Source of the DNA: Desulfovibrio sp.
GTDB lineage: Bacteria > Desulfobacterota > Desulfovibrionia > Desulfovibrionales > Desulfovibrionaceae
DNA length: 64,000 bases
Assembly (NCBI GenBank): GCA_030145055.1
Contig: JAQYWK010000005.1
Coordinates: 248,001-312,000 of the forward strand
Reading direction: 5' to 3'
Made by a program: the position numbers and the translations under genes. This document shows positions 1 to 64,000 of this stretch, piece by piece. The notes under the pieces were generated by a model, which searched no databases, was not told the DNA's origin, and worked only from the letters and a program-made list of their open reading frames with translations. Within the stretch, counting starts at the first letter, position 1, and each line of letters begins with the position of its first letter.

Positions 1-1541
1 AAAATAAACGGCTAGAGTTTTACGTAAAAACTCTTAATAAACTCAAAGAACGCAGTACCTTGAGAGAAGTACTGGAACGCGAAGTGTTTCTTGAGTTTAT
101 TAAATTTAATAATGGCCGAATTAATGAATTTCCTCTTCTTGAAAAACAGCAGAGCGGAATTATAGCTTTGTTATGTCATAGATCATTAGATTTACCTTCT
201 CATGAATTCGTAAAAAAAACATTGAGTGAATTCATTCTTATGCTTAGCCGCTATGGCAAGTTAAAAGGTGGCAAAGATAAGGAAACTTTGGAAGCAATTC
301 AGGCAAGCATCGTTAATGCTGAAACATTGCTCATCAAAACAGTGCAGGGAGTTGTTTATGCTTCATGTCTGATTTCTGATAATTTTGAAGAAGTTGCTTT
401 GCGTCACTTTGGCGAGCCGGCCCTTAAGCGATATAATACGTTACTAGAACAATTTGAGATGAACACAGATTTTTGGCAGGCAATGATCGAGCAGTTCATA
501 ACTCAAGAGGTCGAATCTGCCTTCGTAAAAGTGATTGGTGAGGATTCATACTCTCTCACGCGGGAAAAAAGTTATCTGGTTTTAAGGTTTCTTTTTGATG
601 ATATTACAGGTCGTCTTTCATCCAAAAATCCAGCGATTGATAAGACCAGAATCCAAACTTCTTATGAACAAGTAGCATCAGATGATGAATCTGCTGCTAC
701 ATTGAAGCTTACGTTAAAGTCTTTGCTTGAGGGCGGAGTTTTTATTCGAAGTGAAGGAATGACCAACGTAAACATTGAGCATATTGCTAGAATTGTTTGC
801 ATCGACCCTGCTACAACGCAGTTTAGAATTGAGTTCCATGAAGCTATGGACCAGATACGGGAAGAGGGAAATAGCGATTCGGACAACGAAAGGGAAGAGG
901 GGATTGTTCGCAAGATTCAATTTGCCCAAGATCAAATAGGAGCTTGCGCCATTGGTGTCAGCATGACTCTTGATATCGTTGTCAGAGATTTTATGATTGC
1001 TTTGAAAACTTTCACTGTTCAGGATGAGAAGAAGATTTCAGGGTTTTTACGTAGGTTAGAAGTTGATTCCTTAGATCGTCTCTTCTTCCATTTGATGGAA
1101 CTAAAATTTTCAGAACTGCTTAAGAAGAAAATACGCGGAGAGGAGAGCAAACTGCTCTTCAGGATTATGAAGCGTAGGCGAGCTTGTGTTTCTGATATTG
1201 CTGAACTTGATGCGTTAGGCATGAGTAAAATTAGAAAAGCGCGCCTTTGGTTGCGTGACTCAAGCAATGAAAACTGGTTGATATTTAAGCATGGTACAGC
1301 CAAAGAATTGTTAGCAGAAATGCAGATTTTAGCTCTCGAGCGTGATTTAATAGGCGCTATTCTCAAGTTATACGAGAAAGGTGATTTCAAAGTAGAATAC
1401 ATGGTTTTAGTCAGTTTACAGGCTATCGCAAAAGTGACTAAAGACATTCGTGGCAAGTTAAATGAGCTTCTTATCAGATTTGGGATTGGTGCACAGTCTG
1501 AAGCTGAAATATTGACAAAATTAAAATCTAAGCCGAAATGA
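1..1541 (+). CDS. Unknown protein, 5'-truncated by window edge
   Basis: The frame is open from base 3 to the TAA-less left edge, so the TTG at 60 is probably not the start and the gene begins outside the window. At least 513 residues are visible. I do not recognise the family. The protein is rich in charged and leucine residues, looks mainly helical, has no signal peptide or membrane segment in the visible part, and ends in a Lys-rich tail. It converges on purU, and the two are separated by a strong bidirectional terminator at 1595-1630. Codon use looks like that of its neighbours. It could be a cytoplasmic regulatory or scaffold protein, but nothing in the sequence fixes a role. Confidence 0.75.
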   Translation, partial: NKRLEFYVKTLNKLKERSTLREVLEREVFLEFIKFNNGRINEFPLLEKQQSGIIALLCHRSLDLPSHEFVKKTLSEFILMLSRYGKLKGGKDKETLEAIQASIVNAETLLIKTVQGVVYASCLISDNFEEVALRHFGEPALKRYNTLLEQFEMNTDFWQAMIEQFITQEVESAFVKVIGEDSYSLTREKSYLVLRFLFDDITGRLSSKNPAIDKTRIQTSYEQVASDDESAATLKLTLKSLLEGGVFIRSEGMTNVNIEHIARIVCIDPATTQFRIEFHEAMDQIREEGNSDSDNEREEGIVRKIQFAQDQIGACAIGVSMTLDIVVRDFMIALKTFTVQDEKKISGFLRRLEVDSLDRLFFHLMELKFSELLKKKIRGEESKLLFRIMKRRRACVSDIAELDALGMSKIRKARLWLRDSSNENWLIFKHGTAKELLAEMQILALERDLIGAILKLYEKGDFKVEYMVLVSLQAIAKVTKDIRGKLNELLIRFGIGAQSEAEILTKLKSKPK

Positions 1542-1594
1542 TTTATATTGTTTGATGAGTTCTAGTTGTACTAGATCTTGAAATTTCGTAAAAA

Positions 1595-1630
1595 AAACTC
1601 CTTGTGGTTTAACCACAAGGAGTTTTTTTT
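1595..1630. terminator. Bidirectional intrinsic terminator
   Basis: A near-perfect inverted repeat (ACTCCTTGTGG, five-base loop TTTAA, CCACAAGGAGT) is flanked by an A-run on the left and a T-run on the right. It can therefore stop both the + strand gene ending at 1541 and purU arriving from the minus strand. Confidence 0.9.
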
Positions 1631-1669
1631 ATTCATTTGAAAACTCTTCCATGCGGAATATGTAATATC

Positions 1670-2539
1670 TTAGATAAACACGACAGTTTTGTTACCGTCT
1701 ACAAGAACTCTCTCGGAAAGATGCCACTTAACTGCGCGGCTTAAGACTTGGCGTTCAATGTCGCGGCCTAGGACTTTTAGCTCTTCGATATCATGTCTAT
1801 GCGAAACGCGGATAACGTCCTGCTCGATGATAGGCCCTTGGTCTAGCTCTTCTGTTATGTAGTGGGCTGTTGCCCCGATTAGCTTAACACCGCGCTCACC
1901 AGCTCTGCGGTATGGGTCCGCACCTACAAACGCGGGCAGGAATGAGTGATGAATATTGATAATCTTGCTTGGGTACGATTCAATTAGTTTGGATGTAAGA
2001 ATCTGCATGTAACGGGCTAGGATGATTAGATCAACTTTGCCGTCCAGAAGCTCCAGAATTTTATTCTCGGACTCTTCTTTTTTGCCTTTCACAGCTGGAA
2101 CATGATGAAATGTTACACCGAATGATTCTACCGCTTCGCGAAGGTCAGGGTGGTTACTGATCACCATCGTGATTTCTGTGAATAGTTCACCGCGTTTTGC
2201 ACGCCAGAGAAGATCCATCAGCGCGTGGTCGAACTTTGAAACTAGAATAGCGGTTTTTTTCTTGATCCAAGCTGGATTAAGAGTCCAGTCCATGTCAAAC
2301 TTATCGGCAACTGTTTCAGAAAATTCTTGTTTAAAATCATCAAAGCATTCTTCGAGGCCTTTCATGTGGAATTTCATTCTAAGGAAGAAACGGCCACCTA
2401 CCGGGTCACTTGAGTGCTGATCTGAATGGATTATGTTAGCATTATTTGCGAAAAGGAAGCCGGAAACCGCAGCAACGATGCCGGGTCTATCCTTACAGGA
2501 AACGGTAAGGTATGCAGTGGAAGCTCTGGATGAAGTCAT
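1670..2539 (-). CDS. purU: Formyltetrahydrofolate deformylase
   Basis: Hydrolyses 10-formyl-THF to formate and THF, balancing one-carbon pools and supplying formate to PurT-type purine synthesis. With the start at 2539 the protein has 289 residues, close to the usual 280. An N-terminal ACT domain (about residues 8-85, with KDRPGIVAAVSG) is followed by a formyltransferase-fold domain (about 92-275). The family triad is visible as N195 and H197 in NIHHSFLP and D233 in TEELDQGP. The frame stays open a further 35 codons upstream to 2644, but that extension has no homology-like features, so I chose the Met just before the ACT domain; the ribosome site there is weak. It is divergent from the TRIC gene. 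Confidence 0.93.
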   Translation of the reverse strand: MTSSRASTAYLTVSCKDRPGIVAAVSGFLFANNANIIHSDQHSSDPVGGRFFLRMKFHMKGLEECFDDFKQEFSETVADKFDMDWTLNPAWIKKKTAILVSKFDHALMDLLWRAKRGELFTEITMVISNHPDLREAVESFGVTFHHVPAVKGKKEESENKILELLDGKVDLIILARYMQILTSKLIESYPSKIINIHHSFLPAFVGADPYRRAGERGVKLIGATAHYITEELDQGPIIEQDVIRVSHRHDIEELKVLGRDIERQVLSRAVKWHLSERVLVDGNKTVVFI

Positions 2540-2755
2540 ATTATTACTCGATTTATGTAGATTTTGTCTTGTGTTCGGGGGTCGTTTTAGCAGTTGGGAG
2601 CCTGACAGGCAAGCTATGATCCATGATGAACAAAAAACGTTCAAGACTTTACATTAAGTAAGTTAGCCCATACCGATGAATAAATTTTGAGTACGAGTAA
2701 CTAATTTTTATTATATATTAACTTTTCATTCATGATTTTTTTTAGAGGAATCATT

Positions 2756-3436
2756 ATGTCAGTCGTAAATGGTGAATTTATTCAGAACTTTATTCATGGG
2801 TTTATGTACTTTGGTGATGTTGTTTTTTCTGTCAGTGGTGCGCTTGCCGCCGGCAAAAGAAAAATGGATGTTGTCGGATATGTATTGATTGGAGTTGTGA
2901 CAGGTCTTGGTGGCGGGACACTCCGTGACCTGCTGCTTGGGCGCCCTGTTTGGTGGACACGTAATTCACTTGAATTATTACTTTGCATTACCGCAGCACT
3001 ATGCACATATTTCTGGGTATTCCGGCCTTCAAATAGGTATAATGCAACCGCGTGGTTTGATGCGCTTGGCTTAAGCGCATTCACTGTGACGGGTAGTGGT
3101 ATTGCTATGCAGTGGGGAGTGCCGTGGGAAGTCGCAATTTTTATGGGCGTAATGACCGCAACTGGCGGCGGCGTTATTCGCGATGTTTTAACTGATACAC
3201 GCCCAATGATTCTGTGCGGTCAGCTTTATGCGGTGGCCGCATTAGCTGGTGCGTTTGTAAATGTCGGGCTGGTTAGGCTTTCAGTTATGCCGGAAGTAGC
3301 GATGGCGGCGGGATTCTTAGGGACGTTACTTCTTCGTGGTGCGGCGATACTTTATGATATTCAGCTCGGCCCGCCCGGTGAATTTTTGCGCATAGGTGGT
3401 CGAGGTGCAGTAGCTAAAAAGGGTTGGAAAGATTAA
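2756..3436 (+). CDS. TRIC/UPF0126-family membrane protein
   Basis: A 226-residue inner-membrane protein with about seven hydrophobic segments arranged as two similar halves, each carrying a glycine-rich GxGGGxxRD signature (TGLGGGTLRDLLLG near residue 55 and TATGGGVIRDVLTD near 140). This is the signature of the bacterial TRIC family (YadS/YicG-like), proposed to be trimeric monovalent-cation channels; the physiological substrate in bacteria is uncertain. The start at 2756 is preceded by AGAGGA at good spacing; an upstream in-frame ATG at 2732 lacks a ribosome site. It stands alone on the + strand and ends 20 bp before the converging glycosyltransferase gene. Confidence 0.88.
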   Translation: MSVVNGEFIQNFIHGFMYFGDVVFSVSGALAAGKRKMDVVGYVLIGVVTGLGGGTLRDLLLGRPVWWTRNSLELLLCITAALCTYFWVFRPSNRYNATAWFDALGLSAFTVTGSGIAMQWGVPWEVAIFMGVMTATGGGVIRDVLTDTRPMILCGQLYAVAALAGAFVNVGLVRLSVMPEVAMAAGFLGTLLLRGAAILYDIQLGPPGEFLRIGGRGAVAKKGWKD

Positions 3437-3456
3437 TTCAGTATTTTTGGGTCTAA

Positions 3457-5100
3457 TCAGTATTCAATTCCGAGTTTCTCAAGTTTTCGGGAAAAGTCCT
3501 CTTCAAGATTTTCCAAAGCTTGTTGGCGAAGTGTTTCCATGTTTTTATTCGAATATTTGCCTTTCAGCTTGAGCATATTGCCAGTGGCACTGGCTAGACT
3601 AGCTTTGTTTTGTGATGCTAAGCGTCCTGATATTTTCATGTGTTCCACTGAAAGATGCCCCTGATAAATAATAGGTTCGCCTAAAAGGCCGAGACGCAGA
3701 TCGTGGTCGAGATCATCATACTGGGTAGGTGAAAAGCGGATGTCGAATTCACCTGACGCGAGCAATGATTGCGTGCGGAAAAGGTGACAACATCCAGTTA
3801 CCGAAGTTGAAGGGCGCAGGTATGAAAATTGACCGAAATCATGAGCCGACAAATGAGCTTCGGACATGGAGAACAACGTTTCGCATTCACTAGGTGGCAG
3901 TAAACTAAGATCAACCTGCTGTAGATTTGTGGTCCGTTGGTAGTCGCAGACTTTACATCCCCAAACACTCGCATTCGGGTAGATCGCCATTGCCGCGCCA
4001 AGGCGTGCTAACCAGTCTGTAGGCAATCGCACGTCATCATCTAGGTAGGTCACAAAGTCACACGCACGGACTTCCGGCAAACTCGCGAGCCAGTTTCGGG
4101 CCGCGGGCGCTCCTACGTTCACGGGCAGGAACACTCCTTCGTAACTATCTCCAAAATGTTTAGCCCATTTCGCAATGACCTCATTCGTCACATCGGTACA
4201 GCCGTTGGATAGAACTCTAATCAGCGTATCCGAATTGTTTGATTCAAGTGATGCGTGCAAACTTTGCAAAGTGCTGTCCAGCTTTGCCGCATTGTTGAAT
4301 GAGTAAAGTAGAATCGCAGTTTTACCTGAAATTGTAGCTAACCTTTGATCAACACCTTCGCTAATATCATACAGTTTAAGTCCCGCATTCATCTTCCACG
4401 GTGTGGCTGTTACCGTGCGTTTTAGGTGGTTAATAGCTTCTTTGGAATTGTTTATACGATAGTATGCTTCGCCAATTCGGTCCCCGCACATATCTGGAAA
4501 AGCTATTTCAACTTGTTCATAGCAGGCGATGGCTTCTTTGTAATTGCCTGCTAGGAAATGCGCATCAGCAGAAAGCTTTGCGATTGCTGGGCCCATGGGA
4601 GAAATTTTAGCTAGTGCGGTGGCAACGTCTATGGCTGTGGCAAAGTCTGCATTATCTAGAGCGTGATGGTAAAGTGTCCATGCTAGAAATCCGTTAGCGG
4701 GAGATAGCTTTAGCTCGTCCTTTAACCATGTGGATAGAGGGCCGTAATCTCCGCCTTGTTCGCGTCTGCTCAACTTGGAAAGGATAGCTTGATCGTCACA
4801 CTTCGCGCAGATAACTGACGTTCTGGTTACGCATTTAGAGCCGACAGTGGAAAGTGTCGGTAGCCGTTTTTCGAATTCTGCTAGGTCTTTGGCAATAGTA
4901 CCGTCTAGAGGGTCTTCAAGCCATGCCGCTGTGAAGAGTTCTTTGGCTAGAGCTAATAAGGTTTGCGCTAATTCGGGATTGTTTCCTGCTTCTGCCATCG
5001 CAAGCTGTGCTGTTTCGAGCAAGTGGTGCTTTCCGCAAGAAGCGGCGAGGAGACGATAGAGCAGATTCGCAGGAAGGGTGGCTAGGATATGTTTAGTCAT
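3457..5100 (-). CDS. TPR-containing family 2 glycosyltransferase
   Basis: A 547-residue protein with a helical TPR-like N-terminal half (clearest about 140-235, around NYKEAIACYEQVEIAFPD) and a GT-A glycosyltransferase domain from about 262 to 480. The nucleotide-sugar/metal motif is the DDD triplet at 354-356 (TYLDDDVRLPTDW). The ATG overlaps the TGA of the upstream glycosyltransferase (ATGA), implying translational coupling and a joint task. In flagellated Desulfovibrio-like bacteria such TPR-GT2 proteins often act on flagellin or surface glycans; that role is inferred. Acceptor and sugar cannot be read from the sequence. Confidence 0.85.
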   Translation of the reverse strand: MTKHILATLPANLLYRLLAASCGKHHLLETAQLAMAEAGNNPELAQTLLALAKELFTAAWLEDPLDGTIAKDLAEFEKRLPTLSTVGSKCVTRTSVICAKCDDQAILSKLSRREQGGDYGPLSTWLKDELKLSPANGFLAWTLYHHALDNADFATAIDVATALAKISPMGPAIAKLSADAHFLAGNYKEAIACYEQVEIAFPDMCGDRIGEAYYRINNSKEAINHLKRTVTATPWKMNAGLKLYDISEGVDQRLATISGKTAILLYSFNNAAKLDSTLQSLHASLESNNSDTLIRVLSNGCTDVTNEVIAKWAKHFGDSYEGVFLPVNVGAPAARNWLASLPEVRACDFVTYLDDDVRLPTDWLARLGAAMAIYPNASVWGCKVCDYQRTTNLQQVDLSLLPPSECETLFSMSEAHLSAHDFGQFSYLRPSTSVTGCCHLFRTQSLLASGEFDIRFSPTQYDDLDHDLRLGLLGEPIIYQGHLSVEHMKISGRLASQNKASLASATGNMLKLKGKYSNKNMETLRQQALENLEEDFSRKLEKLGIEY

Positions 5101-6371
5101 ATTGAATTATCGTTGTTTGGGAAATTTTCTGTGATCCATGAAGATATGATTCTGCACAGGGATTCATTGCCTGCTACTTTAGCGCGGCTCATGGCGGATT
5201 TTGCCTGAGCGCAGAGTATTGATGGGCGGCCGAGAACCTTTTCAAGCTTAGAGTCCTGATCAGTTAGCATCAACAAACGTGATTCGTCACCGCATTTAAC
5301 TGCAACTTCTTTTAATCTCGCAAAAGTTTGAGGGGTTGGGAAAAAGGCAGATTTTTGCACCAGCGAACTTAATTCGCTTGGTAAATCAGAATTGTCACGA
5401 TGATATTTAATTAGCATATCCCAGCCATATTCCCAGCATGGTTCCGCGTTTAGCATTTCAACAAGAGTATCTAAATCTGACTGTGCTTGCCAGCGTCCAG
5501 TCAGATCTTGTTCATGCTCAGGGGGTAGTACCAAATATGGATCTAGCCACGGGGTAAGCCGCATCTGATAGCCGTCAGCTTCCGCGAGAAGGTTCATGTC
5601 TGGATTTAGTAATCGAGAACAGCGTGATGCCAAAAGGCGGCTGTTTTTTGCATCCTGCGCAAATCTGCCTAGGGATTGTCCTGCGATATGTTCCACGACA
5701 GATTCAGGTGCTATGCTAAATGACAACCCTTGCTGTCCAAGTCTTGCACAAAAATCAATATCTTCCATACCGTTGACGTAACCTTCAAAGAGTCCGTCCA
5801 CACTGTCGTATAATTTCTTTTCTACACAGAATGCAGCCATGGTGATCGCTTGGAAATTTCTATCCTGAGTGACGACAGGGTTTGACGCGGGGAAAAGATG
5901 GTAAAGGTGAATGCTTTTAATACCGTGAGCGATTGCTATCCCCAAGTGCTGAACGCGGTTACTGTCTGGGTAGAGTAAAAGTGGTCCTACTGCGCCGAGT
6001 TCGGGTTGATTCTGTAGTTTTCGAATCACTGCTGAAAAAGGGTCAGTAATGATGATGGTGTCGTTATTCAGTAAGTATAGATAACGTCCTTTTGCGGTTC
6101 GCGCTCCGAGATTTGTAGCTTTGGCAAAACCCAGATTTTCATTTTGCCTGAGGAGTACAAAGCGATCACCGAAAAGTGACAGCCCGAAATCATTAGCATC
6201 GGTAGCTGTACCGTCCGTGGAGTTATTGTCTACAACAATAACTTCGAAGGAAATATTTTGTGCATGAGTATGCAATGAGGTCAGGCATTTTTGAGTTAGT
6301 GACCAATTGTTAAAAACAGGGATGATCACAGAAATAAGTGGAGTGTCAGTCATTGGCGCAAAGAATATCAT
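5097..6371 (-). CDS. Family 2 glycosyltransferase, rhamnosyltransferase-like
   Basis: A GT-A domain occupies about residues 10-265 of 424: SVIIPVFNNW near the N-terminus, VVDNNSTDGT, ENLGFAKATNLGA, and LNNDT at 101-105 in place of a classical DxD, as in many rhamnosyl- and galactosyl-transferases. The remaining helical 130 residues resemble the TPR-like part of its partner. No clear ribosome site precedes either 6371 or the alternative in-frame Met at 6353, which begins directly before the GT domain (MTDTPLISV) and may be the true start. First gene of the two-gene unit with 3457-5100. Confidence 0.85.
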   Translation of the reverse strand: MIFFAPMTDTPLISVIIPVFNNWSLTQKCLTSLHTHAQNISFEVIVVDNNSTDGTATDANDFGLSLFGDRFVLLRQNENLGFAKATNLGARTAKGRYLYLLNNDTIIITDPFSAVIRKLQNQPELGAVGPLLLYPDSNRVQHLGIAIAHGIKSIHLYHLFPASNPVVTQDRNFQAITMAAFCVEKKLYDSVDGLFEGYVNGMEDIDFCARLGQQGLSFSIAPESVVEHIAGQSLGRFAQDAKNSRLLASRCSRLLNPDMNLLAEADGYQMRLTPWLDPYLVLPPEHEQDLTGRWQAQSDLDTLVEMLNAEPCWEYGWDMLIKYHRDNSDLPSELSSLVQKSAFFPTPQTFARLKEVAVKCGDESRLLMLTDQDSKLEKVLGRPSILCAQAKSAMSRAKVAGNESLCRIISSWITENFPNNDNSI

Positions 6372-6410
6372 GAAGAATGTTAAAAATAAAGCGCGCCTAT
6401 GTTGGGGCGC

Positions 6411-6443
6411 AAAAAAAGACCGGATAAAATATCCGGTCTTTTT
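6411..6443. terminator. Terminator after livF
   Basis: Hairpin AAAGACCGGAT, loop of about five bases, ATCCGGTCTTT, with A/T tracts on both sides. It lies downstream of livF on the minus strand and upstream of the glycosyltransferase pair, so it closes the liv operon. Confidence 0.85.
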
Positions 6444-6504
6444 AAATACTATTTCCAGCTTTACCGATCTGTTTAATCGGGATCAGCTTAACACAAGTTT
6501 TAAG

Positions 6505-7239
6505 CTAGCCACCTAAGTATGCTTTCTTAACTTCTGGATTAGCGAGCAGTTCAGCAGAGGTGCCTTGAGCGACAATTTCACCTGTGTCGAGAACGTATCC
6601 CCTGTGTGCAAATTTAAGCGCGAGATTCGCGTTCTGCTCGATCAGCAGGATGGTTAACCCTTCCTGATTAAGCTTCTTGAGCGTGCGGAACATATCGTAC
6701 ATCAAAAGCGGAGCTAAGCCCATTGAAGGCTCATCAAGCATGATGAATGTACATTTTGACATGAGCGCTCTACCGACAGCCAGCATTTGCTGTTCTCCGC
6801 CGGAAAGAGATTCGCTGCGCTGCTTTCTGCGTTCCGCAAGGCGTGGGAACAGAGAAAAAACTCTGTCGTAATCTCCGTTAATATCTTTAGCGGAGTCCTT
6901 GCGGGCGTAAGTTGCAAGCTTAAGGTTTTCTTCAACGGTTAAGTTTCCGAAAATGTGTCTTCCTTCAGGAACCAGCGCCATGTGTAGTTTAGAAATAATT
7001 TCGTGGGGTGGTACGTCCAGAATGGATTCCCCTTTCCACGATATTTCGCCACTGATTACTTTCGGCGCTTCCGGAGGCGGAAGGCGGCTTACTGATAGCA
7101 GTGTGGTTGTCTTGCCTGCGCCATTAGCGCCGATAAGAGTAACAATTTCACCTTCGTTAACATTAAATGATATGCCGTGAAGCGCTTCAATGTTACCGTA
7201 TTTAACACAGAGATCTTTGACTTCGAGTAGAGTATTCAA
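6505..7239 (-). CDS. livF: Branched-chain amino acid ABC transporter ATPase
   Basis: Cytoplasmic ATPase subunit of the LIV-type importer, 244 residues. Walker A GANGAGKTT near residue 38, signature LSGGEQQMLAVGRAL, Walker B FIMLDEPSMGL and the switch histidine region LLIEQN are all present; the SMGLAPLL sequence is typical of LivF rather than LivG. The start is a TTG (7239-7237) that overlaps the TGA of livG, so translation is coupled to livG. Last gene of the operon, followed by a terminator at 6411-6443. Confidence 0.95.
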   Translation of the reverse strand: MNTLLEVKDLCVKYGNIEALHGISFNVNEGEIVTLIGANGAGKTTTLLSVSRLPPPEAPKVISGEISWKGESILDVPPHEIISKLHMALVPEGRHIFGNLTVEENLKLATYARKDSAKDINGDYDRVFSLFPRLAERRKQRSESLSGGEQQMLAVGRALMSKCTFIMLDEPSMGLAPLLMYDMFRTLKKLNQEGLTILLIEQNANLALKFAHRGYVLDTGEIVAQGTSAELLANPEVKKAYLGG

Positions 7240-8003
7240 ATTGAATCATCTCCCAAATAAGCTTTAATTACAGTCTCACTGGACTGAATATGTTCAGGGG
7301 GGCCTTCGTCGATGGTTGTACCGAAATCAATACATTTGATCCATGAACAGAGGGACATTACGACCTTCATCTGATGTTCAATCATTAGTATTGTGATATC
7401 GAACTCATCGTGAATCCACTTAATCAATGTAATCAGCCCATCAACGTCCGAGGAGTTGAGTCCTGCCGCTGGTTCATCAAGAAGCAGCAGTTTCGGCTGA
7501 ATGGACATAGCCCTTGCAATCTCAACCCTGCGTTGAAGTCCGTAGGGGAGGTTGGTCGGGAGTTCTTCTGCATACTCTCTAAGATCCATGAATTCGAGAA
7601 GCTCGGTTGAGATTCTTTCGATTTCTTTTTCTCTCAGATAGTAATTTTTGGTCCGCATGATTGCATCAAGGACTCCATAGCCCATGCGGTAATGCTGGGC
7701 TATGCGGATGTTATCCATTACAGTCATATCGTGCCAGAGGCGGATATTCTGAAATGTACGGGCAACGCCAAGTGATGTTACCTGATGAGGTTTCATATTG
7801 CTTGTAGGTGTTCCGTCGAAGGTGATAACGCCTTCAGTCGGCTGATAAAAGCCTGAGATGAGGTTGAATATAGTGGTTTTACCTGCTCCATTAGGGCCGA
7901 TTAGGCTGGTCAGGGATCCTTCTTCAAGCTCGATATTAAAATCGGATACGGCTTGCAGCCCTCCGAATCTTTGTGTGAGTCCATCTATACTTAAAAGTGA
8001 CAT
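7236..8003 (-). CDS. livG: Branched-chain amino acid ABC transporter ATPase
   Basis: Second ATPase subunit of the importer, 255 residues. Walker A GPNGAGKTT, a LivG-type degenerate signature (LPYGLQRRVEIARA) and Walker B LLLLDEPAAGLN are visible, plus the long insertion with VARTFQNIRLW typical of LivG. GGAG five bases before the ATG supports the start. It overlaps livF by four bases. Confidence 0.95.
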   Translation of the reverse strand: MSLLSIDGLTQRFGGLQAVSDFNIELEEGSLTSLIGPNGAGKTTIFNLISGFYQPTEGVITFDGTPTSNMKPHQVTSLGVARTFQNIRLWHDMTVMDNIRIAQHYRMGYGVLDAIMRTKNYYLREKEIERISTELLEFMDLREYAEELPTNLPYGLQRRVEIARAMSIQPKLLLLDEPAAGLNSSDVDGLITLIKWIHDEFDITILMIEHQMKVVMSLCSWIKCIDFGTTIDEGPPEHIQSSETVIKAYLGDDSI

Positions 8004-8036
8004 ATAATCTCCGTTTCGCGGGGTGTATGATATTAT

Positions 8037-9113
8037 CTACTTAAATTTGTAGAATTTTTTCAGCCCCGGGAACAGCTTGGGCAGTTCTTTATTACCCATA
8101 AGTCCTTCCGGCCTGAACTGCATGAGCAGAATCAGAGTTAGCGGGATTAATACCCACTTCCATACCTGACTTAAGTGGTATGAGTCTGGAAGAACATTTA
8201 TAATGTGCAGTCCGGTATCGATTGCCGGAATGATGAATCTTAGCAGTTCAAGCATTACGGTAAAGAGAATCGCAGAAAGAACAGCTCCGCCCATGGACCC
8301 CATTCCGCCGAGATATACCATAACCAGACACTCAGTTGATTTCATAATGTTGAATGACTGAGGATTAACGTAACCTAGAACGTGAGCAAAGAGAGCGCCT
8401 GCCACACCAGCAAGACCGGATGAAAGCATGAATGCCGCCATCTTCATTTTGTTGGTGTTAACACTCATGATTTCAGCTGCAACTTCATCCTGAGAAACAG
8501 CCATGATGCCTTTCCCGTAGGTTGAAGAAACAAATCTGCGAATCATCCAGATACTCATGTAGGTTCCAAGTATTACCCAGATCATCATCCACGGAAGATC
8601 AATAACGTCAGTCATTGCGTTGACGACTTTTCTCATCCCCATGAACCCGCGAGAACCACCGATTACGTCAACATTTTCGATTGCGGAAATAACCATGTAG
8701 TTAGCCGCAATAGTAATGATAGCGAGGTAGTCTCCGCGTGTCTTAAACGATGGAATCGCAACGATCAAACCTGTAAGACCTGCTACAAGTCCTGAAATGA
8801 TCACAACGATTGGGAAACCGATAATAGCTAGTTCAGGAGGTAGAATTGGCGCTCCGAAAATAGCATTCTGGGAAAAGAATATAACACTGAGGATGGAGGA
8901 AACGTATGCGCCTACGCACATGAATCCAGCATGACCACAGGAGAATTCGCCCATGTATCCGTTAACCACGTTAAGACTGGAGGACAGTATTACATTGATG
9001 CCGATGAACATAATCACCGACTGAATATAAAGGTCCAGTGCTCCGAATTGCGAAAGAGCAATTACGATGAGGGCCATACCCCATATTCCGAAATTGAAAC
9101 TGTACTTTTGCAT
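8037..9113 (-). CDS. livM: Branched-chain amino acid ABC transporter permease
   Basis: Inner-membrane permease with about nine hydrophobic segments, 358 residues. Family landmarks include the GYMGEFSCGHAGFMCVGAY region near residue 50, the cytoplasmic coupling loop around AAEIMSVNTNKMKMAAF, and the GGMGSMGGAVLSA stretch near residue 270. It pairs with LivH to form the channel. livH ends 18 bp upstream, consistent with one transcript. Confidence 0.94.
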   Translation of the reverse strand: MQKYSFNFGIWGMALIVIALSQFGALDLYIQSVIMFIGINVILSSSLNVVNGYMGEFSCGHAGFMCVGAYVSSILSVIFFSQNAIFGAPILPPELAIIGFPIVVIISGLVAGLTGLIVAIPSFKTRGDYLAIITIAANYMVISAIENVDVIGGSRGFMGMRKVVNAMTDVIDLPWMMIWVILGTYMSIWMIRRFVSSTYGKGIMAVSQDEVAAEIMSVNTNKMKMAAFMLSSGLAGVAGALFAHVLGYVNPQSFNIMKSTECLVMVYLGGMGSMGGAVLSAILFTVMLELLRFIIPAIDTGLHIINVLPDSYHLSQVWKWVLIPLTLILLMQFRPEGLMGNKELPKLFPGLKKFYKFK

Positions 9114-9131
9114 TATTTCTATTCCAATACT

Positions 9132-10040
9132 CTAAATCTTGGTTGTCTTGGCAACACCGAAGATTCCAGTTGGTTTTATCCAAAGAATCATCAGTAGGAT
9201 TGAGAATGCGAACAAGTCTCTGTAAGTGGAAGGGAAAAGAGCTACAACGCCTACTTCGATAAATCCAAGTAAGAATCCCCCCAGAAACGCTCCGCGAATA
9301 TCTCCGATTCCTCCGACCACGGCGGCAATAAATGCTTTCCAACCGATAAGTGCGCCCATGTACGGTTCTAGAATTGGATATGACATGGCAAATAAAAGCC
9401 CTGCCAAACCTGCCATTCCTGATCCAAGAACAAAGGTGAAAACAATTACGTTATCGATGGGAATACCCATGAGCGGGATTGCGAATTTGTCGTATGAAAT
9501 TCCGCGCATTGCCATCCCGATTTTAGTTCGGGTAACAATGAACTCAAGAAGGATAAATACTGCGATAGCGGTGAAAATTACGATAAGTTTTAGGTTTGTG
9601 ACCGAAACATTGCCCCAGGTGTAAATAACCTTGTCCAATAGTTCAGGGAATTTTTTACGGCTTGCTCCAAGTAGAGCTAGGTTGCTGTTCTCAAGCATCA
9701 GACCACACATCAAAGCGGTAATAACCACATATAGTCTATGCGCCCCTTTTCTGCGAAGTGGGCGATAGGCAACACGCTCAAGTGTAACACCGACTCCTGC
9801 CGTTAAAAGCATGGTCAGCGGTACAGTTAAAGCTAGAGTAAGCCATGGGCTGAGGTCGACAAAACCCAGAAAAAAAGTTGCTACGAAAAATGCTATGTAC
9901 GCTCCCACCATGAATACATCACCATGGGCAAAGTTGATCAGGAGCAAAACTCCATAAACAAGTGTGTATCCGAGAGCAATCAGGGCGTAAAAACTACCCC
10001 ATTGCAACGCATTAAGCAGGTTCTGGATGAGGATATCCAC
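9132..10040 (-). CDS. livH: Branched-chain amino acid ABC transporter permease
   Basis: Permease partner of LivM, 302 residues, about eight hydrophobic segments. The N-terminal GSFYALIALGYTLVYGVLLLINFAHG-type motif (shown here in short: GYTLVYG then INFAHGD) and the GIDP-like IGDIRGAFLGG segment near residue 250 identify LivH. The start codon is GTG, with GAGG upstream. It lies 205 bp downstream of livK, across a terminator-like hairpin. Confidence 0.94.
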   Translation of the reverse strand: MDILIQNLLNALQWGSFYALIALGYTLVYGVLLLINFAHGDVFMVGAYIAFFVATFFLGFVDLSPWLTLALTVPLTMLLTAGVGVTLERVAYRPLRRKGAHRLYVVITALMCGLMLENSNLALLGASRKKFPELLDKVIYTWGNVSVTNLKLIVIFTAIAVFILLEFIVTRTKIGMAMRGISYDKFAIPLMGIPIDNVIVFTFVLGSGMAGLAGLLFAMSYPILEPYMGALIGWKAFIAAVVGGIGDIRGAFLGGFLLGFIEVGVVALFPSTYRDLFAFSILLMILWIKPTGIFGVAKTTKI

Positions 10041-10154
10041 AGTAGGTCATTCCTCTTCATATTTGTAAGCTCACCGAATGAGACCTTTGTTAATAATAGA
10101 GACGGTTCAGGAAGTACCTAAAACGTTAACATCAGTTGCGTTACAGTGCTTATA

Positions 10155-10174
10155 CTGAATGTGTTCATTCAGTC
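10155..10174. repeat. Small inverted repeat between livK and livH
   Basis: ACTGAATG, four-base spacer, CATTCAGT: eight perfect base pairs with no following T-run. It could be an operator or part of the mRNA processing structure between livK and livH. Function not determinable. Confidence 0.4.
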
Positions 10175-10189
10175 GAGATAATATTCTGT

Positions 10190-10228
10190 AAAAAATCAGG
10201 CGACAGAAGATAATTCCTCTGTCGCCTG
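10190..10228 (-). terminator. Terminator/attenuator between livK and livH
   Basis: Perfect 11-bp stem CAGGCGACAGA / TCTGTCGCCTG with a ten-base loop, followed on the minus strand by a T-run (A-run at 10190-10195). Located just after livK, it should stop most transcripts there while some read on into livHMGF. This is a common way to make binding protein in excess of the membrane complex. Confidence 0.85.
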
Positions 10229-10245
10229 AAATGTAAGTACTTAAT

Positions 10246-11427
10246 CTATGGACAAACAGACTCAGCAAATACGAACTGTCCGTTTTCGTCGATGCGAACA
10301 ACAACAGCACATTTGATTGGGTCACCCTGTGAATCAAATGCCATGGAACCAGTGATACCAGCAAATTCTTTGATGGTGCTGAGAGCGTCGCGAATAGCTT
10401 TGCGCTCGGCTTTAACATCAGAGTTGTAAGAACCGGCATCCTGAATTGCCTGAAGAAGAAGACGAGTTGCGTCCCATGTGAGAGCAGCTACATCATCTGG
10501 AGTTTCATTGAACTTCGCTGTGTAGCGGTCGATGAATTCTTTTGTTGCGCCTTTAGCACCGGCAGCAGCGTAGTGAGTGGAGAAGAACTGGCCTATGCAG
10601 TCTTTACCACAAAGAGTCATTAGCTCAGAAGAGCCCCATGCATCAGATCCCATGAAAGGACCTGTCCAACCGAGGTCATGTGCCTGCTTAATGATAAGAG
10701 CAACCTGGTTGTAGTTGTCAGGAACAAAGATGAAATCAGGTTTTGAATTGATGATCTTTGTTAGCTGTGCGGAGAAGTCCTGATCTTTTGTTCCGTGAGA
10801 TTCGAAAGCAACAACGGAGTCAGCTCCATGCTTGCTTTCCCATTCGGATTTGAAGATTTCAGCAAGGCCTTTTGAGTAGTCATTTGATACGTCAAAAAGA
10901 ACTGCCGATGTCTTCGCATTGAACTGCTTAGCAGCGAAGTTTGTAGCAACTGGACCCTGGAAAGGATCTAGGAAAGCAGCGCGGAAAACCCAAGGACGAT
11001 CTTTCGTAGTGTCCGGGTTTGTGGACCAAGGTGAAACCATTGGAGTACGGTTATCATTACATGTTCCACCTGCAGGTACAGCCTGCTTGGATGAGTTAGG
11101 TCCTACGATTGCAACAACGCCGTCCTGCTCGATGAGCTTGAGAGCAACGTTAACTGCTGATTCTGCTTTGGATTCGTTATCTTCGTAGTAGAATTCAAGA
11201 GGGATCTTTTTGCCGCCGACTTCAAGTCCGCCTTGGCTGTTGATCTCTTCTTTGAGCATTTCTGCTGCATTTCTAGAAGCTTCCCCAACTTTAGGAATGT
11301 CGCCTGTGAGAGGAATGTTAAAACCAATTTTGATTTTTTCCTCTTCTTTAGAACAGCCGGTTAGCATGACGAACGCTAGGGACATCACCATAACCATCAT
11401 AATAGTTCTTAAAATAACCTTACTCAT
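10246..11427 (-). CDS. livK: Branched-chain amino acid-binding lipoprotein
   Basis: Type I periplasmic binding protein of the LIV importer, 393 residues. A lipoprotein signal (about residues 1-25) ends in the lipobox LTGC, so the mature protein should be lipid-anchored. The body has the LIV fold: IGFNIPLTGDIPKVGE, GPNSSKQAVPAG and WGSSELMTLCG are typical positions. AGGAGG six bases before the ATG supports the start. Amino-acid specificity cannot be read; the neighbours livHMGF fix the transporter class. Confidence 0.93.
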   Translation of the reverse strand: MSKVILRTIMMVMVMSLAFVMLTGCSKEEEKIKIGFNIPLTGDIPKVGEASRNAAEMLKEEINSQGGLEVGGKKIPLEFYYEDNESKAESAVNVALKLIEQDGVVAIVGPNSSKQAVPAGGTCNDNRTPMVSPWSTNPDTTKDRPWVFRAAFLDPFQGPVATNFAAKQFNAKTSAVLFDVSNDYSKGLAEIFKSEWESKHGADSVVAFESHGTKDQDFSAQLTKIINSKPDFIFVPDNYNQVALIIKQAHDLGWTGPFMGSDAWGSSELMTLCGKDCIGQFFSTHYAAAGAKGATKEFIDRYTAKFNETPDDVAALTWDATRLLLQAIQDAGSYNSDVKAERKAIRDALSTIKEFAGITGSMAFDSQGDPIKCAVVVRIDENGQFVFAESVCP

Positions 11428-11755
11428 TCTTTTCCTCCTGAAATTTGTATGGAAATACTAAATTCGTTAATGAATGATGAAAATTATCGTAAATAGATGT
11501 TTTTAAAAAGACATTTTTGCAAATAATGTGATATTATTTTTAATTTATAATAATATTAAGTGATTATGGCCTCTTAGTGATTCTCTTATTCGGTCTGCAA
11601 TCCGACTTTTATACGGTTTTAGGCAGATTAACAGTTGTAAAAGTAGTTTTTAGTGATTTTGCATAAATAAGTAGGTCCAAAAGATAAAACCCGATGAATG
11701 TGAATTCATCGGGTTTTACAAAATGCGGAATATGTCGATTGGGTGATCAGAATTG
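11428..11755. other. Intergenic: livK promoter side and chemoreceptor terminator
   Basis: AT-rich 328 bp. It holds the presumed livK promoter next to 11428 (no confident -35/-10 pair could be assigned) and the chemoreceptor terminator at 11685-11718. I see no open frame of note. Confidence 0.6.
11685..11718 (-). terminator. Terminator after the HBM chemoreceptor gene
   Basis: Perfect 15-bp stem TAAAACCCGATGAAT / ATTCATCGGGTTTTA with a GTGA loop, followed on the minus strand by a T-rich tract. It lies 38 bp downstream of the chemoreceptor stop. Confidence 0.88.
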
Positions 11756-13822
11756 TTATAACTTGAAGCGATCCATCATGACTTGCAGTGACTTAGCCTG
11801 AACATCTAGATCTTTAACAGCTATTTCCAGCTGTCTCGAGCTTTCTAGATTTTGTTCTCCTGCCTGCTTGATGCTTCTTAGGGCTACTGCTACTTGATCA
11901 AGCCCAGCTAGCTGTTCCTGACTCGAAGCGGCAATCTGTGCAGAGGATTGAGCACTTTGGTTGATAACTGTGCTGAGGCTTAAAATTGACTCACCAGTCT
12001 GTGATGATAAACTTGCTCCAGTTTCAACAGCCTTACCACCTTCTTCAGTAATCATAACAGCTGAGCTTGTAGCTTTTTGAATGTCAGCCAGAATTGATTG
12101 AATTTGAGCTACTGATTGCTTTGACTGGTCAGATAGGTTTCTGATCTCGCGAGCAACTACAGTGAATCCACGTCCTTCTTCACCTGCTTTAGAGGCTTCA
12201 ATAGATGCATTAACAGCAAGAATATTTGACTGATCTGCCAGGTCATTAACTACGAAGATAATATCTCCGATATGTTGAGATTGTTCGGCCAATTTGACGA
12301 TGCTTGAAGCAATCGTATCCATTTGATGCCTGATATTGCGCATTCCGGACGCAGCTTCTTCGGAAGCTTTTTGACCCTGTTGCGAGGTTCTTACTGCCTT
12401 TCGTGCTACGTCTGCTACCTGTCTAGATTTCTCATTAGATAGATGTGCGGTCTGCTTAACTTCTTCTACTGTCGCATTGGTTTCAGTTACTGCGCTAGCA
12501 GTTTCTGCAGCGCTTGCAGTTAACTCTGCTGAAGCTGCTGAAATTTGGCTGAGTGAAGAAGATAGTATGCTGACGGTTTCATGAATTTTCATGTTGTCGT
12601 CTTTAAGATTTTCCAGCATTCGGGCAAGCGCGATACCAATAGTGTCATTCTCTGACCTAGGGCTAACTTTAACTGTTAAGTCAGAATCGGCAATGCGACC
12701 CATAGCTGTTGCCATATAGTTCAGAGATTTGGTCATCTTATTAAAGGCTGTCGCTAAAGAGCCAAGTTCATCTTTTCTATCAGCACCTTCTATTCTGTCA
12801 GGCATATCGCCATTGGCAATTCTGTAAGCTGCTTCTACAACTCTCTGAAGTGGCAAAGTAATATTTCTGCCGATAATAATTGCTGCAATACTACCGAGGA
12901 TCAGTGCACAAATGCCCGCAATCCACACGCTCATAATGGCGCGACTATTTCTGGCTTGAAGTTTTGGACCTAGTTTGTCTTGATCAGAAATGACTGAATT
13001 CTTGGCAGTTTTGATTGTGTCAGTCATTTTCGGGCCGATAACGTCTAACTCAGCAGAAATCAGATTGTCTCTTTTTTCTGTTATTGATTTGATCTGAGTC
13101 AACCCGCTTGAATATAAGTTGCGGCTATTTATGATGCTAGTGATTATTTCTTTATTATTTCCTTTCAGTAAAACGGAAAGTTTGTTCGCCGCTTGCTGTA
13201 GGTAAGTCATCTCTAGAAGTGATTTCTTGATGTGGGATTCGTTACTGATATCTATATATTTGGCAGCGTAGAGTCTTCCGAGAATTAAATGACGAACTCC
13301 TTTAGCACACCAGTACAGAGCCTCGGAACTTTTGGTAGAAATGCCGAGATTGTCTATAATCTGTTCGAAGGCCAGCTCCATACCGTTCCCTTCCATGACT
13401 AATATGTCGTCAGCTAAAGCTGTTCTGGCCATTTGCGTTTTCACTATTTCGGCAAAGCTTTTTTCATATCTATCCATCATTAGCTTAATCTCAACGATTA
13501 AAGCCACCCGGCCTTCACTGGCAAAACTCTTCTGTGCAGAGTCAATAAGCGAAAGCATGTCTTTAGAACTCTGCTCATACTTGAGACGGTATTTATCGTC
13601 GCCTGTAATAATGTAGTCTTTTACATGCGTGTGTCCCTCAAGAGTTGATGCTTGAATTTGGCCGATGGTGTTGGATTCTCTGGCAAATTCCTGATAGTTA
13701 GTAAAACCACTAGAGGATTTGTTTAATGCCATGAGTGATTCGATGCTCACAAGGCCGAATAATAGGGAGACAATAACAAAACTGGAAAATATTTTTTGGC
13801 CTACAGTTAACCGTTTAAGCAT
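11756..13822 (-). CDS. Methyl-accepting chemotaxis protein, HBM-type sensor
   Basis: 688 residues: TM1 at about 10-30; a long all-helical periplasmic region (about 31-295) of the size of a helical bimodular (HBM) domain; TM2 at about 298-318 (WIAGICALILGSIAAIIIG); HAMP to about 372; and a signalling coiled coil to the end. The hairpin tip reads DQSNILAVNASIEASKAGEEGRGF, cited here as DQSNILAVNAS then GEEGRGF, a variant of the usual [18 protein letters not shown]. It should report ligand binding to CheA/CheW. HBM domains of known receptors bind small organic acids or amines; the ligand here is unknown. AGGA upstream supports the start. Third gene of a cluster with the Cys-rich lipoprotein and the degenerate fusion protein. 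Confidence 0.9.
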   Translation of the reverse strand: MLKRLTVGQKIFSSFVIVSLLFGLVSIESLMALNKSSSGFTNYQEFARESNTIGQIQASTLEGHTHVKDYIITGDDKYRLKYEQSSKDMLSLIDSAQKSFASEGRVALIVEIKLMMDRYEKSFAEIVKTQMARTALADDILVMEGNGMELAFEQIIDNLGISTKSSEALYWCAKGVRHLILGRLYAAKYIDISNESHIKKSLLEMTYLQQAANKLSVLLKGNNKEIITSIINSRNLYSSGLTQIKSITEKRDNLISAELDVIGPKMTDTIKTAKNSVISDQDKLGPKLQARNSRAIMSVWIAGICALILGSIAAIIIGRNITLPLQRVVEAAYRIANGDMPDRIEGADRKDELGSLATAFNKMTKSLNYMATAMGRIADSDLTVKVSPRSENDTIGIALARMLENLKDDNMKIHETVSILSSSLSQISAASAELTASAAETASAVTETNATVEEVKQTAHLSNEKSRQVADVARKAVRTSQQGQKASEEAASGMRNIRHQMDTIASSIVKLAEQSQHIGDIIFVVNDLADQSNILAVNASIEASKAGEEGRGFTVVAREIRNLSDQSKQSVAQIQSILADIQKATSSAVMITEEGGKAVETGASLSSQTGESILSLSTVINQSAQSSAQIAASSQEQLAGLDQVAVALRSIKQAGEQNLESSRQLEIAVKDLDVQAKSLQVMMDRFKL

Positions 13823-13945
13823 AAGGATACTGTTCCTTGATTTTGGCGATTTAATATATGAATAATATCACTGTGCCGTTTGTTTAAACAAGGCTATTAC
13901 GACAGTGCGCTTTCAGTTGCAAGTCGGATATGCTTCATGCTTTTG

Positions 13946-14260
13946 TTATTTATAATTCGCATTACAGTATTCATTACACTTGCCTTCGACTGCATCAAAG
14001 AGCTGTCGGCAATTCTGCATTGCCATCTGCCTTTGCATTTTTTGCTGTACAGATTCACACCCTTTTCTACAGTCAGAGGCAGAAGAGTAGGCTTTAAGAA
14101 GAACCTGTGAGTATTCTTCGCAAGCATTACCTTGCATGTCGCATTCAGACTCAGTTGAGAGAGAGCGGCAATATGAGCGCACGTCCTGCATTGTCGGTGC
14201 ATGAGAGGAACAACCTGAAAGTAGTATAAAAGCCAATAATAGCAGTGTTAATTTATGCAT
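13946..14260 (-). CDS. Small cysteine-rich lipoprotein
   Basis: 104 residues. A signal peptide ends in the lipobox LSGC (cysteine about residue 17), giving a lipid-anchored mature protein of about 88 residues. The mature part has further cysteines at the spacing CRSL..CDMQGNAC..CRKGC..CRQL..CNEYC, suggesting three or four disulfides or a small metal site, and is predicted helical. No family recognised. It lies 11 bp after the Hpt/aminotransferase-like gene and 123 bp before the chemoreceptor on the same strand, so it may serve as an envelope partner in the same process; this is inference. Confidence 0.8.
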   Translation of the reverse strand: MHKLTLLLLAFILLSGCSSHAPTMQDVRSYCRSLSTESECDMQGNACEEYSQVLLKAYSSASDCRKGCESVQQKMQRQMAMQNCRQLFDAVEGKCNEYCNANYK

Positions 14261-14271
14261 TTAGTATCCCA

Positions 14272-15828
14272 TTATTCTGACAAAATATTTTGAACAGCGG
14301 CAAGAAATATACGATTTCGCGAATTATTGCCTATGGACACTGTTAACAGGTCAGTTATTCCAAATTCGTTGAGCTTCTTTAGCTTGAAACCATGGTCGAG
14401 CATTTGGGAGTATAATTCCGATGTAGGTATGGGGGCATTGAACATCACAAAGTTACTTTGACTTGGGTATACTGTGCACCCTAACTCTCGCAAACCATTT
14501 TGAATGCGCTCTCTACCTCTAATGATTAGGGCTATGGTTGAGTAGTAGAATTCACTGTGATTCAAAGCCGCTAATCCCGCTCCCAAGTTGAGGGGGCTTA
14601 TCGGGTGAGGAAGTCTTGATTCTTCCAGTAATTGTGAATGCTCGGGGTTCATCAAAGCGTAGCCGAGACGTATTCCGTGTATACCAAACGACCATGAAAA
14701 GCTCCGCAAAATGATGAGATTTGGTATTTTTTCAAGGAATTGTAACATTGAGTAATCATCTTCAGGCCATGCGAATTCGACACACCTTTCATCAACTATA
14801 AGCAGGGTGCGTTTAGGCAGTAGAGTGGCCATTGTAGCCAGTTCTTCAGCAGGCATCCCGTATCCTGAGGGGATGTCTGGATTTGTGATGATGACGGCGG
14901 CAGTGTTTTCGTTTGCATTGGTCACCATCTGGTCGAGTGGTGGAGAAAAATTGCGAGACCTCGGCAATTTAAGCAGTTCAACTCCACAAAGTGCAGTGAC
15001 ACTGTTGTACTCAGGGAGACCTAATTCGTAGCTGAGTACGTGGTCTGAACCCGGCATTGCGTTTAGGCGCAGAACAAGGTCGAGGATGTCCACTGCTCCA
15101 TTGTCTATAACGATGCACTCCTCCGGAATATCATGCCGCTTTGCCAAAGCAAATTTGAGGGTTTCGGACATATCATTTTTTAAAGAACAACAGTTCCTTG
15201 CCATTTCAACTATGCTATTCGAAACAGCTTTTGATGCGCCAAGCGGGTTGGTATTTGATGAAAGATCAATTTCTTTTGTAATACCGTAATTTTTTCTAAA
15301 TTTTTCAACAGAAGTGCCTACCGTTTTTTTGCGCTCAGATGGGATTTCTGTTGGAATTTCTGTTGGAATTTCCTTATCCTCGTTATTAGAGGACACAGGT
15401 TCTTCTGCCTTATGTTTTACAATCATTGTTCCGGATGAAGACTTCTTAATCGCGTCTTCAAGAGGAATGGTCATAATGCGGATGTCATAGTCTGCGCTTA
15501 AGGTTGCATTACTAATGAGCTCATTAAGGTTGTCGAAAGTATCAATAATTACGTTTAGAAGATCTGATGTGAATGTAATCTCTTTTTTGAAAACTTTGTC
15601 GAGAACTTTGCCAATATTGTCTGCTATGAGGCTGATATTGGTATATGATTGTAGCGAAGCACTTTCTTTTAATGCAAGAGTCAGGGCGTAAATCTGCGCT
15701 ATAGATATTTCCGGCGGTGAGCTGGCCTTTTCAAGTTTCATGAGCTCAGTTTCAATTTGGTCCAGTTTTTCTAATGACTGTTCAACGAAGAGTTGTAATG
15801 TCGGGTCGTCTTGAGTTTCAATGGTCAT
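14272..15828 (-). CDS. Degenerate CheA-P1-like / HisC-like aminotransferase fusion
   Basis: 518 residues from an ATG preceded by GGAGG (the ATG seven codons earlier lacks a site). Residues about 8-115 resemble a CheA P1/Hpt helical bundle, but in the stretch TLALKESASLQ the phospho-accepting His position is Leu51. A PTEI-repeat linker follows. Residues about 185-515 have the fold I aminotransferase pattern of HisC/CobD proteins: NPDIPSGYG, VDERCVEF and LIILRSFSWSFGIHGIRLGY (quoted in exactly that order). The PLP-binding lysine of the usual SFSKxxG motif is Trp379 (TGG at 14692-14694), and the carboxylate-binding Arg near the C-terminus (LRIS in active relatives) reads LTVS. Neither half should be catalytic. 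A role as a sensor or adaptor for the adjacent chemoreceptor is inferred. Confidence 0.8.
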   Translation of the reverse strand: MTIETQDDPTLQLFVEQSLEKLDQIETELMKLEKASSPPEISIAQIYALTLALKESASLQSYTNISLIADNIGKVLDKVFKKEITFTSDLLNVIIDTFDNLNELISNATLSADYDIRIMTIPLEDAIKKSSSGTMIVKHKAEEPVSSNNEDKEIPTEIPTEIPSERKKTVGTSVEKFRKNYGITKEIDLSSNTNPLGASKAVSNSIVEMARNCCSLKNDMSETLKFALAKRHDIPEECIVIDNGAVDILDLVLRLNAMPGSDHVLSYELGLPEYNSVTALCGVELLKLPRSRNFSPPLDQMVTNANENTAAVIITNPDIPSGYGMPAEELATMATLLPKRTLLIVDERCVEFAWPEDDYSMLQFLEKIPNLIILRSFSWSFGIHGIRLGYALMNPEHSQLLEESRLPHPISPLNLGAGLAALNHSEFYYSTIALIIRGRERIQNGLRELGCTVYPSQSNFVMFNAPIPTSELYSQMLDHGFKLKKLNEFGITDLLTVSIGNNSRNRIFLAAVQNILSE

Positions 15829-16220
15829 AAAGTCCTCCGCGTTAAACATTCAATATTTTAGAGAATAGGTTTGATAGAGATTTAGAGTTTAATGGTATCG
15901 TATACAATTTTACAATTATAAATCGGATATATATGGATAAGATTGCTTCTCTGTTTAGCATCATATTAAAAATATACTTACAATATTTTATAACTTGTCT
16001 ATTGAAAAAGTAAACAATATTTCGCGAAAGTAGATAATTAGAATATTACTACCTTGTGAAAAGTGACTTTTTGTAGATGTAATTTTCGATTCAGGTTGCA
16101 CTTTTTGCAAGCATGTTTAATATTCATTTAATCGCAACATACGATACTGGGCTGTGCTTATTAATAAAATGCGTAATGTTGTATTTAAATTAAAGTAATT
16201 TAATTCCATAAGGGGTTGAA
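15829..16220. other. Divergent AT-rich promoter region
   Basis: 392 bp, very AT-rich, between the divergent fusion gene and ferritin-like gene. It should hold both promoters. A TTGCAC-TTTTTGC string near 16100 was tested as a sigma-54 site but has the wrong spacing. No open frame or RNA gene seen. Confidence 0.5.
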
Positions 16221-16697
16221 ATGGTAACTTTTTTTACTGCTAGTGAAGTTATTGAACTCGCTATGCGTATTGAACAGAAAGGGCAGGCTTTTTATTTGCT
16301 TGCCGCAGATGAAGCGGAAGATCCTGGTGCAAAAGAATTCTTTGATTATTTTGCAGAGGAAGAGTCTAAACATGAAATGTTTTTTCGGGGAATGCGCGAT
16401 CGCATCGGGCATCTTGAAATTCCACCGGGAAGCGATGTTGAAGAATATGCTCACTATGTAATGGCTTTGATTGACTCTCATGATGTTTTCAATTTTGACT
16501 ACACTGAAGCTTTTAAGGCTGACGACTTCTCATTTGAAGACGCCATAAGAATAGCAATGCGTTTTGAAAAAGACACCATTTTGCTTTTCACTGAGCTTAA
16601 GAACATGGTTCCTGAGTCAGAGCAGCAGTTTGTAGAAGAATGTATTGATGAAGAGCGCGGTCATTTGCGCTTATTGGCTTCTAAACTTAAAGGATAA
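16221..16697 (+). CDS. Ferritin-like diiron protein, rubrerythrin N-domain type
   Basis: 158 residues forming a four-helix bundle with the expected carboxylate/histidine ligands: E in RIEQKGQAFY, EEESKHEMFF (ExxH), FEKDTILLF and DEERGHLRLL (ExxH). It lacks the C-terminal rubredoxin domain of full rubrerythrin. Such proteins handle peroxide or iron in anaerobes. AAGGGG before the ATG is a good ribosome site. Single gene, closed by the bidirectional terminator shared with flgE. Confidence 0.88.
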   Translation: MVTFFTASEVIELAMRIEQKGQAFYLLAADEAEDPGAKEFFDYFAEEESKHEMFFRGMRDRIGHLEIPPGSDVEEYAHYVMALIDSHDVFNFDYTEAFKADDFSFEDAIRIAMRFEKDTILLFTELKNMVPESEQQFVEECIDEERGHLRLLASKLKG

Positions 16698-16743
16698 ATC
16701 TTTTATGTTCAGGTAGTCTAAATCGGTTTGCTTATTGTAAAGT

Positions 16744-16786
16744 AAAACCCCTTGCCAATTTGTTAAATTAGCAAGGGGTTTATTTT
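16744..16786. terminator. Bidirectional terminator, ferritin-like gene / flgE
   Basis: AAACCCCTTGC ... GCAAGGGGTTT hairpin with an AAATT/AATTT extension in the stem and T-runs on both strands, placed between two converging genes. Confidence 0.9.
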
Positions 16787-16802
16787 TTGTGATTATCTGT
16801 AA

Positions 16803-18398
16803 TTACTTCTTAATACCGAGTGTCGTATTGATTAACTGGTCTACGGTACTGATGGTCTTCGAGTTGGCCTGAAAACCTCTTTGTGTAAGGATCATCGAAC
16901 CGAATTCCTGAGCCAGATCAACGTTAGACGTTTCTAAGCTATTACCTAGAATTGACCCCATTCCATCCGCTTGGGCGACACCTTCGATGGCAGCGCCCGA
17001 ACCTTGACTCTCTGAGAAGTAGTTTGATCCTTCTCGCCTAAGTCCAGTCTGACTCTTAAAATTGTATAGATTTATTTGATATAAATCCGTGCTGAGCCCG
17101 TTTGAGAAATGGGCGGAGAGAATTCCCTCAGTGTTAACCGAAACATTTTGCAAGTATCCTTCTCCAAATCCGTCTTGTGACTGGCTGACTGTAGAAGAAT
17201 ACCCATTATAGTTAGTGGTACTGAGTGCATCCTGACGTCCGTTTTCCATACCAGGAAGGGAAGAAGTATTACTGCCTACTTCCGCCGCAGTTCCTCCGGG
17301 TGTAGTCCATGCGTTTGTGGCTGATCTACCACCTAAATTAACAGCGATGTTTTGATTGGCACCTGTTCCTTCGGTTCCCTTGAATATTGTGCTCAGTATT
17401 GGTTCGCCGTCTTCATTGAAGTTCGACAAAGTCCAATTGTTTAGGTCCTTAGGGTCAGCAGCATTACTGTTTAAGGTGTATGCTGTCTGGTTGAAGAGAG
17501 TTCCATCTCCCGCGAATTCAAGCGTACCGGCCATGAGTAAGCCAGCTCCGGATGTTCCCATTGTATTTGCTCTACCATCATTACCAGGGGGAACCGCTAC
17601 AACATATTCCCAAAAGCTTTTATCCGTAGGAGATGAGCTAGTGGGTGAAGCCTTGTCGTAGTATACGGTCAGGCTCATCTTGTTGCCGCTTTCATCATAT
17701 ATTTGAAGATCTGTACTGTAAGAAAATTTATCAACGCCTAGGGGCATTTCCTGTGTGCCGTCCCATTCGCCTAGCATGGCAAAGAAAGGATCGGACGCGT
17801 TTTCGCTGTGATCTATAGAACTGTGGTCAAGGTTCGTTTTAATCGAGACTTCGTTAGTTGCCTTAGGGTCTGACTTTACAACTTGGACCGTTTTTCCTGC
17901 AGCATTCAGCTCATCCTTCATAGGGAGTGCGACATTTACAGAAGTTGTGCCTATGTTACCGTCAGCGTCAATGGCGTATCCTTGAAGGGCATTAGCGTGC
18001 GGGTCTGTAAGTACGCCTTCTTTATCGAATCTAAAACTTCCTGCACGAGTATAATGTTTAACCTGTGAATCCTGATCTACAACACGGAAAAATCCCTTTC
18101 CGCCGATGCCTAGATCTGTGCTCGAGGAAGTGTTTTCGAATGCTCCTTCGGCAAAATTTATGCGGGAAGAGGAAACACCTACGCCCTTGCCTACTTGGCC
18201 AGGGGAGTTGGCTGTGGCGCCATTAACTACGCCAGAAATCGTTCCGGTAGCAGCTTGGCTGTACAGTGTCTCGAGGAACGTATCGCCGCTCTTGTAGGCA
18301 GTAGTATTCACGTTAGCGATATTATTGCCTGTTTGCTGAAGCAGCATACTGTGGGCCTTAATCCCTGTCGCTCCGACATACATTGCGCTGAAAGACAT
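16803..18398 (-). CDS. flgE: Flagellar hook protein
   Basis: 531 residues, the subunit of the extracellular flagellar hook, exported by the flagellar type III system. The N-terminal rod/hook signature (SAMYVGATGIKAHSMLL then NNIANVNTTAYK) and C-terminal coiled-coil segment (SNVDLAQEFGSMILTQRGFQ) pack together in the hook core; the central variable domain (about 150-400) is Thr/Ser/Gly-rich and surface exposed. AAGGAG precedes the ATG. The gene is isolated: no flgD or other hook gene adjoins it. A sigma-54 type promoter lies about 90 bp upstream. Confidence 0.95.
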   Translation of the reverse strand: MSFSAMYVGATGIKAHSMLLQQTGNNIANVNTTAYKSGDTFLETLYSQAATGTISGVVNGATANSPGQVGKGVGVSSSRINFAEGAFENTSSSTDLGIGGKGFFRVVDQDSQVKHYTRAGSFRFDKEGVLTDPHANALQGYAIDADGNIGTTSVNVALPMKDELNAAGKTVQVVKSDPKATNEVSIKTNLDHSSIDHSENASDPFFAMLGEWDGTQEMPLGVDKFSYSTDLQIYDESGNKMSLTVYYDKASPTSSSPTDKSFWEYVVAVPPGNDGRANTMGTSGAGLLMAGTLEFAGDGTLFNQTAYTLNSNAADPKDLNNWTLSNFNEDGEPILSTIFKGTEGTGANQNIAVNLGGRSATNAWTTPGGTAAEVGSNTSSLPGMENGRQDALSTTNYNGYSSTVSQSQDGFGEGYLQNVSVNTEGILSAHFSNGLSTDLYQINLYNFKSQTGLRREGSNYFSESQGSGAAIEGVAQADGMGSILGNSLETSNVDLAQEFGSMILTQRGFQANSKTISTVDQLINTTLGIKK

Positions 18399-18456
18399 TA
18401 GAAAGCTCCTTGCTTGGTGCGCATATATTGACTCCGCGCGGTCCCATTTACCTTAT

Positions 18457-18477
18457 AGCCGGAAAAAAGATCCGGCT
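18457..18477 (-). other. Stem-loop at 5' end of flgE transcript
   Basis: AGCCGGA, seven-base loop, TCCGGCT. It lies immediately downstream of the predicted sigma-54 start, so it would be the first structure of the flgE mRNA and could stabilise it or affect translation. It lacks a terminator T-run after the stem. Confidence 0.5.
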
Positions 18478-18487
18478 GTTATTAGTA

Positions 18488-18505
18488 AAGCAAGGTGTGT
18501 GCCTA
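18488..18505 (-). promoter_or_regulatory. Sigma-54 (RpoN) promoter for flgE
   Basis: On the minus strand TAGGCACACACCTTGCTTT matches the -24/-12 consensus (TGGCAC-N5-TTGC) with the invariant GG and GC exactly ten bases apart. Position and orientation fit flgE, and RpoN control of hook genes is well established in many polar flagellates. Confidence 0.75.
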
Positions 18506-18649
18506 AAATGCAAGAGCAGTTATATCAGTGAGTTATCTTTTAAAACAGATGGTAAAGTAGGAAAAAAAATCCATTTCATAGGGCTGAAATGGATTTGATC
18601 TTATTATGTCTGGGGAAAATGTAAGTAAAAAAAGTTATTTGGGCAGGAA

Positions 18650-19396
18650 TTAGTTTTTATCTATAAAAATCTTGAGTTTTGTGGCTTCTTTAAAGTCTGG
18701 ATTAATTTCAAGGCACTGGTCGAGAAATTCACACGCTTCTTTCTTTTTCTTAATTTCGTATAAACTGCGGGCAATGTTGAAAAGAAGGTTCTCATCATCT
18801 GAACAGAAATTTAAGGCTTTGGTGTAAAAATCAATGGCTTCTGCATGCTTTTTGTTTTTACGGAGAGAAATACCGAAGTCATTGAAAAGATGTTTATGTT
18901 CAGCGCTGAAAGCCGCATCAAGTTCGAGTAGCCGGTTAAAAAGATCTTCGGATTTAGAATCGTCCTGACGCTCAAGATGGCAGAGGCCCATTCCGAAAAT
19001 TGCGCGGATATTATTTTCATCAATATTGAGAGCTTTTCCATATTCCATTTCCGCTGTGAAATGTTTGCCAAGTTGGCGCTGACGGTCAGCTCTTGCCAAA
19101 CATTTGCCAAGTTCTTTCATTGCTGGAAAAACAGATTTTGAGTGAAGCTCTATCTCCGCAGTGAAGGAATCCAGAAGTTCATCTTTGCTTATGATCTGTT
19201 CATCGCCAGCTGGCACAAATTTATCATTCAACGGGCGGAGAGCAATATCGCCATTATCATTTTCTTCGGCGTAGTACAGAAATTCATGAACAACTTTTCG
19301 TTTTGTCGCACCAGACCCAATCTCTTGCTTTATAGTGGAAGAAAAGGTTCCTACAATCTTAGGGATGGATTCTTTATTGTCGGGCATGGCGCTCAT
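18650..19396 (-). CDS. TPR-repeat protein
   Basis: 248 residues without signal peptide. The first 90 residues are not repeat-like; three to four TPR units follow from about residue 100 (GKHFTAEMEYGKALNIDENN, NKKHAEAIDFYTKALNFCSD, KKKEACEFLDQCLEINPDF). A generic protein-interaction scaffold; no partner is evident. It lies downstream of hslU, beyond a terminator, so it is probably transcribed on its own. An alternative Met three codons in cannot be excluded. Confidence 0.8.
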   Translation of the reverse strand: MSAMPDNKESIPKIVGTFSSTIKQEIGSGATKRKVVHEFLYYAEENDNGDIALRPLNDKFVPAGDEQIISKDELLDSFTAEIELHSKSVFPAMKELGKCLARADRQRQLGKHFTAEMEYGKALNIDENNIRAIFGMGLCHLERQDDSKSEDLFNRLLELDAAFSAEHKHLFNDFGISLRKNKKHAEAIDFYTKALNFCSDDENLLFNIARSLYEIKKKKEACEFLDQCLEINPDFKEATKLKIFIDKN

Positions 19397-19521
19397 AATT
19401 TTCTTTGTAACCTTTATCCTGAGACGAATTTAATTGCGTTATATTGTTAAAACCAAATACGATTTAACTGCTAGATAGCGATAGCATATTTTATATTTGG
19501 CCACAATTTTTAAAAAAAACA

Positions 19522-19556
19522 AAAAACGGAGCACTTTGTATAAGAGCCCCGTTTTG
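19522..19556 (-). terminator. Terminator after hslU
   Basis: Imperfect stem AAAACGGAGC / GCCCCGTTTT, one mismatch, followed on the minus strand by a long T-rich tract (A-runs at 19512-19526). Lies 25 bp downstream of the hslU stop. Confidence 0.75.
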
Positions 19557-19580
19557 TTTGATAATTAGTCTAATTGTAAG

Positions 19581-20972
19581 CTATAAAATGTAACGCGATA
19601 AATCTCTGTCTTCAATGACATCTTTTAATTTATCTTTAACATAGTCCTTATCAATCATGACAGTTTCACCTGACCTGTCCGGAGCCTCAAAAGAGAGGTC
19701 TGAGAGAATTTTTTCCATTATGGTGTAAAGCCTTCTCGCTCCGATATTTTCGGTCTCTTCATTAATTTTCTGGGCTGTAGCGGCGACTTCTTCAAGGGCC
19801 TCACGGCTATAATCAATGGTGATCTTTTCAGTTTCAAGCAAAGCTTTATACTGAACTGTCAAAGCGTTCTGCGGTTCGGTAAGAATTCTGTAGAATTCAT
19901 CTTTACCAAGGGCATGAAGCTCAACACGAAGTGGGAAACGTCCTTGAAGTTCTGGGATCAGATCAGAAGGCTTGGAGTAGTGGAATGCTCCGGCTGAGAT
20001 AAATAAAATATGATCTGTCTTCACCATGCCGTACTTGGTTTTAACAACACTTCCTTCAACGATAGGCAGCAAGTCGCGCTGGACACCTTCTCGGGAAACA
20101 TCTGTTGAACCGCTACTTTCATGGCGTCCGGCGATTTTATCAATCTCATCAAGGAATAGAATTCCGCTCTGTTCGACACGCTCGCGGGCCATATCAGCCA
20201 CATTGTCCATGTCGATAAGTTTGTCAGACTCTTCTTGAATCAGAATATCATATGCTTCACGGATGTTGACTTTGCGAGTCTTCTTTTTATTAGGGAACAT
20301 GTTTCCGATCATGTCGTTAACTTGCATGCCCATGTCTTCCATGCCGGGCATGGACATTATCTCGACGCCTGTCCCGCCTTGAACGGTAACTTCTATATCA
20401 ATTTCACGCTCGTCAAGCTTGCCGTCGCGCCACATTTTGCGGAACTTTTCGCGAGTTGAGCTTGTATCTTCGGAAGGTTTTTCTTCCTGAATAGGTATAG
20501 CTTCGTTTGCATTGGCGTTGGGATTAAAGAAAGCCATTGTAGGATTTTTAGGTTTTGATGAAGGTAATAGCAGATCAAGAAGATGTTCTTCTGCGTTCTT
20601 TTCAGCTTTAACTTTGACTTTCCCAAGCTCTTCTTTACGAACAAGAGCAATGCCGATTTCCATAAGATCGCGGATCATGGATTCAACGTCACGCCCTACA
20701 TATCCCACTTCGGTAAATTTAGTGGCTTCAACTTTAAAGAATGGGCAGCCGGAAAGCTTCGCAAGTCTGCGGGCAATTTCGGTTTTACCGACTCCGGTAG
20801 GTCCCATCATAATAATATTTTTAGGTGAAATTTCATCACGTAGTTCCGCGGGAAGTTGCTGTCTGCGCCAGCGGTTACGCATTGCAATGGCGACCATACG
20901 CTTGGCGTCGGCCTGACCGATGATGAATTTATCTAATTCCGATACGATTTCTCTAGGTGTAAGAGTACTCAT
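19581..20972 (-). CDS. hslU: HslUV protease ATPase subunit
   Basis: AAA+ unfoldase that feeds substrates to HslV, 463 residues. Walker A GPTGVGKT at 57-64, Walker [10 protein letters not shown], the I-domain insertion between about residues 110 and 240, and the C-terminal tail DRDLSRYIL, which inserts into HslV, are all present. It starts 20 bp after hslV, so the two subunits are co-transcribed. Confidence 0.97.
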
Positions 20973-20992
20973 TTATTGGCCTTTGCGTGAAA

Positions 20993-21532
20993 TTATTTAT
21001 CGAGAGTTTTAATGACAAAGTGATCATTCGTGTAAACACATATTTCGCTTGCAATTTCCATTGCCTTTTCTGCAATTTCAACGGCTGGAAGGTCTGTGTG
21101 GCGGGACAGTGCGCGGGCGGCGGAAAGAGCGTAAGCTCCGCCGGAACCGATAGCAGCGAGGCCGTCGTCGGGTTCAATAACATCACCGTTACCGCTGATA
21201 ATCAGGATATGGTCGGCGTCAGCAACAAGGATCATTGCTTCAAGTTTGCGAAGGTATTTATCTTTACGCCAATCGGTTGCAAGCTCTACTGCGCTGCGGA
21301 CAAGGTTGCCGCCGTGGGTTTCTAGCTTCTTTTCGAATCTTTCAAAGAGAGTGAAAGCGTCAGCGGTTGCCCCTGCGAATCCGGCAAGGACTTTATCATT
21401 ATAAAGAGTACGAACCTTGATTGCGGAATGCTTCATTACAATGGCTTGGCCCATAGTAACCTGACCGTCACCAGCCATAGCTGAACCTTTTTCGTCTTTA
21501 ACGGCCAGTATGGTCGTTCCTCTGAGTTCCAT
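20993..21532 (-). CDS. hslV: HslUV protease peptidase subunit
   Basis: Threonine peptidase of the HslUV complex, 179 residues. The N-terminus reads [11 protein letters not shown], so the catalytic N-terminal Thr6 must be exposed by removal of a five-residue propeptide rather than only the initiator Met. The Gly-Ser-Gly-Gly loop ([14 protein letters not shown]) and the KD pair ([10 protein letters not shown]) of the family are visible. AGGAG precedes the ATG. Confidence 0.97.
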
Positions 21533-21979
21533 GTTTATCTCCTGATTCTGCCTGTGTAGTGGGCGTTATTCGTTTTCAATATGAAGATTGAATTTCAATA
21601 TTTGTCGATCGGGGAAATATCTACCCGGCTCCAACTAAACATGGATTCGGTTTGGGTTTTATTCGAATGATCAGAGGATAATACCGCTTGGGGGGATGGC
21701 AAGGGGGAGGGGGGTAAAAAGCGTAATTAACACCCCAGTTGTTCACAAATAATATCAGCTATAAACCACCTCGGTCGACCACTGACAATTCATTTTTTTT
21801 GGGTAGGCTAGAGAATGGGGATTTGTCATGTCTAAACTACTTTGTCTTTATCTGTGGAGTTGTTTAAGCGTTTGTAAGTGGATGGTTTGAAATAGTTTAC
21901 TACGCTTTTTGAAAAGTATAAAAAAGTCCTCTTGAAGTAAAATTCAAGAGGACTTTTGTGTGAGATTGAATAATTAAGA
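21533..21979. other. Intergenic region upstream of hslV
   Basis: 447 bp between the clc stop and the hslV start. It contains the clc terminator (21922-21957), a G-rich patch around 21690-21720 and presumably the hslV promoter. I looked for a sigma-32-like heat-shock promoter and found no convincing one. No open frame or RNA gene recognised. Confidence 0.5.
21922..21957 (-). terminator. Terminator after the ClC gene
   Basis: Perfect 15-bp stem AAAAGTCCTCTTGAA / TTCAAGAGGACTTTT with a six-base loop; the T-run is present in the minus-strand direction. Confidence 0.9.
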
Positions 21980-23788
21980 CTAGTCTTCGTGCAGTTCTCT
22001 AATAGCCTTTGCGTATGCCTTAAACACGTTTTCACGATTAATCAGCCCGATAATATGGTTAGGATCATCTTCTGCAACAACAGGGATTTGACCGTAATCA
22101 GTATCCACGAATTTTAGCAGAGCAGTATATAAATCATCATCAGCTTTCAGCGTTGCAGGCTTAGTCGCCAGATCTCGTGCAAGGATTAGGTCGAAAAGGT
22201 CTGGATTGAACAGATAATTCCTTACATTATGGATGGTCATAATACCGGTGATTATGCCTTCGTCATTCTTAACGGGAAAGTACAGCTCATTGGTGTTTGC
22301 GATAATATCGCGCAGAGCCTTGAGTGTTGTACCTTCTTCAAGAGTGGTTACAATGCCGGGCTTGAAGTGCGTATCAACGTGCAGTTGTTCGAGAATGTTG
22401 ATAGTAGCATCTTCAATATGGGCAGGGGATTCAAATTTGTTGTCCACCTGATGTTCATACAGCGAGAAATTACGTCCCAGTACGATACATAAAGCGGATG
22501 CGAGCATCAATGGAGCCAACAGTCCGTAACCCTGTGTAAGCTCACAAACCATAATTAGTGGCCCAATCGGCGCATTGGCTACTCCTGCGAAAAATGCGGC
22601 CATACCGACAAGCACATAGCCGCCGGGCTGGGTTGCTATTTCAGGATAATATTTCCCGGCAACCTGTCCGACAACGCCACCTGTCATGCCACCGACAAAG
22701 AGTGCCGGTGCGAACATACCACCGCTCATTCCTGATCCGATGGTCATAGACGTGGCAACGGTTTTTCCTAATAATATTGCTATCATCATCAGGATTGGAA
22801 TTTCACCCATGATAGCCATTTCCAGCCAGCCGTAACCTCCTGACAGAACTTGCGGGAAGAACATTCCCATCAATCCCATTAGAAGCCCACCTAGTCCAGT
22901 AGCCCACATGAGGCCTAATCTGTCTTTAATTTTAGAGAAAATTGAATACTTAATGAAACGGAAAGTGCGGATATACATCCAGCCTGCAAAAGTACAGGCA
23001 AAGGCTAGAATTATATAAAAGATCATTTCGCGTGGATCATGGAATATAAATCTCGGAATTCCAAAAATTGGTTCAGAACCGTAGAAAAGTGTAAAAAGTG
23101 AGTATGATACTACCGATGATAGGACTGATGGTAAAATCGCTTCTGATTCGAAATCTTCGCGATAAATAACTTCAACTGCTGTAAGCGCTCCACCTAGCGG
23201 GGCACGAAATATGGCTCCGAGGCCACCTGCCGCACCTGCCAGAAGGAGTATTCTACGCTCCTTAGCTGAAAGTTTCAGCTTCTGGGCAACCCATGATCCA
23301 ATACCAGCTCCCATTTGCGTGATGGGACCTTCGCGCCCTGCGCTACCGCCAGTGGCGATGGTGAAAATGGAAGTAATCCCCTTAATTACGGGGACGATGG
23401 GGCGCATGATTCCGGCACCCTGATGGAAACATTTGATTGTAGCGTCTGTTCCATCTGTGCCGCCGGAGATAGTTTCGGGAATGTATTTGTTAACGAGCCA
23501 GCCTGTGATCAGGCCGACAGTCATAGTGGAGACGGGGAGGACCCAAGGACGTAATTGGCCGGGAGTTCCATGAAAAATTTCTTCACCTGCTGGAGCAGGT
23601 AAGGACAAGCCTCCAAGTTGGCTGAGGAAAATAAATTTGCCATATTCAACTGCTGCAAAAAAAGCGACTGCTAGTACTCCAGAGAGAAGCCCGACCAGTA
23701 CTCCTAATAAAAGCCATCTGAACGAGCTTATATTCTTGTAAGATCGCGCAATTTCCTTCCAGACTTGAAAGTTAAGAAGGGGGCTCAT
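21980..23788 (-). CDS. ClC-type chloride channel/antiporter with CBS domains
   Basis: 602 residues. Membrane core of about 11 hydrophobic helices (about 25-440) carrying the selectivity-filter motifs: GSAGREGP (GxxGxExP) near 150, the GSGMSGGMFAPAL segment near 345, and a Tyr-containing stretch further on. A cytoplasmic C-terminal pair of CBS domains (about 470-595; ITGIMTIHNVRNYL, IIGLINRENVFKAY) probably binds nucleotide and gates transport. The Glu of GREGP is the gating glutamate position. Its ATG shares one base with the ribF stop (TAATG), so it is coupled to ribF. Confidence 0.92.
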   Translation of the reverse strand: MSPLLNFQVWKEIARSYKNISSFRWLLLGVLVGLLSGVLAVAFFAAVEYGKFIFLSQLGGLSLPAPAGEEIFHGTPGQLRPWVLPVSTMTVGLITGWLVNKYIPETISGGTDGTDATIKCFHQGAGIMRPIVPVIKGITSIFTIATGGSAGREGPITQMGAGIGSWVAQKLKLSAKERRILLLAGAAGGLGAIFRAPLGGALTAVEVIYREDFESEAILPSVLSSVVSYSLFTLFYGSEPIFGIPRFIFHDPREMIFYIILAFACTFAGWMYIRTFRFIKYSIFSKIKDRLGLMWATGLGGLLMGLMGMFFPQVLSGGYGWLEMAIMGEIPILMMIAILLGKTVATSMTIGSGMSGGMFAPALFVGGMTGGVVGQVAGKYYPEIATQPGGYVLVGMAAFFAGVANAPIGPLIMVCELTQGYGLLAPLMLASALCIVLGRNFSLYEHQVDNKFESPAHIEDATINILEQLHVDTHFKPGIVTTLEEGTTLKALRDIIANTNELYFPVKNDEGIITGIMTIHNVRNYLFNPDLFDLILARDLATKPATLKADDDLYTALLKFVDTDYGQIPVVAEDDPNHIIGLINRENVFKAYAKAIRELHED

Positions 23789-24771
23789 TAACAGGCTCCA
23801 GTTCCTGACTCTGTCAGGTTTAATCCCGGACGGACTTGCGATTCGGGGTATGAGAGGATTGATTTTGCAAGTTCGGTATCTTTAGTTATACGGGCTTTCA
23901 GTTCGTCCAGACTATCGAACTTTCGTTCTGCTCGAATTCTTTGAATGAAATGAACCCGGATATTTTTACCGTAAATATCGTCTGAGAAATTGAAAATATG
24001 CGCTTCAACGGAAAGAGCATCATTACCAAATGTCGGATTTATCCCGATATTTGCGACGCCTGCTCGGACCATTCCATCAACCTCTACCCTGATAGCGTAA
24101 ACGCCCTTGTTGGGGAAAAGTTCATCTTCCAGCTTGATGTTGGCTGTTGGGAAACCTAGAAGGCGGCCACCGCGATTCATTCCGTGTACGACTTCCCCGC
24201 GGACTTGATAAAACCTACCCAGTAGCGGTCGCACATCCCATACATTTCCTTCACGCACCATATCTCTGATTCGTGAGGAGCTGACCACTGCATCATTAAT
24301 AATTATAGGGTCAAGTCTTTCGATTCCGTAGCCGTACTTGCGGCCAATTTCAACTAGAACCTCGTAGTTACCTGCACGCCCTTTGCCAAGAGCATAATCA
24401 TATCCTACGACCATCTGCTTCATACCTAGGCCATCAATAAGATATTTCTTGATGAATTCTTCGGGAGACAGTTTTGCCATTTCCCTTGTAAAATTCAGCG
24501 CGAGGATAATATCCGGCTCATGCAGTGCCAAAAGTTCGATTTTTTGCTTAGTGAGGGTGATGAATGGGGGCGTTTTGCTGTTAACTAAAACCCGCAATGG
24601 ATGCGGGTCGAAGGTTAGAATAACGCTGGATAGCCCATTCGATTTAGCTTTTCTGCATGTGCTACAGATAAGTTTCTGATGTCCTTTATGGACACCATCA
24701 AAATTACCTATAGTTACACAGGAGCCGTTCTTAAGCTGCTTTATTTCTTCGATTGATCTTGCGATTATCAT
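23788..24771 (-). CDS. ribF: Bifunctional riboflavin kinase/FAD synthetase
   Basis: 327 residues. N-terminal FMN adenylyltransferase domain with the nucleotidyl-transferase signature GNFDGVHKGHQ near residue 22; C-terminal riboflavin kinase domain with GRLLGFPTANI near 205. Converts riboflavin to FMN and FAD in the cytoplasm. Tightly coupled to the downstream ClC gene, though no functional link is known. Confidence 0.95.
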   Translation of the reverse strand: MIIARSIEEIKQLKNGSCVTIGNFDGVHKGHQKLICSTCRKAKSNGLSSVILTFDPHPLRVLVNSKTPPFITLTKQKIELLALHEPDIILALNFTREMAKLSPEEFIKKYLIDGLGMKQMVVGYDYALGKGRAGNYEVLVEIGRKYGYGIERLDPIIINDAVVSSSRIRDMVREGNVWDVRPLLGRFYQVRGEVVHGMNRGGRLLGFPTANIKLEDELFPNKGVYAIRVEVDGMVRAGVANIGINPTFGNDALSVEAHIFNFSDDIYGKNIRVHFIQRIRAERKFDSLDELKARITKDTELAKSILSYPESQVRPGLNLTESGTGAC

Positions 24772-24950
24772 TTTCGCTTCACTTATGGAGATAGATTTTA
24801 GAAAGGGGATAACTACATTAAAAAAACGTATACTTCAAGTAAGCGTCTTCATAGAAAAATATTTGCAGTTATAGGTTGTAAACTTTGCTAAGGAACTTAA
24901 TTAAAAAGAAATATATGTCAGTCATTTTCATAAAATTTAAAATAAGACAA

Positions 24951-26390
24951 TTATTCATCTTCTTCCGGTGGTGCAAGCAATTTTTGCAATTTGCTTAGCT
25001 GCTTCTTTTGACTTCTTGTTTTGGCTAGCCCTTCCGCTTTTTTTTGGTGGAACCTTGCTTGCTTAAAGTCATGCTCGTATAATGCTGCATAGGCAAGCTG
25101 TTCGTGTGCACCAAAGTAATCACCAGATTCACCTAGCATACGCCCAAGGTGATAATGGATTTCCTGATCGCCCGGGACCATTTCAGCGACTCTTCGCATT
25201 GTGGGGATAGCCTGAGCATAATCCTTTCTTTCTGCTTGGATTCGAGCAATGAAAAATAGGGCCATTGCATCTTGCGGAGTCCGTATGAAAGCTTCGCGCA
25301 GCAGAGGTGATGCTTTGTCCATTTTACCTATGGAAAAGTAAAATCGTCCTGCTTCACGAAGAATAAGCGGATCGCTCGGGCATTCTTTTAATGCCTTTTT
25401 AAAGGCAGCTTCAGCATCGTGGCTTTGTTTCATTCGCGAAAGAATTATTCCAAGACCCAACTCATCAAGGCAGGTAAGATCGGCTTTTGGAATGTTATTA
25501 TAATGGGCAAGCGCAACTTTTGGATCCGTTCTCCGCGCCCTTATTAGAGTTTGAATTTTTAGAAAAATTGAGTCATCTGCGCGTCTTTTGAAATAATTAG
25601 GGGGCATCCGTACAAATCTTTCTTTGAGGTAATCAATACGAGCATCAAGGCCTGGGTGAGTCGAAAGATAGCTAGGAATATTGTTGTTGCTGACGTACCA
25701 TTGACGACGTTTCATAGCTTTGAAACTCTCAACCATACCTGTGGGGTTGAACCCCGCGGCGACCAGATAATTCATTCCAAGGTGGTCAGCTTCTCTTTCA
25801 TTTTGCTGGGTATAGCTAAGGTAAGCACTTTGTGCACCAGCCATTGACCCCATTGCCATAGCCTGTCCAATAGCTCCAGCATTAGAGTCGCCAGTCATAC
25901 CGAGCATCATACCAGCTAATGTTCCGAGCATGCTGGCGATGTTTACCATTTTCATCTTTTCCATACGGCGTGCGACATGTCTTAAGGATACATGCGCAAG
26001 CTCATGTCCTATAACCGCAGCAAGTTCTTCTTCATGCTTAAGATTAAGAATAAGCCCAGTAAATACGTAAATATACCCGCCGGGAATAGCGAAAGCATTC
26101 ATAGCATTATTATTAATAACTGCGGATGTTATGGGAAAAGGCTGGGGTGGCATGGTCATAGCCACGCGTTTTACAAGGTGCTCAATATAACCGTTAATCT
26201 GTGGGTCAAGGACAACAGGCATCCTTTCGTGGATCATTTTATTGAATTCACCACCAAGTTTAATTTCATCTTTTACTGTGAAACCTCCAAGTATAGACGA
26301 TGCTGCTGCCTGAGGTGTCAACCATGTTATGGAAAACAAAAAGATCAGGAGTACAGAAACTATACTTAGAATGCTGTTTTTATTTATCAA
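24951..26390 (-). CDS. Periplasmic M48 metalloprotease with TPR repeats (BepA-like)
   Basis: 479 residues. Sec signal peptide ending about residue 30 (PQAAA), catalytic zinc site HELAH at 129-133 with the third ligand E200 in NEREAD, then four or more TPR units from about residue 290 to 455 and an acidic tail. The arrangement matches BepA/YfgC, an outer-membrane protein quality-control protease and chaperone. Upstream rho is separated by its own terminator. Confidence 0.92.
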   Translation of the reverse strand: MINKNSILSIVSVLLIFLFSITWLTPQAAASSILGGFTVKDEIKLGGEFNKMIHERMPVVLDPQINGYIEHLVKRVAMTMPPQPFPITSAVINNNAMNAFAIPGGYIYVFTGLILNLKHEEELAAVIGHELAHVSLRHVARRMEKMKMVNIASMLGTLAGMMLGMTGDSNAGAIGQAMAMGSMAGAQSAYLSYTQQNEREADHLGMNYLVAAGFNPTGMVESFKAMKRRQWYVSNNNIPSYLSTHPGLDARIDYLKERFVRMPPNYFKRRADDSIFLKIQTLIRARRTDPKVALAHYNNIPKADLTCLDELGLGIILSRMKQSHDAEAAFKKALKECPSDPLILREAGRFYFSIGKMDKASPLLREAFIRTPQDAMALFFIARIQAERKDYAQAIPTMRRVAEMVPGDQEIHYHLGRMLGESGDYFGAHEQLAYAALYEHDFKQARFHQKKAEGLAKTRSQKKQLSKLQKLLAPPEEDE

Positions 26391-26488
26391 TTTTTTTAGT
26401 TAAGGTTAAAGTTGTGAATGATTAAGATGCTCATCCCTCTTACAAGTGTATGTACTGACTCTGTTATTGTAAAGATTTCATAAAAATA

Positions 26489-26526
26489 AAAAAGCCTTAC
26501 GAGACAAATCTCATAAGGCTTTTTTC
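26489..26526 (-). terminator. Terminator after rho
   Basis: AAAAAGCCTTACGAGA / TCTCATAAGGCTTTTT hairpin with one mismatch and T-runs on either strand, located 26 bp after the rho stop and 99 bp before the M48 protease start. Confidence 0.9.
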
Positions 26527-26551
26527 AATTCTTTTAAGTGGATAGTAAGGC

Positions 26552-27832
26552 TTATTTGCCCATCATTTCAAAGAATTCTTCGTTCTTTTTGGTTCCTTTC
26601 ATCTTGTCGAGAAGGAATTCCATAGAATCAATGGTATTCATCGGAGCAAGAAGCTTTCTGAGAATCCAGACCTTATTGAGAACTTCAGGTGAAAGAAGAA
26701 GCTCTTCTTTACGTGTACCGGAACGGTTGATGTCGATGGAAGGGAATACTCTCTTTTCTGCAAGTTTGCGGTCAAGGTAGAGATCCATGTTACCAGTACC
26801 TTTGAATTCTTCAAAGATAACTTCGTCCATTCTAGAACCTGTATCAATTAGTGCTGTTGCAATAATTGTCAGACTTCCACCTTCCTCGATGTTGCGTGCT
26901 GCACCGAAAAATCTTTTCGGGCGCTGCATGGCGTTTGCATCAAGACCACCAGAGAGAACTCTGCCGGAAGAAGGTGTTACTGCGTTATAAGCACGTCCTA
27001 AACGAGTGATTGAGTCAAGAAGGATGACAACATCTCTTTTGCGCTCAACAAGGCGTTTAGCTTTTTCAAGAACCATCTCAGTGACCTGAACGTGGCGCTG
27101 TGGAGGTTCGTCAAAAGTAGAGCTTACGACTTCCGCATTAACAGTTCTAGCCATGTCTGTGACTTCTTCAGGGCGTTCGTCAATGAGCAGAACGATGAGG
27201 TCGACATCAGGATGGTTGGCATTAATATTGTTCGCAATGTTCTGGAGCATCATTGTCTTACCAGTACGGGGAGGTGCAACGAGCAAAGCGCGCTGACCCA
27301 GGCCGATAGGGGCAAGGATGTCAATTACTCTAGATGTGAAATTCTTTGGACCGTTTTCCATATTGAAACGGTGGTCCGGGTAGATTGGTGTCAGGTTGTC
27401 GAAGAGAACAAGATTTCGGGAGTGTTCAGGTGCTTCTAGACCGATTTCGTTAACCCGGAGCAGAGCGAAATATCTTTCACCCTCTTTAGGGGGGCGAATC
27501 TGACCGGAAATAATATCACCCTTTCTAAGGCCGAATCGGCGTATCTGTGATGGAGATACGTAGATATCATCGGGCCCGGGCATGTAGCTGTAGGTGGGGG
27601 AGCGAAGGAATCCGAATCCATCGGGCAGTACCTCAAGTACGCCTTCTCCGTAGATTTGTCCGTTTTGGGCAGCGCAACCTTGAAGCAACCCAAAGATCAG
27701 TTCCTGTTTACGCATTCCGCTGGGGTTTTCAACTTTGAACTTAGTAGCAAGATCCATAAGATCTGCCATGCTCTTCAGTTTTAAATCAGTCAGATTCAGA
27801 TTCAGATTATTTGTATTTTGTTCTTGGCCCAT
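26552..27832 (-). CDS. rho: Transcription termination factor Rho
   Basis: 426-residue hexameric RNA helicase. N-terminal Rho helix domain ([10 protein letters not shown]), cold-shock RNA-binding domain (about 62-128; [12 protein letters not shown]), Walker A PPRTGKT at 187-193, Walker B region [15 protein letters not shown] and the R-loop [13 protein letters not shown] are all intact. No long insertion, unlike Rho from some high-GC groups. Interestingly its own message ends in an intrinsic terminator. Confidence 0.97.
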
Positions 27833-28167
27833 ATCTTGTGTTAACCGAGAGTTAGAAGTTTAAGAATAAATAAAATATTACTTAATATTATATCTAACGG
27901 GTGCGGTATACTTTGAAGGTATTACGCACTCGCTAAAAAACGTTTTTGATGATCTAAGAACAGGATGTATTGGATTTCCTAACGAGAAGGGCGGTTTATG
28001 TGCGCGTATTACAAATTATATTAATAGTTAATTTCGCACGGCCCGTATTGCAGTATATCTATGAAGATTTGTTTATGATGTTAGACATCATCCTTGTGAA
28101 CTGCAACCTCATAGGGCATTAACCGAAAGAATCAAATATGACAAGTCGTTTGATTTATTTTATGGGA
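27833..28167. other. rho leader region
   Basis: 335 bp between carD and rho on the minus strand. Long 5' leaders that allow autogenous Rho-dependent attenuation are known for rho genes; here I see an AT-rich leader without a clear hairpin-terminator or open frame, so attenuation is only a possibility. Confidence 0.4.
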
Positions 28168-28704
28168 TTATTTTTTTTCTTTTTCCGCTTTTACTTCTTC
28201 TTCCGGCTTGTCTAATACATCACTAAAGAGGGCATTAATAGCTTCTTTTGCTTCGTCTTGTTCAATTTCAAGGGCAAATGACATTTCCATTGAGACAAGT
28301 CCCATAGCCTGTTCCAAAAGTCTGCGTTCACCAAATGAAAGTTCTTTGTCACGTCCGATTAGAAAAAGTTCCTTGAGAACATAGGCAACGTCTTGTAGAT
28401 CGCCACTTTTGAGTTTCTCAGAATATTCTCTGTAGCGTCTATTCCAGTTTTGTCCTGTATAGCCTGTGAAATCAGACCGATCTTTGAGGCACTCGTATAT
28501 TCCGAGAGCTTCTTTATTACTGCAGACAGGTCTAAGTCCCACATTGTGGGCATTTGATACTGGGACCATGAGAGTAACATTGTTGCTTAGAATGCGCACA
28601 ATGTAGAACTCGGCAGTTGATCCACTGATTTCCTGACTTTCAATACGTTCTACTTTGCCTACTCCTTGTGAAGGGTAGACAACAAGCTGGCTTATCTCAA
28701 ACAC
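28168..28704 (-). CDS. carD: CarD-like transcriptional regulator
   Basis: 178 residues. N-terminal RNA-polymerase interaction (Tudor-like) domain (about 1-60; FEISQLVVYPSQGVGKVERI) followed by a helical DNA-binding domain (about 70-160; RRYREYSEKLKSGDLQDVAYVLKELF). CarD proteins bind the beta subunit of RNA polymerase and stabilise open promoter complexes. The tail is acidic then Lys-rich. Gene order next to pth, rplY and rho is as often seen in Desulfovibrio-like genomes (from general knowledge). Confidence 0.93.
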   Translation of the reverse strand: MFEISQLVVYPSQGVGKVERIESQEISGSTAEFYIVRILSNNVTLMVPVSNAHNVGLRPVCSNKEALGIYECLKDRSDFTGYTGQNWNRRYREYSEKLKSGDLQDVAYVLKELFLIGRDKELSFGERRLLEQAMGLVSMEMSFALEIEQDEAKEAINALFSDVLDKPEEEVKAEKEKK

Positions 28705-28936
28705 TCGTGGCTCCTTGGACTTAGAAAAGAAATGGTTAGAAATGTTTTCAGGTCGTTTATAACAGTAATATTAGACTAATTGGGCGCCTTTTATCATTTT
28801 AGCAGTGGTGTATACTAAATTAGGCGTCTTCCTGCTTCACATTTCTTTAGAATCCCCGATTCGAGGTCTGTTGGCCTGGGGACTGATTTCGAATTCGTAC
28901 TATAACTGAAATGAGTGAAATAGTCTATTGTCAGAT

Positions 28937-29542
28937 TTATCCTTCATCTGGCTCAAAGGTATGCATGAATTGCGTGGCTGGACCTTGTCCCCGTCTAAAA
29001 TATAAGTCTAGCCCTTTGATTACAGCATTGACCATTTGATTCGCTATACTCAATTCTTGCGCGTTGAATTCTTCAAGGACGTAATCTTTTACTTGTGATG
29101 AAAATTCTGGTCTACCAATCCCTATTCTTATTCTTAAAAAGTCCGGAGATTTCATGACTTCTTGAATAGATAGGAGCCCTCTATGACCATTATTGCCGCC
29201 GCCTCGTTTGAACTTCATTCTACCTTGAGGAAGATCAAGTTCGTCGTGAACAACGATAACGTCTTTAACTGAAATAGAATGCTTGCCGCAAATAGAACCG
29301 ACTGCATTTCCACTTAGATTCATATAAGTAAGTGGCTTGGTAACGAGAATGTTGTTGCCAGCAAGCGACATGCTGAAAAGTTCATAATTGCTTGAAGATC
29401 CAAGCTCTTTGAAACGCATACTTTTTCTGGATTTAGCTAACTCCACAAGTGCGTCGGCCAGGAAAAAGCCGATGTTATGGCGGGTTGAAGCATATTCCGG
29501 GCCGGGGTTTCCGAGTCCAACGATAAGTGATTTGTATTCCAT
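28937..29542 (-). CDS. pth: Peptidyl-tRNA hydrolase
   Basis: 201 residues; recycles peptidyl-tRNA released by stalled ribosomes. Landmarks: VGLGNPGPEYASTRHNIGF with the catalytic His and the upstream Asn, TKPLTYMNLSG, VVHDELDLPQGRMKF and GGGNNGHRGLLSI. Follows rplY after a terminator-like hairpin, a common pairing of translation genes. Confidence 0.96.
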   Translation of the reverse strand: MEYKSLIVGLGNPGPEYASTRHNIGFFLADALVELAKSRKSMRFKELGSSSNYELFSMSLAGNNILVTKPLTYMNLSGNAVGSICGKHSISVKDVIVVHDELDLPQGRMKFKRGGGNNGHRGLLSIQEVMKSPDFLRIRIGIGRPEFSSQVKDYVLEEFNAQELSIANQMVNAVIKGLDLYFRRGQGPATQFMHTFEPDEG

Positions 29543-29603
29543 GTGACTTTATCCTCTGATAAATGAAACCAGGAAATAATGGTGGCGTGCTTTATAAATA
29601 GAA

Positions 29604-29627
29604 AAGGCCCCGGAATTCCGGGGCCTT
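29604..29627 (-). terminator. Terminator after rplY
   Basis: Perfect stem AAGGCCCCGG / CCGGGGCCTT with an AATT loop, followed on the minus strand by TTTTCTATTTA. Lies 23 bp after the rplY stop; some readthrough into pth is likely. Confidence 0.85.
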
Positions 29628-29649
29628 AAAATACATATATGCAGTGAAA

Positions 29650-30249
29650 CTATTCAGCTGCTTCAGTTGATTCTTCGCCATCTTCGTCAGAGACTGTTCT
29701 ACCAGCTACACAACGAACTAGAGCAAAGTTACTGTCGGAGTTGATTTTAGCACCATCAGCTAGTTCTACTTCATTAACAAAAACAGTATCGTTAACATTC
29801 ATGCCATCAATGTTGACAATGATTTTAGCTGGAATTGTTTCTGCTGAACATGCAACTTCAAGTACTTCGCGGTAAATTGTCATCTGTCCACCTAGTTTTA
29901 CACCAGGTGCTGTTCCTTCAAGAACAACGGGAACTTTGATCTTCAGAGGCTTCTTAGGAGCTACTCCTAGGAAATCAATGTGGTTGATGCGAGGACGAAC
30001 TGGGTCCATCTGTGCTTTCCAGATCAATGTGTCGTGTGTTTTTCCGTCGAACTCAAGGTTGAAAAGCTGAGTTGTACCAATTTTGCGGTACATCTTAGTA
30101 AATTCAATTTCGTTTACGGACAGAATTACGTTTTCGCCTTCCTGAGAGTAAAATACTGCAGGAATTTTACCAGCGACACGAAGACGACGGTTCTGACATT
30201 TACCAGTTTTTTCGCGCTTATCAGCTACGAAAGTTACTTTTTCTGACAT
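29650..30249 (-). CDS. rplY: 50S ribosomal protein bL25, CTC form
   Basis: 199 residues: the 5S-rRNA-binding L25 domain (about 1-90; FVADKREKTGKCQNRRLRVAGKIPAVFYS) plus the C-terminal TL5/CTC beta domain (about 95-185), with a short acidic tail. AAGGAG precedes the ATG. Together with prs upstream and pth downstream this is a widely conserved gene order. Confidence 0.96.
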   Translation of the reverse strand: MSEKVTFVADKREKTGKCQNRRLRVAGKIPAVFYSQEGENVILSVNEIEFTKMYRKIGTTQLFNLEFDGKTHDTLIWKAQMDPVRPRINHIDFLGVAPKKPLKIKVPVVLEGTAPGVKLGGQMTIYREVLEVACSAETIPAKIIVNIDGMNVNDTVFVNEVELADGAKINSDSNFALVRCVAGRTVSDEDGEESTEAAE

Positions 30250-30315
30250 TATATCTCCTTTTGGTTAACCAGCTGCCGCTCAAAAATAGACCGGCAGAGG
30301 GTGGGAATAGGCTTT

Positions 30316-31266
30316 TTAAACGAAGAGTACGCTAACCGAAGATTCGGTGTGAACGTTATGAATGCATTTAGCAAGGAGTCCGGCTACGGACATTACCTTG
30401 ATCTTACCACATTTCAATTTATCTTCTGGGACAGGCAATGTGTTTGTAACAATCACCTCAGAAAAAGGTGCTGCACAGAGTCTGTCAATTGCCGGGCCGG
30501 AAAGAACAGGATGAGTAGCACAGGCAATTACTTCCTTTGCGCCATGATCCATAAGTACTTTAGCCGCCTGACATATAGTTCCGGCTGTGTCGATCATGTC
30601 ATCCATGACAACACAGACTTTACCCGATACTTCCCCGATTACGTTCATTGCCTGAGCCTGATTTGGTGCATCGCGACGTTTATCTACGATTGCCAAACCT
30701 GCGTTCAAGCGTTTTGCATAAGCTCTGGCACGTTCTGTTCCGCCTGCATCAGGGGAAACCATAACCATGTCATCCTTACGGTGGCGTAATTCATCAAGAA
30801 GAACAGGTGCTGCGTAAATATTATCAACAGGTAGATTGAAGAATCCCTGAATCTGTCCAGCGTGCAGATCAATTGTGACCATGCGGTGCATGCCCGCTAC
30901 TGTCAAAAAGTCTGCGATGAGCTTCGCGCTGATTGGTGCTCGCGGAGATACTTTTCTGTCCTGTCTTGCATATCCATAATAAGGAACAACTGCTGTTACT
31001 CTTCGTGCACTTGCACGTTTTAGAGCATCGAGCATAAGGCATAGTTCCATGAAATGAAAGTTGACAGGGTCGCAGGTGGACTGGACTACGAACACGTCAC
31101 AGCCACGAACGTTGTCTTGGATTTCGAGGCGGATTTCTCCGTCGCTGAACTTTTCGCGAAGGCAAGGAGTTAGGCGACTACCGAGGTGGTCACAGATTGC
31201 TTCTGCTAAAGGCACATTAGACGAGCCGCTGATAATCTTAAGTTCACCGTTCATTGGGGTCTCCAT
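30316..31266 (-). CDS. prs: Ribose-phosphate pyrophosphokinase
   Basis: 316 residues, the family length; makes PRPP from ribose 5-phosphate and ATP for nucleotide, His and Trp synthesis. Signatures: [10 protein letters not shown], the PRPP loop [13 protein letters not shown], and [17 protein letters not shown]. The frame extends upstream through the tRNA-Gln gene, so I placed the start at the Met preceded by AAGAGG with a five-base spacer. tRNA-Gln ends only 29 bp upstream, so both are probably on one transcript from ispE. Confidence 0.95.
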
Positions 31267-31294
31267 CTTGACCTCTTGAGGAAGGGAAAAAATT

Positions 31295-31369
31295 TGGCTG
31301 GGATGGCAGGATTTGAACCTGCGAATGACGGGATCAAAACCCGTTGCCTTACCGCTTGGCGACACCCCA
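31295..31369 (-). tRNA. tRNA-Gln (anticodon TTG)
   Basis: 75 bases including an encoded CCA. Acceptor TGGGGTG / CATCCCA, D arm GCC..GGC, anticodon stem ACGGG / CCCGT with loop TTTTGAT (anticodon TTG), T arm GCAGG-TTCAAAT-CCTGC and discriminator G, as expected for bacterial tRNA-Gln. It sits between ispE and prs. Confidence 0.97.
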
Positions 31370-31401
31370 GCAATGTATGTAGAAATCTAGACTAGTACTA
31401 A

Positions 31402-32289
31402 CTAAAAAGTATGAATTATAGAGCCAGTATTCTTAGCGTTCAATTCGGAAGCTGCTTTATCCGCTAAGGCTGCATCTTTAAAAAAAGATATAACACTTGC
31501 GCCGCTTCCGCTCATAACCGCCCCACAGGCTCCGCTCTTCAACAGAAATTCCTTAGTTTTCCTTATAATAGGAAACTCAGGAAGGACAACTTGCTCAAAA
31601 TCGTTGAACAAAGTTGCCCTCGTTTTCGAGGCCGCTTTGTTATTACCGCAAGGTGATGTTGTCAAGTAAAATGAATTATTTTTTTGCTGATTCTGGCTCA
31701 AATCTACATTGCTCCATGCCTTATAAGCCCATGCTGTATTCACGTGAGCATCAGGGCAGGCAAGTAACGCTGTAAGGTCTGAGAGGTCCACTTTACAGGG
31801 CGTAAGCTCTTCGCCAATCCCTTTTGCCCATGCTGGTCCGTCAAGCAGGAAGAAGGGTACGTCTGCGCCAAGTTTAGCTGCAAGTGCATTTAACTTGGCG
31901 TGTTCCATGCCCGGGCTTTTCGGATGAGTGTTCAGGTAGCGCAGCATGGTTGCCGCGTCTGAACTTCCGCCACCTAGGCCTGCTCCAGTAGGAGTTTTTT
32001 TAGTCAGCTCAATATGGAGGCCGGGTCTGAAGCCCGTAGCTTCAGCATATTTATCCCACGCTTTATATATAAGGTTGTCTTCAGCCGGAAGGTCGAAGTC
32101 TGCACAATTAATACTGCATCCTTCATCTTTTCCGGTGATTGCAAGCGTGTCCGCAAGCGCAGGAAAAGGATGAAACAGGGTGTCCAGTTCGTGATAACCA
32201 TCAGCTCTTTTGCCGACAATTTTCAGATAAAGATTCACCTTTGCCGGCGCGGTAAGAATTGTTGCTGTTTTGTTCATGGACTGGGTCAT
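31402..32289 (-). CDS. ispE: 4-diphosphocytidyl-2-C-methyl-D-erythritol kinase
   Basis: GHMP kinase of the MEP isoprenoid pathway, 295 residues. APAKVNLYLKIVGKRADGYHEL marks the N-terminus (quoted from residue 14), the ATP-binding glycine loop is PTGAGLGGGSSDAA, and the third motif GAVMSGSGASVISFF lies near the end. Two in-frame Mets (32289 and 32277) compete; GAGG is too close to the first and somewhat far from the second, so the start is uncertain by four codons. Confidence 0.95.
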   Translation of the reverse strand: MTQSMNKTATILTAPAKVNLYLKIVGKRADGYHELDTLFHPFPALADTLAITGKDEGCSINCADFDLPAEDNLIYKAWDKYAEATGFRPGLHIELTKKTPTGAGLGGGSSDAATMLRYLNTHPKSPGMEHAKLNALAAKLGADVPFFLLDGPAWAKGIGEELTPCKVDLSDLTALLACPDAHVNTAWAYKAWSNVDLSQNQQKNNSFYLTTSPCGNNKAASKTRATLFNDFEQVVLPEFPIIRKTKEFLLKSGACGAVMSGSGASVISFFKDAALADKAASELNAKNTGSIIHTF

Positions 32290-32328
32290 ACCTCAAAGGC
32301 ATTAAGGAATAAAGATGGAATTACTCGT

Positions 32329-33600
32329 CTATTTAAATACGTCATCAAAAAAATCAAAAACAACCTGACTCATTACACTACGATTTTCTGTTATGCAGTG
32401 ATTAGATGCACCTTCATTTGTGGGGGTCATAACAAATTTTTTGTGTTTGTTAGGCAGTTTTTCGAAGCATAGTATTTGCTGGCGCTTAACTTCTTCATTA
32501 GAATATTCGCCCTCGCCAACTATAATTAATGCCGGGCAAGTTACTTTTTCTGGATTAAAAGCGAACCCTTTATTTGCCTCAACCAGTCCGGGGATATTAT
32601 CCATTTCTACTCCCCAGCGCCATGCAATTGCTTTCACCGTATTTTGCTTGAACGACGACCACCCCTTTACAATATCTTCAGTTGCTGATGCCACAGGCAT
32701 GGACGCGAAAAGAGGATAAGCATCTACAACCGCGCTGTTCATAGCAATGGCTTTTATGCGGGGATCATTTTCGGCGGCTATAGGAACAAAACCGCCCCCC
32801 CCACTCATTCCGTATGCAGCAAGTCTCTCCGGATCAGTTTCCGGTTTTGCAAGAACGTAATCAACAACGGCTTTGATAGGTGCATTTGCGTCTGCACGAA
32901 AGACTCTTCCTTCGAGTGGAAGTAATCCCTGCCCAGGCAAGTCGACTGTTATGAAATTATAGCCCCGATCAAAAGCTTGAGGTCCAACATAAAAAACGAG
33001 ATCTTCGGCGAAAGTTTCACCGCCGCCAAACATCATGAGGGTCTTTGTTGGTTTATTGTTATTGGCCGCTTTGCGGTAGAATCCGGGCAGAACTGACCCT
33101 TCAAAAGGTACCTCAATGTATTCTAGAGGAGGATCGAAAAGAGAGCCTGCTTTCTTCAGTATTTTTCTGCTTTGGTCGGCAGTTTTTTTGAATGCAGGAT
33201 TGGCCGGCATCATGGATATAAGCGCTGCTCGATAATAATATGATGCGCGTTGAAATTGTTTGCGCGCACTTACCTTATGACCTGCTGCAAGAGATTCTTC
33301 ACCCCTTTTTTGAACACGCCCAGCCATCTTGATCCATTCTTTCTGCCAACTTTTAGCGTTACCTTCTTCGATGTTTGATGCTGTGTAGAAGGCTTCGCCT
33401 ATTTCGCAGCCATGATTTATTGTTGCCCCTACAATTAGGGCAAATGCAAAGTCCATTTCGTTGTCATTAAAATGGAGTTTGGCGAATGATTCGTGCGCAT
33501 CGAAGTCGCTTTCTGGTTCGGCAAAGCTGATGGTTGTAATGGATATTGCCAGAATACTCAGGCACAAGGATGCAAGGATTGTACGTGCAGAAATGTTCAT
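32329..33600 (-). CDS. Exported alpha/beta-hydrolase
   Basis: 423 residues with a Sec signal peptide (cleavage after about residue 27, ISFA-EP). A helical N-terminal part (about 30-150) precedes an alpha/beta hydrolase domain resembling FrsA/DUF1100-type esterases: MMFGGGETFAEDL as oxyanion-hole region, nucleophile elbow GMSGGGG, an acidic residue in VGEGEYSNEEV, and a candidate catalytic His in EGASNHCI. Substrate unknown. I took the Met just before the signal peptide; the frame runs 15 codons further up without a ribosome site. Confidence 0.8.
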   Translation of the reverse strand: MNISARTILASLCLSILAISITTISFAEPESDFDAHESFAKLHFNDNEMDFAFALIVGATINHGCEIGEAFYTASNIEEGNAKSWQKEWIKMAGRVQKRGEESLAAGHKVSARKQFQRASYYYRAALISMMPANPAFKKTADQSRKILKKAGSLFDPPLEYIEVPFEGSVLPGFYRKAANNNKPTKTLMMFGGGETFAEDLVFYVGPQAFDRGYNFITVDLPGQGLLPLEGRVFRADANAPIKAVVDYVLAKPETDPERLAAYGMSGGGGFVPIAAENDPRIKAIAMNSAVVDAYPLFASMPVASATEDIVKGWSSFKQNTVKAIAWRWGVEMDNIPGLVEANKGFAFNPEKVTCPALIIVGEGEYSNEEVKRQQILCFEKLPNKHKKFVMTPTNEGASNHCITENRSVMSQVVFDFFDDVFK

Positions 33601-33671
33601 GGGATTTTCCCCGTCTAAAGTTATAAATATTATTAGGGGGATCATGTCATGATAGGCAAACTAATTCAACG

Positions 33672-33710
33672 TAAAAGCGAGATACAGTTTGCAGCCATAT
33701 CTCGCTTTAT
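33672..33710 (-). terminator. Hairpin/terminator upstream of hydrolase gene
   Basis: AAAGCGAGATA ... TATCTCGCTTT stem with a 13-base loop, followed by TTTTA on the minus strand. It lies 72 bp upstream of the hydrolase start and far below degP, so it seems to terminate something transcribed between 33710 and 33927. Confidence 0.65.
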
Positions 33711-33766
33711 TAAAATTTCTTTTAAAATCTTAATTATATCGTCTGTTTCGAGACATTTTGTGTAGT

Positions 33767-33821
33767 CAGCGATCTGCTCAGATAAGCTAGGCATGCTATA
33801 GCTTATCTGAGCAGGTCGCTG
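33767..33821. repeat. Long inverted repeat (23-bp arms)
   Basis: Arms CAGCGATCTGCTCAGATAAG.. (33767-33789) and its complement at 33799-33821 differ at one position, with a nine-base loop containing GCATGC. Too long and too symmetrical for a simple terminator and without a T-run. See findings: it may be the body of a small RNA. Confidence 0.8.
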
Positions 33822-33851
33822 GTCTAGAAAACGTTTAGGAGCTTAATCTAA

Positions 33852-33894
33852 AACAGCCCTACCTTATCGATAAGTTCGACAGGGCAGGGCTGTT
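33852..33894 (-). terminator. Probable terminator after degP-like gene
   Basis: AACAGCCCT / AGGGCTGTT closing stem with additional internal pairing; the U-tract is short (TTTT). Lies 33 bp after the protease stop. Confidence 0.6.
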
Positions 33895-33926
33895 AATAAT
33901 CTTAATTGAGGGCAGGGGCTGTCATT

Positions 33927-35375
33927 TTATTCAGCCGTTTTTTTCGGGGCAAGCTCGATGGTGCGGAAGATATTTCTTCCTTGACGCTTAATTAGAAGCA
34001 TCACAAGTCCACGTTCTTTGCCTTCGGTATTGATGATCTTACGTAGATCTTCAAGAGTGTTGACCTTATGCTGGTTGGCTTCAAGAATCGCATCGCCTAC
34101 CGCGATTGCAGCTTTTTCTGCTGGAGTGTTCGGCTGTACTTCGATTACCAGCAAACCTTCCATTTTGTCCAAGCCCAGTGCCTTAGCTTCGGCTTCGCGG
34201 TCAATGGAGCGAGCAACAAGACCTAGTTCTTCAACTGTTTCCTGTTTGGCTTTGGGGCCGAAATCCTTAGCGGCAACAACTGTTTTGCCGTTTCTTTCGC
34301 CAAGAGTGATCATCAGGTTCTTCGGCTGGCCTTTGCGCCAGACCTGAACGTCAACCTTCTTGCCGGGAAGAAGAGCTGCTATTGTGCGAAGTAAGTCGTT
34401 GGTGTCGTCAATTTTGGCACCGCCTACTTCTAATATAACATCACCGACTTTCATACCGCCTTTGTCTGCAGGATCTCCGGGATTAACAGAGCTGACAAGA
34501 GCACCTGTTTTGCTGGAAAGCCCTAGAGCTTTGGCAGTATTAGCATCAGCATCCTGAATAGTTACGCCGAGCCAGCCGCGGCTGACTTTATTGTTTGTTT
34601 TGAGTTGAGATATTACATTTTCAGCCATGTTGCTTGGAATGGCAAAGCCGATTCCCTGACCATTGGCAAGTATCATGGTGTTAATGCCGATCACCTTGCC
34701 TTTCATGTCGATCAGTGGACCACCACTGTTGCCGGGGTTGATGCTGGCATCAGTCTGGATGAAGTTATCAAATGGTCCTGCTCCGATAATGCGGCCTTTC
34801 GCGCTGATAATACCTTTAGTTACGGTATGACCAAGTCCGAAAGGATTACCGATAGCCATAACCCATTCTCCAACCTGTGCTTTTTCTGAATTTGCAAAGC
34901 TAAGGAAGGGAAGTTGCTTTCCTGCGTCAATTTTTAACAGAGCCAGGTCTGTTTCTTTATCAAGGCCGATAAGTTTGGCAGGGTATTCGCGATCAGCGTT
35001 CTGAAGTTTAACTTTAATTTCATCGGCTGAAGATACAACGTGATTATTTGTTACAATATACCCGTCAGCAGAGATAATAAAGCCAGTCCCTAGGCCGCCT
35101 TGTTTGCGTTTCTGCTTGGGGTTGTTGCCTCTGAATCTATCTTCGAACTGTTTAAAAAAGTCCTCAAGCGGATTTTGCTGTCCGGGAGGAGTATGGAATT
35201 TGTTTTGCTTAGAGTTGTCTTGCTGCACGGTGTTTACGGTGCTGATGAAAACAACTGAAGGGCCGCATTTTTTTGCGAGCTCAACAAAAGTGGGTAGCCC
35301 GTTAGCCATTACGGAGACGGGGAGCATCATTAGAGTGATAAGAGCAAAAATACCTAAAAGTCGCTTTGAATTCAT
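33927..35375 (-). CDS. DegP/HtrA-family periplasmic serine protease
   Basis: 482 residues. Signal peptide to about residue 24 (VMA-NG), trypsin-like domain with the triad H112 (NNHVV), D143 (TDLALLK) and S217 (GNSGGP), then two PDZ domains (about 265-360 and 385-475). This is the Do/DegP architecture; degP, degQ or mucD as a name cannot be chosen from sequence alone. It refolds or degrades damaged envelope proteins. AGGAGG precedes the ATG. Divergent from the FkbM-type methyltransferase. Confidence 0.95.
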   Translation of the reverse strand: MNSKRLLGIFALITLMMLPVSVMANGLPTFVELAKKCGPSVVFISTVNTVQQDNSKQNKFHTPPGQQNPLEDFFKQFEDRFRGNNPKQKRKQGGLGTGFIISADGYIVTNNHVVSSADEIKVKLQNADREYPAKLIGLDKETDLALLKIDAGKQLPFLSFANSEKAQVGEWVMAIGNPFGLGHTVTKGIISAKGRIIGAGPFDNFIQTDASINPGNSGGPLIDMKGKVIGINTMILANGQGIGFAIPSNMAENVISQLKTNNKVSRGWLGVTIQDADANTAKALGLSSKTGALVSSVNPGDPADKGGMKVGDVILEVGGAKIDDTNDLLRTIAALLPGKKVDVQVWRKGQPKNLMITLGERNGKTVVAAKDFGPKAKQETVEELGLVARSIDREAEAKALGLDKMEGLLVIEVQPNTPAEKAAIAVGDAILEANQHKVNTLEDLRKIINTEGKERGLVMLLIKRQGRNIFRTIELAPKKTAE

Positions 35376-35530
35376 GTAACCTCCTGAGGTGCCGTCAGGA
35401 AAACGGATAGCAACGGCGTTAATGAGAATTATATGACTATTTGAATAAAAGTAAATAGGCAGTATGAATTTGTCCCGTAGTTGTAAAATAATGTTTATCG
35501 CTGTACTTCATCACTTACGCAGGAGGGACA

Positions 35531-36517
35531 ATGGATAGCGAACTTATTCACAAGTTTAGGGTTCAGGTTGAAAAGGAAACTTACGAAGAGTTTCAGGATG
35601 TTCAAGCGCTGTTTTGCTCTAAAGATTTTTATTTGGAGAGGATCGGGGATTGGTTTGTAATTAAATTTTCTCCCATTTTAGGCTATATGCCCCTTTGGAA
35701 ATATGAGCCCATGACCCGCTATTCCTTTCAGCTTAAAGCGTGGGAATGTAAAATCGGTTCGGCCATATTTTACACTTCCGTTTGTCCTTTTTTCGAATTT
35801 GTGTGTGAGCTTCGAGGGTACACATTGCCCGGCACTGTTTTCGCGGATTCTACCGTTGTGGATGCCGGCCCGTGGAACGGTATTTCAGGAATGTATTTCA
35901 GTGCCGCGGCAAAGGAAGGTCATGTTATCTTTCTGGAGCCGGATAAGCAGAGCGCAGATTTTATTGCCGCAGATATTTATAAGAATAGCTTTGCGAATTG
36001 TGAGCTTGTTAGGAAGGCTCTCTATACCCGAAGCGGAGAAGTAAGCTTTCAGCATAAATCTGGTGGAGAAAGCTGCATTAAGGATGCTGATTTGTCAGTT
36101 GAAACAGATTCGCCTACTGAACGAGGCGTGGATTCATTTACTGTTGAAGCAATTACTTTAAGCGATTTAGTTGCAGATCATGCTCCTAACGGTGTTGATT
36201 TTTTCAAAATGGACATAGAGGGTGTTGAAGTCGATATCGCGGATGATATTGCGCGCTACATTAGTGATAATACTCAGTCGTGGGCGGCAATAGCCTCATA
36301 CCACCAAGTTGGTCCGGTTAGAAGCTCGCATATACTGGAAGAGAAGTTTGCAGCGTATCCAGACTTAGTTTTTAAAACGGCTTATCCATATCATGAGACA
36401 ACCTTTGTCGCGAATGTGAAGAATGAAGCTGTTGCAACAAATATTAGGAAGATGACGAGTTTTGCTGTCGGTTGGAAGGCTATAGATAAGGATGTGAAAA
36501 GACAGGGTGGGCGTTAA
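35531..36517 (+). CDS. FkbM-family methyltransferase
   Basis: 328 residues. The SAM-binding region (from about residue 108: VVDAGPWNGISGMYFS, then VIFLEPDKQ) and the FkbM hallmark FFKMDIEGVEVDI near 225 are clear. The N-terminal 100 residues are not recognised. FkbM enzymes methylate hydroxyls of sugars or secondary metabolites; the acceptor here is unknown. GGAGG precedes the ATG. The stop overlaps the start of the next gene (TAATG), pointing to coupled translation. Confidence 0.85.
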   Translation: MDSELIHKFRVQVEKETYEEFQDVQALFCSKDFYLERIGDWFVIKFSPILGYMPLWKYEPMTRYSFQLKAWECKIGSAIFYTSVCPFFEFVCELRGYTLPGTVFADSTVVDAGPWNGISGMYFSAAAKEGHVIFLEPDKQSADFIAADIYKNSFANCELVRKALYTRSGEVSFQHKSGGESCIKDADLSVETDSPTERGVDSFTVEAITLSDLVADHAPNGVDFFKMDIEGVEVDIADDIARYISDNTQSWAAIASYHQVGPVRSSHILEEKFAAYPDLVFKTAYPYHETTFVANVKNEAVATNIRKMTSFAVGWKAIDKDVKRQGGR

Positions 36518-37770
36518 TGTTGAGTTCAAAATCAAATTCTAGTCGCGCTACTTTACGCAAATTTATTATGTCAGCGATTATTGTGGTTTCCGCCATATCA
36601 ATGATGGGTGCACGCGGTTGTGGCAATAGTGGCGGTGATTTTCCGACAGAGCAGGCCATTGCCCTTCAAGCATCACTTGATCAATCAAAGGCTGATTTTG
36701 GATTTCCGGGCGGTTCGCTGGCTGTTCGAGAAGTTGGTGGTGCTACTTGGATGGGAGCTACGGGGGTTGCAACTTTCGCCGCAGATGTGGCGGATGGCAA
36801 CGGGGAATTAAATAAGAATTTTTTCTCTTCATTTTTTGTTTCCACTGCATGGGCTGGTTCATCCGATTTTTCAATGAGAACATATTTGTATACGCGCATT
36901 GGTAGTATGACAAAATCTTACACTGCGACTCTCATATTGAAATTGGTTGAAGAGGGTAAGCTGCGTTTAGAGGATACTATTGATGACTGGATGGGGGCTG
37001 GATATTACCCAAACAGTGATATCATAACAATTCGCCAACTACTTAATATGACAGCTGGAATAACGTCCTATACAGGAACCGGGACTTTTTATGCCCGTTA
37101 TACCGCGGACCCTACGCAAGAATTTTTGCCCGAAGAGCTTGTTTCTTTCGCACGCGACAGTGTAGCCCCGAATGGATTTGCTCCGAGTGCGGGCTGGAAC
37201 TACTCAAATACAAATTTTGTTATTCTAGGGCTGATTGTCGAAAAAGCGGGCGGCGCAAGTTTCAAAGAGTTGATAACTACTAAAATTATTGAACCATTGG
37301 GTTTGAGCTATACATCTGTTCCTGTAGGAGAGGATAGAGCTGTCCCTGCGGAATATGTAAGTGGGTATAAAGACGATAGCGGTACTTGGGTAGACGCGAC
37401 TTTATATTCTCCTACGATTGCTTTTTCCGCTGGTAATATGATTAGTACTTTGCCGAACATGCTGAAATGGATTGAGTCTATACATGAAATGAAATTGCTC
37501 ACCGAGTACTCAACGAATCAAATGATGGAGTTTGTTTCCATGACTACCGGTGGCCCGTTAAACGGCGGCACGGCTGGTTATGGTCTTGGATTATCTTATC
37601 ACAAGGGCGCTGTCGGACATGCAGGAGAAATCAATGGATATAAAGTTATAGTTAATAAGTACAAGAATTATTATTTTGCAGTGATTGTTAACACCGATTC
37701 TGCGGCGGGTAATGCCGAAGAAGTGTTTTGGCGCGCAGTTAGGGTTTTGTATCCTGACGATAATGTTTAA
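36517..37770 (+). CDS. Serine hydrolase, class C beta-lactamase/DD-peptidase fold
   Basis: 417 residues. Hydrophobic N-terminal signal (about 15-33) followed by a possible but atypical lipobox (ARGC). Active-site motifs: S130-M-T-K133, Y229-S-N231 and HAG in VGHAGEINGY near residue 370, replacing the KTG of true beta-lactamases. Such proteins act as esterases, peptidases or D-amino-acid hydrolases in the periplasm. About 30 residues are inserted before SxxK. First base overlaps the FkbM gene stop. Confidence 0.88.
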   Translation: MLSSKSNSSRATLRKFIMSAIIVVSAISMMGARGCGNSGGDFPTEQAIALQASLDQSKADFGFPGGSLAVREVGGATWMGATGVATFAADVADGNGELNKNFFSSFFVSTAWAGSSDFSMRTYLYTRIGSMTKSYTATLILKLVEEGKLRLEDTIDDWMGAGYYPNSDIITIRQLLNMTAGITSYTGTGTFYARYTADPTQEFLPEELVSFARDSVAPNGFAPSAGWNYSNTNFVILGLIVEKAGGASFKELITTKIIEPLGLSYTSVPVGEDRAVPAEYVSGYKDDSGTWVDATLYSPTIAFSAGNMISTLPNMLKWIESIHEMKLLTEYSTNQMMEFVSMTTGGPLNGGTAGYGLGLSYHKGAVGHAGEINGYKVIVNKYKNYYFAVIVNTDSAAGNAEEVFWRAVRVLYPDDNV

Positions 37771-37893
37771 TATTTCCTAGCATGTTATGAGACTGCATTA
37801 GCTGCGAATGTAAAGAATGTATTTGCCGTGTAAATTATTGTTAGAGTGATGAGTTTTTAATCTTGGGCGCGAGTAGCTTTGCACTGCTGATCC

Positions 37894-38463
37894 TTACTTA
37901 ATAATGAGTGATATACTAATCTCTCCAACATACGCGCCGGGCTCTATGTTTGCTGGTATCTGAAGTATCGGGCCAACAAACAACGGAATGAACGTTTTGT
38001 CACCCATATCAACCCCCGCGACTTGAAGTGCATTAGTCGTAATGCCGATAACAGTAATCGGAGTGTTTGAAGCGGTCGTTGTGCAACTCAGTTCTGAGGT
38101 TTCAATAAGTCTCACCTCAAAATCTACACCTGAACTCTTAAGCACAACATAGCCAGCCTGATGAGTTCCAACAGAGTCGTCTTCGATATTATTTCTTCGC
38201 AGTACAGCTTCGGAGCAAAGTTCGTTTGCAGCGGAGGCCGCACCCTCATCATTAGATGCTGCAATTGATGCTATTGACGAAGCATCAAGCGTGACAATTT
38301 CCTGTTCAATATTCGCAACTAGAGTTCCGATGCTTGCCCCTTGAACCGTTGCAACAGAAAGCGGTGCCGCGAAAGTTATGCGGACAGGGATATTCACGTC
38401 AATGGCGAACGCCAAAGAAGTCATGAAAAAACATGCCAGAAGAAAGGCTAGAACGGTTTTCAT
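37894..38463 (-). CDS. Exported protein, DUF4402-like
   Basis: 189 residues starting at an ATG with GGGAGG five bases upstream. A signal peptide ends around residue 20 (LAFA-ID). The mature part is beta-rich, poor in Cys (three), and ends in the pattern PANIEPGAYVGEISISLIIK, quoted as two pieces PANIEPGAY and VGEISISL. This resembles the C-terminal strand of DUF4402 pilin-like surface proteins; the assignment is tentative. Stand-alone gene converging with the serine hydrolase. Confidence 0.7.
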   Translation of the reverse strand: MKTVLAFLLACFFMTSLAFAIDVNIPVRITFAAPLSVATVQGASIGTLVANIEQEIVTLDASSIASIAASNDEGAASAANELCSEAVLRRNNIEDDSVGTHQAGYVVLKSSGVDFEVRLIETSELSCTTTASNTPITVIGITTNALQVAGVDMGDKTFIPLFVGPILQIPANIEPGAYVGEISISLIIK

Positions 38464-38719
38464 AACCACCTCCCTAGGTAGTTACGAGATAGCGTGCGTA
38501 TGAATAGTCTCTATGCCAGACTGAGGTCTAATGCCTCTCTTTATAACATAATTATTGTTGTTATAGTGGGCAATACTCCCCCCTCTTTTTTTATAAGAAA
38601 ATAGTATGTTCGGTAGTGTCTAGAATGGAGGGGTAGACCTATGCGGTGCACTGTTGATAGCTGACAGCCTGCTTAACAAGTTTTACCAAGGTGTTTAAAA
38701 CGGTCGAGAAATCTTCCTG

Positions 38720-39940
38720 CTAAAGCAACTTCTCTCGTCCAGCAAGCGCCAACATCGCCATCAGGATTCCCAGGGGGGTAATCATTATAGATAGTGTGGT
38801 TTGCGGTGAAAATGAGCCGTCCATGAGCATTCCTGCTACCGTGCTTCCTATGCCTTGGCATATAAGTAGAAGGCTGACATATGAGGCGGAGGCCATGCCC
38901 GAACTCTCTTTAAATTTTGTGAATAGCGACTTTAAACTGATTGGCTCTATGAACCCGAAGCTGAATCCTAGCACGGTCAAAGGGGCCATAAAAATAATGA
39001 CATGGGACATGGATGAGGTCATTTCAAGGATTGAAAACAGTACACCGCCAGTGATGCCTATAATTGCGCCAAGCATAAATAGCTTTTTCGGGGAATATTT
39101 CTTGACGGCTTTTACTGCTGATAATTGACCAGCAATCATACCCGCTATTACCAATATGTTAGCTATGGCGAATCCTGTCGGGGTCAGGCCGAAATCTGTT
39201 TCTAGTGATAAGGGTGTTATGATTAGGTAGGCTCCTTGAAATACTGCGAACATCAGTAGAGGTCCGGTTACTAGTAATATCTGATCGGAAAGAAGGATAG
39301 CTCGGTAACTTTTCAGACTGCCAGCGAAGTCTACTTTGGGCAGCCTGTTTTCCTTCGGGAGAGTTTCACCTAGGTAAAGGGATGCAAAGCCGCTCGCGAT
39401 GGACACTCCTGCCAGAATGTAAAAGACAAAACGCCATCCGAATTGTTCGATGACCACTCCGCCAATAAGCATGGATAATATCGGGATAAGTGCGGTCATT
39501 GCTCCGAGTAGTCCTAGCACTGTGTATGCCTCTGGTCCCGGACATTCATCTCGAACCATCGCTAATGTAGGAACCTGAATTAGACCCACGCCAAGTCCTT
39601 GAATTACTCTACCAATTAGAAATACAGTACCGCTGTCCGTAATGGGGCAAACCAAACTACCCAGACAAAACAGAGCAAGTCCTGCGAAAACGAAATTGCG
39701 TCGTCCCCATGCATCAGAAAGTGGACCTGCCACAATCATTACTGCTGCAAAGCTTATGAAATAGAGCGTAAGTGTTGCGCTGAGTTGTTGACTGCTCATG
39801 GACAAATCTCGGCCAATTTCCGGCAAGCCCGGTATAAAAATACTGGTTCCCATCCATATTACACTGCTAAGCGTGGCTAGCGCTAAGCTAAAACCTTTGA
39901 TGGACATACCGCTTCTGGTTTTTTGCGAGACCTGAGTCAA
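38720..39940 (-). CDS. MFS drug-efflux transporter, Bcr/CflA type
   Basis: 406 residues with 12 predicted transmembrane segments. Motif A between TM2 and TM3 reads GPLSDAWGRRNF, and motif C-like GLLGAMTALIPILSMLIGG, seen in antiporters, lies in TM5. The substrate is unknown. It begins nine bp after the stop of the ATPase-like/GNAT fusion gene, so the two form an operon. Confidence 0.87.
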   Translation of the reverse strand: MTQVSQKTRSGMSIKGFSLALATLSSVIWMGTSIFIPGLPEIGRDLSMSSQQLSATLTLYFISFAAVMIVAGPLSDAWGRRNFVFAGLALFCLGSLVCPITDSGTVFLIGRVIQGLGVGLIQVPTLAMVRDECPGPEAYTVLGLLGAMTALIPILSMLIGGVVIEQFGWRFVFYILAGVSIASGFASLYLGETLPKENRLPKVDFAGSLKSYRAILLSDQILLVTGPLLMFAVFQGAYLIITPLSLETDFGLTPTGFAIANILVIAGMIAGQLSAVKAVKKYSPKKLFMLGAIIGITGGVLFSILEMTSSMSHVIIFMAPLTVLGFSFGFIEPISLKSLFTKFKESSGMASASYVSLLLICQGIGSTVAGMLMDGSFSPQTTLSIMITPLGILMAMLALAGREKLL

Positions 39941-39949
39941 ACTTATCTC

Positions 39950-41452
39950 CTACCCTTCCACCATTTCGCTGTAGAGCTTGTGGACGTGTGTCTTTAGATT
40001 TTCAGCAAGAGGATCATGGAGGTTGATGGATTCAAAGTCTACCGCGTAGGTTAAGGCGATATAAACAAGGTAGAATTTTGAGACTGAAATAGGTTTTACA
40101 CCTGTGAATATAGCGTTGAGTTGTTTCATTTTATCGTCAAGCTTTGGAGGAAGCTTTTCCCATGCCGGAACAAGGAAAAGAACTACTTTGATGCCGTTGG
40201 CAAATAGTAGGAATTTTTTTTGCCTGAATTTGTTTATCCAGTCTTCGTTTATGGTTTTTATTGTAACGTATGCGGTTCTTTCAAGCGGGTCTTCGTCTAT
40301 ATCAAAGGTCGTGTTTTCAGCAAAAGCTGTGGTGTATGTTTCTGAAAGTTCGGCTCGGCACCCGAATTTGTTAAGCATGGGGGACATGATTGCATGATGC
40401 TTTTCAGGCAAGTATAGTTTGTCCATCGTTGGAGGAGTCGTCATCATGGCGCAAAGCAGAAAATGTTCCCTTTGATCAATTTGAACTTTTAAGCCTCGGT
40501 AGTCCGCAGGTGTGCCTATAGACAGAAGCAAAGCTAGAGGGTTTGACCCTCCTTTTTCTGAAACTTTCTGGGAGGCTTTATGCGCGGTGACTATGTTGGC
40601 GTAGAATAAATCAACCCCAATAGGGTTGGCAGCCATGAAACTGCAAAATTCGCGAATAAGAAAGATGATTGCTCGGGTTGTTCTAAACTCAGGCCGGATC
40701 ATCAGCGCCCCTGAACAGGAGTATGTAGGAGATTCTTTTGAGAAAGAGTAAGTTGAGTTTCCTACTATAACGCCGTCTGATTCCACCAGTAAGCAGATGA
40801 GCTTGCCCTCTGCTATATCTTTTGCAAGGCGCGATTTATGATAAAACTCATCGTCGGGGTAAGAATATCTGTAGGTGTCGTAGGTCAGATCAACTAGCGC
40901 GGCGGCATCTTCTGGCTTTGCTATGCGCGTGGTGAATTTAAATTTCTTTTTGGCGTCCTGCATTGATTCGGCGGGAATCAACATTATTTTTTCATACGCC
41001 GGATTAGCGAGTTTTTTTCTTATGTATACGCGCCATCCGTCCATGCCGAGATTCTTGAATTCGAGATCATCGACAGATTTTTCGGCCAGAAAATGCCATA
41101 GTCCGCCCAAATTGGATTCTGCGGGTGACGCAGGATCGTATGTAGGGATTCTATCTATATGCACTGGAGGTCCGGCATTGGATAGAGATATCTCCACCTG
41201 ACCATCCATTAATAGCTGGAGAGTTATGCGAACCAGTTCCCAGTTTTCTGCATCTGGATAGCTTTTGATGATGAAGACAAGAGTCTCTTCTAGGGCAAGT
41301 CTTATCCCTTCGGATTCGTCTTTTTCACCGCCGGCAATCTTAATTATTTCGGTTGCCCAGTCTAGGGCTACGCCGATAAATTGGATATCATACGGAACCT
41401 CTACATGAGCTGCGAGGTGTTGTTGTATTTCATCTTCATACATGTCATTCAT
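39950..41452 (-). CDS. Anti-sigma-ATPase-like / GNAT acetyltransferase fusion
   Basis: 500 residues. About 1-150 resembles the HATPase_c_2 domain of RsbW/SpoIIAB anti-sigma factors (LALEETLVFIIKSYPD, SLSNAGPPVHI, LGGLWHFLAEKSVDDLEF), but the Mg-coordinating Asn of the N-box reads Val, and the DxGxG box reads NAGPP, so ATP binding may be lost. A GNAT domain follows from about 175 to 330 (YSCSGALMIRPEFRTTRA). The last 170 residues are unassigned. First gene of the operon with the MFS pump and divergent from the E1-like gene. The start could be the Met three codons in. Confidence 0.75.
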   Translation of the reverse strand: MNDMYEDEIQQHLAAHVEVPYDIQFIGVALDWATEIIKIAGGEKDESEGIRLALEETLVFIIKSYPDAENWELVRITLQLLMDGQVEISLSNAGPPVHIDRIPTYDPASPAESNLGGLWHFLAEKSVDDLEFKNLGMDGWRVYIRKKLANPAYEKIMLIPAESMQDAKKKFKFTTRIAKPEDAAALVDLTYDTYRYSYPDDEFYHKSRLAKDIAEGKLICLLVESDGVIVGNSTYSFSKESPTYSCSGALMIRPEFRTTRAIIFLIREFCSFMAANPIGVDLFYANIVTAHKASQKVSEKGGSNPLALLLSIGTPADYRGLKVQIDQREHFLLCAMMTTPPTMDKLYLPEKHHAIMSPMLNKFGCRAELSETYTTAFAENTTFDIDEDPLERTAYVTIKTINEDWINKFRQKKFLLFANGIKVVLFLVPAWEKLPPKLDDKMKQLNAIFTGVKPISVSKFYLVYIALTYAVDFESINLHDPLAENLKTHVHKLYSEMVEG

Positions 41453-41582
41453 ACCAAAAGAGTAAGGTTTTATTTTCTGGTTTGTAAATTATTGAAATTA
41501 TTAAAATTATACTTATGGCGCGTTGTATGCGGTATTTTCATCTGTCTGCAAAATTTTGATTGAACAAATATAGGGGTAATTA

Positions 41583-42419
41583 ATGTCCGAACCGAGTTAT
41601 TATTCGAAAATGGTTGAGAGAAATCTTGGCATTCTAGGCGAGGAAAGGCAGGAGAAGCTCAGAAATTCTACCATACCTGTCTTCGGGGTTGGTGCGCTCG
41701 GATCTGTTTCGGCGGAGATACTGGTCCGAAGTGGTGTGGGCGGATTGCGTATTGTGGATATCGATCATTTTGAAGCGTCAAATTTGAATCGCCAGCTCCA
41801 TTGCTACAATTCGACCCTTGGAGAGCACAAGGTTGATGCGACCAAACGGTTCTTGCTTGACGTTAATCCAGAGCTGAGACTCGATGAGTTTTACGTAACA
41901 GACGACGACTCAATAGGGCAGATGCTTGAAGGGTCCGAAGTCGTGCTTATGTGTATTGATGATATTATTCCTTCCATTCATGTTGCCAGAAGGTGCATGG
42001 AGGCGGGGCTTCCCATGATCGAATCTGTGGCTATGCCTTACCTTAACGTCCGCGTTTTCGATAAAAACAGTGTTTCTTTCGAAACTTTCTATGGTTTCGG
42101 CACCGAGAATATGAGCATCGAAGAACTCTACAACATGTCCTATGAACAAAAGGGCAAGTTGGTTGAGGAGATGATTAAAACTTATGCTGGAATTGAGGGG
42201 GTTTTATCCTTTTACAATGAGGGTGGTGCAGAAAAAATGATGGATGGCAATTTCTCCACCTTCGCGCCTATGGTCTGGATGCAGAGTGCCGCCATTGCGC
42301 TGGAAGCTGTTAAGCTCATACTGGATTGGGGAACGATCTCATATGCACCGGATTATGCTATGTATGATCCGTTTACCCACAAAATGGTTACCCATGTGGG
42401 ACCTGACGATCGCGAATAG
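41583..42419 (+). CDS. ThiF/MoeB/E1-like adenylyltransferase
   Basis: 278 residues with a Rossmann ATP-binding fold: GVGALGSVSAEILVRSG at about 36-52, then DIDHFEASNLNRQ carrying the conserved Arg, K near GEHKVDATK, and CIDDI for the Asp. These residues adenylate the C-terminus of a ubiquitin-like or sulfur-carrier protein in the family. The CxxC zinc sites and the catalytic Cys of ThiF/MoeB are not evident, so it is an atypical member, possibly modifying a peptide. No carrier protein gene adjoins it. AGGGG precedes the ATG. Confidence 0.8.
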   Translation: MSEPSYYSKMVERNLGILGEERQEKLRNSTIPVFGVGALGSVSAEILVRSGVGGLRIVDIDHFEASNLNRQLHCYNSTLGEHKVDATKRFLLDVNPELRLDEFYVTDDDSIGQMLEGSEVVLMCIDDIIPSIHVARRCMEAGLPMIESVAMPYLNVRVFDKNSVSFETFYGFGTENMSIEELYNMSYEQKGKLVEEMIKTYAGIEGVLSFYNEGGAEKMMDGNFSTFAPMVWMQSAAIALEAVKLILDWGTISYAPDYAMYDPFTHKMVTHVGPDDRE

Positions 42420-42612
42420 TTATTCAGAGAAACCTTATTGATACCGTTGTTTGTGGATAAGTATTTGACTTGTTAAATCAAAGTAACCAGTTTCGTTATC
42501 ATTGAAATAATTGTCAATAGTAGATAATATTGTAACTACACATTTTATAAAGTTCTGGATAATGTTAAGTTGAGTTATGTGAGTCTTGTTCATGAATGTC
42601 AGGGAGTTCTAA

Positions 42613-45600
42613 ATGCGCCGACCTCGTTCGATTGGAATCCGCTGTAAGCTAATAGCTGTTTTCGTGCTTATCAAGGTTTTGCCCTTGATAGCTTTGGCTT
42701 GGGTCGCGTGGAACGGTATCACTGTTTTAGGTCATAGTGTTGAGGACAAAGTTGTTCAATTATCTACTGAGTCTCAAAGTACTATAACTAATATTAGTGA
42801 TATGGCAGTGGAGAGTTCCATCCGGGCTTTGGATCTTAAGTCCAGAGAAACGATTGAGCGATTGACTACAGATACTGCTAAAGATGTTGCTGAATTTTTG
42901 TATGCCAGGGATAACGATATCCTTCTGGCTTCAAGCCTGCCTCCCACCGAAGAGAATTATAAAACATTTCTTGCTCCACTCTCCGGATATATCACTGAAC
43001 CTTCTGTCTGGGTTCTTAATGAGGCTGGAGATTCTTGGGGGCCAGAACCTTCTGCTCCGTCCGCTGAGCCCATCGTTTCAGCTCGTAATGCTGATAATGC
43101 GAAGGATTTCCATTCCCGGCAACCAGATAATTTTGTAAAACGCGTTAAACTCCCTCTATTTCTTGAAATGACCTATGTCGACTTAGCCGGAATAGAGCAA
43201 GTCAAGGTTACTTCTTCGGATATTTTACCGAACGAGAAAAAGGATGTTTCCGTTGCGACCAATACATATTGTAAGGCGGAGAGTTATTTTTCTGAGCTTA
43301 AAAAGCTGGCTCCAGGAGAGATTTACGTATCCGAAGTTATTGGAGCGTATCTGAAAAGTCCTATTATTGGAGCTTACACCAAAGCACGGGCGATGAAAAA
43401 AGGTATTGCCTTTGATCCTGAAAATGCGGGCTATGCGGGTAAGGAAAACCCCGTGGGTAAACGTTATCAGGGTGTTGTTCGTTGGGCTACTCCGGTAGTG
43501 CAGGACGGGCGTATCACAGGCTACGTAACTTTGGCTTTAGATCATACTCATATCATGGAATTCACTGACTATATTGTTCCTACTGCCGAGCGTTATACCT
43601 CAATTTCGGATGCGTCCTCTGGAAACTACGCGTTCATGTGGGATTACAAGGATCGCAACATATCTCATCCCCGTGACTATTTCATTACAGGATACGATCC
43701 CGAGACGGGACAACCCGCCATTCCATGGCTGGCAAAAGAGATGTTTGATGATTATACGCAAAGCGGTCTGACAATTTCTGAGTGGGAAAAGACTGCACCG
43801 GTGCTTAAAGATCAATCGCTTAAGAAGAAACCCTCCATTGAATTGATGGATGCGGGGCTTGTGGGACTGGATTGCCGTTATCTTAATTTTGCTCCTCAGT
43901 GTGATGGTTGGAACAACCTTACTAAAGATGGGGGATCAGGGTCCTTTGTCATTCTGTGGAGCGGGTTGTGGAAATTAACTACTGCGGCGGCCATTCCCTA
44001 TCATACTGGTATTTATTCAGGCCCTCGCGGTTTTGGCTTCGTTACCGTTGGAGCTAATGTTAATGAGTTCCATAAAGCAGCAACAGAAACCGGTGAAAAA
44101 ATTGCTGGTTTGGCTTCGGACTTCCAGGGAACTCTAAAAAAACAGAATGATGAGACTCAGCAGCATCTAAAAGAATCTCAGGCTAAGACCTCAAGGGAGA
44201 TAACTGTATCTACTCTGGTCATGGTGATAGTGGTAATCTTTATTGCTGTATTAATGGCCTCGACTCTCACTAATAAAATTACGGATATGATCAAGGGGAT
44301 TCGTAAATTTCAGGATGGAGATCTGGATAGCCGTCTTAAAGAGGAATCCAGCGATGAGATAGGGCAACTGGCTCATACTTTCAATGAAATGACAGACGAT
44401 ATTCAAGTATTGATTACAAATTTACGTCAGGCGGAAGAGAAATATCGTGGTTTTTTCGAGAACGCTACCGAAGGAATTTTCCGCACCACTGTTGATGGAA
44501 GATTAATAAATGTTAATCCGGCATTTGCAGAATTGGTGGGATATGGTTCTCCTCAGGAGCTACTGGACAATGTGCAAGATATTGGTGCTCGTCTATATGC
44601 TGACCCCATGAGAAGGAAGGAACTTATTCGATTGCTTGAACAGAATGGATCTGTGCGGGACTTTGAATATGAAGTGAGATTGCCGTCCGGTAAATCACGT
44701 TTTTTGACGACTTATTGCCAACTAGTGGTCGGAGAAGACGGCAGTGTCTATCTAGAGGGTATGGCCACAGACGTTTCTGAACGTAAGCTAAAGGAACAGG
44801 CTGAAATTGAAAAGGAAGCCGCTCTTGCCGCCAACAAATCTAAGTCAAAATTCCTTGCCACCATGAGCCATGAAATACGCACCCCTCTAAATTTTATCAT
44901 GGGCATGCCTGATATACTTTCTGAAACCGATCTCACTGCTGAACAGAGCAAGATTGTGAATATGTTTAAATCAGCAGGAGAGGGGTTGTTGAGACTGATC
45001 AATGAAATTTTAGATTTTTCTAAAATTGAAGCGGGACAGATTATTATTGATGAAACAGAATTCAATCTGATCGAACTGCTGGACAGTGTTGCCTGTTTTA
45101 TGAGCGTTAAAGCCAGAACTGGAGGCCTTAGATTTGAGTGTGTAGTTCCCAATAATATTCCGCGCTGGGTTAGAGGGGATGAGCTAAGGGTCAGGCAGAT
45201 ATTGATGAATCTGGTTGGTAATGCCATTAAGTTTACCAATGCCGGATTAGTGAAAGTAGACGTTAGTGCTGATTATAGTGATGATCAAAATGTTCAAGTA
45301 TCCTTCAGTATCAGTGATACCGGTATCGGTATTGGGAAAGAAAAAATAGCAACGATCTTTGAAAGTTTCACTCAGGCCGATTCCTCAACTACTCGTAAGT
45401 ACGGCGGCACTGGCCTTGGTTTGACCATTTCTAAGCGTTTGCTGGAACTTATGGGTGGACATATTGAGGTTACAAGCCATTTGGGACGCGGTACGATGTT
45501 CTCGTTTACACTTCCATTTGAGGTTTGCAGTGACGATCGTGAGGTTGTGAAACCCGCTCCGGATAGAGTCTGTCTTACCATGGATTTAAGTTCTAAGAAG

Positions 45601-45972
45601 GTGCTCATAGTAGAAGACTCTAAAAGTAATCAAATGCTCATCGAGCATTATCTGAAAGATAGTGGGCACACTTTGCTAATTGCCAGTAATGGCCTAGAAG
45701 GATTAGAACTATTCAAAGAAGTGGGCGACATAGACGTAATCCTCATGGACATGCAGATGCCCGTTATGGATGGTATTGATGCTACTATGGCTATCCGTGT
45801 CTATGAAAAGGAACAAAATCTTCCACCTGTTCATATCGTTGCTCTTACTGCCAACGCTTTTGAAGACGATAAGAAGAAATGCTTTGAATCTGGATGTGAC
45901 CACTTTGTGGCGAAACCAGTTCGTAAAGATGATCTACTCGCTACCATATCTTCTGGCCGAGAGAATGTGTAG
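42613..45972 (+). CDS. Hybrid sensor histidine kinase (periplasmic sensor, HAMP, PAS, REC)
   Basis: 1119 residues: TM1 at about 14-34; a very large periplasmic sensor (about 35-530) with Cache-like elements; TM2 at about 533-555; HAMP to about 608; PAS at about 613-735; HisKA with phospho-accepting H753 ([10 protein letters not shown]); HATPase ([25 protein letters not shown]); and a receiver with phospho-acceptor D1046 ([11 protein letters not shown]). No HPt domain, so phosphate must pass to a separate HPt protein or the receiver acts as autoinhibitor. AGGGAG precedes the ATG. The adjacent chemoreceptor may sense related signals. Confidence 0.92.
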
Positions 45973-46086
45973 CTGAAGAAAAGTTAATTGGGGCATATTA
46001 ACTGAGCGCGCTATTTGAATCGTTCGGGGCTTCATTTCGATCAATTTCGGTATAGTCTCGCACACTCTTGGCGACCCTTATTCTGT

Positions 46087-46333
46087 ATGAATAGAACAGC
46101 TTTTCTTTTCCTGCTTGCTGCTCATGCCTATGATCCAAAATATTACGCCATTTTTCAATTGAGATGAACCCTCAATTACTGCCTGTGTAACGGTCTCTAT
46201 CGTCGCTTGTCTGGTTTTTGTCATGCCTAGGACGTCGCCGATTCAGTCCGCAATTGTTGTGGCGGCTTTAATTGTAACCTCCACTTGCATTTTAGTTGTA
46301 ATACTCAACCTCTACATCAGGTCTACAACGTAA
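46087..46333 (+). pseudogene. Possible remnant of a small membrane protein
   Basis: The 509-bp gap 45973-46481 contains an open stretch at 46163-46333 coding for a two-helix hydrophobic segment (VSIVACLVFVMP, then SAIVVAALIVTSTCILVV) that has no start codon. An ATG frame at 46087 (MNRTAFLFLLAAHAYDPKYY) runs into it in another frame, as after a one-base shift near 46160. Together they look like a decayed small membrane-protein gene; no family recognised. Confidence 0.3.
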
Positions 46334-46481
46334 ACAGGGGCGGAATCCCTGTTCTGAATTTGTCTTTTATTAGCAAAATAGTAGTCCTCGTCAGAGCATA
46401 TTAAGTAATAATATTATGGTCAAAAGTTCTCATCAATGTTAAATGATTAGCTAATATTAACTTATTACTTGAGGGGGGAGG

Positions 46482-48443
46482 GTGAAAATTCGATCGAAAT
46501 TCATATTGGCAATCATTGTACCAGTGATCATTTCAGTTTTGATCATTTCAATTGTAGTTTCCATTGGAATCAGGGGTACGGTTACGGAACAATTTGAAAC
46601 ATCTTCGCAGGAGCAACTGCTCCGAATAGACGGATTCGTCAACCAACTCCTCAAAGGGCCCGCTGAAATTACCAAGTATGTTGCTTCACTGCCCTCTGTA
46701 ATTAATGGGCGCGGAGATTGGACACACTTTTTTGAATTGCCTGAAGGGAAGCACTTTGCGGTGAGAGATGATATGGGCGAACTGGAGAGAGTCTCATACA
46801 ATACCTTTGATTTGTTGATTAAAAGTCACCCTGAATTCGCTTACGTGTACACCGGACTTTCTGACGGGGGGTACACCGCAGCCCCAAATGAGGCTTTGTC
46901 AAGCACGTATGATCCAAGAAAACGGCCGTGGTACAAGCAGGGTATTTCATCGCCGGACGAGACGACTCTTTTAAACGCCTATGTCACGACAGAGGGTGTT
47001 CCTAATATTGGTATGGTGACCAAAATACGAGACGATGCTGGGCAAGTAATGGGTATTGCAGCCGTAGACATTAGCCTAGGAAAGCTTACTGAAATCGCAT
47101 CTAGTATCAACATAGGAAAGACCGGATACATAATTATTGTTCAAGGTGATGGGACAATACTCGCTGATCCAAAGAACGAAGACTACGTATTTAAGAATAT
47201 GTCCGAACTGTCTGAAGCGTTCATGATATTAAATAACACCTCTTCCGAACTGGTAGAAGATATCAAGGTAGATGGTAAAGACATGTTCGGAAGCGTATTC
47301 ACATCTTCGGAAACAGGTTGGAAGTATATTGCCCTTATAGAACGGGATGAGATCCTTGAGTCATCCAATGCAGCTATTACGCAGACCGTGGTTATCGGTT
47401 TGACCATCGCCTTGTTTTGCGGACTTGGCGGATGGAAGTTGGCCCAATCGATGACGGAGCCGATTATCCGAAGTGGCTCATTCGCCCGTGAAGTAGCTGC
47501 CGGTGACTTGACTGCGTCAATTCGTGTTTCAGGAAAGGATGAGGTCGCCATGCTTGCTCATGATTTGGGCAACATGGGGTCGAAGCTCCGCCAGGTCGTG
47601 GGTGATGTCCGCTTGACTGTAGAAGGCGTTGCAACCGGTGCCACTCAGCTTTCCGCCACGGCAGAGACTTTGTCTCAGGGGGCTACTTTGCAGGCTTCCA
47701 ATGTGGAAGAGGTCGCCTCATCCATGGAAGAGATGGTTGCGAACATTAGCCAAAATGCCCAGAATGCAAAAGAAACAGAACAGATAGCCTTGCGGTCAGC
47801 AACTGACGCCGAACGAGGCGGAGAATCCGTTGCACAGACCGTTAAGGCCATGCGTGAAATCGCAGACAAGATATCCGTGGTCGAGGAAATTGCTCGTCAA
47901 ACGAATCTGCTTGCTCTGAATGCCGCCATCGAAGCCGCACGGGCAGGAGAGCATGGTAAGGGGTTTGCGGTAGTTGCCGCCGAAGTGAGAAAGCTTGCAG
48001 AACGATCTGGCATTGCCGCCGCAGAAATTAGTGATCTATCCATTTCGAGCGTTCAGGTGGCCGAGGAGGCTGGAGAGATGCTCGGCAAGATGGTCCCGGA
48101 CATCAAGCATACCGCCGACCTGATCCAGGAAATCACGGCTGCCAGCAACGAGCAGCAAGCAGGAGCCGAAGGAGTTAACACCGCCATCCACCAGCTTGAT
48201 CAGGTTATTCAGCAAATTGCCTCAGCTTCGGAGGAAATGTCCTCCACATCACAAGAACTTTCGAGTCAAGCCGATCATCTCAAACATACGGTCTCCTATT
48301 TTAACATAGGAGATATGGGTATTATGCACTCGACAAAGGTCAGAGCTGCACAAAGTTCGGATCGCTTAATCCAGCCAAGCAGGCCGAAAGCGCTGGGTGT
48401 CGCATTGGAAATGGGAGAGGATGCTGACTTCGAAAGGTACTAA
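46482..48443 (+). CDS. Methyl-accepting chemotaxis protein with dCache sensor
   Basis: 653 residues from a GTG start embedded after a purine-rich GGGGGGAGG ribosome site. TM1 about 8-30; dCache_1 periplasmic domain about 35-280 ([10 protein letters not shown] and a second [19 protein letters not shown] half, typical of amino-acid or carboxylate-binding receptors); TM2 about 300-320; HAMP; then the classical signalling domain with the tip [20 protein letters not shown] quoted as [14 protein letters not shown]. No CheR-binding pentapeptide at the C-terminus. Terminated by the hairpin at 48465-48487. Confidence 0.93.
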
Positions 48444-48464
48444 CTGGCAAACTAAAAGAATATT

Positions 48465-48487
48465 GGGCGCCTTAGGGCGCCCTTTTT
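48465..48487 (+). terminator. Terminator after dCache chemoreceptor
   Basis: GGGCGCC, four-base loop, GGCGCCC, TTTTT: a compact GC-rich stem with a U-tract 22 bp after the stop. Confidence 0.9.
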
Positions 48488-48553
48488 GGGATGGACGTCC
48501 TTCCCGCTATAGATTCTGTTGTGGGGAGATTACGTTCAAATTGTTAATCCCGT

Positions 48554-49189
48554 TTATTGCTCAATAATATTATACTTTAATTGATTATTGGGGATACGGG
48601 ATCCAAAAACTTTTACCCTAAAAACACGAATCTCATCGTCAGTCTCTGCCTTCAAGACTATGTTGCGAGCTGTTCGGCCCACAAAAATCTGATGCCATTT
48701 TGTGCGATCAGATAGGTCAATCTTTTTCACTTTAAAGCGATCGGCACTAACCCCAAGAACTCCCTCGTGCTTGCTTCCAACACGGTCGTCAGCATAAATT
48801 TGTATGACATCAATATTGGACAATGCATGCAATGGGATAACTATTTCATCTCTTTTTTCTTCGTCCCGGTTGCGCCGACATTTGTCTCCACCAAAACAAG
48901 CGTAATCTTGCGGATAAAACTCTGCGATCAAGCCATTAGCGATATCTTGATCGTACTCTTCCTGGCGTTGTACTATGCGTTCTGCATTGCGCCGTTTCTC
49001 GCGTTCAACAGCCAATTCACGTGCTTTTAAATCCAAGGCGGCTTGCTTTTTCCGTGCCTCAAACTTCTGCTGCGAATTAAGTGCAGTCCATTCTTCATCA
49101 GGGATTCCCAGCGGATGAGATGCACATGCGGCAATGGAAAGTAAAACTATTCCTATTACAACCTTTAAAACCTTGTCTAAAATTCTCAT
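48554..49189 (-). CDS. Putative lipoprotein with helical and beta domains
   Basis: 211 residues. Signal with lipobox IAAC at about residue 22; a charged coiled-coil segment (about 40-85, rich in K/E/R/Q); a short Cys pair (YACFGGDKC); and a C-terminal beta-rich part. Function unknown. It is the last gene on the core side before the first tRNA-Val fragment. Confidence 0.75.
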   Translation of the reverse strand: MRILDKVLKVVIGIVLLSIAACASHPLGIPDEEWTALNSQQKFEARKKQAALDLKARELAVEREKRRNAERIVQRQEEYDQDIANGLIAEFYPQDYACFGGDKCRRNRDEEKRDEIVIPLHALSNIDVIQIYADDRVGSKHEGVLGVSADRFKVKKIDLSDRTKWHQIFVGRTARNIVLKAETDDEIRVFRVKVFGSRIPNNQLKYNIIEQ

Positions 49190-49219
49190 ATATTATCTAA
49201 CCGGTTTTGTTCTGCCTAA

Positions 49220-49271
49220 TGGTGGGTAAGAGCCGTTTTGGGACTGCTGAGCACTTGTATGTCAAACTAAG
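49220..49271 (-). repeat. tRNA-Val(GAC) 3'-half fragment A (decayed att-like core)
   Basis: Read on the minus strand it keeps TTGACAT (anticodon loop, GAC), AGCAG (T stem) and terminal ACCA, but about a dozen other positions differ from fragment D, so stems no longer pair fully. The 15 bases GTTCTGCCTAATGGT at its 3' edge are identical to those at fragment B. Most degenerate of the four copies. Confidence 0.6.
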
Positions 49272-49327
49272 TGTTTTTAAAAGAAATATAATTTTCATTC
49301 TCTAAAAAAACTTAAAGTACAGTCACT

Positions 49328-50704
49328 CTATCCGATCTTTTCAAATACATGCAATGTGCGAACGCTATCCGGCATGTCAATAACTTCAAGCTCTTTAAAA
49401 CCAGCATTATAAAATGCCCGTTGAAATTCTTCTAAAGTGTAATCTTCGAAAACATCGTCTCGAGCACTAAGCATTCGCTGTACCTGGCTGTCCTCTTTTG
49501 GAACGAATTCACAAAGGAGCACTCCGTGAGGGCCAAGTAGTGAATGAAAATATTCACTGATCTGAGTAAAAGGAATCCCAGCAGTAAAGAAAAGATGATG
49601 ACACAACGCAAGTGCCAACAACATATCCGCCTCACACCTTTGAGCAAAGCTACTTCTTTCTTCTCCTGCCCATCCAAGAGCTGGGGATGGAGAGGATAGG
49701 TCTAGGATGAGAGGCACAATGTTGTTTGGACCATTTTTGCGCAAATGGCGATAATGGAAATCCACCGCAGCGGGATCAATATCAGCGGCGACAACAGTTT
49801 TAAAATATTTAGATAATGGCTGACTAAATCTGCCGGTATTAGCTCCGAGGTCTACAGCTAATTTACCAGTATGGTTTGAAGCGATAGACTCAACAATGCT
49901 AAGCTTAGCCGCGGTCCCCTCATCTGTATAATTTGTGTCATTGTAGTAGTCGCCCCATTCAGTATTTTGCTTTGGAAAACGTAAGTTTTTGGTAGCATCT
50001 TCAAGAGATTCAATTATCCCCTGAAGCTTATCAAGCGACATATTTCGCGATCCTTTTGATTTAAACGAACGAGGGTCCGCATACTTCTTTTGCAAAGCAG
50101 CATGCAGCACTAAATGCATAAAAATAGACGGATTCAGGTAGGCTTTCCAAGGCAAAAGGGAAGAAGCAATGTCCAGTGGTATGCCGTCAATCCATTGACG
50201 ACTGAGCTGAGCAAGTCGAAGATCTTTTTTAGCGGCAAGAGCAAGTGGAGCTAGGAAGTGAGAACAAAACTGCCCATATGCCTGCCAAGTCTCACCTTGT
50301 TTTCTTTTTTCAAATGAAAAAATATCAATAAATACAGGTCTATTGCCCATGAATTGAACATTGTACGCAGAGGCATCTTTTAAAGTCAGCCCTTTAGCGA
50401 GTGCTTCCTGTTGTAACTTAAGAGTAAGCAGGGCTGCATCTTGAATCTGGCTGAAGCTCCATTCATAAGGGTATGATATAAACGGAACAGGCTCTACCTT
50501 TAAAGTTTTCCAGCTGTTAGGCAAAGCATCGCACTCTTCAAAAGAAACAATAAGTTTATCACTTAAACATTCATCAATGAGTCCAGATTGTACTACCTGT
50601 TTCCAAGTTTCTTTATAGCTAGGCATAATTGTTCGTAAAACATTTTCGCCATCGTGATAAACATATCCCGACCTATCTCTAAATGAACTCAAATCTTTCT
50701 TCAT
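49328..50704 (-). CDS. NoeA-like SAM-dependent methyltransferase
   Basis: 458 residues. The SAM-binding motif I is LAVDLGANTGRFSQ near residue 283, followed by VAADIDPAAVDF, LILDLSSPSPALGW and a late DMLLALALCHHL. The N-terminal 250 residues contain a phosphotransferase-like pattern (LTLKDASAYNVQFMGNRPVFIDI) typical of the NoeA-type family, in which a kinase-like region precedes the methyltransferase. Acceptor unknown; surface carbohydrate is plausible given the next genes. It starts four bp after the small membrane gene and belongs to the unit 51053-53779, 50709-50927, 49328-50704. Confidence 0.8.
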   Translation of the reverse strand: MKKDLSSFRDRSGYVYHDGENVLRTIMPSYKETWKQVVQSGLIDECLSDKLIVSFEECDALPNSWKTLKVEPVPFISYPYEWSFSQIQDAALLTLKLQQEALAKGLTLKDASAYNVQFMGNRPVFIDIFSFEKRKQGETWQAYGQFCSHFLAPLALAAKKDLRLAQLSRQWIDGIPLDIASSLLPWKAYLNPSIFMHLVLHAALQKKYADPRSFKSKGSRNMSLDKLQGIIESLEDATKNLRFPKQNTEWGDYYNDTNYTDEGTAAKLSIVESIASNHTGKLAVDLGANTGRFSQPLSKYFKTVVAADIDPAAVDFHYRHLRKNGPNNIVPLILDLSSPSPALGWAGEERSSFAQRCEADMLLALALCHHLFFTAGIPFTQISEYFHSLLGPHGVLLCEFVPKEDSQVQRMLSARDDVFEDYTLEEFQRAFYNAGFKELEVIDMPDSVRTLHVFEKIG

Positions 50705-50708
50705 GTTG

Positions 50709-50927
50709 CTACTTCCTGACCATGGTTTTTATTGACTGGACAACACTTTTTTTAATTCTTGAAAACACAGCAACACTTGCGATTATCCACTGGACAACAG
50801 TACTGCCAGAACCTGGATCTAAGTATCCTGCGTGGGCCACGTGAGGCATTAAAATAAGCGCACCAACCGAAAAAAAACAGACTGTTATTATAAAACTTTT
50901 TTTATAGTAGCGAGACGCATTGGACAT
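50709..50927 (-). CDS. Small membrane protein with YLDPGSGS motif
   Basis: 72 residues: a cleavable-looking signal segment (about 10-33, ending VAHA), the motif GYLDPGSGSTVVQW, a hydrophobic stretch (IIASVAVFS) and a basic tail. The Y(I/L)DPG(T/S)GS motif recurs in small proteins beside polysaccharide and sulfatase-fold genes; function unknown. AAGGAG eight bases upstream supports the start. Confidence 0.78.
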   Translation of the reverse strand: MSNASRYYKKSFIITVCFFSVGALILMPHVAHAGYLDPGSGSTVVQWIIASVAVFSRIKKSVVQSIKTMVRK

Positions 50928-51052
50928 GGATTTTCTCCTTCATCAAAAAAATGTTCTTCAAGTGTACTAAAAATAGGACCTCTACTGAAAATATCTGAAT
51001 TGACACGCTCTAAAAGATTTTTAATTTTATGCAAAGTTCCTGCCAAAAAAGG

Positions 51053-53779
51053 TTACGTCTCAATGCATTTATCTTTCCACTTTAAATCATAAACTACTGA
51101 TCTATCGAGTACACACTTACACTGCGGTCTGAACAGTTCATATTTTCCGAATTGGTTATAGTGAACAGAAGCATCAATGCCGCGCAGGAATATTTCAGGT
51201 GAATTCATATAGTAAAAAGCCGTATCAAAATTGGGGTTAGGATTGACGATCAGCGTGCTTGCATTTTGCATATAATGTTCAAGGGGAGAAAGGCCGTTAA
51301 GGTGCTTTTTATAATGATCAAAATACCATTTTTCATCAAATGACGACATTGCTCCCCAGGTAGGTTTTCTTGATTCGATGCTTTTCATAGCGATGACCTT
51401 GATTGGCACAAAATCAGGGTGACGAATTTTATTTCTGCTGATCAAAAAACCTATCTGTTCTAAAAGAGCATTACTTTTTGTTTCCGTCATCCCTTCTGAA
51501 AGAGTCTTTAAAGCTTCACTAACATTGCCTTGCCGTTCCAAGCCACAGGCGAGAGCTGAATAAATTCCCGCATACATGGGCTTTTCTGCCAAAACTTTAC
51601 GAGCAACAATTTCTGCTTCTTGCCACTTTTCAGCAACTAAACAAACCAGAAGCTTTCTTACCATGAAAAGTATTCTGTACCATCCAACTGACGACTCTAC
51701 TTTATCATCAAACCACGGAAAAATATTTTCATTTTTCCCATCAAGGTATGCAAGGTATTGCATTTCCAAATCAACAAAGACTTCTACAGGCATATTTCCT
51801 GTTGTTGCGTCATCGTTATTTATTGGTAACTTCGATAATTCGCGAGACTTTATGATACCTTGCGCATACCTCAAGTTCCAATCTTCTGGGAGCACCTTGC
51901 TCTCTGAAAAATTTACAGCGTTCTTTATATACTCATTGGACTTATCTAGACGTCCTTCCCTTTCATAAATGATAGATAGATAGTAGTTAGCCTTACTGGA
52001 ATTAGGTGCAAAACTCAGAATGTTTTGAGCGTATTTTTTGGCATTGCCCAACTTTTTTTGTTTAAGCATTTCCTGTGTGATCATTAGAAACACATCTTCA
52101 GAAGTTGGAAATTTATCACAAAGGCTCACAAGATAATTCATAGCCTTTTCTTTTTGTCCAAACTCAAAATATTTAGATACAAGTGCTAAATGTGCCTCAA
52201 CATTTTGTGAGTCTCGTTCTATTTCGTTCATCAAAAAAGGAATCTGTTCCTCTTCGGTAACCTTCTCCCATTCATCTAAGGCAACTCCATCGCGAGCAAC
52301 GATAAGTCTCCCGAATTGTTTTGATGTGTAGAATGAGAGATTCGGCATCATATCTTCAATATGACTGGGGTCTTGACTAAGTGCTGCAATGATATGGTTA
52401 AAAAGTGTTACATGAGATAAAACCTTCCCTTCAGTATAATGAGAGATAGGCCAATGGATCCCTAAAAAAATTCCGCATTGATCCTTAGCCATAAGGCTTG
52501 GTTTATATCCATGAGATTTAATTACTTCGTTTGGATCAGTGCTTTCACCACATTCAATATTATTAAACCGTCTGGCTCCATGGTCACCAACAGCTACTAT
52601 CAGCGGGTTTGGGTCATTTTCCATGATCATATCAACAGTTTTGACCAGTTGTTTCTCAGCTTTTTCGTAGGAGTTTGCATAAATATCTTGAAAAGTTTCG
52701 AGTTCATCCCAGTTATAGGAAGAGTCCGAGTGCCTTGCCCCGAAATGAAACCAGTGCATTTGCGGAGAATTATGGTTCTCTTTGATTGTTGTTTCTAGCT
52801 TAATGAGTAGGCTATCAAAGTCAGATCTAACTTCAAAAACATCATCAACTGAGAGCTTTTTTCGCAGGAAAGAGGATTGTGCAAGGATAGGAGCAATGTA
52901 TTTATTTAGCTGAAAATCAAGACTTGTAGGGTCGGTACCGATACGATCAAACAGTTCGCTGAAAAACATCCTTATGTGCATGCATGCAAAAAAATTAAGA
53001 CTATAATTGTTTTCTTTAAATGCTGTAAGAATTGCAGAAGGGGCAATTTGAAGGCTGCGTTCTTCGCGTTGATAATCATAAAGGGTTCGAGGCCAGACTA
53101 AATTTTTGAAGGCAGAAACCGTGTTTGTCATATTACTGTAAACATTATCGTACAGCGTAAATTTCTTGTCTTTAAGGAATGAATGAAGCTCATTGTTGTC
53201 GATGTTATATATTTCCTTTAAGGCATCTTTGGAATGAAATGACTCTAAGAAAAGAATATACACATTGGGTTTATGTTTAAAGACAGCACTCTTTTCTGCT
53301 TTTTCCGGTGCTTGTTCATAGGGGGGAGTTACTCCCTTTCTATTGTTTTTTATCATGTCGAAAAGTGAAATAGTCACATACAAAAAAAGTATGGTATTCA
53401 GAACTGCTATGGAAAAAAAGCATGCAATTATAACGAAAAATGCAGTTGTTAATCCGACTGTGTAAAATCTGCTTTTCTTGCTGAGTAGCTCACTTAAGGT
53501 GCGCTCGCTTAAGATGAAAAATAGTCCCAACGATAATAAAGTAGCTACAAGATCACTCCCGAGAGCTCCGTTTTCCGCCAGTCCCATGTTAGCAATAAGA
53601 TAGTTACTTATTACATAATAAAAACCAGCAAAAACAATGCCCACGACACTCATGAGGCATAGGGAATTTCTAATTTGATTTTTTGTAAATAAACTGATGT
53701 TGACTGAAATTATCGAAATAGTAGGGGCAACAATTGCCAGAAAAATAGACAATGCTGGCTCATTATAGAGAGTAAACAT
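51053..53779 (-). CDS. LtaS/EptA-like alkaline-phosphatase-fold transferase with TPRs
   Basis: 908 residues. Five hydrophobic helices (about 5-150), then an alkaline-phosphatase superfamily domain (about 170-490): metal site YILFLESFHS, candidate nucleophile Thr in YSNMTNTVSAF and VAVGDHGARRF as the DH(G) metal ligands. Then TPR units (about 520-780) and a C-terminal segment with two copies of an FD..(W/F)Y...PLEHY-like motif (SFDEKWYFDHYKK and NFDTAFYYMNSPE), known from glycosyltransferases and surface proteins. It likely transfers phosphoglycerol or phosphoethanolamine to a surface polymer from the periplasmic face. AAGGA precedes the ATG. Confidence 0.82.
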   Translation of the reverse strand: MFTLYNEPALSIFLAIVAPTISIISVNISLFTKNQIRNSLCLMSVVGIVFAGFYYVISNYLIANMGLAENGALGSDLVATLLSLGLFFILSERTLSELLSKKSRFYTVGLTTAFFVIIACFFSIAVLNTILFLYVTISLFDMIKNNRKGVTPPYEQAPEKAEKSAVFKHKPNVYILFLESFHSKDALKEIYNIDNNELHSFLKDKKFTLYDNVYSNMTNTVSAFKNLVWPRTLYDYQREERSLQIAPSAILTAFKENNYSLNFFACMHIRMFFSELFDRIGTDPTSLDFQLNKYIAPILAQSSFLRKKLSVDDVFEVRSDFDSLLIKLETTIKENHNSPQMHWFHFGARHSDSSYNWDELETFQDIYANSYEKAEKQLVKTVDMIMENDPNPLIVAVGDHGARRFNNIECGESTDPNEVIKSHGYKPSLMAKDQCGIFLGIHWPISHYTEGKVLSHVTLFNHIIAALSQDPSHIEDMMPNLSFYTSKQFGRLIVARDGVALDEWEKVTEEEQIPFLMNEIERDSQNVEAHLALVSKYFEFGQKEKAMNYLVSLCDKFPTSEDVFLMITQEMLKQKKLGNAKKYAQNILSFAPNSSKANYYLSIIYEREGRLDKSNEYIKNAVNFSESKVLPEDWNLRYAQGIIKSRELSKLPINNDDATTGNMPVEVFVDLEMQYLAYLDGKNENIFPWFDDKVESSVGWYRILFMVRKLLVCLVAEKWQEAEIVARKVLAEKPMYAGIYSALACGLERQGNVSEALKTLSEGMTETKSNALLEQIGFLISRNKIRHPDFVPIKVIAMKSIESRKPTWGAMSSFDEKWYFDHYKKHLNGLSPLEHYMQNASTLIVNPNPNFDTAFYYMNSPEIFLRGIDASVHYNQFGKYELFRPQCKCVLDRSVVYDLKWKDKCIET

Positions 53780-54114
53780 ATTGTATCCTTATCATAATTA
53801 GTCTTATTGGTTAGAAATCAGACATTTCTATTTAGCTAGAGTAAGTTTTTCAATATAAACTTTATCTTTTAATCGCTTAAAATACCAGACCTGATCCTGC
53901 TACATAATAGCTTTTAAAAGTGAATATTGATTTTGTTAATCCAACACTATTACTAACTTTTTAGTCATATTTACCCGCTTCTATATTAAAATCGTATGGG
54001 GGGGCTAAAAAAGATAGGATTGTTATGTTTATCGTGGGTGGGAATAAGCATTTAAGCATGGAGATAATTTGAGTCGTTCACTTCTTATTCTGCAATATTC
54101 CCCACAAAAAAAAA

Positions 54115-54136
54115 CTGGCTATCTTTCGATAACCAG
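54115..54136. terminator. Hairpin next to tRNA-Val fragment B
   Basis: CTGGCTATC, TTTC loop, GATAACCAG with one mismatch. A long A-run lies on the left, so on the minus strand it ends in a T-run, placed just after the tRNA fragment as a tRNA terminator would be. Confidence 0.7.
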
Positions 54137-54151
54137 CCTTGTTCTGCCTAA

Positions 54152-54200
54152 TGGTAGGCACGAGCAGCTTTGAACTGCTGCCCCTTGCATGTTAAGCAAG
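54152..54200 (-). repeat. tRNA-Val 3'-half fragment B (att-like core)
   Basis: Minus strand: anticodon stem CTTGC / GCAAG around TTAACAT (GAC changed to AAC), T arm AGCAG-TTCAAAG-CTGCT, acceptor CGTGCCT, ACCA. Differs from fragment D by one substitution and one missing base. No 5' half of a tRNA adjoins it. Right arm 54201-54278 is shared with C and D. Confidence 0.85.
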
Positions 54201-54393
54201 GAGTATGATTTTGAAATGATTGAATAAAAGTCTGTGATGGGAACGCTTTTGGCGATTTTACGGGTTTTTCGGGGGGGCGGCTAAAGAGTATAGCATGCAA
54301 GCAGGTTCTATCAGCCACAGTATACTGTCTGTACACATTAAATACCAGTTTGTACGCCAAGTCAGCCAAATAAGGCCCTATACTGCCATTGTC

Positions 54394-54858
54394 TTAGGGC
54401 TTTTGTCCTTCCAATACATATAGCGCATATGTTTCACTGGTGGATAACTTTGGTCTCTGCCCCGCAAAACAGTAGTAGGGTGGTTTTTCATCATAAGAGA
54501 CTTCATTAATCATTTTAAATTTATCGATGCCCGCTTCATATAACAACCCAACAGATACAACAAACCTGTTTTGTTTGCTTTTCCATACTTCCTCGTCAAA
54601 TTGATAATGAAGCCTTGTTCCGCATTTGCTGCAAAAATTCCATGTCGCCCAGGCAGCGGGCTTATACGATTTTATCAGTTCCGCTCCTTGAACAATTTTT
54701 ACATCATTACAGCTTGCGCCGAAACCAGGACCGCTGTGTATGTACTGGCATGTGCTGCAATCGCAGGTTGTGAACCCAGTAGCTAGTTCATGTACTTCAA
54801 GTACTACGCTCTTGCAGAGACACTTTGCGGTAACCTTGGATATTCTTTGATCTGGCAT
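54394..54858 (-). CDS. GFA/CENP-V-domain zinc protein
   Basis: 154 residues, cytoplasmic. GFA fold with zinc Cys at KCLCKSVVL (C x C), TTCDCSTCQ (C x C xx C) and NFCSKCGTRL (C xx C). GFA proteins are carbon-sulfur lyases or glutathione-dependent formaldehyde-activating enzymes; most are of unknown substrate. AGAGG upstream supports the start. It directly follows a longer paralog. Confidence 0.87.
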   Translation of the reverse strand: MPDQRISKVTAKCLCKSVVLEVHELATGFTTCDCSTCQYIHSGPGFGASCNDVKIVQGAELIKSYKPAAWATWNFCSKCGTRLHYQFDEEVWKSKQNRFVVSVGLLYEAGIDKFKMINEVSYDEKPPYYCFAGQRPKLSTSETYALYVLEGQKP

Positions 54859-54896
54859 TTTATACCTCTCTACAGTTAAAAGGATCTGTTCATATC

Positions 54897-55505
54897 TTAT
54901 ATTTTTTTTATAATGTCGTCCGATGAAAACTTTTTAGTCTCATGGAAACTGTAGTAATCCGGTTTCATTTCATAGAAAAGTTCGTTTTCCATTGTCATAT
55001 CTTTTGGGCAGATAAGGTGGAGTAAACCCACGGAAACATTGAAACTGTCGTTTACCTTTTTTGATTCTTTGTCATCCTTGCTGTAGAAAAGCCTAGATCC
55101 GCAATGTGAACAGAAATTCCATGCCGTCCAGCTCTTTTGCTGGTTGCTACCTTTATCTATCTCTCCATGTTCCACAGGAAAATTAGATACATGCTCTTTG
55201 CCATTGATAACTTTAATGTTACCGCAATCTGCTCCGTACCATGGACCATTATGTATTAATTGACAGGTGTCGCAATGGCAGACGGAAAATCGGGGGTTCA
55301 TGTTGATAATTCTAAGTACTACCTTTTTGCAGTGGCATGATGCAATAATCTCGGGCTTTCTTTCGCTGTCCAAAATTTCTTCCTCATCTTGCTGCTCGCC
55401 AGCCAAGGCCTCTGATGGTTTATTGAAAACAACGTTTCCTAATCCCAGCACAGCGCCAGTGATGGCTATATTTTTGATGAAATTCCTTCTATTCATTCCG
55501 CCCAT
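54897..55505 (-). CDS. GFA/CENP-V-domain protein with Tat signal
   Basis: 202 residues. A twin-arginine leader NRRNFIKNIAITGAVLGLG precedes an acidic linker and a GFA domain (about 50-180) with the same zinc pattern: ASCHCKKVVL, VCHCDTCQ and NFCSHCGSRL. Export through Tat would put a GFA protein in the periplasm, which is unusual for the family. AAGGAGG just before the first ATG supports the chosen start. Tandem paralog of the next gene. Confidence 0.85.
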   Translation of the reverse strand: MGGMNRRNFIKNIAITGAVLGLGNVVFNKPSEALAGEQQDEEEILDSERKPEIIASCHCKKVVLRIINMNPRFSVCHCDTCQLIHNGPWYGADCGNIKVINGKEHVSNFPVEHGEIDKGSNQQKSWTAWNFCSHCGSRLFYSKDDKESKKVNDSFNVSVGLLHLICPKDMTMENELFYEMKPDYYSFHETKKFSSDDIIKKI

Positions 55506-55814
55506 GAGGCCTCCTTGATAATTTAGATTATGCGGTAGCCGCCGATCCTTGCAACATTTTGAGTTTTTTGATTCCGGAGAAAACCTGTTTTAGCATGCTA
55601 TTTCTTTTGGCCTATTCGAGTCACTCCGCTTTTCCCTAAGTGCATTCTGTCACGCGGTTGGTCGTACCATAGGCTTTATTGGCTACCAATTACAACAATT
55701 TCTCACTGAAATACCAGCGGTAATCGCAATCCCCCATATTCTATAATTATTAATTACATCATTTTCGTGTGTCAAACAAAATGGGTTTTTGCGGTGATTT
55801 GGTGTTGATCCTAG

Positions 55815-56038
55815 TGTAGCTCTCTTGCTAGCTAGCCAAGGGCGCAGGGGCCGCCGCACAAAAGCGCTGAATATAAAAGGGGTGTGAAAGTGGATGGTGG
55901 GGAATGATATATAAATTCAGTATGATACGAGTCGGTGCAAAATTTAATGGAGAACCGCAGATGTTCCCCGACTTGTTTCCCATAAAAAAAGGGTCGATTA
56001 ACCATGTGAGTTAATCGACCAAATTTTTTGACTTTTTT
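55815..56038. repeat. Left arm of element junction C
   Basis: Related to 61800-61979: both begin CTTGCTA..., share CAAGGGCGCAGGGGCCG then CGCA, CTGAATAT, and GGAGAA(C/T)CGCAGA(T/C)GTTCCCCG, and end TTTGACTTTTTTT. Copy C has an extra hairpin of about 40 bp near its right end. Confidence 0.8.
55992..56020. terminator. Hairpin inserted in left arm C
   Basis: GGTCGATTAAC, seven-base loop, GTTAATCGACC, with A-run and T-run flanks; a bidirectional terminator-like stem that is absent from the homologous arm at D. Confidence 0.75.
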
Positions 56039-56087
56039 TGGTAGGCACGAGCAACTTTGAACTGCTGCCCCTTGCATGTCAAGCCAG
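56039..56087 (-). repeat. tRNA-Val(GAC) 3'-half fragment C (att-like core)
   Basis: Minus strand: CTGGC-TTGACAT-GCAAG, GGGC, AGCAG-TTCAAAG-TTGCT, CGTGCCT, ACCA. Anticodon GAC kept; two substitutions and one missing base relative to D. Right arm 56088-56175 is shared with B and D. Confidence 0.87.
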
Positions 56088-56413
56088 AGAAGTGGTTTGT
56101 ATGTATTGAAATGATTGAATAAAACTTTATATTGGGAGCACTTTACGGCGATTTTACGGGTTTTTCGGGGGGGGGCCCGAATGGGATAAGGTTGCTTCTG
56201 GGTGATATGCCACGGAAATCGAAGTTATAGTCTTCTGAATTTGAAACAAACTGTCAGGAAAATGTTTTTGTGGCTTAACTCACTGTCCAGAAAAGTGTGG
56301 CAGGCTCGCTTTCTATGTGTCCTTTATCTGGGACTGTTTTATGATGTCCTTAAAAGCGGTCCTCATTTTGCAATCACTGTCCCTAATGACATTTGATTGA
56401 CACGGAGGTTTTC

Positions 56414-58222
56414 ATGCAGGTCATTATATTAGCGGCTGGGCGCGGGCAAAGATTAAGTCCTTTGACCGACACCACCCCGAAACCATTGGTTGAAGTTAAT
56501 GGGACTCCCTTAATTATTAATGCATTGGATATTCTGTCCAAGCATCATATTGAGAGATTCATTATTGTTGAGGGGTATGAATCCAAGCAGCTCCACGACA
56601 GGTTAGGGGATAGCTATAATGGTATAGAAATCATTTATGTGCACAACCCTGATTGGCATAAGACTAATAACATCCACTCTTTATGGTTATCTAGAGACTA
56701 TTGGAATAAAGACACTCTGTTAATGGAGTGCGACATTTTCTTTGAACCGGAACTTATTGATAATCTTTTTTCCTCCCCATTTGAAAACTCTGTCATGGTG
56801 GACGCCTTCCAGTCCCACATGGACGGAACCGTAGTAGAGTTAACCAAAGATCATAAAAACATCACGCGGCTTATTCCCGGTAAAGATCAGGATGAGAATT
56901 TCAACATTACTGATAAGTATAAGACGGTTAACATTTACACGTTCACCGAAAAATTTCTGCGTGAAATGTTCAGGCCCACCATTGATTTGTACGTAAAGAT
57001 TAACGGACAGAATGAATATTACGAGCTTGTACTGGGTGTGATAATCTTTATGGGTAATAAAGATCTTACCGCTAAAATATGTGCACCTAGCCGTTGGTTT
57101 GAAATCGATGATTTTACCGACCTTCAATTAGCCGAAGCATATTTCAGCGACGATTACTCTTTGTTACAAAAAATACGTAAAAAATACGGCGGGTACTGGC
57201 GCTACGATTTCACTGATTTTGAATACCTCTATAATCCATATTTTCCGACTCAAAATCTTTATAATGAATTACGTTTGAACCTCTCGTCTCTTTTGGGTAA
57301 TTATCCATCGGGACAGCTGGAAATAAATAACTCGCTCGCTAACTGGGCGAGAATTGATGGATCAATGCTCGCCGTAGCTAATGGCGGCGCTGAGCTCATT
57401 GATCTTTTACGCAAAAAATTTATTAAAGTAACATTGCTGCAACCTTCGTTTGATGAATATTCCAGAGGTTTGGAAAAGGAGCAGATGCACATTATTGCCC
57501 CTTTTCCTGATTCTCTAACTCATCTTCCGCAGGAGATTGTGAACGAAGTTAAATCAAGCGGTTCCAATGCACTTGTTTTGATTAATCCCAACAATCCTAC
57601 TGGAGTGCGCTTTAAACATTCTGAGCTAAGCTTTATGTTTAAGGAGCTTAAATCGCTGGATATGATCATTCTAGATGAATCTTTTGCCGATTTTATTGGA
57701 ACAGGGCGAGATACTACATTTTTAGATGAATTAGAAAAGTATCCAAATCTGATAATCTTGCGCAGTTTGAGTAAAGATCTCGGTGTACCGGGGCTTCGTC
57801 TTGGTTATATTGCATCGGCTGATCTCGACTTTATTAGTAAGGTGCGAGCTGACCTACCAATCTGGCATATCAATTCTGTTGCCCAGTATTTCTTGGACAT
57901 ATTACCGAAGTACCGCAATGACTACGCTGAGGCACGTGCTCAAGTTATTGAAGCCAGAGACGAAATGGGACAGCTTTTGCGGGGAGTTCCAAGTCTCAGG
58001 GTTATTCCTTCCTACGCAAATTATTTTTGCTGTGAATTGCCTGATGGTTTTTCTTCGGACAAGGTTCAGGAAGAGCTATTCATGGGATATAAATTACTCG
58101 TTAAAGATCTTGGCACTAAACAGGGATTGCCTGAAAACAGGTACCTTCGCATTGCAGTTAAAACTCCTGAGCAAAACCGCTTTTTTGTAAAGGCGCTAAC
58201 CGAAACACTTAGTAATCAATAG
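56414..58222 (+). CDS. Bifunctional nucleotidyltransferase / aminotransferase
   Basis: 602 residues from an ATG preceded by GGAGG. Residues 1-235: MobA/LicC-like nucleotidyltransferase (LAAGRGQRLSPLT near the start, KPLVEVNGTPL, metal site MECDIFF). Residues about 250-600: HisC-like fold I aminotransferase with NPNNPTGV, LDESFADF and the PLP lysine K454 in RSLSKDLGVPGLRLGY, plus the carboxylate Arg in YLRIAV. It resembles CTP-dependent choline-phosphate or phosphonate cytidylyltransferases fused to aminotransferases, so it may make a CDP-activated amino-alcohol headgroup; no PepM accompanies it, so the substrate is open. First gene of a three-gene operon. Confidence 0.83.
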   Translation: MQVIILAAGRGQRLSPLTDTTPKPLVEVNGTPLIINALDILSKHHIERFIIVEGYESKQLHDRLGDSYNGIEIIYVHNPDWHKTNNIHSLWLSRDYWNKDTLLMECDIFFEPELIDNLFSSPFENSVMVDAFQSHMDGTVVELTKDHKNITRLIPGKDQDENFNITDKYKTVNIYTFTEKFLREMFRPTIDLYVKINGQNEYYELVLGVIIFMGNKDLTAKICAPSRWFEIDDFTDLQLAEAYFSDDYSLLQKIRKKYGGYWRYDFTDFEYLYNPYFPTQNLYNELRLNLSSLLGNYPSGQLEINNSLANWARIDGSMLAVANGGAELIDLLRKKFIKVTLLQPSFDEYSRGLEKEQMHIIAPFPDSLTHLPQEIVNEVKSSGSNALVLINPNNPTGVRFKHSELSFMFKELKSLDMIILDESFADFIGTGRDTTFLDELEKYPNLIILRSLSKDLGVPGLRLGYIASADLDFISKVRADLPIWHINSVAQYFLDILPKYRNDYAEARAQVIEARDEMGQLLRGVPSLRVIPSYANYFCCELPDGFSSDKVQEELFMGYKLLVKDLGTKQGLPENRYLRIAVKTPEQNRFFVKALTETLSNQ

Positions 58223-58239
58223 AGTAAATAGGATTAATT

Positions 58240-58953
58240 ATGAGTCATATTGAGAACAAATGGCAGGAAGTCTGGCTGCGCAAGGGGGCAGAAGAAGGTC
58301 TTTGCGACTTAGAAAGTTTAATGCGTGCTGATGGGTTTGACGCTGGTACGGGAGCAATCTCAGTTGAAGACTGGTTGAAATCATCAACGAATATTCAGGA
58401 AAAGCTTGAGCTGAAAAAAGGTTCAAATGTGCTGGAAGTCGGGTGCGGAGCGGGTGCTATGCTTTGGACTCTTAAGGATCAGCCCGTTAATATTTTTGGT
58501 GTGGATTATTCCAAAACACTCATACAAAAAGCAAAAGAAGCTCTCCCTGAATTGAAGGCGGAAGTTTGCGAAGCTTCATCCATTTCATATCAAGATAAAA
58601 TGTTTGATGCGGTCTTTTCTCACGGAGTTTTCTTCTACTTCAGCGATTATGAATATGCACAAAAAGCAATGGATGAGATTGTGCGGGTTCTAAAGGATGA
58701 TGGTAAAATATACATCCTAGATGTGCCGGATCTTGAAAAACGTGAAGAGTGTGAAACTTTCCGTAGGGATGTAGTTTATTCTGGAGAAGAGTATCCTACC
58801 GCCGAAGATGGTGCGTACAGACACCTTTACTACTCAAAATCGTGGTTTGCCGAATTTGGAGCGCGAAATGGTATGCAGGTTGAGTTTTTTGATCAGGATC
58901 TTGAAAGCTATCCTATGAGTCCTTACAGGTTCAATGCATTGCTAAAATTCTAA
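58240..58953 (+). CDS. Class I SAM-dependent methyltransferase
   Basis: 237 residues. Motif I VLEVGCGAGAMLW near residue 65, FGVDYSKTLI, the Asp-containing FDAVFSHGVFFYF and RVLKDDGKIYILD give a Methyltransf_11 fold. AGGA precedes the ATG. Seventeen bp after the bifunctional gene and 13 bp before the sulfatase-glycosyltransferase, so it is part of the same pathway; N- or O-methylation of a surface headgroup is a guess. Confidence 0.85.
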   Translation: MSHIENKWQEVWLRKGAEEGLCDLESLMRADGFDAGTGAISVEDWLKSSTNIQEKLELKKGSNVLEVGCGAGAMLWTLKDQPVNIFGVDYSKTLIQKAKEALPELKAEVCEASSISYQDKMFDAVFSHGVFFYFSDYEYAQKAMDEIVRVLKDDGKIYILDVPDLEKREECETFRRDVVYSGEEYPTAEDGAYRHLYYSKSWFAEFGARNGMQVEFFDQDLESYPMSPYRFNALLKF

Positions 58954-58966
58954 CCAAATTTTGAAT

Positions 58967-61636
58967 ATGAGTAATAAGAAAAATGTTATCTGGATTGTCA
59001 TCGACACACTTCGGTCTGACATGTTGGCATCCTGCTTATCAAAAGACGCCGTTCCCAATGAGATTGATCATGTTCTGCAAAAAGGAGTCCTTTTTACAGA
59101 TGTGATGACCACTGGAGGTTCAACCAGAGTTTCAGCTCCGGCCTATTTTACTTCCATGCGTCCGGGGCTTACGGGGATGACTAACCATGAAGTGCAGGCT
59201 ATTCGAAATTTTAATGACGAAGCCGTCACGATAACAGAGCATTTTAAGCATTACGGATATAGAACTCTGCGCTGGGATGATAGTAGTTTGGATTCTTGTC
59301 AGCCAAAACGAGGGTTTGATGTTTTTGAGTCTGGTTACCCTACACTGGAACACACGCCAGACAACGATTATGACAATGATCGGCGTGATGCGTTTATCAA
59401 GCAACTTAGGCAGGACGAGACCCCTTTTTTTACAAATATCCATCTTGATTATATTCATGATTTTGGTGGCTATCAAAAGCGGAAATGGTCCACCGAAGAA
59501 TATCTGGATATTGTCGCACTGCAAGCCAAAGACTTCCACAAGCTGTGGACCAAAATTTCCCCCGGACCAAATGATATTGTTGTTGTTACATCTGATCACG
59601 GATGCATTCTGGATCAAGATTATGTTGAATATGATAAAGAAAGACCGTGGGGTTTTTCCAATGCCAGAACCCGCGTTTTAGCCTCGTTTATTGCTGAAGA
59701 TTTATCTCCTTGTAAAAAGCACTCTATGATTCGCAGCATCGATATCGGACCAACATTGCTGGAAATGGCTGTTGGGAAAGAAATGAAAGCTCATGGGGTC
59801 AGCCTTGTACCCATTTTGAGTGGAGAAAAAGAACTTACCGTTGTCGGAATTGCTGAGCGGAGTGTTGCTTTAAGCAAAGAAAGTCTCACGGACTTTGCTT
59901 GTATCAGAGAAAAAGAGTGGAGCTATTTTTTAAGCAAGGGAGAGCCATTAGCCTTATTCAATAATGATGAAGGTGATTTAGTTGAAAACTATATCGGCGA
60001 AAAACCTGAAATAGAAAAACATTTGCATGGTCTTTATACTGAAATAATCAAAGAGGGGCCGCAAACACCCACGGAATTGTATCAGAATACGGGGCTGTCA
60101 GTTTCGGAGATAAGGCAGGGGCCGGAAGTTAGCATTTTACTTCCTGTGTTTGAGTGGTCGGAAGAGTTCAGGCTCTGCTTGGAATCTTTGCTGGATCAGA
60201 TACTAGCGACCGAGGTTATATTGCTCGACGCAGATTCTTCTGGCGAAGTTGCGAGAAATATTTCTGATAATTACCAAGCCAGATTGTTCTTGAAACATGT
60301 TGATGTTGGGCCGTTATCCTTGCAAGAGATGCTGAATCAGGGACTTAATTTAGCCAAAGGTCAGTACTCTGTTACAGCAACACCTCTTTGCCAATATACT
60401 GAAAACTTTTGTTACTTGTTACGAAATGAATTTTTGAGTGATGAAAGCATATCAGTAGCATACCCAAATCTTAAGCGGGTCATACGTGATGCCAGAGAAT
60501 TGGAATATATTGGCAATGATGAATGTTTTGACGAAATATTATTTTCCAGACTCGGCAGTGGATTTGAACATAATGCTTACGCTGCAAGCCAGACTTTGCC
60601 ATATTTTAATGAAATAGGCGCAAGCGCTATGTTTAGGACGGATATGCTGCGAAATGCTGGTGGTTTCGCTAGTGGTGCGGGCGATTTCATTGGGCAGACA
60701 TGGCACATGCTTAGTAAGCTTGGGAGATTAAGACACACTTCTAAAGGTCTACTGCTATCAAAAGATCCGTCTATTTTACGGCCTGTCATGCCTGCTTTAG
60801 ATAAAAAATATCCATTTGATATTAGCGTGTTGATTCCTTTGCTTGAATCAGAAAGTATGAAACATCTACCAAAATTTTTAACAATGCTCTCCAGTCAGGA
60901 AATCAGTAAAATTGAAGTGATTCTAATGCACCTACCCGATAGCGGTGATTTTTTAGAAAAAATAATCGAGTTGTTTCCAAACATAAATATCAGGGTGAAG
61001 TCGCATGAAGGTTCAAGCTATAATCTCTTAAATATGGGCGTTTTTGCATCACGCGGAAAGTACCTGTTCTGGGCTGACCCTACAGATATGCTTTTGCCTA
61101 ATTGTCTGACAACGTTGATGACTTTTTTACAGGAAAATAAAACAGCTAATGCTGTCCGGTGCGGGCATCTGCTCAAAACCCCGTCAGCCCCACCGAGTGT
61201 ATGTGAGCCGTTATGCCGAGCTCTAGATTTTTTGCTAGAACCGAGTGATATGCGAGGGGTTCTTTACAAGCGTGATCTACATGACCAGTCAGGGGTTTTC
61301 AAAGAGAAAACGGTTAAAGAGATTTGGTGGGGCTTATGCTTGCAATTGGCATTGATTGCGCCATTTAATGCTATTAATGAACCGCTAATTCTCGCAGTAA
61401 ATAAAAATCAATTTTCTTTCAAGCTGCAGGCTGATTCTTACCAGAGAATAGTAATAAGTGCTTTAAAGAGTATGGGGGGCATGCTTGATTTAGTACGGCT
61501 TTACGAAGAGGTCTTTCAGAATCACTCAGCAGGACAGGCACGCTTTATAGTCGAAGATGAAATGCTACTGGTACTCACACAGATTAATAATGCAGGTGTT
61601 AACTGTGCTGGGATGATCAAAGTCCCTAAGATATAA
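58967..61636 (+). CDS. Sulfatase-fold / tandem glycosyltransferase fusion
   Basis: 889 residues from the ATG at 58967 (a TTG six bases earlier is less likely). About 1-330: alkaline-phosphatase/sulfatase fold with WIVIDTLRSDML, nucleophile region STRVSAPAYFTSM and VVTSDHG. About 390-600 and 625-800: two GT-A-like domains (VSILLPVFEWSEE; ISVLIPLLESESM), each lacking a clear DxD (the second has FWADPTDML). No signal peptide or membrane helix, so it acts in the cytoplasm. The combination suggests transfer of a sugar together with a phospho- or sulfo-ester group on the same glycan. Last gene of the operon. Confidence 0.8.
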   Translation: MSNKKNVIWIVIDTLRSDMLASCLSKDAVPNEIDHVLQKGVLFTDVMTTGGSTRVSAPAYFTSMRPGLTGMTNHEVQAIRNFNDEAVTITEHFKHYGYRTLRWDDSSLDSCQPKRGFDVFESGYPTLEHTPDNDYDNDRRDAFIKQLRQDETPFFTNIHLDYIHDFGGYQKRKWSTEEYLDIVALQAKDFHKLWTKISPGPNDIVVVTSDHGCILDQDYVEYDKERPWGFSNARTRVLASFIAEDLSPCKKHSMIRSIDIGPTLLEMAVGKEMKAHGVSLVPILSGEKELTVVGIAERSVALSKESLTDFACIREKEWSYFLSKGEPLALFNNDEGDLVENYIGEKPEIEKHLHGLYTEIIKEGPQTPTELYQNTGLSVSEIRQGPEVSILLPVFEWSEEFRLCLESLLDQILATEVILLDADSSGEVARNISDNYQARLFLKHVDVGPLSLQEMLNQGLNLAKGQYSVTATPLCQYTENFCYLLRNEFLSDESISVAYPNLKRVIRDARELEYIGNDECFDEILFSRLGSGFEHNAYAASQTLPYFNEIGASAMFRTDMLRNAGGFASGAGDFIGQTWHMLSKLGRLRHTSKGLLLSKDPSILRPVMPALDKKYPFDISVLIPLLESESMKHLPKFLTMLSSQEISKIEVILMHLPDSGDFLEKIIELFPNINIRVKSHEGSSYNLLNMGVFASRGKYLFWADPTDMLLPNCLTTLMTFLQENKTANAVRCGHLLKTPSAPPSVCEPLCRALDFLLEPSDMRGVLYKRDLHDQSGVFKEKTVKEIWWGLCLQLALIAPFNAINEPLILAVNKNQFSFKLQADSYQRIVISALKSMGGMLDLVRLYEEVFQNHSAGQARFIVEDEMLLVLTQINNAGVNCAGMIKVPKI

Positions 61637-61672
61637 GGGATTACTTGTGATGAGTAATAATCCCTGTTTTGT
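61636..61672 (+). terminator. Terminator after sulfatase-glycosyltransferase gene
   Basis: AGGGATTACT, short loop, AGTAATAATCCCT with one bulge, then GTTTTGTCTTTTT. It overlaps the end of the stop codon region. Confidence 0.75.
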
Positions 61673-61799
61673 CTTTTTCAAGTTACCCGTCCGGCGTGAT
61701 ATGAGGGGGTTTTTATTTCAGCTAGCGAATTGAATATTGTGTCCGAGGATCTACTTGGCGACGTTAAACGTTTAACTACTTACCCGTGATTCAAAGTTT

Positions 61800-61979
61800 G
61801 GAATCCTCTTGCTAACTTGACAAGGGCGCAGGGGCCGACGCAAGCCACCCTGAATATGAAAGAAGTATGAATATGGGATAGATGAAAGGAATGAGATGTG
61901 AAATTGAGTGGATACGAAGCAGGTATGAAATTGACTGGAGAATCGCAGACGTTCCCCGGCCTAATTCTTTGACTTTTTT
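61800..61979. repeat. Left arm of element junction D
   Basis: Homologous to the left arm at C (CAAGGGCGCAGGGGCCG, CGTTCCCCGG, TTTGACTTTTTTT) but without the 40-bp hairpin insertion. Abuts the ACCA end of the tRNA core. Confidence 0.8.
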
Positions 61980-62029
61980 TGGTAGGCACGAGCAGCTTTG
62001 AACTGCTGACCCCTTGCATGTCAAGCAAG
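61980..62029 (-). repeat. tRNA-Val(GAC) 3'-half fragment D (best-preserved core)
   Basis: Minus strand: CTTGC-TTGACAT-GCAAG (anticodon GAC), GGGTC, AGCAG-TTCAAAG-CTGCT, CGTGCCT, ACCA: 50 bases that match a bacterial tRNA-Val(GAC) from the anticodon stem to CCA in every paired position. The expected D arm and 5' acceptor strand are absent from the adjoining right flank, so it is not a full tRNA gene. Confidence 0.9.
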
Positions 62030-62118
62030 AGATAATGTTTGCAGATGTTGAAATAATTGAATAAAATTTAGTGTTGGGAATAATTTTTGGTTATTTTCCG
62101 GATTTTTCGGGGGTGGGT

Positions 62119-62145
62119 GGTTCCCCGTTGAACCTGCGGGGAACC
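62119..62145. repeat. GC-rich hairpin
   Basis: GGTTCCCCG, nine-base loop, CGGGGAACC. No T-run, so not a standard terminator. It lies at the end of right arm D. Confidence 0.5.
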
Positions 62146-62333
62146 AAATTTAATTAATGTATGTTTTTATGCTGCCGTTCCATGGCTTCAACAACATGTC
62201 TCGGTTTCAACGATAGCAGTTGGGAAAGAATTGTGTTTGTATAAACGCGTCAAAATTGTCCTTTGTTATGTGTTGTTTAGCCATAAGTTACATAATATTT
62301 TGTGTGGTACAAACGGATAGGGAAGCTTAACAG

Positions 62334-63583
62334 ATGAAAAGAATGCGAAAACCGCTCCAGACCCTTCTGATTAAGCCGGCAGGACCTGACTGCAACATGG
62401 CTTGCAGCTATTGTTTCTATTTGGAAAAGGCTTCGCTTTTTCATGATAGTCCAAGCCCTCGGATGTCTCAATACGTGCTGGAGGAAATGGTTAGTCAGGC
62501 CATGGAACAGTCCGGGAGCCAAATAAATTTCATCTGGCAGGGGGGAGAACCCACGTTGATGGGGCTAGAATTCTATCGGAAATGCGTTGAACTCCAGCAA
62601 CGCTTCGGTCGTGGACAGGTCGTGGGAAACGGACTCCAGACCAACGGTCTGCTTATCGATGACGAATGGATTCGCTTCCTGAAATCTTACAACTGGCTCG
62701 TAGGGTTGTCTCTGGACGGCCCGCAACATGTGCACGACCATTACGCAGGGCCCGGGGCGGCGGCGGTACATGGGGAAAGGTAACGGCCAGCGCCGAGAAA
62801 ATGCTCGCCGCCGGTCTGGCTGTCAACGCCCTCATTGTTGTGAACGATTACAGTGTCCAGTTTCCGGACGAAATATACGCGTTTCACAAGAACCTCGGTT
62901 TATCCCACATGCAATTCATCCCTTGCGTGGAAACGGATAAGGACGATCCATCTCGTGTTCTCGATTTTTCCGTACCCGCAGAGGGATACGGGCGTTTTCT
63001 CTGCCGGCTTTTCGATCTGTGGATGGACGATTTCTCGGGGCTGGAGCCTGCCACATCCGTGCGTTTGTTTGAATCATTGTTTTACACGTATATCGGGCAA
63101 CCTTCACCTGAATGCACCCTGCTCGATTAGTGCGGAACCTATGTCGTGGTGGAACATACTGGCGATGTCTATTCCTGTGACTTTTTTGTTCATCCCGCGT
63201 GGAGCCTCGGCAATGTGGAAGACTCGAACCTGTTGGAAATGTTGAACGCCGAGATACAATGTGTTTTCGGCCGAATAAAAGCGAACCTGCCCGACGAATG
63301 CAAACGCTGCAGATGGCTTTCCCTTTGCAAGGGCGGGTGCCCGAAGGACCGGCTCCCGGGGCAGGCGGGGAAAGCTTCGAATCACCTGTGTTCGGCATAT
63401 CGGATGTTCTTCGAATACTCGGACGAAAGGTTTCACAGGCTCGTGAAAAGATGGGAAAGACAGTACTCCGATAAACAGGCAGAAGATCGAACAGGAGGGC
63501 GGCCCGCCGGAGCCAAGGTCGGCAGAAACCGGCCTTGTCCCTGTGGAAGCGGGAAGAAGTACAAGAGATGTTGTGGTGCTTAA
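62334..63583 (+). pseudogene. Anaerobic sulfatase-maturating enzyme, frameshifted and interrupted by TAG
   Basis: Radical-SAM enzyme that makes formylglycine in anaerobic sulfatases. The first part has C20-C24-C27 of the 4Fe-4S cluster (CNMACSYCF) and FIWQGGEPTLMG. After HDHY, near 62744, one base is missing: the expected GGGGTWGKVTASAEKM continues in another frame. That frame then meets TAG at 63128-63130, between LLD and [19 protein letters not shown], and continues in the same frame through the C-terminal Cys cluster ([15 protein letters not shown]) and a SEC-C zinc tail ([16 protein letters not shown]). Two lesions make a functional product unlikely. The stretch is visibly more GC-rich than the modules to its left. 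Confidence 0.88.
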
Positions 63584-63727
63584 GTAAAAAAATTGTCCCG
63601 ACCCATATTATAGCGTATAGTGGCTCCAGTTTTGTGGCTCGACGTTTCGCATGGTTCTCTTTGCGATATTTAGATTACGTCGGCTCGCAGTCAACAGGTC
63701 CGGTAATTCCCTGAAAGGAGCAGGGCA

Positions 63728-64000
63728 ATGAAAGATAAGACACGGCGCGAATTTCTGAAAAGCGGTTTGGCGTTGACAGTCGGGGTTATGGCCTCCGGTG
63801 TGCTGGATAACGCAGGAACCGTGAGTGCAAAGGTAACTGCCGACAGCAAGACGGCTTCACACTTGAAAGCAGGCGTGAAGAAACGCAGCAATATCGTGTT
63901 GATCATCACGGACCAGCAGCGGCAGGACCGGCACTGGCCGACCGGATGGATCGAGGAACATATGCCCACTATGGCGCGCTTACAGCAGCACGGCGTGACC
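63728..64000 (+). CDS. Sulfatase with Tat signal, 3' end outside window
   Basis: The frame is open from the ATG at 63728 (AAGGAG upstream) to the right edge, 91 residues. A twin-arginine leader (TRREFLKSGLALTVGVM) is followed at about residue 54 by NIVLIITDQQRQDRHWP, the N-terminal metal-binding strand of formylglycine sulfatases and related arylsulfatases. The FGly site would lie beyond the window. It is preceded by the maturase remnant, the usual activating partner. GC-rich like that remnant. Confidence 0.82.
   Translation, partial: MKDKTRREFLKSGLALTVGVMASGVLDNAGTVSAKVTADSKTASHLKAGVKKRSNIVLIITDQQRQDRHWPTGWIEEHMPTMARLQQHGVT

Follow-up and report, generated by a model that had tools for sequence, protein, structure and literature searches.

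What does a bacterial locus record when it carries several 3' halves of one tRNA gene, each without its 5' half? The question is raised by a 64,000-nucleotide stretch of a Desulfovibrio sp. genome (the window, part of contig C7), for which the original prediction listed four minus-strand 3' halves of tRNA-Val(GAC) and read them as a tandem array of att-like junctions with gene cassettes between and beyond them. All four fragments are present, and a BLAST search of the window with the 3' 50-mer of the genome's own tRNA-Val as the query delimited them as follows, together with a candidate fifth remnant that adds to the predicted set.

61980..62029, minus strand: tRNA-Val(GAC) 3' half, displaced copy 1, nearest the intact tRNA; 100%, 50/50 identical, E 6.6e-22
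56039..56087, minus strand: tRNA-Val(GAC) 3' half, displaced copy 2; 94%, 47/50 identical, E 2e-16
54152..54200, minus strand: tRNA-Val(GAC) 3' half, displaced copy 3; 96%, 48/50 identical, E 4e-18
49220..49265, minus strand: tRNA-Val(GAC) 3' half, displaced copy 4, decayed; 78%, 38/50 identical, E 4e-5, 35.6 bits
37866..37893, minus strand: candidate fifth remnant, weak; 86% over 28 bp, E 1.6e-4, 33.7 bits, without flank support

Because the genome's own tRNA-Val(GAC) matches the cores at the identities listed and other strong copies are absent from the rest of the genome, the fragments are neither unrelated to this tRNA nor members of a dispersed repeat family. Searches of the window with ARAGORN and at the Rfam gathering score found tRNA-Gln(TTG) alone and no complete tRNA-Val. 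A whole-genome search with a query around 54152 yielded a single additional strong copy, on contig C5, where ARAGORN identifies an intact tRNA-Val(GAC) (C5:771-845). That the fragments reflect chance or a tRNA-derived dispersed repeat is a reading to which we give next to no credence: the copies at 49220 and 37866 are indeed weak, but the strong displaced copies lie at this locus only, and 300 shuffled versions of the core all fell short of the fragment scores, the best reaching 31.9 bits, below the 49220 copy. The latter copy ends in ..CCCACCA and is further supported by a 14-bp flank mostly shared with the 54152 copy. Among 21 other distinct tRNA halves used as controls, which were drawn from the loci examined rather than from every tRNA of the genome, one matched the real tRNA-Gln and one gave a match at E 0.007.

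The array runs beyond the window, which amends the original prediction: the intact tRNA-Val lies about 4.1 kb to the right, in the same orientation, on C5. An exact 127-bp sequence is common to the end of C7 and the start of C5; because it is also found on contig C3, the case for joining C7 to C5 depends on synteny and on the window having no tRNA-Pro(GGG) halves. In four relatives (G002, G005, G006 and G011), tRNA-Val and the FkbM/DegP side of the hotspot are on a single contig, and tRNA-Val adjoins a MerR gene in all 15 genus relatives that have this gene. The far side is marked in the window by a conserved gene.

35531..36517, plus strand: FkbM methyltransferase, conserved landmark on the far side of the hotspot; 61-76% to the DegP-adjacent gene in G005, G006 and G011

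Displaced tRNA-Val halves, at least one per genome, are found at the locus in 10 of the 17 genus genomes, the relatives carrying zero, one or several. The predicted empty site is closely approached in G011, with the order MerR, tRNA-Val, one 136-aa ORF, FkbM, DegP and tRNA-Gln and only 0.87 kb from tRNA-Val to FkbM; in G002, 0.42 kb separates tRNA-Val from DegP, and two class C-like motifs (see below) remain there. As in a tRNA genomic island, then, an intact tRNA stands at one end and a displaced 3' fragment at the other, and in relatives the site is empty or nearly so.

The cassettes have conserved ends and unrelated cargo. The tRNA-side end (R) combines a terminator with repeats, and the far end (E) contains related inverted motifs. 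Three repeat classes, which are putative arm-type integrase sites, were distinguished: A (GGGGAAC), B (GGTCAAC) and C (GGTNTACA). The segments at this locus, from the tRNA side outward, are the following.

62030..64000, no strand: segment 1, continuing for 3.4 kb on C7 and 0.77 kb on C5 up to the intact tRNA-Val
62030..62118, minus strand: class A far end (E) of the element right of copy 1; 77% over 81 bp and 80% over 70 bp to the E ends at copies 2 and 3
56088..61979, no strand: cassette 2, class A at both ends, 5.9 kb; three ORFs of at least 90 aa, no integrase by tblastn
61730..61979, minus strand: cassette 2 tRNA-side end (R); one GGGGAAC 22 bases after CCA, 75% over ~150 bp to the cassette 3 R end, no hairpin plus T run (terminator) found
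58961..61636, plus strand: cargo, sulfatase-family / glycosyltransferase 2 fusion, 891 aa (PF00884, PF00535)
58240..58953, plus strand: cargo, methyltransferase, 237 aa (PF08241)
56393..58222, plus strand: cargo, nucleotidyltransferase-aminotransferase fusion, 609 aa (PF00483, PF00155)
56088..56165, minus strand: cassette 2 far end (E), class A; E = 3e-21 to reference class A ends
54201..56038, no strand: cassette 3, class A at both ends, 1.84 kb; no integrase found
55790..56038, minus strand: cassette 3 tRNA-side end (R); terminator hairpin of -18 kcal/mol with a T run, one GGGGAAC 69 bases after CCA
54897..55505, minus strand: cargo, GFA-family protein, 202 aa (PF04828)
54394..54858, minus strand: cargo, GFA-family protein, 154 aa (PF04828)
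54201..54283, minus strand: cassette 3 far end (E), class A; E = 1e-14 to other reference class A ends
49266..54151, no strand: segment 4, ends without class; protein with weak methyltransferase matches (49328-50704), sulfatase/TPR protein (51053-53779)
54100..54151, minus strand: terminator adjoining copy 3; hairpin of -16.7 kcal/mol with a T run, no arm motif recognised

The predicted array of cassettes between att-like junctions thus stands, supported by the cores, the intact tRNA and the relatives, with two amendments besides its extension to the right. The part to the right of 61980 is a composite rather than a simple cassette: segment 1 contains broken maturase and sulfatase genes, the C-terminal remnant of a class C integrase, a mini-Rhs gene, a 233-aa protein without a Pfam match and a class C tRNA-side end. 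The boundary at 49220 is decayed, with no recognisable end sequence adjoining it. The integrase remnant, which shares 98% identity over 118 aa with the G006 integrase next to tRNA-Val and is compatible with the decay of an ICE or IME, is the only integrase trace among these segments; the integrase gene of a typical tRNA genomic island is missing from cassettes 2 and 3 and segment 4, where Pfam searches also gave no match to prophage structural genes.

Across the genus, the R and E ends of a unit agree in class in 18 of the 20 classifiable pairs, against 8.3 expected (0 of 20,000 permutations), the classes having been defined from the same data as were used in this test; with one pair per genome (11 genomes), such agreement was reached in 19 of 20,000 permutations. 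The two discordant pairs are our own segment 1 (C/A) and the G015 tRNA-Ala unit (C/B, both calls weak). Units of class A and of class B are found at tRNA-Val as well as tRNA-Ala, those of class A additionally at tRNA-Pro. Terminator-like hairpins lie 3' of 52 of 60 sites (the 37866 site is outside this count) compared with 94 of 1200 base shuffles. The R motifs in cassettes 2 and 3 are oddly spaced, the distance being 46-52 bases in 20 of 24 class A/B sites. The tandem class B pattern has 23 genus-wide matches, 18 of them at these tRNA sites, against three for the reversed pattern, and another scan of the 17 genus genomes with exact tandem-arm patterns placed seven of 10 matches at tRNA sites of the kind described. 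One class B match falls within the G001 tRNA-Val unit; the other seven tandem-arm matches, with no tRNA in their context (L213, L218, L222, L228, L232, L233 and L236) were taken for chance, and the idea that L222 is the end of the G010 element was dropped. Simple patterns searched collection-wide were too loose to serve as evidence of distribution: in the loci examined, five of the 394 matches listed follow a tRNA-like T arm.

No integrase was detected by tblastn in 23 of the 24 delimited units with class A/B far ends, one of the 23 (G004_V2) being covered in 6.1 of its 7.1 kb; the count leaves out the composite segment 1 and G010. The 24th unit, a 56-kb class B unit of G004, contains two integrase ORFs; by eye, it looks Mu-like. 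Twenty-two of the 24 units are shorter than 7.2 kb, and G005 has a gene-less micro unit of 146 bp. Several stacks consist of integrase-less units only, and those of G006 and G012 include an integrase-bearing class C element. Sister species carry differing single cassettes at the same place. Cargo is shared across classes and targets: the toxin-tip ORFs of G001_P3 (class A, tRNA-Pro) and G003_V (class B, tRNA-Val) share 88% identity over 188 aa, and the small neighbour protein of G003_V shares 82% identity with its counterpart in G007_P1 (class A, tRNA-Pro). The resemblances of cargo to defence systems in PADLOC are weak. Conjugation or mobilisation genes gave no Pfam match among the 10 + 30 + 10 proteins scanned, a subset of the ORFs.

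A helper was sought by integrase homology (with a profile built from five seeds), a motif check of 21 loci, exact tandem-arm patterns and gene context. In the 17 genus genomes, no integrase was found adjoining tandem class A or B ends, and neither integrase homologs nor tandem-arm patterns revealed a parent element for these classes. Among the 21 loci, paired motifs beside integrases are of class C only and adjoin the integrases in three of the four closest homologs (L188, L189 and L199); in L194 and L206, single class B-type motifs lie close to integrase and tRNA genes. At tRNA-Val, G010 carries a class B end without a displaced half in the stretch read, and 12 kb further there is a short integrase-like ORF (L133, E 1e-7). 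Outside the genus, a Desulfosarcina widdelii locus (L331) combines tRNA-Leu, a terminator and a class B motif with an integrase ORF that extends to the site, and in a viral contig (L476) a tRNA half is accompanied by a class A motif, with an integrase ORF at a distance of about 9 kb. When the class C integrase and a mini-Rhs protein were searched against phages and plasmids, all matches were below 60% identity.

Taken together, these observations make it very probable that tyrosine-recombinase integrative elements are stacked in tandem here, at the tRNA-Val(GAC) 3' end, most of them units that resemble cis-mobilizable elements (CIMEs). An incoming element would recombine inside the tRNA 3' half, near the anticodon stem-loop, and restore the tRNA with its own 3' half plus, as a rule, a terminator, while the old half would be displaced outward as a scar. 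Newcomers would join on the tRNA side, so that the insertions would be sequential. Identity to the tRNA declines broadly with distance (50, 47, 48 and 38 of 50 here; 49, 49 and 46 in G004; 50, 49 and 34 in G012); the age gradient is not strict, given the order of 47 and 48 here and 36, 43 and 39 in G005. Lacking an integrase, the cassettes with matched ends could move only with one supplied by a neighbour or helper, and a helper presumably moved them.

Might the stack instead be one ordinary large island broken by deletions, in which the tRNA halves arose by internal duplication and not through separate insertions? The tRNA-adjacent segment is clearly composite and degraded, and a class B tandem repeat lies in the middle of the G001 tRNA-Val unit (C1:1978905), as if two units had fused; but independent matched ends around unrelated cargo, and the different single cassettes at the same place in other species, make this quite unlikely. 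A tentative alternative, possible but on balance doubtful, is that the class A/B cassettes are not decayed islands but a dedicated non-autonomous family, minimal units evolved for movement in trans by arm-recognising helper integrases and perhaps comparable to integrase-less integron arrays or phage satellites. The small size and precision of the units, the lack of any integrase trace in the 23 screened, the recurrence of the same end classes at different tRNAs and the crossing of cargo between classes favour such a family; against it, the genus searches found no helper, the 56-kb unit demonstrates that larger units with such ends exist, and published CIMEs, as far as their descriptions go, are equal in size, gene-less micro forms included. 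Still more tentative is the proposal of genus-wide minimal recombinase-free cassettes of 0.15-14 kb, for which tRNA 3' halves would serve as sockets. A tRNA half, paired arm repeats and, usually, a terminator would be all that defines such a cassette; helper integrases would move it in trans, several tRNA genes could receive it, and toxin/immunity and defence-like cargo would be traded between end classes. If true, such cassettes would resemble those of integrase-less integrons, with tRNA genes as the recombination sites.

The stack of CIME-like units indicates that tRNA ends can gather short recombinase-free cargo with the tRNA kept, since a terminator of its own comes with most units. A testable prediction of which integrase moves which cassette arises from the matched end classes seen at several tRNAs, and this bears on how integrase-less islands spread. 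The end motifs suggest a route to more cassettes, including toxin and defence-like genes, which integrase-reliant island finders would miss.

Titles and abstract openings in the open-access literature revealed no paper describing these arrays or cis-mobilizable elements in desulfovibrio. Tycheposons, which also carry cargo and sit at tRNA genes, are described as having a tyrosine recombinase (PMC10872708, PMC11389934); in this comparison by description only, the 23 class A/B units differ, none having been found in them. The additive flexible islands of Methylophilaceae likewise have tRNA-end repeats beside variable cargo, at tRNA-Lys and from 330 bp to 42 kb (PMC10872708), but the portion of that account compared here gives a 20-bp repeat and mentions no end classes, which are present in our units. 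The ssrA islands of Dehalococcoides are tandem and bounded by the 3' end of the RNA gene; for the 15 of 31 that have no integration module, it was suggested that they are cis-mobilizable elements (PMC3146451). As partly described, they have a Ccr-like integrase and a tmRNA target, whereas the targets here are tRNAs and the integrase remnant is of the tyrosine type. Ccr-like integrases are serine recombinases.

The closest likeness is to the CIMEs and microCIMEs of Streptococcus, which, in the descriptions consulted, stand in tandem with ICEs/IMEs, are flanked by att sites, lack integrase and transfer genes, span 1.2-13 kb with gene-less micro forms of 130-220 bp, and are stacked at one target gene by accretion (PMC7563491, PMC5704250). 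Here, too, integrase-less units are stacked at one target, down to the 146-bp form; both attachment sites are kept, cassettes 2, 3 and others having a core on each side and matched R/E ends, and integration genes are missing from the same 23 of 24 units. Unlike those elements as described, the present ones use tRNA-Val(GAC), tRNA-Ala(GGC) and tRNA-Pro within one genus, form several stacks that are integrase-less throughout and have two end classes common to several targets. Tandem accretion of CIME-like elements, a known kind that is seen here genus-wide with mini-Rhs and defence-like cargo, is the best explanation of the locus.

Four minus-strand 3' halves of tRNA-Val(GAC), separating cassettes in a tandem att-like array, had been read from the sequence alone, and both the observation and the outline proved right. 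All four halves (hereafter cores) align with the intact tRNA-Val(GAC) gene of the same genome, the last of them most weakly:

61980, minus strand, tRNA-Val(GAC) 3' half, 100% identity
56039, minus strand, tRNA-Val(GAC) 3' half, 94% identity
54152, minus strand, tRNA-Val(GAC) 3' half, 96% identity
49220, minus strand, tRNA-Val(GAC) 3' half, 78% identity

ARAGORN and Rfam called no tRNA gene at these four sites. Chance origin is excluded for the first three cores and unlikely for the 49220 copy, which scores 35.6 bits against a maximum of 31.9 in 300 shuffles. Nor do the cores belong to a dispersed repeat family: in the whole-genome search, the single other strong copy was the intact tRNA-Val(GAC) itself (contig C5:771-845). 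A weak fifth match, at window 37866-37893 and so close to the hotspot's far limit, is a possible very old tRNA-Val remnant.

Contig C7, which carries the window at 248001-312000, ends at 315425, and its final 127 bases are identical to the initial 127 bases of C5, as expected of contigs broken at a repeated stretch. Contig C3 begins with the same 127 bases because a near-identical mini-Rhs element (95% over 634 bp to that at tRNA-Val(GAC)) is located there at tRNA-Pro(GGG); the mini-Rhs pair (C3, L058 1-868; C5, L053 1-845) coincides with the assembly breaks. Continuation of C7 into C5 is preferred because four relatives (G002, G005, G006 and G011) keep MerR and tRNA-Val opposite FkbM and/or DegP on one contig, and because no tRNA-Pro(GGG) half was found in the window. 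This join would place the intact tRNA-Val ~4.1 kb to the right of the window, with the whole hotspot, from tRNA-Val to FkbM (window 36517), spanning ~31.5 kb.

In the tRNA sense, each site runs from the far end of one element through the core to the tRNA-side end of the next. The ends fall into three classes: class A, with GGGGAAC at the tRNA-side end and GTTCCC at the far end; class B, with GGTCAAC, mostly in two copies, at the tRNA-side end and GTTGACC plus additional GGTCAAC at the far end; and class C, with GGTNTACA repeats at the tRNA-side end. Of 60 sites, 52 have a terminator-like hairpin and T run after the core (weak in a few), whereas such a structure arose in 94 of 1200 base shuffles. 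In classes A and B the first motif starts 46-52 bases past CCA at 20 of 24 sites, the two class A motifs of the window genome (22 and 69 bases past CCA) being among the four exceptions. With tRNA-side classes assigned by motif and far-end classes by BLAST against reference ends, the two matched in 18 of 20 pairs (permutation mean 8.3, 0 of 20,000 reaching 18); with a single pair per genome, 19 of 20,000 permutations were as high. The discordant pairs are segment 1 of the window genome (C/A), the stretch between 61980 and the intact tRNA-Val, and one at tRNA-Ala in G015 (C/B, both weak).

Besides tRNA-Val, class A ends occur at tRNA-Ala(GGC) (G004, G007, G016) and tRNA-Pro(TGG) (G001, G003, G007, G010), and class B ends at tRNA-Ala (G002 and, as a weak case, G015). 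Genus-wide, the exact tandem class B pattern has 23 matches, 18 at these tRNA sites (reversed pattern, 3), and the class A pattern 10, 7 at these sites (reversed, 2); seven of the remaining matches have no tRNA within the context displayed. The other one, at G001:C1:1978905 (L122), is a class B tandem repeat in the middle of a 6-kb tRNA-Val unit, between mini-Rhs and metabolic parts; this unit is possibly two fused units that lost the intervening core. We infer that tyrosine integrases bind the end repeats as arm-type sites. Class C supports this reading: of the four loci with the closest homologs of the class C integrase, three (L188, L189 and L199) have class C motifs adjoining the integrase gene, and the fourth, L190, contains no class C motif.

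A 159-base query around 61980 matched 83 of 98 genomes, mostly within the tRNA part only. Displaced tRNA-Val halves were detected in 10 of 17 genus genomes, the window genome included (G000, G001, G003-G006, G012 and G014-G016). None appeared among the hits and partial stretches examined in G002, G007-G011 and G013, where absence is unproven, including in G009 (84% complete, hits only). The empty site sought in relatives was recovered in part: the tRNA-Val to FkbM interval of G011 is 0.87 kb and holds one 136-aa ORF, and in G002 tRNA-Val lies 0.42 kb from the DegP start, with two class C-like motifs remaining.

A unit was counted when it had a core on either side and its far end belonged to class A or B; segment 1 was left out because it is composite. 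This yielded 24 units, 6 without a class at the tRNA-side end and 1 discordant:

tRNA-Val, window genome: cassettes 2 and 3, between displaced cores
tRNA-Val, relatives: G001, G003, G004 (three), G005 (two), G012, G014, G015, G016
tRNA-Pro: G001 (three), G003, G007 (two), G010
tRNA-Ala: G004 (two), G015, G016

Searches by tblastn with eight integrases (E up to 0.01) found no integrase in 23 of the 24 units, one covered over 6.1 of 7.1 kb; over 31 stretches, the sole matches were two class C remnants of the window genome, beside tRNA-Val and on contig C2. The 24th unit (56 kb, G004) encodes two integrase ORFs and Mu-like genes. Among 50 proteins analyzed with Pfam, comprising part of the units' ORFs and some from outside the 24 units, there was no relaxase, an ISL3 transposase in the G015 tRNA-Ala unit, and an integrase fragment in segment 1.

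The cargo is highly varied, including methyltransferases, sulfatase-like and GFA proteins, SMR efflux, an ECF sigma factor, CHAT, BadF/MMPL, kinase-PP2C-VWA and helicase; a mini-Rhs gene recurs with a small neighbor, taken for its immunity gene. A 146-bp class B-ended unit in G005 (L128 2117-2262) has two tRNA-Val cores, the first truncated, and no ORF. Three consecutive units occupy tRNA-Pro(TGG) in G001 (L149 5058-11820), two with mini-Rhs pieces and one encoding a 601-aa protein weakly resembling ApeA (PADLOC E 8e-10). One G004 tRNA-Ala unit (L152 2095-6249) encodes a kinase with a Top1 zinc finger, a PP2C phosphatase and a VWA protein, a set presumably resembling TerY-type triads. Window 56232-56307 (76 bp, 94.7% identical to C2:2490-2565) overlaps the 3' terminus of an ORF that was identified by eye as an IS3-like transposase, and appears to be an IS remnant just within the far end of cassette 2.

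Rightwards from 61980, segment 1 begins with two broken genes (split frames, a truncated end), named by eye from reading frames:

window 62334-63583, radical-SAM maturase
window 63728 onward to C7:312567, sulfatase

The sulfatase reading stops where an integrase C-terminal remnant starts (98% over 118 aa to the integrase adjoining tRNA-Val in G006), and beyond that remnant lie a gene for a 233-aa protein lacking Pfam matches, then the mini-Rhs gene and, next to the tRNA, the class C end. The mismatch between this end and the class A far end suggests that two elements have fused.

Mini-Rhs cargo is combined with class B ends at tRNA-Val in G001, G003 and G015, with a far end of class A at that tRNA in G012, and with class A at tRNA-Pro in G001, G007 and G010; in the window genome it adjoins class C ends at both tRNAs. 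A toxin-tip ORF is 88% identical between a class A tRNA-Pro unit (G001) and a class B tRNA-Val unit (G003). Cargo thus changes both ends and targets. An 85% identical protein is common to the first unit of G005 and the gene just past the displaced half of G014, as expected if G014 later acquired a unit on the tRNA side.

Outward from the tRNA, core identities to the host half (of 50) are 50, 47, 48 and 38 in the window genome, 49, 49 and 46 in G004, 50, 49 and 34 in G012, and 36 (truncated), 43 and 39 in G005, a gradient that would mostly, not strictly, fit accretion at the tRNA side. New elements would be added there site-specifically, in tandem, and we consider such accretion of cassettes resembling cis-mobilizable elements (CIMEs) at tRNA-Val(GAC) highly probable. 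That the cassettes are a dedicated family mobilized in trans, rather than decayed islands, seems rather unlikely.

In Streptococcus, CIMEs are described as att-flanked and devoid of integrase and transfer genes, with S. salivarius tandems combining CIMEs of 1.2-13 kb and gene-less microCIMEs of 130-220 bp (PMC7563491, PMC5704250). In Dehalococcoides, those ssrA islands that lack an integration module have been proposed to be cis-mobilizable (PMC3146451), and in Methylophilaceae repeated tRNA-Lys ends precede variable islands (PMC10872708). Given these precedents, the kind of element is already known. The literature consulted yielded no description of matched end classes that recur at several tRNA genes throughout one genus, with stacks consisting largely of integrase-less units.
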